Shown piece by piece: positions 1-29,363 of a stretch of DNA of 29,363 nt. The notes below the pieces were generated by a model, which had not been told where the DNA came from, made no database searches, and was given only the letters and a program-made list of their open reading frames with translations. Numbering within the stretch: position 1 is the first letter of the stretch; the number at the start of each line of letters is the position of its first letter. Source of the stretch: Linderina pennispora (taxonomy: Eukaryota > Kickxellomycota > Kickxellomycetes > Kickxellales > Kickxellaceae); NCBI RefSeq assembly GCF_002104995.1, contig NW_024468373.1:1-29363 (forward strand). The letters run 5' to 3'. A program made the translations under genes and the position numbers.

Positions 1-3000
1 ATGGCCAGGTGGGGCAGCACAGCCCCATGGCAGACCAGCCCAATACAGCACCCCCACCAGCGCATGGCCCGCAGTCCGTACAATCGAGGTGCCGGCCCGC
101 ATGGCAGACGACGATTTGGGGCGGAGGGAGTCGCGTCGGCGCGGGCACATGCAGCGGGTAATCGATGGGATCTCACGCGGATTCAGTCGGATGCGCACGC
201 GGCGCAGCGCCTCGCAGCCAGCGACGCGCGCGAGACCCGGCAGCGCATTGCCGATGCAGTTCAGCGCGAGATGGCCCAGCTGCCGTCACCGCAGCACATG
301 TACTTCCGGTACAATGTCGACCCGGCGGCACCGGTGGCCGACCGCACGAGCATCAGCGACTCGCCGATGGTCAACACGCCTACAGTCAGAGCGCCGACGC
401 ACCGCCGCAACCCGACGTTCCCGTCACGCACCTTCGACGAGATAGTGCAGTCGGTGGAAGAGCTCCCGCATGTGATCAAGTCTTCGCCGGTGTTCAGCAC
501 CGAGTCGCTGGCGCGCCTGTACGGGAGCGAGTCGGCTGGTGACATACCGCAGGTATTCCCAGCATCAGCTAGCCACTCGGCGGATGGACTAGCGGGCGGC
601 GTGTCGGTGGCGGTGGAGCAGAAGCTGACTGATGCGTTCATGCAGAGCGTCCACGTGTCATCGCGGCTGCATCGGAAGGTTAGCCCCGAGACATCGTACG
701 GGACGTTTGTGCGGTTCCATAGCAGCGGCGAGCTGACGGGCATCCAGGTAGCTGGGCAATACGTGAGCATGGAAGATATGGACCAGCCCGAGCACCTAGA
801 GTCGTACGCCAGTGACTTCGACGGCAGGCTGAGCCGGTGGTGCAGCCGATGGCCAGCTACCACCGCAACCACGCAGGAGTCATGCGGTTTGTCGAGACTA
901 TGCGAGCCAACCGCCAGGCCAGCGCGCGGCGCCGCACCGCAGCCGATGCAGAGCGCGTGCTGCAGCATAACCAGCAGGCGATGCTGGATGCAGCCCTGCA
1001 TATCGAGCAACAGCAACAGCAACAGGAACAGAGAAAGAAGCAGGAGGACCTGGAGCAAAGGAAGAAGCAGGGCCAGCAGCAGCCGCCTGTCTGCCCGGGC
1101 TCGAGACGCGCGGCAGCGCCGACACAGCGTCTTTGGTATCTTCTGCACGCCCGGCCATGGTACACCGTCGCCACCGGCGTCGCCTGCACTGCTGCCCAAC
1201 CGCGACAAACCGCTGCCATTGGTACCCGACGCACATGTGCTGACGCGCAGCCGGTCGTTCCCACACATGGCAGCGCGCGGTGGACACCAGACGGCACGCA
1301 TGTGGCATGGCATGACCGCGCAGACCACCCGCTGGAACACGCGACCCGCAGCGCACCGAGCGCATCAGCTACCCGCTGGGCTCGCAGCCGCGCATTATGG
1401 CTCCGGTTCCCGACGAAGCTGGCCGCGCAGCCGATCCGCTACAGATCCACGGCATCCTGGAGTCGATCCGGGTGCCTCTGGAGGCAGGACGCGTCCAGCG
1501 AGCGCAGCCGTCGTGGGTTCCTCTCGGGTTGCTGGGAAAACTGGCTGGACATCCGCGTCGCAGGCGGCACACGCGGCGACACACCGTGGCTGCCATTGAG
1601 GAGCCCATGCTGCCACGCCCGCCGTCGCCGCCGCCCAACGTCATGGTGAGGCATCCCAGTGGCCACACTGTCCGAGGATATCTGCGAGAACATCGCCAAC
1701 ACGTCCATTGACAACGCATTGTCGTCGACACAAGAAGCGCATGTACGCACAGGTTCTTGAATGCCCTGCGCGAGACTGGCTCGCAGCTTGTGCCGCGTGA
1801 CCCGGACCACGACTCAGGTCCTCTGGGCCACGAGTCGGTGGTCAGCCCGCCGCAAGACAGCTCTGCCTCCACGCACACAGGACTGGGATTGGTGGGCCGC
1901 AGCCCGCAGGCCTCCTATGAGCAGCCCGACGGTTGGCGTGACTCGGCCATAGCCAGCCATTGGACGCCGACGTCGGGTGCCCCCTCGGGTAAGGAGCGGG
2001 ACTGGCCAACGCCAGCAACGACGCGCTGGTATCGATGCCTCGCCGAAACCTGCGGAAGCTCCAGGGAGCACAGTCAGCGCCTGCCTCGCACGTGGTCTCG
2101 GGAGCCGCCAGCACCACCGGCTCGTTCACCGATATGTTTACGGGCGACCACGAGATCCTGCGCAACCACGCGTACTCGTTGTTGCCTGGCCTTGAGGGTA
2201 TCGGCTCGCCCAGCACCCAAAAGGCACAGTCGCCTGCTGAAGAACACGACCACCAGCTCGGCCTGCCGCCAGCCGATTACCGGCCGATCAGTGCCGGCAG
2301 GCGTTTCCAGCACGAGACCTTTGCGTCATACGAGTCGCCAGTCAGCGACACGGGCACTGGACGAACACAGATTCTGGACTTTGAGGAGCAGCATGTGAGC
2401 AAGGAGCCGGTTCATAGGCGGCCGTCGGCGCGTCCGGCGATCAAGGAGGTTGGCGAGCTGGATCTGGGGCGACTCCAATCCGACCCACATGGAGTCCCTG
2501 GAAACTGCTGCTGCTCAAGATTCCGCTTCTGCTGGCGTGTCGAGCTCGGTGCCAGTGAACAAGACGCCTGGCATACTAGTTAGCTCAGACAAGGAGGACG
2601 AGTCTGCCGAGGACAAGCCGACTGATCCCGAGACATTGGCCAGGCTTGTGATGGCGTCGCCGGATCCGCGCAATCTGATCTACGACTCCAACTCGCGCTT
2701 TGGGTCCATGGGGTCACCCGCTTCTAATTCCCAGGAGCCTGCGCGCCACATCGACTCGCTGTTTGCCGATGACGGAAAGCCGCTGGCAAATGCCAGCTTC
2801 GAGGTAAGTGTTTACTGCGTGTTTGTAACTCTGGGTGCACAAACAACAGCTTGTCGCGCCTTCACCTGGTCCATTGATCTGCCCACAGCCAGTATTGTTG
2901 CTGTTTCTTTGTTACCGCCCTCCTTCACCTCACCCACTAAGCACCTTCTCCTCCTCCTGCCCTTCACATTAGACATCCAACCACATAGCCGCCACCCAGA

Positions 3001-4764
3001 CCAGCGCTAGTGTCCTGGAGGGTATCCCGCTTGGCGACAGCATTGCAACTGCCGATACCGCCTCTAAGGATTCCGAACGCTTGCCGGTAATGGACGCCCT
3101 CCACATCGATACTCTGGCGCGGGTAAGCGTGCAGGCCCAGGCCTCACACGCGTCGCCGGCCACACAGAAGACCCAACTGACTGACTCGCCCGTCGCCCCA
3201 CCTGCCCAACTCAATGGCTCGCTGACACTACACGACTACGTGCAGCAGCAGAAGACGCATCCCGACGATCTGACGCCCGAGCAGGCCCACCGCCAGCTGG
3301 ACTTCCGTGTCAGCCTGCTCGACCACGCCTCTTCGCCGAAACCACGTGCCGCCTCACTGCCAGTACCGCCGCCCCAGCCAAGCACCCCTGGCATGCGGCC
3401 GCGCTCCGTATTCGCGAGTCCGCCTGTGGCAGCCGCCCTGGGAGCGCGCAATCTGCCAGCGACTTTCCAGTCCCTAGCCATGGCGTTGAACGAGGAGTTG
3501 GCGGATCGCGTGCTCTTTGACGCCCTGCTGGGCGATGGCGGTGCCTTGCAGCAGCCGGCATTGCAAGAGGTGCAGCGCCAGAGTCTGCCGTCTGCCCAGC
3601 CACTGTTTGATCCTGAAACAGATACCGGTGAGAACGGCGTGCCTGAATCAGTGGTGCAGGCGTTCATGGCCGGCGATCTGACGGCAATTGATCGGTTTTT
3701 CGCCCACGTGATGAAGCTCACTGCTCCTGCGTCGGTCTTTGACGGGGATTTTCCGATAACGACGACTGGGTTTACGGCCTTGACGGTCCGCCTGCGGAGA
3801 CCCGGGGCCGCAACCAGGAGAAAGTGCAGCCAATGGACATAACCGTGATGCCTGTTGCCGCTGTGGAGTCCAAGGAGATCGATCCGCCGCCGAACAACAC
3901 GCCGATGCCGGCGTCGCCGCCTCAGGAGGAGGAGTCCAAGGCGGCCTCAGAGAGCTCATCAGGACGCAAGATCGCGGTGCCCAGGTCGCGCATTGCACGT
4001 GCAGGTGGTGCATCCCGCTCTAGCATCCCGCTGTCGCCTAGTCTATCGTCCAACTTGTCACCACATCCGGCTGCCTCGCCACAGCAACCTGCCACGCCGC
4101 AGCAATCAGCCTCGCCAGTGACCTTAGCTTCTCCTGACAACTCCAGCTGGGTCCAGCATTTTTATGCTGCAACTCCGCCGCCCACACAACCGCAGAATCC
4201 ACCGCAGATCACAGTCGTCACTGAGCGGCCCGATCCGCCACTAGCTCAGCCCACAAGCGACCCAGAGCGTGTGCGCAACCGCAAGCTGCTGTTGACGCGG
4301 CTGCGCGTGCTGGAGGCCTGATCCAGCGCAACAAGCTGGAGGAATCTCGCCTGCAGCCGCCTCCTACATCGCCGATGCGCCCGCCGCTCTCGGCCGAACT
4401 CGAATCCATTGCATCCATTTACGAATCGAGTCTGGACATAAACGTCGATAGCTGCGAGTTTGCGCCACGCGCTGTGGAGCCACGCACTGTAGACAAGCCC
4501 GTGCAGCGCCGCCCGACCATCGACACGCGCAGGGTGCCTGGCAATGAGGTTTTGCGGAGGCTAAGGCTGAGTGCCGGGTCGCGTCAGACTAGGCCGTTCC
4601 GCGCCAGTATGCTGAACCGCGCGTTCCAGCCACCCTCCGAGCATAGCGAGGAGAGAGGTGTAGCTGCGCGTGGAAACCAGCGCCCAGTGGCTGGTAAGCA
4701 GCAGAGCGTGTTTGCTGCTTCGGGCCGGTTTGCAAGAACTGCAAATCTGCTTGGATCTGGGTAG
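1..4764 (+). CDS. Long Ser/Pro/Gln-rich disordered protein, unrecognised; frame-broken, possibly 5' partial
   Basis: I do not recognise this protein. Protein-like sequence runs almost without a break on this strand but changes frame about ten times: near 215, 835, 1090, 1360, 1640-1750, 2000, 2440, 3740 and 4315. One change is a normal intron (2804-2972). Composition is low-complexity: Ser, Pro and Ala-rich stretches and a Gln/Lys/Glu coiled-coil-like run at about 1000-1090. There is an acidic patch around 3745 and an Arg-rich tail ending at the TAG at 4762-4764. A possible start is the ATG at 101, which opens a basic segment (RRESRRRGHMQ, then GFSRMRTRRSAS), but the gene may begin left of the window. 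No enzymatic motif is visible. If the frame changes are assembly indels, the product is roughly 1450-1500 residues, perhaps a scaffold or cell-polarity protein; that role is a guess. It converges on the minus-strand gene, with 54 bp between stop codons. Confidence 0.55.
2804..2972 (+). other. Spliceosomal intron (169 bp, phase 0)
   Basis: The donor is GAG|GTAAGT and the acceptor follows a pyrimidine-rich stretch ending in ACATTAG. Removing 169 bases joins a frame that ends in codon GAG (2801-2803) to a different frame that starts ACA TCC AAC at 2973. Both flanks keep the same Ser/Thr/Ala-rich style. This is the only convincing intron I see in the window. Confidence 0.8.
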
Positions 4765-4778
4765 AAGACAGTTTTCCA

Positions 4779-4784
4779 TTTATT
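4779..4784 (-). terminator. Poly(A) signal AATAAA for the minus-strand gene
   Basis: AATAAA on the minus strand, 35-40 bases past the stop codon (TAA, ending at 4819), which is a usual distance for a cleavage/polyadenylation signal. Confidence 0.6.
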
Positions 4785-4818
4785 ACCTTGATATATTTGA
4801 AGTTCTTTCAGCAGTATA

Positions 4819-5595
4819 TTAGAAGTAGCATTTGCCGTCTTGACTTCCCTCGAACGTCTCACATGCCATAGAAAGTTCCGAGTCAACATTAGACATCTCG
4901 CCTGACTGCAGCTCCTCCAGCACAGACGGCGTACACGATTCCTCTGGGTAGGTGGACTGCGGTGAGCCCGTGTATGTCTCCGGCTGATATGTCTCAGGTG
5001 CCGACGATAGCTCAGACTGGACATCCGACGTCTCGCCTGACTGGGACTCCTCCAGCACTAACGATGTCTCCCAACCCCCTGAGTAACTGGCATACGTTGA
5101 GCCTGTATATGTCTCCGGGTCATACGTCCAGGGCGTCCACGACGACGTCACCGGAATCCACATCGTCTCAAACGAGCAAGACGTGCCGCTAGTGGAGTCA
5201 AGGAACGCATGGCACATGGTATGCAGGGTCATCGCCGTCGACGTTGGCGTCGGCATCTCGGTTGTGGTTGGCTTATTGTAATCGAGCGGCACAAACACGT
5301 AGTTGTTGTGCGAACCAATTGGGAACTCAAATGCCTTGTCAACGTACGCCGCGCCCATGTTGAATGTGCGCTCCATATCAACAGTGTTATTGTTGTTATC
5401 TATGAACGATCCATACTTGTGGTTGATGCACCCGAGCTGGTAGATATTGTAGTCTTTCTGTGTGAAGATCTCGCAGTAGTCGGCTGATGGCCGCTTGTTC
5501 GGGTCAAACGTGTTGCAAAACTGCAACATGCCGCCACCATTGAGGTGCATTGGCGTCCTGCAGTTGTTGTTGTGGAAGACGGTAGGAATCGACAT
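4819..5595 (-). CDS. Cysteine-containing protein with two C-terminal tandem repeats, unrecognised
   Basis: This 258-residue reading is not a family I recognise. I chose the ATG at 5595 because a TATA box lies about 80 bases upstream. The open frame continues to 5730, but that longer start would put the TATA box inside the coding region. Residues 1-150 are Asn-rich with six cysteines (12, 27, 41, 56, 128, 140). Residues about 160-204 and 205-248 are two tandem repeats, each beginning PETYTGS and continuing with SLVLEE or PSVLEE, QSGE and SELS. The second repeat adds Cys at 221 and 245, and the tail ends GKCYF. Composition resembles fungal surface or secreted proteins, yet no N-terminal signal peptide is visible at this start. 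A short upstream exon cannot be excluded. A TATA box and a poly(A) signal support expression. Confidence 0.7.
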   Translation of the reverse strand: MSIPTVFHNNNCRTPMHLNGGGMLQFCNTFDPNKRPSADYCEIFTQKDYNIYQLGCINHKYGSFIDNNNNTVDMERTFNMGAAYVDKAFEFPIGSHNNYVFVPLDYNKPTTTEMPTPTSTAMTLHTMCHAFLDSTSGTSCSFETMWIPVTSSWTPWTYDPETYTGSTYASYSGGWETSLVLEESQSGETSDVQSELSSAPETYQPETYTGSPQSTYPEESCTPSVLEELQSGEMSNVDSELSMACETFEGSQDGKCYF

Positions 5596-6267
5596 CAGAG
5601 GGAAACGCTGCAAAATGGAATTTAGAAGAAGCAGTGCTGGTTTGTGTGGAATGAAGGTAGATGTGGTCGGGTTTTTATAGTTCATTTGTCGGACTGCAGC
5701 CCAACCAGAGCTGCGGTCTGTGTAACGCAATATGTATTAGGGACATCCTCTCTGGTAGAGATTATCTTTGTTGACATTTTCAGCATATCAGCAGGCTCTT
5801 TCTAGAAACCGCTACTTCGATATGGACTGCGGTCTGGACTGATTTTGCTGCTGAACACATTGATTGCTGGGACATCCGTCTCCTTTTACAGCCAGGGGGT
5901 AGAATTAGAGTGATCTTTTTGATGTACCTGCGAAACCAGTTAAATGGCGTGGCTTCTCACTCCAAACCTTTCCGACATGTCCTAGTCAAGACTGTGTTGC
6001 TGCTCCAGCCAGCTTCTCATCTCCCTGTAAACACAATCAAGCTGTTCAAAGCTGAAAAGCCCCACTCACACGCCTCACTAGCATGTTCACAATTTGTTGG
6101 GTATTCGCATAGAGAGCTTGACAATATGCCCAATGCAAAACGTACAATAGTATGGTCCTGTGAGCACTATCCGCTTGCAATTTGTTTCTTGTCTCAAATA
6201 ACAGAGAGCCACCCTGCCCTTTAACGATACCAGTTTATTTCTCTTAACCGAATTACATATATTTACT
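5596..6267. other. Divergent intergenic promoter region (672 bp)
   Basis: This spacer lies between two divergent genes and should hold both promoters. Apart from the TATA box at 5672-5679 it contains no gene-like reading frame; the open frame at 5910-6224 has no recognisable protein character. I saw no operator-like repeats by eye. The P450 fusion start at 6268 follows an AT-rich leader and has no clear TATA box. Confidence 0.5.
5672..5679 (-). promoter_or_regulatory. TATA box of the 4819-5595 gene
   Basis: TATAAAAA on the minus strand. Initiation about 25-30 bases downstream would give a 5' leader of roughly 50 bases before the ATG at 5595. This decides against the longer in-frame starts upstream. 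Confidence 0.6.
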
Positions 6268-9200
6268 ATGCTTTCAACCTGCCCAGCTAACCACCAGTCA
6301 CCGCCCCTATCGCATCTCAAGGGTACTAGCAGTCCTGGTGCTGCAGATTTCTTTGTCATTGTCGTCGAGAGAGGCAAGCAGCCTGATAAAGATGGCTTCG
6401 TCGTCCAGGTCTCCGCCACGGATACTGATTTGGCACTGCTTCGTACCAGTATTGCTAGTCACGCAGCAGGAATCGCTATCCTGCCTGAAGCCATCGAAAT
6501 CGAAGACAGCGAGGGAAATGCGCTTGTTTCCATTGACCAAATCCAGGGCAGCAGGGTCGTATATATCGCCACGCCTATTACCGGCCGCGAGGCCGTGTTC
6601 GTCCCTGGCCATCCAATCTTCGGAGTAGTACTGATGGTCATGAAGGAAGTGCGTCAGAACACGAATGGGCTTTTCAATCAATATGGCGACACATACCAGT
6701 CCTATTTCTTTGGCATGAAGAACATGTCGACTCGCGACCCTGATGTATTTCACGCGACAATCAACGACGGTGAGTACTTCCAAAAGTCCATGGGCTACCC
6801 GTGGTCCGAGCTCCATGAACTGGCTGGCAATGGGCTTATCACCTCGTCATCAGACCATCCGGACTGGAAACTGGCACACCGCTTGCTTGTTCCTGCATTC
6901 TCCGCCAGCGCCATGAGGTTGCATGGGTACAAGATGATAGAGATCTCTGAGCAAGCCTGCAAATGGCTCGACAGCCGTATTGGCAAGCATTTCGATATGG
7001 TGGATTTTACTACTAGTATCACATTCCAGATGATCGGTAATATCGGATTCTCTTACGACTTCAACCTACTTGACCCAGCGGGGGCCGCTCAGCATCCGTT
7101 TATCATTGGCATGGACTACTGTTTCAAGCAGATTCAGCAGCGGTTCTACCGCACCCCACTCTGGAAATATTTGCCCATCGCTGCCAACCGCATGTTCGCC
7201 GAGCACATGCGCAATATGAGAGACACTGTGCAGCGGGTCATCGATGAGCGCCGCAACTCGCCGGACGCCGCGAGTATGAAGGATCTGCTTGGATTTATGC
7301 TTAATGCGCGCGCACCTGACGAGGACGGCAACCTGGTCGGGCTTAGCGACCGGCTGATCCAAGATGAGATCCTTACCTTCGGAATTGCAGGCACAGAGAC
7401 AAGCAGCTCGACTATTGCTTTTGCACTGCAGCTCTTGGACAAGCACCGCGACGTTCAGCATCGGGCGCTACAAGAGCTTGCTGCCGCTGGGATCACTGCT
7501 GACACATCGCCGACAATCCAGCAAACCAACAAGTTGACCTACCTGACACAGATTATCTACGAGACACTGCGCCTATTTCCACCGGTTCCTGGGTTACAAC
7601 GTGAGTGTCTGAAGGATTGTATCCTGCCTGGTGGCATCATTATCCGCAAGGGTGATACACTACGTCTCAGCATATGGAGTCTTCAGAGGAACCCGAAGTC
7701 ATTCCCGAACCCGACTGTGTTTGACCCAGACCGCTTTTCGCCTGAGAATATCAAGAATATCAAGCCTGGTGCGTGGGTTCCGTTTGCATCCGGTAGTCGT
7801 GCCTGTATTGGCCGTCAATTTGCCATGATGGAGCTGCGGGCTGTGCTAGCTCGCTTGCTGTCGAGATACGAGTTTCATGATGTTGGCGATGGTGAACTTC
7901 GGTATTGGCCAGGAAAAACCACCACAAGTCCGATGGATCTTTTCATGACTGTCCAGAAGCGCACGAGTCTTCCCGATGCCGACACTCCATTGGCAGCAGA
8001 CGCTGCTGGTGTCAATGGAAACCATACCGTCGAACATGCCGTTCTGCATCCACTTACTCACACCGTCTCTGCTGACAGGCTGCCGCGCACGTTCGTTGTG
8101 TACGGATCAAACATGGGTACCAGCGATGACTATGCGACGCAGATGGCCGAGCAGCTGAAGCGCATGGGGTTTGCTGACATTACTCTGGTGTCGCTGAATG
8201 ACTGGGACTTTGCTTCAATGCAGTCTGCCGATGGCAGGCGCTCTCTGGTTGTGGCTATTACCAGTACGTACAACGGAATGCCGCCCGACAACGCCAGAAA
8301 CTTTGCCAAGCTGCTCGACCAGGAGACCCGCGCCGACATCCTCAAGGACGTCGACTTTGTGCTGTTTGGCTGCGGCAACTCGCTCTGGCACACGTTCCTG
8401 AAGTTCCCGCGCCATCTGTACCAGCGTCTTGATGAGCTTGGTGCCACGCCACTGACGGAGTTTACAGCGGGAGATTCCAACGACGATCTCGACGACGAGT
8501 TCATGAAGTGGTCACTCCAGGTCGGGATGATTCTGACTGATCACTACGGCTCCAGTGTCGATGCCTACATTGATGTTGCCACGGACAAGTCGCTGCCGTA
8601 CTCGCTAAAGTACGTTGACAACAGCCCTGCTGCCCCGTTCAGATTGTCGCTGGAGAATGCATCAGTCAAAATCAACCGCGAGCTGCAGGACGTCGAAAGG
8701 AGCGGTCGCAGCACTCGGCATATCGAGATCACTCTGGATGACACATCGGATATCTCGTACACGACTGGCGACCACCTCAATATCTACCCAGTCAACGCAC
8801 CAGGTGTTGTGCGTGAGGTTTCTGCGATCCTAGAGCTCGATCTGGATACAGTATTCGAGCTGGAGCAGGTGTCGGACGCTTCGCGCTTTGCCCGTTCTGC
8901 TGCAGCAGCTATCTATGGCCACGCATGCACCGTCGGTGATGCCCTCCAATATGTCTGCGACTGGAAGGAAGCACCTTCACGCGAGCTGGTTGTTGCGCTG
9001 AGTGAGGCTTCAGGCAATGAGCCTGCCTATGATTCGCTGCGCAAGGCTGCTGAAGACGTCAACACGCTAGGCAAGCAGTCGGCTGGCTGGAGTGCATTCA
9101 CAGCACAGAACCGTACTGTTCTGGATGTGCTGCGCACGTATGCGCCGCTGGTGCGCCAGATTCCATTTGCAACGCTGCTTCACTTTGTGTCGGCCATGGA

Positions 9201-9846
9201 TCCCCGGCGGTACTCGATCGCCAGCTGCCAGTCGGTTGTTGGCAATGAAGTCCACATCTCAGCTGCCATTGTCAACGATACCGTCAATGGCCGTTCCTAC
9301 GGTGGCCTGGCAACTGAGTATCTGGCATCGTTGGAGGCGGGTGCTCGTGTATCTGTGTCACATCTCCCAGCGCAAGACGTGTTCCACCTGCCACCTTCAT
9401 CAGATGTGCCTGTGGTGTTTGTCGGCGCCGGTACTGGAGTTGCTCCGTTCCGCGGATTCCTGCAGGAGATGAAACATGCTGGCATTGGCGATGCCGCCAT
9501 GTACTTTGGCTGCCGCAGCCCCGAGTACGACTACCTGTACAGGGACGAGCTCGAGCAGTATGTCCAAGACGGCACGCTGTCCAAGCTGCAGACAGCATTC
9601 TCGCGGGTCGGTGATGAGCGCAAGTATGTGCAGCACCACGTTTCCCAGGATGGAGCCAAGATCTGGTCGCATCTGCAGAGCGGTGGGCGCATCTACGTCT
9701 GCGGATCGGCTGATAAGCTGGGCAAGAGTATGAGTGCAGCCATGGCTCGGATCTTTGAAGAGCATGGCGGCCTATCTGCCGACGAGGCGAGCACGTACCT
9801 TTCCGACCTGATCTCCGATGGTCGCTACGCCCAGGATATTTGGTGA
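6268..9846 (+). CDS. Self-sufficient cytochrome P450 : NADPH-P450 reductase fusion (CYP505/P450foxy-like) with extra N-terminal domain
   Basis: A 1192-residue fusion predicted to hydroxylate fatty-acid-like substrates with NADPH and O2, all redox partners on one chain. There is no signal or membrane anchor, so it is probably cytosolic. Domains: residues 27-102, an extra N-terminal domain not in the canonical family; P450 about 105-565, with I-helix AGTETSS (374-380), ExxR in YETLRLFPP (E432, R435) and heme loop FASGSRACIGRQF with ligand Cys513. Next come a linker at 566-605; an FMN flavodoxin domain from about 608 (YGSNMGTSDD; STYNGMPPDN); and FAD/NADPH domains with RRYSIASC (980-987), GGLATEY (1012-1018) and VGAGTGVAPFRGF (1052-1064). 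The last residue is Trp1192, as in other P450 reductases. The segment LAGNGLITSSSDHPDW matches the BM3 substrate-channel region, but Ile191 sits where BM3 has Phe87. The frame is intact. An AATAAA lies just downstream. Confidence 0.95.
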   Translation: MLSTCPANHQSPPLSHLKGTSSPGAADFFVIVVERGKQPDKDGFVVQVSATDTDLALLRTSIASHAAGIAILPEAIEIEDSEGNALVSIDQIQGSRVVYIATPITGREAVFVPGHPIFGVVLMVMKEVRQNTNGLFNQYGDTYQSYFFGMKNMSTRDPDVFHATINDGEYFQKSMGYPWSELHELAGNGLITSSSDHPDWKLAHRLLVPAFSASAMRLHGYKMIEISEQACKWLDSRIGKHFDMVDFTTSITFQMIGNIGFSYDFNLLDPAGAAQHPFIIGMDYCFKQIQQRFYRTPLWKYLPIAANRMFAEHMRNMRDTVQRVIDERRNSPDAASMKDLLGFMLNARAPDEDGNLVGLSDRLIQDEILTFGIAGTETSSSTIAFALQLLDKHRDVQHRALQELAAAGITADTSPTIQQTNKLTYLTQIIYETLRLFPPVPGLQRECLKDCILPGGIIIRKGDTLRLSIWSLQRNPKSFPNPTVFDPDRFSPENIKNIKPGAWVPFASGSRACIGRQFAMMELRAVLARLLSRYEFHDVGDGELRYWPGKTTTSPMDLFMTVQKRTSLPDADTPLAADAAGVNGNHTVEHAVLHPLTHTVSADRLPRTFVVYGSNMGTSDDYATQMAEQLKRMGFADITLVSLNDWDFASMQSADGRRSLVVAITSTYNGMPPDNARNFAKLLDQETRADILKDVDFVLFGCGNSLWHTFLKFPRHLYQRLDELGATPLTEFTAGDSNDDLDDEFMKWSLQVGMILTDHYGSSVDAYIDVATDKSLPYSLKYVDNSPAAPFRLSLENASVKINRELQDVERSGRSTRHIEITLDDTSDISYTTGDHLNIYPVNAPGVVREVSAILELDLDTVFELEQVSDASRFARSAAAAIYGHACTVGDALQYVCDWKEAPSRELVVALSEASGNEPAYDSLRKAAEDVNTLGKQSAGWSAFTAQNRTVLDVLRTYAPLVRQIPFATLLHFVSAMDPRRYSIASCQSVVGNEVHISAAIVNDTVNGRSYGGLATEYLASLEAGARVSVSHLPAQDVFHLPPSSDVPVVFVGAGTGVAPFRGFLQEMKHAGIGDAAMYFGCRSPEYDYLYRDELEQYVQDGTLSKLQTAFSRVGDERKYVQHHVSQDGAKIWSHLQSGGRIYVCGSADKLGKSMSAAMARIFEEHGGLSADEASTYLSDLISDGRYAQDIW

Positions 9847-9856
9847 TTAATATTCC

Positions 9857-9862
9857 AATAAA
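9857..9862 (+). terminator. Poly(A) signal AATAAA of the P450-reductase gene
   Basis: AATAAA 10 bases after the stop codon, in the AT-rich sequence that follows the gene. Confidence 0.55.
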
Positions 9863-10145
9863 TTGCAAGCTGAATTCTCACTCCCGCTGAACAGCAGGCG
9901 GTGCTTTTCAGCGCATCATGACCCAAGACTGTTAGCCATGTCTAGATATGGACACACTATTTATGCCTCGTCTAAGAGAATAGCTGGAGATCGTCGCTAC
10001 TTCACGAAGTAAACAAAAATATCGGAAACGACGCTCAGGCGCCAACTGATTTTCGGGCCATTTCTCAGCGCCCTTCTTGTCTCCACAAATATACCCATTT
10101 CTATTTTTACCTCATACTTTTTTTAACCCTCTTAGAGTTTTAGAG

Positions 10146-11015
10146 ATGTCAAACTACCGTGGCTACAATTCCGGCGCATCTGGCAATGATGGCGGCTTCC
10201 GTCGCTACGGGGGTGCTAGCTCCCGCTACAATGCTAGTGGTGGCGGTAGCAACGACAGCTACGGCGACAGCAGCCAACAACGCCAGTATGACGATTCGGA
10301 CGAAGAAGTCGACTTCATCAAGACAAAGATTACTAAGGCCAAGCAGGACACCTTGGACTCGACCCGTAATGCGCTGCGCACACTGCAGCAGACTGAGGAT
10401 GTGGGTGTCAAGACCCTGACGAAGTTGGGCGAGCAGACGGAGCAGCTGAACCGCATCGACCGCACAATGGAGATGACTAGCTTGCAGGCCGAGAGCTCGG
10501 TGGAGCAGACAGGCAAGCTGCGCACACTCAACAAGTCGATTTTCCACGTTCATGTCAAGAACCCGTTCAGCGGCAAGAAGCGCCGTGAAGCAGAGATGGC
10601 AAAGCTCGAGGCCGAGCAGGAGCGTGTGCGCCTGGCCGAGGAGCGCAAGCTGCAAAACGACCACGAGTCGCGTAACCGCATTGGCCGTTTTACGAACCCG
10701 AACGGGCTCCGGGCCGCCGGCCCACCAGGCCGCATGACGGCCGATGGCCACACCATTGTGTCAGACACCGGTATGTCAAGGTCGGAGCGCTCAAAGTATA
10801 CCTTCGATGACAACGAGGATCCCGAGATTGAGAACGAGATCAACGATAACCTGAATGAGATGAGCTCGGCGCTGGGTCGCCTCAAGGACCTGTCTCTGGC
10901 CACGCAGCGTGAGCTGAATGCCCAGGATGACCCGCTCCGGCGTATCACTGATACAACTGACAAGACCAGCGACAACATCGGCGTTGCTCGGTACCAACTC
11001 AGCCGCATCAAGTAA
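10146..11015 (+). CDS. SEC9: SNAP-25-family t-SNARE (Sec9-like)
   Basis: A 289-residue Qbc SNARE that would supply two helices to the plasma-membrane exocytic SNARE complex, with a syntaxin (Sso1) and a synaptobrevin (Snc1). Residues 1-50 are Gly/Ser/Tyr-rich and disordered. SNARE helix 1 spans about 55-130, with the ionic-layer Gln at Q97 (GEQTEQLNRID). A basic linker with NPF (139-141) and a charged helix at 145-175 follow. SNARE helix 2 spans about 226-288, ionic-layer Gln Q260 (ELNAQDDPLRRI). Both glutamines are in the positions expected from SNAP-25. The linker lacks the cysteine cluster that is palmitoylated in neuronal SNAP-25, as in yeast Sec9. The start at 10146 was chosen over an in-frame ATG at 10077 because the extra segment is hydrophobic and translates pyrimidine-rich leader sequence. 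The head is shorter than that of S. cerevisiae Sec9. A Spo20 or SNAP-29 relative is the alternative. Confidence 0.9.
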   Translation: MSNYRGYNSGASGNDGGFRRYGGASSRYNASGGGSNDSYGDSSQQRQYDDSDEEVDFIKTKITKAKQDTLDSTRNALRTLQQTEDVGVKTLTKLGEQTEQLNRIDRTMEMTSLQAESSVEQTGKLRTLNKSIFHVHVKNPFSGKKRREAEMAKLEAEQERVRLAEERKLQNDHESRNRIGRFTNPNGLRAAGPPGRMTADGHTIVSDTGMSRSERSKYTFDDNEDPEIENEINDNLNEMSSALGRLKDLSLATQRELNAQDDPLRRITDTTDKTSDNIGVARYQLSRIK

Positions 11016-11176
11016 CCAATGTAAGGGGGCTTTCACTTCATTTTCCTTTTTCCTTCCAATATACTACCACCATTACATTACCTGGAATCTAGACGAACAT
11101 TCAATATTATCCGCTGCTCTATGCAGTGGGATAACGTTATATTCATTCAGCTAGAGATGAAGAGAGGAAAAGATTT

Positions 11177-12496
11177 TTAGCTGCACTTTCCAATGCCAGA
11201 CGAGGTACTGGTTACCTTGTCCGCCATGTTCTGGCAGTTGTCCGCCGAAAGCCAAGAAACAGGCGCCTGCTTTGGAAGGTTGCGGTGCCAGATAGCCTCA
11301 GTGGTGCCATCGTTGGCAGCATGGATGCGGATGAAGTCGGCCAGCAGCAGATCAGGCTGGATCTGCAGGTGCTCGTTAAAGTCAGTGGCATTGTTGACAC
11401 TGCTGATGTGGTCAGTGCGGTAGATTGAGTTGTCAGCGACAACGCGCAGCTTCTGGTTGTCATTGAACTGGTAGCCGTCAACTAGGTTGTCCCACAGGGG
11501 GATAGTCGCGCCGCCGCGCTTCAGGGGCTCGGTGCTCATATCGATCAGCACATCCCAGTCACCTATCGCTTTGTGGAAGCTGTCGACGTTGCTGTACCCA
11601 GTGACATCGCCTGCATGAACAGTAAGGCCAGCATCAGCCAGGCCCTGTACGAACCACTGCTGGCCCTGGTCAACGGTCCAGCTGGTGACAGTGCCGTTGG
11701 GGACCCGGTTGTAGCGCGCAAAGCCGACGGTTTTGGTCTGCTTGGTCAGCCCCGTAGACTTGGCGTGGTCCTGCAGGCAGGCATAGCGCGACTCGATGCC
11801 CTCAAACAGCTTGTTGGCATCAGCCTCGCGGTTATAGAAGGCGCCGACAAACTTTATCCACTCAGCCTTGCCCAGCATATCGGTTGCGCTCTCTGGGTTG
11901 ACAGCGACCGAGTACGGGTCACTCATGCCATAGGTGGTGAAGGTCCAGTCCAGCACGTTATCGCCAAGGTCATACGACACACGCGGGGTCAGGATTGCGC
12001 GGCGGCTGTTTTTGGTCTTGGGTGTGCCAAAGTTCTGCTGGATCCGGGGGAGTCCATCCAGCCGCTTCTGCATGCAGGGTGATGTCACCTCCAGGAACTT
12101 GTACGAGGCACCGACCGAGTCCTGCTCACCGAGTAGCTCTAGAATCGCGCTGGCCGGAGCCGAGTCCAGGGCAACCTTCTTGGCTGGCACGTCGAAGACC
12201 TTTGTCCAGTCGCCGACTTGAGTGCTGGTTGCATCGGTAGCTGGGTGATCGGCCGGAGCCGGGGTGCCGCACTGCACCAGGATGTAGTTTTCGTCCGACA
12301 CAAGGTTACGAATGACCTTGTAGTTTTTGTTATAGCTGATCTCGAACCCAGCGCCGTACTTGGTGGTGACCTTGTCTGGGAAGTAGTCTTTGCTGGGATC
12401 AAACTTGGTGACGCAGCCAGACTCGTTGGCGATCGCTGGTGCAGCAGCCAGAAGCGCCGCGAGGGAGACAGCAATGACGTTGATTCTGAAGAGCAT
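11177..12496 (-). CDS. Secreted periplasmic-binding-protein-like protein (iron-siderophore/B12 SBP fold, TroA-like)
   Basis: A 439-residue protein resembling bacterial ABC-transporter substrate-binding proteins for ferric siderophores and cobalamin (helical-backbone metal receptor fold). Residues 1-23 form a signal peptide (hydrophobic core, AxA-type end APAIA) with no lipobox, so a soluble secreted or wall protein is expected. Family-like features: FEISYNKNYKVI followed by YILVQCGTP (51-79), VPAKKVALDSAPASAILELLGE (103-124), AEWIKFVGAFYNREADANKLF (211-231, very like the bacterial helix) and LQIQPDLLLADFIRIHA (377-393) near the end. Six cysteines (28, 76, 141, 240, 421, 438) could form disulfides, which suits eukaryotic secretion. 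The ATG at 12496 is preferred because only non-ATG starts lie upstream. The ligand is unknown; iron chelate or heme are options. No ABC permease is nearby. Assignment rests on remembered family patterns, not on a search. Confidence 0.75.
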   Translation of the reverse strand: MLFRINVIAVSLAALLAAAPAIANESGCVTKFDPSKDYFPDKVTTKYGAGFEISYNKNYKVIRNLVSDENYILVQCGTPAPADHPATDATSTQVGDWTKVFDVPAKKVALDSAPASAILELLGEQDSVGASYKFLEVTSPCMQKRLDGLPRIQQNFGTPKTKNSRRAILTPRVSYDLGDNVLDWTFTTYGMSDPYSVAVNPESATDMLGKAEWIKFVGAFYNREADANKLFEGIESRYACLQDHAKSTGLTKQTKTVGFARYNRVPNGTVTSWTVDQGQQWFVQGLADAGLTVHAGDVTGYSNVDSFHKAIGDWDVLIDMSTEPLKRGGATIPLWDNLVDGYQFNDNQKLRVVADNSIYRTDHISSVNNATDFNEHLQIQPDLLLADFIRIHAANDGTTEAIWHRNLPKQAPVSWLSADNCQNMADKVTSTSSGIGKCS

Positions 12497-13948
12497 CTTT
12501 TGGGAATAGAGGGAAATGGTTTGGCAGTATGTCGGCAGTGAAAGCAAGTCAGCTCGTGCGACGATGAGCTTTTTAAATTGCAATTTAAAAGAAGGTGCGA
12601 CCGCTAAAGATTGATGAATGTTGTAGTGGCTCGAGGCTTGATGAGGTGAGAAGGCAGTTGTTCGAGCAGAAGGGACAAGTCTATATATATGTCACCTTTG
12701 ATCAGCGTCCACCGTCTCCAGCTTAGCCCCAATGCATGTCAACCACTACTCAAAAAAATAGAAAAAAACTTGACTCGGTTGACGATGGATGTTGGGCCTA
12801 AAAATTATCCAGCTGCAGACGAGTCGTAAGCCTGATTAGTTCTTGACATGTTGCCCAGCATGTCCATGCCCAACCACTCTTGAGCACTGTGACTATTGTG
12901 TCCATTGCTATGGGCGCGCTCCCGCAGATATTTTTAGATTCTAAAAACTGCCAAGTGGTGCACGGCGTGACCTCACCTGCTCCCTCCTTCTTCAAGCGAT
13001 GGGGGTCCTGGGCAAGAGACCTGCATGGTGTGGTGGACGCAGAGACTCTGCATTGTTGGTGGCCGACAGGTGCCAGGATTGAAAGCTGTTTGAAGGCGGC
13101 CTGCGTTTGTGTGAATTCCCAACAGCCCATGTTCTCAGGTTGGACTTTTCTGGATTGGCCGCGCAGCATGGGGCACCGGGGTTTGCTCACTCGAGCATCA
13201 TGGATCTTGGAGGGGGTGCGGTAGGCAAACGTGCAGGGGGTACGGGTTCATGGCTTTTGCAGTTTCTTTAGATAGCTGGTCCCAGTGTCGCCTGTCCCAA
13301 CATGTATGCCCGCAAGAGGTCCCTCTTTTGCTATCTTTACGGCTCAGTTTTTGGGGGCTTGGAAGAGCAGCCAGCCAGAGATGCGTGGCGTGGTGAGCAT
13401 GAGGTAGGCAGTCAATGGAGAGAGAATGCTCGCCCAAAAATACCACATCTAGTCTTCCCATTCGGCCATTGCTTGGCCAATATCCTATATGCCCGAAAAA
13501 ATGGCCTTGACTGGCGCACAGCACCGAGCATATGCACAGATAACGCACGACCCCTTTGTAACATCTGCATCCACCCTCCGAACGTTCCATTTTCTCTTTG
13601 TCAACTGAGAACACCTTTCCATCCAGCGAATAATCCAGCACAGCAACTGCAGTATCTTTATTAGCGTCCACCAGCTTGGGTTGTCCGGGCGCTCACTGCA
13701 TTGCGCAATTATACGTGCATTGTTGGGTGCCTCAGCCAACAGCACCCTCTACTCTGAGGCTGGCAGATCCGCAGCTGTCCCTACATGTCGCCACGCCAGG
13801 TCCCAGCCATCACTGATCTAATTCACCACGATCCACAGCATGGAATCAAGACCACCTAAGCCTTTTGGTCGGAGCTGCGACAGGCGCTTCGGCTTCTCCT
13901 CCACAAATTTTGTTTGGCTTTATTCAATTCTGCAGGCGCTCGAGAAGA
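12497..13948. other. Long spacer (1.45 kb), no convincing gene
   Basis: It separates two divergent genes and is the longest stretch without an assignable gene. Its left part (12570-12800) is AT-rich promoter-like DNA. Minus-strand reading frames at 13198-13671 and 13485-13745 look weakly protein-like where they overlap (LDYSLDGKVF), but they start at non-ATG codons and need a frame change to join. I saw no tRNA-like A/B boxes. Confidence 0.45.
12682..12690 (-). promoter_or_regulatory. Possible TATA box of the SBP-like gene
   Basis: A TATATATAG run on the minus strand about 190 bases before the ATG. The distance implies a leader of about 160 bases, which is rather long, so the assignment is tentative. 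Confidence 0.35.
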
Positions 13949-14671
13949 ATGCTGGGTGACGAATGCTTCAAGCTGGCCAAGGAGGCCAAGGATGTGACAC
14001 CGGACCACATTCCTGCCTATAATGAGGAGCTGGTGCGCCTTGTAACTCAGGAGTCGCGATATCTGTGGCGACGCGTCGTCGAGCTTATCCAGGCGACAGA
14101 GTCCTCCAGCCAACAGAGCTCCTCGGGTGTGTTTAGTCCCAGCCAGTCGACCAGCAAGCCGGACCTTTCTTCGCAGCCTTTCAGCAACGACCCCGCAGAC
14201 GTGAGCCGCTCCATGGAAAGCGAAAACATGCAGGGCCAGGTCGCGCTTTACGTGCACACGATTGAGCGCAACAAGCGGTGTCTGATGGCGTACCACCGGA
14301 AACGGGCAGAGTTTCTGCAGTCGTTGCTGTGGGCAGTGCATTTAGCGCCGACGATGGTGCCACAGAATGTGTCGCAGAGACTGGCGCCTGAGGAGCAGAA
14401 CTATGCAAGAGAGTATGCAAAGCTCAACATGAAGTACAGAGATAGCGTGGAGGCCACATTGTGTCCGAATGATTCGCTTGACTGGGCCTTGAATGGAGAG
14501 GTACCGCCGCGCGATTTGCTGATCGAAGTGCGTGTACACAGAGACTGCGGTGAGATTGTAACCCAGTCTGGTATCGTCAACCTGCAAGCCGGCACCCAGC
14601 ACTACCTGTGCCGCTCGGATGTCGAGCACTTGCTGACCATCGGGTATCTTGAGCACATCAACCCGACATAG
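13949..14671 (+). CDS. PSF1: GINS complex subunit Psf1
   Basis: A 240-residue Psf1, one of four GINS subunits that join Cdc45 and Mcm2-7 to form the replicative helicase in the nucleus. It begins MLGDECFKLAKEAK, the usual N-terminal helix, and continues through IPAYNEELVRLV. The family signature RNKRCLMAYHRKRAEFLQSL is at 108-127. The C-terminal B domain has DLLIEVRVHRDCGE (189-202) and GTQHYLCRSDVEHLL (215-229), and the chain ends YLEHINPT. The human and yeast proteins are about 200 residues. The excess is a Ser/Gln-rich insertion at about 51-95, between A-domain helices. The start at 13949 is set by homology. The frame is open upstream without an ATG, and another ATG at 13841 opens a short overlapping frame that ends at 13963. 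A CTGCAG before the start could be a splice acceptor, so a non-coding upstream exon is possible. Confidence 0.92.
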   Translation: MLGDECFKLAKEAKDVTPDHIPAYNEELVRLVTQESRYLWRRVVELIQATESSSQQSSSGVFSPSQSTSKPDLSSQPFSNDPADVSRSMESENMQGQVALYVHTIERNKRCLMAYHRKRAEFLQSLLWAVHLAPTMVPQNVSQRLAPEEQNYAREYAKLNMKYRDSVEATLCPNDSLDWALNGEVPPRDLLIEVRVHRDCGEIVTQSGIVNLQAGTQHYLCRSDVEHLLTIGYLEHINPT

Positions 14672-15253
14672 CAAATAATATTTAATCAAAAGTGTAATAT
14701 AAACCTCAACACATACTTGTGGATGGCAACATACCAGTGATCAGTGGATGTCGCATCGTATGATATATCGAGAAGCGGCTACTAGTACATCCGAATATTA
14801 GCCCTGTGTTGCGCTCCGCCGATGCCAATGCCTCAGGGCAGGCGCATACCTTGCATCAAGCCGATGGTGCAGCGCTGTCCCTGGCAGGGATTTGGCCATA
14901 TACCAAATGCGTACAGCCTCCTTTCAGTTATTTTCTCTTTCGTTTTCACTCGGTAAAGATCCTTCAAAAACTCCGGACTACTACCAGCTCCTTGACAGAT
15001 CATTCCTACGTAAACCAATTGCTTCTAACCATTATTATCATATTTTAATAGAGATAGCTGACATACGGAAAATTTTTGTTTTGCGTTCTTCAGCAGCCCT
15101 CTCGCCTAAACGACCACAGGCCATGTAGCGATATTAGAAGTGTCAAATAGAGGAGAGAAGTTATTAGGGAGATTTGTTGGAATGGCGTGGGTAAAGATAG
15201 TGTGGTGAATAGTAGAAAGGTAGTAAAAAGGGATTTCAGCAGAGCTGCCAGCT
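14672..15253 (+). other. Convergent 3' spacer (582 bp)
   Basis: AT-rich sequence between two convergent genes. I see no protein-like frame, repeat or RNA gene in it. TAATAT/AATATA-type signals just after the Psf1 stop may serve polyadenylation, but there is no perfect AATAAA near that stop. Confidence 0.4.
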
Positions 15254-17224
15254 CTAAACAGCAACACCAGGCGATCTCTTGGGTACAAACAGGCTCTTTG
15301 CACGAGTCATGCTGTTCCTAACAACAACGCTGGTCGACCGCTTTAACGTGTTCAGTCTGCCGCTCAGGGTTCCGAGTCCAGCACGAGCAACAGCCGTACT
15401 GGTGACATTCTTCGCACCCCTATGCATGGCAGCCATCTCTACCGACATCTTGCCATCAAACCCATCGTGGTCAAAGTCCGACCCATCGATGTTTTTGTCG
15501 CTGTCTTCGGATGCCAGGTACCTAGGCGGCACATCATCGTCGGCATCCACGCGTGGGTCTACAGTCTTGGGCCGCAGATTGTCGGCTGAACGCTCATTCC
15601 GGGGCGCAAAAATCGGGCGTGCAGTACGCCGCAGAACCATCGAGGTTGTGTGTCGGACAGACTGCATTCTGCGGGACAGCCCGCTCAGGATGCGCGACGG
15701 CTGGCGTTGCAGCCCTTGGTTGGTGCGGTCAGTTGTGCTGAGCCGCGACTTTGCGGTCTGCACGCGGCGCTCCTGGGCGGCGGGCAGGCGCTCGGGCCTC
15801 GCTTGCACGGGCTCGCTTGCCCCGCTAATACTTTGTTTTGGCTGAGTTGCGGTGGGGGCTGTTTCAGAGATAGTCTTGGGGGCCGCTTCGGGGCCCTGTT
15901 CAGGACTAGCTTCGGGAGTGGTTTCTTTGGTAATAGAGGTCTTCCGCAGTTCGTTGCCACTCAGCGCCTTCTGTAGTTTGGTTTCTGCATGGCGGCTACC
16001 CTCCCGGGCCAAGGCACTGGCAAGGCTTCCGCGACGGCTCCTGGTACGCGATCTGTAGCTGGCAGGCGATGTCGGCCGATTGCCATCTGGCTGTGGCGAC
16101 ACTGGTTGAGAGCTGGGCATATCATGCTTTGGCGGCGCAACCTCGCAGCCAGCTTCCTCCTTTCCCTGGTCATCCTTCGCCTCCTCTTCCTCCTGGGACT
16201 TTTCAGCCTCATGCATCGAAGCGCGCTTGGATCCGGATACTGGGGCGTCAACAGCCGATTCAGCAGGGATTGTAATGGAGAACATGTTGGCAGTGGGATC
16301 AGTAGCCATCGATGTGCTGTTGTCAAAGTTGAATATATCGAAATCGGCAAGCACGCTGGTGGCTGGCTCCGGCACAGCAGCCGGCGGTACTACAAGGCTC
16401 TCCTCGCTGCCCGACGTAACCGATGCAGAGGTGGCCTGGACTACATCCCTCGCATTGCTTGGCGCCTCCACACTACTATCGCTGGCATCACTAGTTGAGC
16501 CTGAGACCCCACCAGGCGGCACAACTGCAGCCGTGGCATCCTGGGGCTCTGCAGCGGACTCATCAGCCACTGGGGTGGTTTCGATCAGAGAAGCACGCTT
16601 TTCGGTATCAATCGGAGCATCCTCATCCGACTTGGTATCCACGGTCTCTTCCTGGACGGGTGGCTGGTCCTTTGCTTCTACAGGCGACTCCGCTGCAGCC
16701 TCACCTGCCGGCGAGCTTTTCAGAGCGGCGTACGAGAAGGTAATAGAATCGTAGTGGTGGTGGGACTGGTCAAAGCCATTGTTCTCGGCATCTTTGGTCT
16801 CCCTGGCGCCTCCTTCTGGCTCCTCTGGCTCCATATGCTGCTCTGGCTTTGCCACAATAACACGCGCTGGCGCGGTAGCCACCAGCTCAGGCTCCTCCAC
16901 GGCAATTCCCTCTGAGGTGGCCTTGGATGACGCGGTCTCGGTGCTGGCAGCCGGCGACGGCTCGGTGGCAGTAGAATCAATGGCAGCGTTCTTGCATATA
17001 GCCGCTTGCACTATCGGCGTGGCCTCGGGCTCCTCGGAATCCTCAGAATTGGCGTCACTGGTCTTGTCGGTGCGCGGGTTGCCGAGATCCGGGATGGTGA
17101 GCTTGGAGGAGCCAAAGTCTGGCATCATCCAGTCGAGCCCCTTGCTAAGACCAGACTCGCCCTCGAAGCTGAACTGGTGCGTGGCGGCGGTGTCGCCATG
17201 CGATGCAGCGCTGCCAGAAAGCAT
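15254..17224 (-). CDS. Disordered Ala/Ser/Glu-rich protein with a duplicated basic motif
   Basis: A 656-residue unbroken frame that I do not recognise. The first roughly 350 residues are acidic and Ala/Ser/Thr/Pro-rich, with short hydrophobic pieces such as KGLDWMMPDFGSSKLTIPDLG (28-48) and FDIFNFDNS. The region around 390-480 turns basic and Ser/Pro-rich (YRSRTRSRRGSLASALAREGSR). Two copies of a basic Ser/Thr/Val/Arg motif lie near the C-terminus: RHTTSMVLRRTARPIFAPR (about 524-542) and RSTSVVVRNSMTRAKSLFVPKR (about 629-650). Such motifs could bind membranes or be kinase sites (RxxS/T); this is inference. There is no signal peptide or transmembrane segment. The start at 17224 is the first ATG of the frame and is followed by AT-rich upstream DNA. 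A cytoplasmic scaffold is the most neutral guess. Confidence 0.75.
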   Translation of the reverse strand: MLSGSAASHGDTAATHQFSFEGESGLSKGLDWMMPDFGSSKLTIPDLGNPRTDKTSDANSEDSEEPEATPIVQAAICKNAAIDSTATEPSPAASTETASSKATSEGIAVEEPELVATAPARVIVAKPEQHMEPEEPEGGARETKDAENNGFDQSHHHYDSITFSYAALKSSPAGEAAAESPVEAKDQPPVQEETVDTKSDEDAPIDTEKRASLIETTPVADESAAEPQDATAAVVPPGGVSGSTSDASDSSVEAPSNARDVVQATSASVTSGSEESLVVPPAAVPEPATSVLADFDIFNFDNSTSMATDPTANMFSITIPAESAVDAPVSGSKRASMHEAEKSQEEEEAKDDQGKEEAGCEVAPPKHDMPSSQPVSPQPDGNRPTSPASYRSRTRSRRGSLASALAREGSRHAETKLQKALSGNELRKTSITKETTPEASPEQGPEAAPKTISETAPTATQPKQSISGASEPVQARPERLPAAQERRVQTAKSRLSTTDRTNQGLQRQPSRILSGLSRRMQSVRHTTSMVLRRTARPIFAPRNERSADNLRPKTVDPRVDADDDVPPRYLASEDSDKNIDGSDFDHDGFDGKMSVEMAAMHRGAKNVTSTAVARAGLGTLSGRLNTLKRSTSVVVRNSMTRAKSLFVPKRSPGVAV

Positions 17225-17970
17225 GCTTTTTGCAAGATAGGAATAATAAAGAACGTGAACGGAAAAACTTGAGGAATCCCAATGCAGATCGAGATCGTCA
17301 GCAGTGAAGGGGCTGTGGCAAGTGAAATCGTTAACCGAATATGACCAAAGGGGGATTCAATATTAGCCTCAAAACCCCTATCTTGATGTCTGTGATATCG
17401 GAATACAAAAGAGTTGAGAGCAAATTATGTAAAACTATAAAGCGAAAAAGAAGAAATGGCTAGGAAATTGCTGAAGAGAAAGAGGGAGCGGACGGGGTTG
17501 ACTTCTAGGATGGAAAGGTGGCAATGGGCTAAAGGGGGTCAAAAATGGAACAAGATGGTAGCGGAATGCTGGGAACAATCGGTATGGACGACCCTCCTTC
17601 TATCTCCAAACAGGGACTAGCCGTTGCGCAATGAGGAGCAGGGGGTACTCTAGCCACCATATTCGCTGTAAAATTTTATTCGATCAATATCACGCTCCAA
17701 GCCTAGAGGACATGTCTAATCCTCTTTTCTCCTCCCTGTTCTGTATTCTTGAGAGAGGGTAGAGGGGGGGTGTTGTAGAGCAGTATGCTACTAAGAAGGC
17801 TAGACCAGCTCTTATTTTCCAAAAAAGAAAAGCGTCCCCTCTCTCCACGTTCCCACCCAATGGCGAATATGAAGTGGGCACAAAGAATGCTATACAGGAG
17901 TGGTGGCATGTTTTTGCGCTTTAAAAACGTTTATACATTGCAATCTACTGTTCCCAAGAGAAAAAATAGT
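17225..17970 (-). other. Spacer: promoter of the 15254-17224 gene and 3' region of the ankyrin gene
   Basis: 746 bp of AT-rich and purine-rich DNA between two minus-strand genes. It has no protein-like frame. I saw no repeats beyond short homopolymers, and no clear TATA box. Confidence 0.4.
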
Positions 17971-19662
17971 CTAGTACAGGAACTCCATCCCATGTTCCAT
18001 TCCCAAAAGTCTCCTCATGGGGCGTGACCGCATCGCACAGCGCCTGAACTCGTCGTCGCTGGAGCAGGCGCCAGCGCGAACCAGCTCCCTGACGATCTCA
18101 ACCCAGCCGGCTCTGGCTGCCGCGCGCAACGCCAGGATCCCGCTCTGGCCCGACACATCGGCGCCCTCGCCGATCAGCAGACGGACAACATCCAGGTGGC
18201 CGCCACGCGCAGCATTCCGCAACGGACATTCTTCCCCCGCATGCACATTCGCCTGGGCATTAACCAATAGCCGTATGGTCTCCAGGTGCCCGCACTCGGC
18301 AGCCTCGCACAGGGCCTCGTCCTTGCTCACGTGTGCACCATATGCAAGCAATATTGCTGCAATCCGGGTGGACCCGCGCGAGCACGCGTAAACCAGGGGA
18401 CGGCCGTTGCGCGCATCTGCGTTGGCTCCGCGGGCCAGCAATAGCCGCACCAGACCAATGTGTGTTGTCGGAGAAGATGGCGTCAGCTTGTCGTGATAGC
18501 TGGTTGGGCCACTGGCGGGATTGGTAGGGGTTGCCACTACCGATGACATGGCAGTAGCAGCAGGCGAGAGCACGCTGCCCGACTGCGAGGCATACCGCGA
18601 AGCCTGCGCCTGGTTACGGTACCGGCGCGGCTGGCGCGGCATCATTGACGGAGACAGAGGGCCCGCGTTTCTGATCGCTGGCGAGTCATACAGCGGCCCA
18701 TTGCTGGGCACGCCCGCATAGGAGAACTTTAGTAGGTGCGCACGCGACATTGGTCTATCTAAATCACTACAGTAGTCTCTCAGCGGCGGCGGCTTTGGGA
18801 ACTCGCCGTCGCCCTTGTAGCATGCCGTCAGCAGGCTGCTATTGTCCATGGCCTGCGGGTCGGCACCAGCCTCAAGCAGGCATGTCACGCACTCCATGTT
18901 TGCGTCGCCGACCAGCACCGCCGACCGCAATGCCTTGGCGTGGTCGGCCATGACGCTGGCGCCATTAGCAATCAGCATCTTCACCACAGCCGTCCGCATG
19001 TGCGTCGCCGCGAGCACCAGAGGCTCGCCATCAAGAACATTGACGTCAGCACCGGCCTGTAGTAGCGCACGCACCACGCCTGTGAACCCCATGCCGCAGG
19101 CAATTCTCAGGGCCTCATCGTCATCGGCATGCACATCGATAAGGTGCTGCATGCGCCTGCACAAGTGCTCACTCCGGATATTAACTGCAGCCGACCCGCG
19201 CCAGTTCTCCAGCCCGCCGCTGCTTTCCTCAAACAGCATCTCGGGGCATTCCCGCAGCACCTGCCGCGTGCCGTCTGCCGTGTCAATGCTGTGCAGACAC
19301 ATTCGCAGGACCTTTTGCACTATCACTGTCCAGCCGTGCGAGCACGCAAACCGAAATATCCACTGGTCGTCGGCTCGCGGGTCGGCTCCCAGGTTCAGCA
19401 GCAAAAGCACGATGTCCTGGCGTATCAGCTGGGGACGCCGGCCATGCAATCCCAGCTTGCCATCCAGCACACGGTGGCGGCCAAATTCTGCCAGATAGTA
19501 GTGTGCCCGTACTGCCATCGATTGTGACACTTGGTAGAAGCATCGCGAGACCTGGGCCAGCGACGGCCACTGCGCGAACACGAATATCTGGCACAGAATG
19601 TCAAATGGCAGGGCTTTGTCGAGGGCTCTACTGCCTGGGGAGCCGCTGTATTTGTAGGACAT
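17971..19662 (-). CDS. F-box-like ankyrin-repeat protein
   Basis: A 563-residue protein. An F-box-like helix bundle is at about 17-50 (KALPFDILCQIFVFAQWPSL, then VSRCFYQVSQ); F-boxes recruit Skp1 and make the protein a substrate receptor of an SCF ubiquitin ligase. Ankyrin repeats follow in two blocks: about 80-290 (for example ALRIACGMGFTGVVRALLQ, AGADVNVLDGEPLVLAA, KMLIANGASV, CLLEAGADPQ) and about 410-545 (LVRLLLARGANADARNG, AAECGHLETIRLLVNAQANV, ARGGHLDVVRLLIGEGADV). Between them lies a Ser/Pro/Gln-rich loop of about 110 residues. F-box plus ankyrin architectures are common in fungi. The target cannot be guessed. The frame is intact. It is tandem with the upstream TBC gene, with only 166 bp between that stop and this ATG, so its promoter must be very compact. 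Confidence 0.85.
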   Translation of the reverse strand: MSYKYSGSPGSRALDKALPFDILCQIFVFAQWPSLAQVSRCFYQVSQSMAVRAHYYLAEFGRHRVLDGKLGLHGRRPQLIRQDIVLLLLNLGADPRADDQWIFRFACSHGWTVIVQKVLRMCLHSIDTADGTRQVLRECPEMLFEESSGGLENWRGSAAVNIRSEHLCRRMQHLIDVHADDDEALRIACGMGFTGVVRALLQAGADVNVLDGEPLVLAATHMRTAVVKMLIANGASVMADHAKALRSAVLVGDANMECVTCLLEAGADPQAMDNSSLLTACYKGDGEFPKPPPLRDYCSDLDRPMSRAHLLKFSYAGVPSNGPLYDSPAIRNAGPLSPSMMPRQPRRYRNQAQASRYASQSGSVLSPAATAMSSVVATPTNPASGPTSYHDKLTPSSPTTHIGLVRLLLARGANADARNGRPLVYACSRGSTRIAAILLAYGAHVSKDEALCEAAECGHLETIRLLVNAQANVHAGEECPLRNAARGGHLDVVRLLIGEGADVSGQSGILALRAAARAGWVEIVRELVRAGACSSDDEFRRCAMRSRPMRRLLGMEHGMEFLY

Positions 19663-19828
19663 TAGAAATTCACAAGGGGCATTTGGAAGGAAGCAGAGTG
19701 GAATTTACAAAAAAGGCAAGACAAGAGCAATTAAATGAGCGAAGGAGATAAAAGAGCAAGAGGGCATGGCTGCAAGGGAGGGTGCGGGACAAGGCTGATT
19801 GGCGTGCCTGCTGGAAGGCGTAGTGTCT

Positions 19829-22237
19829 TCACTCATCGTCGTCAGAGTCAAAATCACACAGTTCAAAGTCAATCCTTGTTCGGCCCAGTGCACGGGGCTC
19901 GGTCTCCATGCTGGCCCACCAGAACGGCTCCTTGTCGCCCACCACCGTGCTGCTGCTGCTCGCCGCCCGGACACCAGCAGCCGGCTTCGGAATAGTCAGG
20001 CTAGGCAGACCCTGGCGCCCATGCTGCAGCTTCGCCGCGCTGCCACCACCAGGCCGGCTACCCGAAAACGAGCCGGGCCCCGCCAGCAGCTCGCCCGCCT
20101 GCTTCCCCACCGAGCTGACCATCGGCGCAACCTCCGGCGGCGTCAAGCACACCTTGACAATGGACCGGTCGATCCTATTCGCCTGGCGCTCAATGTCCAC
20201 CAGCGAGGGCGCAGCCGCGTCGCACTCGGCCATCTTGCGCACCGCCGCCGTATTGGTCGCAGCCGAGTAGTCGACTACCTCGTAGATGTGCAGCTGCCGG
20301 GCTCCCTTGGCGGATGCGCGCACCAGCGCCAGAAGCAAATACGCCGGGGCTTGGCCGCCGTCCCATGTGGCCGACGGCGGCGGGCTCAGTGGCGATACCG
20401 GCGAGGTCGGCGCACTGCCGGGCTGCAGGAACTTGAGCTTGCCCGTGATCTGCCCGAAGAACTTGCTGACCATGATCAGCGGATCGGGCGACTGCGGCTC
20501 TGGCGATGCCAGGGTTGTGGTCGCCAGGCTGTTGACCAGCGGAGCCAGCTTTGCTGCCTGGCTATCGCTGCGTTTCCGCGGAGCCGCCGACGCCAGCACG
20601 CTGCGGCAGGCATGGACGACGCGCGCCGCCGCCCTTCTCTGTCTGATCCGCGTCGTCTCGGCAAGCAGCTGCGGCATGTCGAGCTCCTCGATGTGTCGCG
20701 GCAGACATTGCAGGAAGCCAATGCACTGCTCAAAGTCCATCGACAGAAGCCGCCCCCGGACCGCCAGCAGCACGGCGGTGAAAAAGTCAAACAGAAAGCC
20801 CAACTCGCTGCAGTCCTCGTCATCGCCCGATGCGCTCTGCTGCACACGCACATTGCAGTCAAGTCTGCCTGCGGAAAAGTTCACCGACCGGAACTGCTCC
20901 GGGTGGATCAGCTCCTCGGTCCCCTCGCACGCTGGCTGCAGTGCTCTGGTCACCTCGCGGTCGAGCAGAAACTCGGCTTCGAGCCTGCTGTCGTCGCTCT
21001 GGCTTTGGTCGGCTTCAGGCTGCTGCTGGGCCGCCGTCAGCCGTGCCCGATTCGACATCAGCGCGTCCCACAGCAACAGGACATCGGGCAGGGCAAACTC
21101 GCGCGCCCCCCACACCAGCAGCCAGCGCAGCGCAAAGTGCTCAGGCTGGATCCCCAGGCCCTCCAGCTTTGCCCACAGCTGCCGGTCCGCTGCCCGCACG
21201 CAGCTGACCCACCAGTACTTTAGTGTGTGCTGCAGGCCGCCGGTACCGCCTGTCAATAGCATCGGCACCTCAGGCGACGTTGGCCGCGGCGGACTGCGCA
21301 CGCCTGCGTTTTGCACCGAATGCATAGCAGCCACATATGACACAGCGCTGCCCGCCATCAGTGCTGCTGCCAGCACGTCTCCGTGCTGCACTTTTTGTGG
21401 CCGGGCTTCCTCTGTCTTGGGGGCAGCCAGCGTACTGTCCATGGCAGTAATAAACATATCCAGATGCACACCGCGCAGCGCCAGAATAAACAAATGGAAC
21501 GCATCCGCCTCGCAATCGGCATGCGAGTACCCAGAGACCTTCTGCTGGCTCCCCGCCAAGACATAGTAGAGCGGCGCCAGAATCTCGTTCATGCCCTGCG
21601 CGTAGCCGGCGCCGCGATTGAACTTTGCGTGCACATATAGAATCCGCGCCATCGCCTCCTCGTGCGATGCTGCGCTCCGTCCCAACCGCCCACTGCCATC
21701 TGTGTTGCCACTGACCGTCGCGCTGCCCATGACGTTGGCGACCTTTTCGCCCAGCGACTTCTTCAGATGCTCGACCTGCCACGTCAGCGAGCTCTGCACA
21801 GAGTCGCTGCGGTAAATGCTGCCTCGAGGCATCCCGTCTAGCGACTCCGAGCTGCTGACTGCTGTGCGATCACTGATGTTTGTCCCACACCGCGAGGTAT
21901 TGTCTGCCGGATTGTCCATACTGTTGTGGAACAGCGCAATGTCGGGCATCGTCCGATCCACGTCCACCCGAATCTGCGCTGCTAGCCGCGCTGACTCCTC
22001 AGTCGAAGCAATATCTGACATGACCTCGTAGTAGGAGCGACGGTGCTCGCCAAGCACCTGGGTCCACCGTGAACGCTCGCGGGGAAGGTACCCGAGAAGC
22101 AGCTGCCAGCAGAGCGCACGCAGCCCGGGCACCTCGGGGATGCCGCGGAAGCACAGGCTCGAGAGCTGCTGCAGGTCCAGCCGTGGCTTGCTTGAGCTGA
22201 ACAGCACGTCGTCAAACTCGACAAGCCTAAAATACAT
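19829..22237 (-). CDS. TBC-domain Rab GTPase-activating protein (TBC1D13-like)
   Basis: An 802-residue Rab GAP. The start resembles TBC1D13-type proteins: an N-terminal helix, then FRGIPEVPGLRALCWQLLLG (30-49) and LPRERSRW. Catalytic residues are present: the arginine finger in IRVDVDR (R95) and the glutamine finger in YAQGMNE (Q214). The dual-finger mechanism is established for TBC proteins. Later blocks include EADAFHLFILAL, KLEGLGIQPEHFALRWLLVW with EFALPDVLLLWD, and GFLFDFFTAVLLAVR. Several Ser/Gly-rich loops enlarge the domain (about 110-190 and in the 270-340 region). After the TBC domain, about 240 residues form a largely disordered tail ending in the acidic DFDSDDDE. The likely role is to switch off a Rab in endosomal or secretory traffic; human TBC1D13 acts on Rab35, but the fungal target is unknown. 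The frame is unbroken. Confidence 0.9.
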   Translation of the reverse strand: MYFRLVEFDDVLFSSSKPRLDLQQLSSLCFRGIPEVPGLRALCWQLLLGYLPRERSRWTQVLGEHRRSYYEVMSDIASTEESARLAAQIRVDVDRTMPDIALFHNSMDNPADNTSRCGTNISDRTAVSSSESLDGMPRGSIYRSDSVQSSLTWQVEHLKKSLGEKVANVMGSATVSGNTDGSGRLGRSAASHEEAMARILYVHAKFNRGAGYAQGMNEILAPLYYVLAGSQQKVSGYSHADCEADAFHLFILALRGVHLDMFITAMDSTLAAPKTEEARPQKVQHGDVLAAALMAGSAVSYVAAMHSVQNAGVRSPPRPTSPEVPMLLTGGTGGLQHTLKYWWVSCVRAADRQLWAKLEGLGIQPEHFALRWLLVWGAREFALPDVLLLWDALMSNRARLTAAQQQPEADQSQSDDSRLEAEFLLDREVTRALQPACEGTEELIHPEQFRSVNFSAGRLDCNVRVQQSASGDDEDCSELGFLFDFFTAVLLAVRGRLLSMDFEQCIGFLQCLPRHIEELDMPQLLAETTRIRQRRAAARVVHACRSVLASAAPRKRSDSQAAKLAPLVNSLATTTLASPEPQSPDPLIMVSKFFGQITGKLKFLQPGSAPTSPVSPLSPPPSATWDGGQAPAYLLLALVRASAKGARQLHIYEVVDYSAATNTAAVRKMAECDAAAPSLVDIERQANRIDRSIVKVCLTPPEVAPMVSSVGKQAGELLAGPGSFSGSRPGGGSAAKLQHGRQGLPSLTIPKPAAGVRAASSSSTVVGDKEPFWWASMETEPRALGRTRIDFELCDFDSDDDE

Positions 22238-22893
22238 GGACTATTATAAGCGTGAGGGATGTGCGTGTAAAAAAGGCGGTGTAGATAGCTAGTGAAGAAG
22301 AGTGCCCAAGGATGTCTGCAAATAAAAAGGAGAAAAAGAAAGCGCAATGCAGCCCTGCGAGGGGTTTGCGCAGAGCGCTTTGCTGGGATAAAAGCATTCC
22401 GCCTTTCAGGGACCACGGGCCCACTGTAAACCGGTTTTCACTATATCGCCTACCTCTTTTCAAGCACTATTGATGTCATTGACGATTTGTGTGTATAAAA
22501 GTACAATATTAGAGACGCGTGTAACTGCGAGGAGTATAAAGGGAAGAGAGATAATGGCTGTTTTTAAGCTTGTCTAATAATTGCGGTGGAGGGAGGAAAG
22601 AAAGGGAGGAAACCACAAACTGTCCGCCATCAGCGCAAGCTGCGCCTCTGCCTGCACGAGCGTCTGGCAAAGAACATGCGAGGCAGGCAGCGCAGCACAG
22701 TCTGGTGCACAGCAGGCAATGGCTGGCACTCTGTTGCAACCCCACTTCCACTGGAGCCCTCGTCACGTGTCGTTGTGACCACAACTGGCAGCCCAAGGAC
22801 CAACCAGGGGAGCCCCTTTTGCTCTTTGGCTCCTTCACTGCCAAACCTTCCACTTCAGGCCTTCCTGTACATAAATTATTGAAGATTCCCAGA
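22238..22893. other. Divergent promoter region (656 bp) with TATA-like boxes
   Basis: It lies between the Rab GAP (minus) and the PP1 inhibitor (plus). TATAAAA at 22494-22500 and TATAAA at 22535-22540 on the plus strand could drive the plus gene, which would then have a long leader or a 5' intron: TTCCCAG lies just before the ATG at 22894. A CACGTG E-box is near 22764. No independent gene is evident. Confidence 0.4.
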
Positions 22894-23371
22894 ATGCCGT
22901 CGCCAGCCACGCTCCAAAACACCCGCCCGACCGCCGCCAGCGAGCACGCCAGCAGCAGCGAGTCCAGTTCGCGCGCCAGCCCCGCCCTCAGCAACCTGGC
23001 AGGCTCCCGCACACGCATGCTGGGCGGCCCCGGTACGCCCTCGCACGGGTCGCGCACAATGGTTATATCGACGAGCTCGCGCGAGGAGTCGCCCGAGGGG
23101 ATCCTGCATCTGCGCGGCCACGAGCGACGTTCTCCGGCAGGCAACCGGGTGCAGTGGACCGACGACACGGTTGACAACGAGCACATGGGGAAGAAGAAGT
23201 CGAAGGTCTGCTGCATTTTCCGGAAAGCAGCGGCAGTTTGGCGAGTCGGACTCGGAGAGCAGCAGCGGCGAGTCTGATGACGATGGGCCGAACGAGTACG
23301 AGCGCATGCCCAGGCACAAGCCCAGGGGCAAGCACAGCCACCATCATCACAGCGGTGAGTGCCAGCACTAG
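22894..23371 (+). CDS. YPI1: Type 1 protein phosphatase inhibitor (Ypi1/PPP1R11 family), one frame change
   Basis: A small, mostly disordered nuclear regulator of protein phosphatase 1. The conserved core is [20 protein letters not shown] followed by KVCCIF. RVQW corresponds to the RVxF/W PP1-docking site, and the DNEHM and CCIF blocks are hallmarks of the human and yeast homologues. After CCIF the frame changes at the AAA run 23224-23226. In the next frame the protein continues [20 protein letters not shown], matching the family's FGES-plus-acidic-Ser segment, then a basic His-rich tail with [11 protein letters not shown] and the stop at 23369-23371. The break is best explained by one extra A. 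The product would be about 158 residues, near the size of yeast Ypi1. The N-terminal 85 residues are Ser/Ala-rich. The start at 22894 is the first ATG giving a plausible length; the frame is open further upstream. Confidence 0.88.
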
Positions 23372-23635
23372 AGCGTGATCACAGCAAATCGATTAAGGAA
23401 TTTGCACTCGACAGCGTATGGCTGGACGACTCCGTCTGCTGCTGCATGCGTGGAAGCCTTCAGCAACAGCAGAATCAGGATGCCAGCCAGCTTTTGTGCT
23501 AGCGTTAATGCCCAAGAATAGCTTCCTAGAAAGCGCCAAAACTGCCCTCCCCAACACCAACCAGGAAATCACCTTGCATGCGCGGACAGATGCGCATACG
23601 CACGCAACTAGTTGGCTCAAGCTGGGCTCGTAAAG

Positions 23636-23706
23636 CAGCGAAATAAAACAGCAAAAAAAACAGCAAAGAAAACAGCAAAAAAAAAAACAGCAAAAGAAAA
23701 CAGCAA
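23636..23706 (+). repeat. A-rich CAGC microsatellite-like repeat
   Basis: Five to six units of CAGC separated by A-runs with an occasional G, at 12-15 base spacing (CAGC at 23636, 23649, 23661, 23673, 23688, 23701). It lies between Ypi1 and the first copper oxidase. It is a length-variable simple repeat, and apparent minus-strand coding across it is an artefact. Confidence 0.75.
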
Positions 23707-24015
23707 GTTCAACTGTATGAATGATCCGCAATGTACATGCAGGATAATGGCAACTCCTTCACCCTAGCTGTCTTTGTAAGCTGCCTTTTTTCTCGCGATT
23801 TCCCGAGTGTGGCGTCTCTCGCTAATGCCAGCGCAAATTGGGAGGACTGCCTCGAATGCCAAACAGCTGGTGATCCCCTGTCCCCCGGCTTACGCAAAAG
23901 AGTGCCTCACAACCCCGACTCGCACGCTCCCCCGATGTCCGTCCGTAGCCGCTCTGCTACGAGCAATGTCCGACCAGCTCTTTGAGGCATATTATCTTGC
24001 AGCAAAAATCTCTCT

Positions 24016-24021
24016 TATAAA
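24016..24021 (+). promoter_or_regulatory. TATA box of multicopper oxidase 1
   Basis: TATAAA about 100 bases before the ATG at 24120, followed by a pyrimidine-rich leader. The second copy has a TATA box at a nearly equal distance. Confidence 0.6.
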
Positions 24022-24119
24022 GCACACGGGTATCCTGCAGTCCATTGTTCCTGCAACATCCCTCTGCATCCCCACCCTCCTCCCTGCTATATCTCCGCCT
24101 ATTACCTACTACCTATAAA

Positions 24120-25750
24120 ATGCGTCTTTCGAGCTGCATTCTCCTTTTTGCTGCCGCAGTGCAAGCAAAGCGAGTTGTCCACAACTGGGACATCACCTAC
24201 TTGAACACCAGCCGCGGCCTGGACCAGGCGCCGAAGCGCGGCATCACTGTCAATGGAAAGTTCCCGCTGCCCATTGTTGAAGCTGAAGTCGGCGACCTTC
24301 TGGTGCTCAATGTCCACAACTCGCTCGACGTGCCCACTTCTCTGCATGCCCATGGTATCTACCAGCATGGCACCAACTACTACGATGGTGTTGGCATGTT
24401 CACCGAGTGCTCGATTGCCCCCGGCAGCAACTTCACGTACGAGATCCCCCTGAAGCAGTCAGGAACCCATTGGATCCATGGACACACAGCCGAGCAGAAC
24501 TTTGACGGGCTGCGCACCACCCCTCATCATCCGTGACCCCCGGGAGCGCTGGGACTACGATGACGAGTACTTGTTTGTGCTTGAGGACTGGTCGCCCGTG
24601 GACCATGCAGCAGTCAATGGATTTCCTGCTGAAACCGAACCTGGCCGGCCTGCCCCTCAACCCGCCGCCCCACGGCCTCATCAACGAGTCAATGGCACGC
24701 TTACCAAGCCCATCAAGTTTGAGCCTGGAAAGACCTACCGCATCCGCCTTCTCCCGATGACGAGTTTCCCGAACCTCGAGTTTTGTCATTGACGACCACG
24801 ACCTGATTCTGTACGAGATCGATGGCGTGCGCACAAAGCCCAAGACGCTGAAGACTATCCGTGTTACCCCTGGACAGCGCGCCTCGGTGCTGGTCAAGGC
24901 AAAGCGGTCAAGGTCGAACAACTACTCGTACCATGTCACCATGAACTCGCCGGGAACGCCTGTGCTCGCTGGTGCCCTGCCATTCACATTCAATGGCACT
25001 GTCGAGTACGACCCCAAGGCGCCGCCTTGGCTCCACCACTGTGATTCCGTCTGAGGAGTTCGATGAGCTCACCGCCGAGTCGCTCGACTACCTGCCGGCG
25101 CTCCAGGACCGACCACTCACTTCTTCATGAACGCCACGTGGGGATTCACGCCAGACGTCGTCCTGTACGATACCTTCGACTATGTTGAGTTCCGCGCACC
25201 CAAGGTCCCAACACTGTTCAGCGCACTGACCATGGGCGACAAGGCCAAGAACCCGCTCATCTACGGCCCACAGACAAATGCCAGGGTGCTAAACTACAAC
25301 GAGGTCATTGAAATAGTCCTGTTCAGTACCTCGATTGCACCCCACCCATTCCACCTCCACGGCCACACGTTCCAGGTCAATTGAGCGTGGCATGCTTCAT
25401 GATGTCAATGGAACCACCCGCCGCACCGTCCCAGCTATGGCTTCTCGCCTCTTCGCCGCGATACTGTGTTCCTTGGTCCATTCCAGTATGTTGTGATTCG
25501 CTTCCGCGCCGACAATCCGGGTGTGTGGCTCTTCCACTGCCACATGGACTGGCACAGCCCGAATCTCCGTAGTGTATTTGTTTCTGCGCCTGATGTCATG
25601 CAGAGGACACTGAGGGTCCCGCAGTCAGTTTTTGACCAGTGCCGCATTCCAGGGTATTCCGACCAGCGGAAAACGTGGTTGGTAGAAATGACTAACAACA
25701 TCGACGGTGCGCCAATCCTTCCTGCACTCCTAGCCAGCCCTCCTCACTAA
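24120..25750 (+). CDS. Secreted Fet3-like multicopper oxidase, copy 1 (frame-broken)
   Basis: A roughly 540-residue three-domain blue copper oxidase spread over several frames. Signal peptide: MRLSSCILLFAAAVQA. Copper motifs in order: SLHAHG (24338-24355), WIHGH (24471-24485), HPFHLHGH (near 25345-25368) and HCHMDWH (25535-25555). Fet3-like blocks such as APKVPTLFSALTMGD and [10 protein letters not shown] support a Fet3 relationship. There is no C-terminal membrane anchor, so a soluble secreted enzyme is expected. Frame changes lie near 24516, 24596, 24690, 24785, 25030, 25110, 25382 and 25433. Conserved sequence resumes after each one, so assembly indels are more likely than decay. The acidic residues that make yeast Fet3 a ferroxidase (Glu185, Asp409) appear absent, so the substrate may be phenolic or another reductant rather than Fe(II). 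No Ftr1 permease gene is adjacent. An AATAAA follows at 25819. Confidence 0.85.
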
Positions 25751-25818
25751 TGGCGCTGCCTCATTACAATAGACGCACACATTGTTGATTAGTGGATTGC
25801 AGATGTGATACAAATGGC

Positions 25819-25824
25819 AATAAA
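25819..25824 (+). terminator. Poly(A) signal AATAAA of oxidase 1
   Basis: AATAAA about 70 bases after the stop codon of copy 1, in AT-rich sequence. Confidence 0.5.
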
Positions 25825-26445
25825 TAGCAGCATCACAAATAATCTATTAACGTATTGAGTATATGTACCATGTACCACGAAGGTATTAGCTCCTCAAATG
25901 CGCAGATCTCTGCTGCAGACTGATTCCATCTTGGGTGAGCCATCAAACCAACATACTATATTATGATAGAGCTGCTGACAATTCTGCATTTAGATATGTG
26001 CATTGTCCATTTTGTTGTCTGTCTCTTGCCATTTTCTGCTGATGCATTGTGCTTGTATTGAGTATGTTGGGACCAATTGTCGCTAAAAAAGAATGGCACG
26101 GTATATGTGATGCAGACACCTGATACACAGTCCTAGCGGCATCAGGTGTAGTCATTTGGCGGAATTGCGGCTGTTGTCTGCAGCCAGTAGTGGAAAATGT
26201 TGAGTACAAGACATTTGTGAATGCGATAAGCAGGATGTGCCCAACACCATTGGACACAAGAAATGCCAACCACATTGATGCAGACCGAAGCACAATTCTA
26301 AATCTCAACCAAACCAATGCAGCGTGGCGATGAGTTCCTTGGGCAATCTATCGTAGCCATTTCTCCCTCTACCTTTTTGTGTTTTCAATTGTTCTAAGCA
26401 TGCCACCAGAGTTCTGCAAGGCATGGAGCTGGGCCCGAGATAGGG

Positions 26446-26453
26446 TATATAAA
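26446..26453 (+). promoter_or_regulatory. TATA box of multicopper oxidase 2
   Basis: TATATAAA about 95 bases before the ATG at 26545. Confidence 0.6.
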
Positions 26454-26544
26454 GCAGCAGACATCTGACATGCATTCTTATTTCAAACGCATCTCAGACC
26501 CACACTTTCATTCGTCTACTTCATTCCATCTCATCATTCCTGTA

Positions 26545-28174
26545 ATGCGTATTTCAAACAGCATTGTCCTTTTCGCTGCTGCTACTGCTTGTGCTGCACA
26601 GGCCAAACAAGTTGTCCATGACTGGGACATTGCTTATCTCACTACCAGCCGTGGCCTGGACCAGGCGCCTAAGCGTGGCATCACTGTCAACGGAAAGTTC
26701 CCTCTGCCTGTTGTCGAAGCCGAAATTGGCGATTTACTTATTCTCAACGTTCACAACTCGCTCGATGTGCCTACTTCTCTGCATGCTCATGGCATCTTTC
26801 AGCGCGGCACCAACTATTATGACGGCCCTCCATGATCACAGAGTGCTCAATTGCTCCAGGAAGCAACTTTCGTATGAATCCCCCTGAAGCAGTCAGGAAC
26901 ATACTGGATCCATGGACACACAGCCGGGCAGAACTTTGACGGACTCCGCACGCCCCTCATCATTCGTGATCCAGCGAATCCGGGGACTACGATGGCGAGT
27001 ACCACCTGTTTGCGCTTGAGGACTGGTCGCCGTGGACCATCCAGCAGTCACTGGATTTCTTGCTGCAGCCCCGCCAAACTGGTCTGCCCCTTGATCCGCC
27101 GCCTCATGGTCTAGTCAATGGCTTCAATGGGAATCAGACAAAGCCGATCAGATTCGAGCCTGGAAAGACCTACCGCATCCGCCTTGTCCCGATGACCGGC
27201 TTCCCAGCCATGGAGTTTTCTATCGATGACCACGAGCTGATACTGTATGAAATCGACGGTGCCCGCACGAAGCCTAAGGCTCTGAGGACTATTCGTATGA
27301 CTCCTGGCGAGCGTGCCTCGGTGCTGGTCAAGGCCAAGGAAACCAAGGACAGAAACTATTCCTATCATATCAGCATGGTTACTCCCCGTGCTCCGGTAAT
27401 TCCTGGATCCTTCCATCTATCTATAACGGTACTGTTGAGTACGACGCCAAAGCACCGCTAGTTCCGACCACCCAGATCCTGTCAGAGGAGTTCGATGAGC
27501 TCACTACCGAGTCACTTGACTATCTGCCAGCACTCAAGCCCGATCGTTCCTTCAGGAATGCGACCCTGGGGTACACCCAGCTGCTGTTGTCTACGATACT
27601 TTTGATCTCATTGAATACCGCGACCCAAGGTCCCAGCAATTTTCAGTGCCTTGACCATGGCGAGATGGCCAAAAACCCGCTCATCTACGGCCCGCAGACC
27701 AATACCGAGGTCTTCCAGCTGGATGAGGTCGTCGAATCGTCATATTTAGCACGTCCAATGCCCCACACATGTTCCACCTTCACGGCCACATGTTCCAGGT
27801 TATCGAGCGCGGTCAGGTCAATGATACCGCTGGAACCACCCGCCGCACTGTCCCCAGCCATGGCTTCTCACCTCTTCTCCGTGACACTGTCTTTGTGACC
27901 CCGTTCACATATGTGGTGATTCGCTTCCGTGCGGATAACCCAGGTGCCTGGCTCTTCCACTGCCACCTGGACTGGCATACACCCAATCTTCGTAGCGTGT
28001 TTGTCACTGCGCCCGATGTCATGCAGAGGACACTGAAGGTCCCGCAGTCTGTTTTGACCAGTGCCGCATCCAGGTATTCCAACTAGCGGTAACGTGGTTG
28101 GAAGGCCCAGCTATGACATCGACGGTGCTCCTGTTCTCCCTGATCTCCTGCCCTGCCCACCATCTCCGCTTTAG
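26545..28174 (+). CDS. Secreted Fet3-like multicopper oxidase, copy 2 (frame-broken)
   Basis: Tandem paralogue of copy 1, same strand and length. Signal peptide: [20 protein letters not shown]. In the first 74 mature residues I count 9 differences from copy 1, and most codon differences are silent. Copper motifs: SLHAHG (26776-26793), [14 protein letters not shown] (near 27765) and HCHLDWH (27958-27978). Copy 2 has Met where copy 1 has Pro in the third motif. Frame changes occur near 26828, 26872, 26975, 27412, 27575, 27640, 27740 and 28055. The end, read by alignment to copy 1, is the TAG at 28172-28174. As in copy 1, no membrane anchor is seen and the Fet3 iron-site acids are replaced. Retention of all copper ligands in both copies argues that both were functional until recently and that the breaks are sequence errors. 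Confidence 0.82.
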
Positions 28175-28430
28175 TGGCTTGACAGATAGGCCAATCGTGA
28201 TCTTTAGGATACTTTCCACACACTGTTTGAAAACTAATTAGAGAAATATGATGCAGTTAACCAATTTCTATATGGCATAGCTGCTATATATGAATTACCA
28301 GAAATCCTGGCCCAACCCATTTCCTTAATGTATCACATGTAGTGTTTATCAATCAATAGTTGAAAATTGCAGCTCAAGCTGTTGGAATCAAACGCGCACT
28401 TTTCTCGAACACACAAATTGTATCAGAATA

Positions 28431-29363
28431 ATGGATGTTGACATAGACGATAGCGAGGCAACACCAACGTCGGCTGCTGCGGCAAGATTACCGCAATCTA
28501 CTGACCAGTGCAACTGCGCGCAAGAAAGAGTACCTTGAAGGTAATACGGACCTTCTACTGCAGGACCTGGAGCGGGCCAATATGCTATTCGGCACAGTCA
28601 ACAACACTAGCGAGGGCGTCCTGGACTCGCAATTCCTGATCCTGTCTGCTGACATCAGCGCGCAGAAGGCACATCAAATGCGCATCGACAGCGCCGCATT
28701 CGACTCGCTCGAGTATGTCGAAAAACTGCGCGAGACATTGTACGGCACCGACGCTGACATGCAGCAGCAATGACCGCAAGCAGCAGATTGGGCGAAAATA
28801 GGCGAGGTTGCTGCCAAGTTCACACGCAAGGCCCCGCGGTTCAGCTATATTTACGGGCCGCTGATGGCTGAGGTTAAGCACAGGAAGCGCACAGTGCAGC
28901 AGCGCGGGCGTCGAAATGGGGGCCGACCAGTCACAGGTGGCGAGCATTGAAACTATGGAGGCCGGAGACATCAAGAAGCAGGAGAACCAGACGACAAAGC
29001 TGGTGCGCAAGGTGCACAAGATCTTGACCGAGGTTGGGCCCATTAATCTGTTCAAGCTGGTCATCAACCCACAGTCGTTTGCGCAGTCAGTGGAGAACAT
29101 ATTCTATGTGTCGTTTCTTATTCGCGACGGCAAGGCCTTTATCGACGACCAGTCGGCCAGCCCATGATAGAGGCGTGCGAGCCGCCACAGCAGAAGACTA
29201 TGCAGGGGCTTTCCAGCGGCAGCTGATCTTCCTGGAGTATGCGTCGTGGAAGGAGATTATTGAGGTGTACAAAATCGTCAACTGCTCATCCATCTCGCAA
29301 GACCAAGATCGGTCCGACGCGGATGTCTCAGATTTCGTCGCAGGTTCCTCTGTGAAAGCCAGT
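28431..29363 (+). CDS. NSE4: Smc5-6 complex kleisin Nse4 (3' end at or beyond the window edge, frame-broken)
   Basis: Nse4 bridges the heads of the Smc5-Smc6 ring with Nse1 and Nse3, acting in nuclear DNA repair and chromosome segregation. The first ATG, at 28431, starts an acidic segment ([18 protein letters not shown]). A frame change near 28480 leads to [19 protein letters not shown] and [13 protein letters not shown], then [13 protein letters not shown], all typical of the N-terminal kleisin region. An in-frame TGA at 28771 interrupts a Gln-rich loop, after which [20 protein letters not shown] and YIYGPLMAE continue. Further changes lead to [30 protein letters not shown] and [10 protein letters not shown] (ending near 29140). 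The C-terminal domain then reads [20 protein letters not shown] (29210-29272). At least four frame changes break about 930 bases. The conserved C-terminal domain is nearly complete at the edge, but no reliable stop codon is visible. Confidence 0.87.

Follow-up and report, generated by a model that had tools for sequence, protein, structure and literature searches.

A predicted soluble CBA1-family protein of the fungus Linderina pennispora with a possible role in corrinoid capture

The gene and its genomic setting

The window analysed here is the whole stretch of 29,363 nucleotides of DNA from the kickxellalean fungus Linderina pennispora, which is the entire contig C30. On its reverse strand, a frame running from 12496 to 11177 is unbroken over 439 codons, and this intact gene holds all three motifs quoted in the original prediction, VPAKKVALDS (residues 103-112), AEWIKF...NREADAN (residues 211-228) and LQIQPDLLLADF (residues 377-388). 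Several of the features listed below are given relative to CBA1, cobalamin acquisition protein 1, of Chlamydomonas (Cre02.g081050) and Phaeodactylum (PMC10828217), or to the clade of close fungal relatives of the window protein.

11177..12496, reverse strand: CBA1-family coding sequence, 439 amino acids plus stop, single open frame; at least 37 clade homologues; PF01497
12428..12496, reverse strand: putative signal peptide, residues 1-23, by inspection, presumably cleaved between AIA and NESG
12371..12385, reverse strand: YFPDK motif, residues 38-42; K42 stands at the position of CrCBA1 K78
12074..12076, reverse strand: C141 (SPCMQK), a cysteine of the eukaryotic type that may pair with C421
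11825..11866, reverse strand: AEWIKFVGAFYNRE, residues 211-224, the block of CrCBA1 E206/F214/F215/N216/E218 (F215 is Y here)
11690..11698, reverse strand: sequon N267-G-T, within the loop that leads to W273; 21/21 clade rows, and the motif in 38/38 clade proteins
11384..11392, reverse strand: sequon N369-A-T, standing where the GG(L/N) loop would be, next to the B12 cluster reported for CBA1
11372..11380, reverse strand: F373-N374-E375, in the place of CrCBA1 W394-F395-E396; the Glu alone is kept
11234..11236, reverse strand: C421, eukaryote-type C-terminal cysteine
C24, locus L005, about 1465-2945, forward strand: canonical CBA1-like gene, its frame broken at several places in the assembly
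C179, locus L003, 1081-2523, reverse strand: divergent paralogue of 480 amino acids; its ectodomain resembles the family's, a hydrophobic segment lies close to the C-terminus, and the tail is short

The N-terminus, MLFRINVIAVSLAALLAAAPAIA followed by NESG, looks on inspection like a eukaryotic signal peptide and has no lipobox cysteine, in agreement with the original prediction, and hydropathy alone finds an N-terminal hydrophobic stretch in 37/38 proteins of the clade. The six cysteines that had been taken to suggest adaptation to the secretory pathway are real (residues 28, 76, 141, 240, 421 and 438), yet they are no novelty of this gene, as all six align with cysteines common in the canonical and the other eukaryotic (streptophyte-type) groups; in bacteria, too, cysteines are common at C28 and C76. 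The C141 column is C in 52/52 eukaryotic-type rows and in at most 10% of bacterial rows; the C421 column is C in 21/21 window-clade, 13/13 canonical and 17/17 other eukaryotic-type rows and a gap in 42/43 bacterial rows. In 31 of 38 clade proteins the chain ends one or two residues past the last cysteine. C240 and C438 are absent from the remaining rows of the 21-row clade alignment, as would be seen after the joint loss of two bonded cysteines, the pairing itself being presumed.

A sequon near the N267-G-T site also occurs in 11/13 canonical rows. The nearby W273 column, which is W in 21/21 clade and 41/43 prokaryotic rows, aligns through the bacterial profile with a BtuF residue that we take to be F168. 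The N369 sequon is found in 21/21 clade rows and in 0/13 canonical, 0/17 other eukaryotic-type and 0/43 bacterial rows; across the 38 clade proteins, the site reads NATD in 34 and NASD in P0020, and three partial proteins end before it.

Profiles assign the product to the class-III (Peripla_BP_2) kind of bacterial-type substrate-binding protein, as had been proposed. The window protein itself matches PF01497 at 16.5 bits (E 0.0057) and does not reach the curated cut-off of 27.5 bits. Within its clade, 24/24 aligned members have a PF01497 match with E<=0.01, the best being 6.5e-6; among the matches listed in the protein search below, the best prokaryotic PF01497 relative scores 5.5e-26. Searched in six frames, the whole genome (26.2 Mb, 222 contigs) gave no PF01497 match, and the window gene itself was missed. 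The window protein alone, compared with solved structures, matched 17 of them weakly, at best with E 0.1, and most of these were flavodoxins.

Positions 1-6000, about 9750-13996 and 23500-29363 of the window correspond in order to a single region of contig C57, with 97-98% identity. The window ends match C57:302359-308437 and C57:326078-331953 at 97% and the stretch around the gene at 97-98%, and C30 therefore reads as the other haplotype of C57. We considered and rejected the C57 copy as a paralogue, since it too reads as the other haplotype; the two versions of the gene differ by 16 nucleotides and 5 amino acids (dN 0.0050, dS 0.0369). Bacterial contamination of the contig, against which the original prediction had advised a check, is ruled out by this haplotype synteny and by the clade homologues. 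Nothing unusual surrounds the gene: the window also encodes a P450-reductase fusion, a SNARE-like protein that falls short of the Pfam cut-off, PSF1, ankyrin repeats, RabGAP-TBC and pieces of multicopper oxidase. The fusion (6268-9846, forward strand; 1192 amino acids), presumably CYP505-like, joins a P450 to flavodoxin, FAD and NAD reductase domains. Two adjoining multicopper oxidase genes lie at about 24045-25750 and 26470-28086 (forward strand) in several frames, reflecting introns or frame breaks, and positions 5048-5595, inside the frame 4819-5730 (reverse strand), have copies at C57:185669-186207 and C219:7351-7889 that are 73-74% identical.

Relatives and place in the CBA1 family

A search of 5.8 billion proteins with the window protein gave 203 matches. 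Among the 120 listed, at least 37 proteins with 53-99% identity form the clade, and at least 36 named clade proteins (54-99%) come from Linderina, Coemansia, Martensiomyces, Dipsacomyces and Kickxella; beyond an identity gap, the listed matches are prokaryotic PF01497 proteins at 24-34%, with the eukaryotic-looking P0065 among them. A search with P0065 gave 23 proteins including P0065, among which Closterium (with two strains), Riccia and Cryptomeria are named, and the name prefixes of further relatives presumably denote Mesotaenium, Spirogloea and Ginkgo. The group fits the streptophyte CBA1-like proteins of a paper whose available text names Ginkgo biloba (PMC10828217), and we infer that they are the same. 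Using hhalign, the clade profile matches 14 streptophyte-type CBA1-like proteins at 1.4e-49 over 376 columns, the canonical Kickxellales group at 1.8e-49 over 356 columns and bacteria at 1.8e-44; the link to CBA1 runs through the 14 streptophyte-type proteins, and CrCBA1 was compared by its published residues.

In a 95-row tree, 43 prokaryotic rows stand apart from 52 eukaryotic-type rows with an SH-aLRT of 100, at a point where the program warned of long branches meeting; a careful 51-row tree, without long end branches, has the same split at 100/100 and groups the window clade with the streptophyte-type proteins (90/77). Nesting of the window clade in the core bacterial group was rejected (p-AU 0.0003). 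Forcing the window clade together with the canonical group gave a tree 20.5 log units better (p-AU 0.77) in the 92-row set and 4.4 log units lower (p 0.40) in the 51-row set, and a position just outside the other eukaryotic groups, where the 92-row quick tree puts the clade with a support of 32, was not rejected (p-AU 0.25). The window clade has the longest internal branch in both trees (1.43 with 95 rows, 1.62 with 51 rows). With column-sharing thresholds that we set ourselves, nine columns are common to the three eukaryotic groups against bacteria, five to the window clade and the canonical group alone, one to the clade and bacteria alone and none to the clade and the streptophyte-type group alone; clade-wide switches include T113A, A258G and Y281W. 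The rejected core nesting and the residues common with other eukaryotic groups speak against the transfer from bacteria that had been suggested. A scan of viral_contigs with the streptophyte-type alignment gave 25 pattern matches and no relatives. On the evidence of profiles, trees and diagnostic residues, the placement is in or beside the eukaryotic CBA1 family, and the gene is probably an old eukaryotic member of it, duplicated in fungi.

A genome search with the window protein returned the other haplotype, the gene on C24 and the gene on C179. The frame breaks of the C24 gene are probably sequence errors, since an intact 473-residue version exists as L. pennispora EC988_005573 (P0123; 95%). 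This canonical protein keeps P-x-(V/I)-x-W and W-F-E, at which all 13 canonical rows have W or F, then F or Y, then E, and its tail, which on inspection resembles a GPI signal, suggests that it is probably GPI-anchored. The window-type and canonical proteins occur in the same genomes, belong to the same family and have the five columns to themselves; unlike the canonical protein, with its W cluster and hydrophobic tail, the window clade has neither. Twenty taxon names carry both genes, and a missing name means little because the matches are cluster representatives. The C179 protein gave no Pfam or NCBIfam match and lies on a very long branch in the 95-row tree, so its placement is unsure.

In the published model of CrCBA1, W255, W394, F395 and E396 cluster around B12, and a C-terminal transmembrane helix is predicted (PMC10828217). 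We compared K78, P118, E206, F214, F215, N216, E218, P251, V253, W255, W394, F395, E396 and D408, with equivalence set by motif spacing and L136 and G289 left out. Nine of these 14 residues are identical in the window protein, the changes being F215Y, P251K, W255F, W394F and F395N. Within the B12 cluster, W255, W394 and F395 are each found in 0/21 clade rows and E396 in 21/21, and with one of four cluster residues kept we file the window protein as a divergent family member and not as a CBA1 orthologue. The family core is invariant (K42, P81, E212, F220, N222, E224, E375, D387 and W273, each 21/21 clade rows), and the K42 column is also K in 37/43 bacterial rows. By hydropathy, a C-terminal hydrophobic tail is present in 0/38 window-clade, 27/30 canonical and 16/21 other eukaryotic-type proteins. 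Like CBA1, the window protein has homology to the streptophyte-type proteins, a signal-peptide-like start, METH in its genome and no known ABC permease partner; unlike CBA1, its clade has no C-terminal membrane anchor, has P251, W255, W394 and F395 replaced and an invariant sequon in the neighbouring loop, and occurs beside a canonical copy in the same genomes. The sequence comparison thus points to a derived soluble form that retains the family core and has been remodelled on one side of the presumed cleft.

Prokaryotic relatives, permease contacts and the B12 and iron economy

A scan with the bacterial profile over 84,980 species, one genome per species, gave at least 592 pattern matches and at least 552 relatives. 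We took the best 80 loci and ran Rfam on all of them, the riboswitch models being RF00174 and RF01482 (cobalamin clan). In this sister family, a cobalamin riboswitch lies upstream on the same strand at 59 of the best 80 loci, within 1 kb in 41; the other 21 have none, and three of these hold less than 300 bases upstream. Ten neighbouring frames from five loci comprise four FecCD permeases (at four loci), two ABC ATPases, two TonB receptors and, both in L020, one fasciclin-domain protein and one further PF01497 protein. Because of the riboswitch at 59/80 loci and the FecCD permease beside four of five, we conclude from sequence that the prokaryotic sister family is a component of B12 importers. 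Among the matches listed, the prokaryotes nearest to the window clade are of this riboswitch-linked kind, and relative P0120 (among the 120 listed of 203) bears the name of a cobalamin transport binding protein. Many sources name the proteins of these loci (L018-L097) "iron complex" binding; the names look wrong, and probably generic, since a cobalamin riboswitch precedes 59/80 loci. The best solved relative of the bacterial profile is the heme protein IsdE (4.8e-11), followed by other iron-type proteins and then BtuF (2.3e-8), and in NCBIfam three bacterial relatives score higher with IsdE than with BtuF wherever both match, all far under the cut-offs. At the W255 column, Trp is outside the five commonest letters in the riboswitch-linked bacterial group, which argues that this Trp is not needed for a bacterial B12 role.

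The fungal protein has the class-III binding-protein core of BtuF and of the P0053-type prokaryotic proteins, and has in common with the latter the N-terminal YFPDK/CGTPAP region, within the hhalign match at 1.8e-44. Unlike the fungal protein, the P0053-type proteins carry both docking Glu residues (43/43) and have FecCD beside four of five loci. The two Glu at the lobe tips of BtuF dock on the permease. E201 and E338, which align with the BtuF Glu of the NLE and SRE motifs, are each present in 43/43 bacterial rows, E201 in 0/52 and E338 in 3/52 eukaryotic-type rows (none in the window clade). Both columns are loosely aligned in eukaryotes, with 9/17 other eukaryotic-type rows gapped at E201; an acidic residue (Asp or Glu) is found no more than three columns away in 38/52 (E201) and 34/52 (E338) eukaryotic-type rows, and the window protein and 10/21 clade rows have Asp at the E338 place. 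In agreement with the proposal that the fungus has no ABC permease for such a protein, a six-frame search detected no FecCD permease in the genome, with 13 of 14 control genomes positive; a very divergent permease may be missed, since the six-frame PF01497 search missed the window gene.

Four to seven B12 families are reported for Entomophthoromycotina, Kickxellomycotina and Zoopagomycotina (PMC8085122). The genome encodes MetH (TIGR02082, 1336 bits over 990 residues), methylmalonyl-CoA mutase pieces, cobalamin adenosyltransferase (2.7e-52) and an LMBR1-family protein (4e-102), and has three PF02310 matches, two above the cut-off. The B12-independent MetE is also present, and CblC had zero matches in the genome, with a control that was equally silent. 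On the iron side, an FTR1 gene and, about 2 kb from it, a match to multicopper oxidase (C13:738293-742127) are likely a reductive iron uptake pair, and IucA/IucC-type siderophore synthetase matches lie at C203:20770, C157:539244 and C13:50649-51330, those on C203 and C157 scoring alike, so that they may be two haplotypes. The FTR1 and IucA/IucC-type matches suggest that iron has its own route. No ATCWGATAA element occurs in the 904 bases upstream of the window gene.

Readings of the protein's function

The account we favour, while holding it tentatively, is that the protein is a secreted, soluble corrinoid binder of the CBA1 family that feeds an anchored endocytic route. The window protein, a probably glycosylated family member, would leave the cell and bind a corrinoid (B12 or an analogue) in its re-shaped cleft; the corrinoid would be handed to, or concentrated for, the anchored CBA1-like protein of C24, which would be internalised by endocytosis, with LMBD1-type export taking the place of an ABC importer. 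Within this account, the family is well supported, secretion is predicted from hydropathy, the ligand is plausible and the hand-off is presumed. It draws on the family membership, the riboswitch-tied sister family, the docking Glu lost at aligned places, the undetected FecCD, the B12-using enzymes and the co-existing canonical C24 copy. Against it stand the loss of three of the four B12-cluster residues (W255, W394 and F395, 0/21) and the N369 sequon in place of the glycine loop, which might keep a corrinoid from binding; the docking-Glu columns are loose and have acidic residues nearby, the FecCD absence comes from a six-frame search of the kind that missed the family of the window gene, MetE is present, the riboswitch is missing at 21/80 bacterial loci and CblC is unmatched with a silent control.

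The same rebuilt cleft may instead mark a neofunctionalised CBA1-family protein that does not bind B12, acts on another small molecule or as a decoy or structural protein, and leaves B12 to the C24 protein, a reading we consider possible with lesser probability. The clade-wide replacement of the cluster residues, the equally clade-wide adjacent sequon, the longest internal branch in both trees and the switches T113A, A258G and Y281W speak for such a change of function, and there is a parallel in streptophytes, whose CBA1-like proteins occur mostly without METH and for which the authors consider a function change possible (PMC10828217). It is countered by the family core residues, kept in 21/21 rows, by the few amino-acid changes between haplotypes and by the scarcity of Trp at W255 in riboswitch-linked bacteria as well.

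That the protein captures siderophores or heme, as a fungal equivalent of the diatom protein FBP1, seems unlikely. Many prokaryotic relatives among the 120 listed of 203 do bear iron-complex names, IsdE ranks ahead of BtuF both among solved structures and in NCBIfam, and the fungus has IucA/IucC-type matches; these points are met by the riboswitch at 59/80 of the relatives' loci, the name of P0120, an iron uptake served by FTR1 and the multicopper oxidase, and the missing upstream ATCWGATAA element. Of the originally predicted siderophore or B12 ligand, the B12 part thus gains from the family evidence, whereas the siderophore or heme part has distant profile similarity alone. FBP1, the diatom ferri-hydroxamate binding protein, had been named as a precedent and does not serve as one by descent, as it derives from gram-positive hydroxamate receptors according to the available text of its description, which sets it apart (PMC6876252). 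The likeness lies in the use of a bacterial-type binding protein at a eukaryotic surface with no ABC importer, the origin being separate on that description.

Bacterial contamination or a recent bacterial gene transfer into Kickxellales is highly improbable, even with prokaryotic relatives outranking the eukaryotic P0065 in the first search, an unrejected tree with the clade just outside the other eukaryotic groups (p-AU 0.25), a support of 32 for that position in the 92-row quick tree, the long-branch warning and one column common to the clade and bacteria alone, given the two haplotypes, the fungal-type neighbours, the 20 taxon names with both genes, the rejection of core-bacterial nesting, the nine eukaryote-common and five canonical-only columns and, among the matches listed, no prokaryotic protein inside the window clade.

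The favoured reading of a secreted corrinoid binder admits a bolder extension, which we regard as rather doubtful: a three-part extracellular capture of corrinoids in Kickxellales, in which a GPI-anchored C24 protein, a transmembrane C179 protein and the soluble window form would all derive from one CBA1-type ancestor. The soluble form would be a diffusible scavenger or reserve with an invariant N-glycan site in the cleft region, a fungal counterpart of the intrinsic factor and haptocorrin of animals made from a former ABC subunit that has lost its permease contacts.

The system is not wholly undescribed, as had been supposed, since CBA1-like proteins are published for five non-kickxellalean fungi that have METH (PMC10828217). 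A literature search that had most subscription journals outside its scope found nothing on the window protein, its soluble clade, the riboswitch-linked sister family as the origin of CBA1, or cobalamin in Coemansia; for vitamin B12 in Kickxellomycotina it gave PMC8085122. B12 use in fungi has been recognised only recently, and the available text of the CBA1 study describes the B12 role of CBA1 in fungi as untested so far and a test there as of interest (PMC10828217). The window gene and its canonical sibling offer a concrete pair with which to test a fungal B12 uptake route. The riboswitch-linked sister family indicates that CBA1 likely arose from ABC B12 importers and hints at the contacts that disappeared with the permease, and a soluble CBA1-family form with an altered binding site may mark an unstudied fungal way of capturing B12 or a similar molecule.
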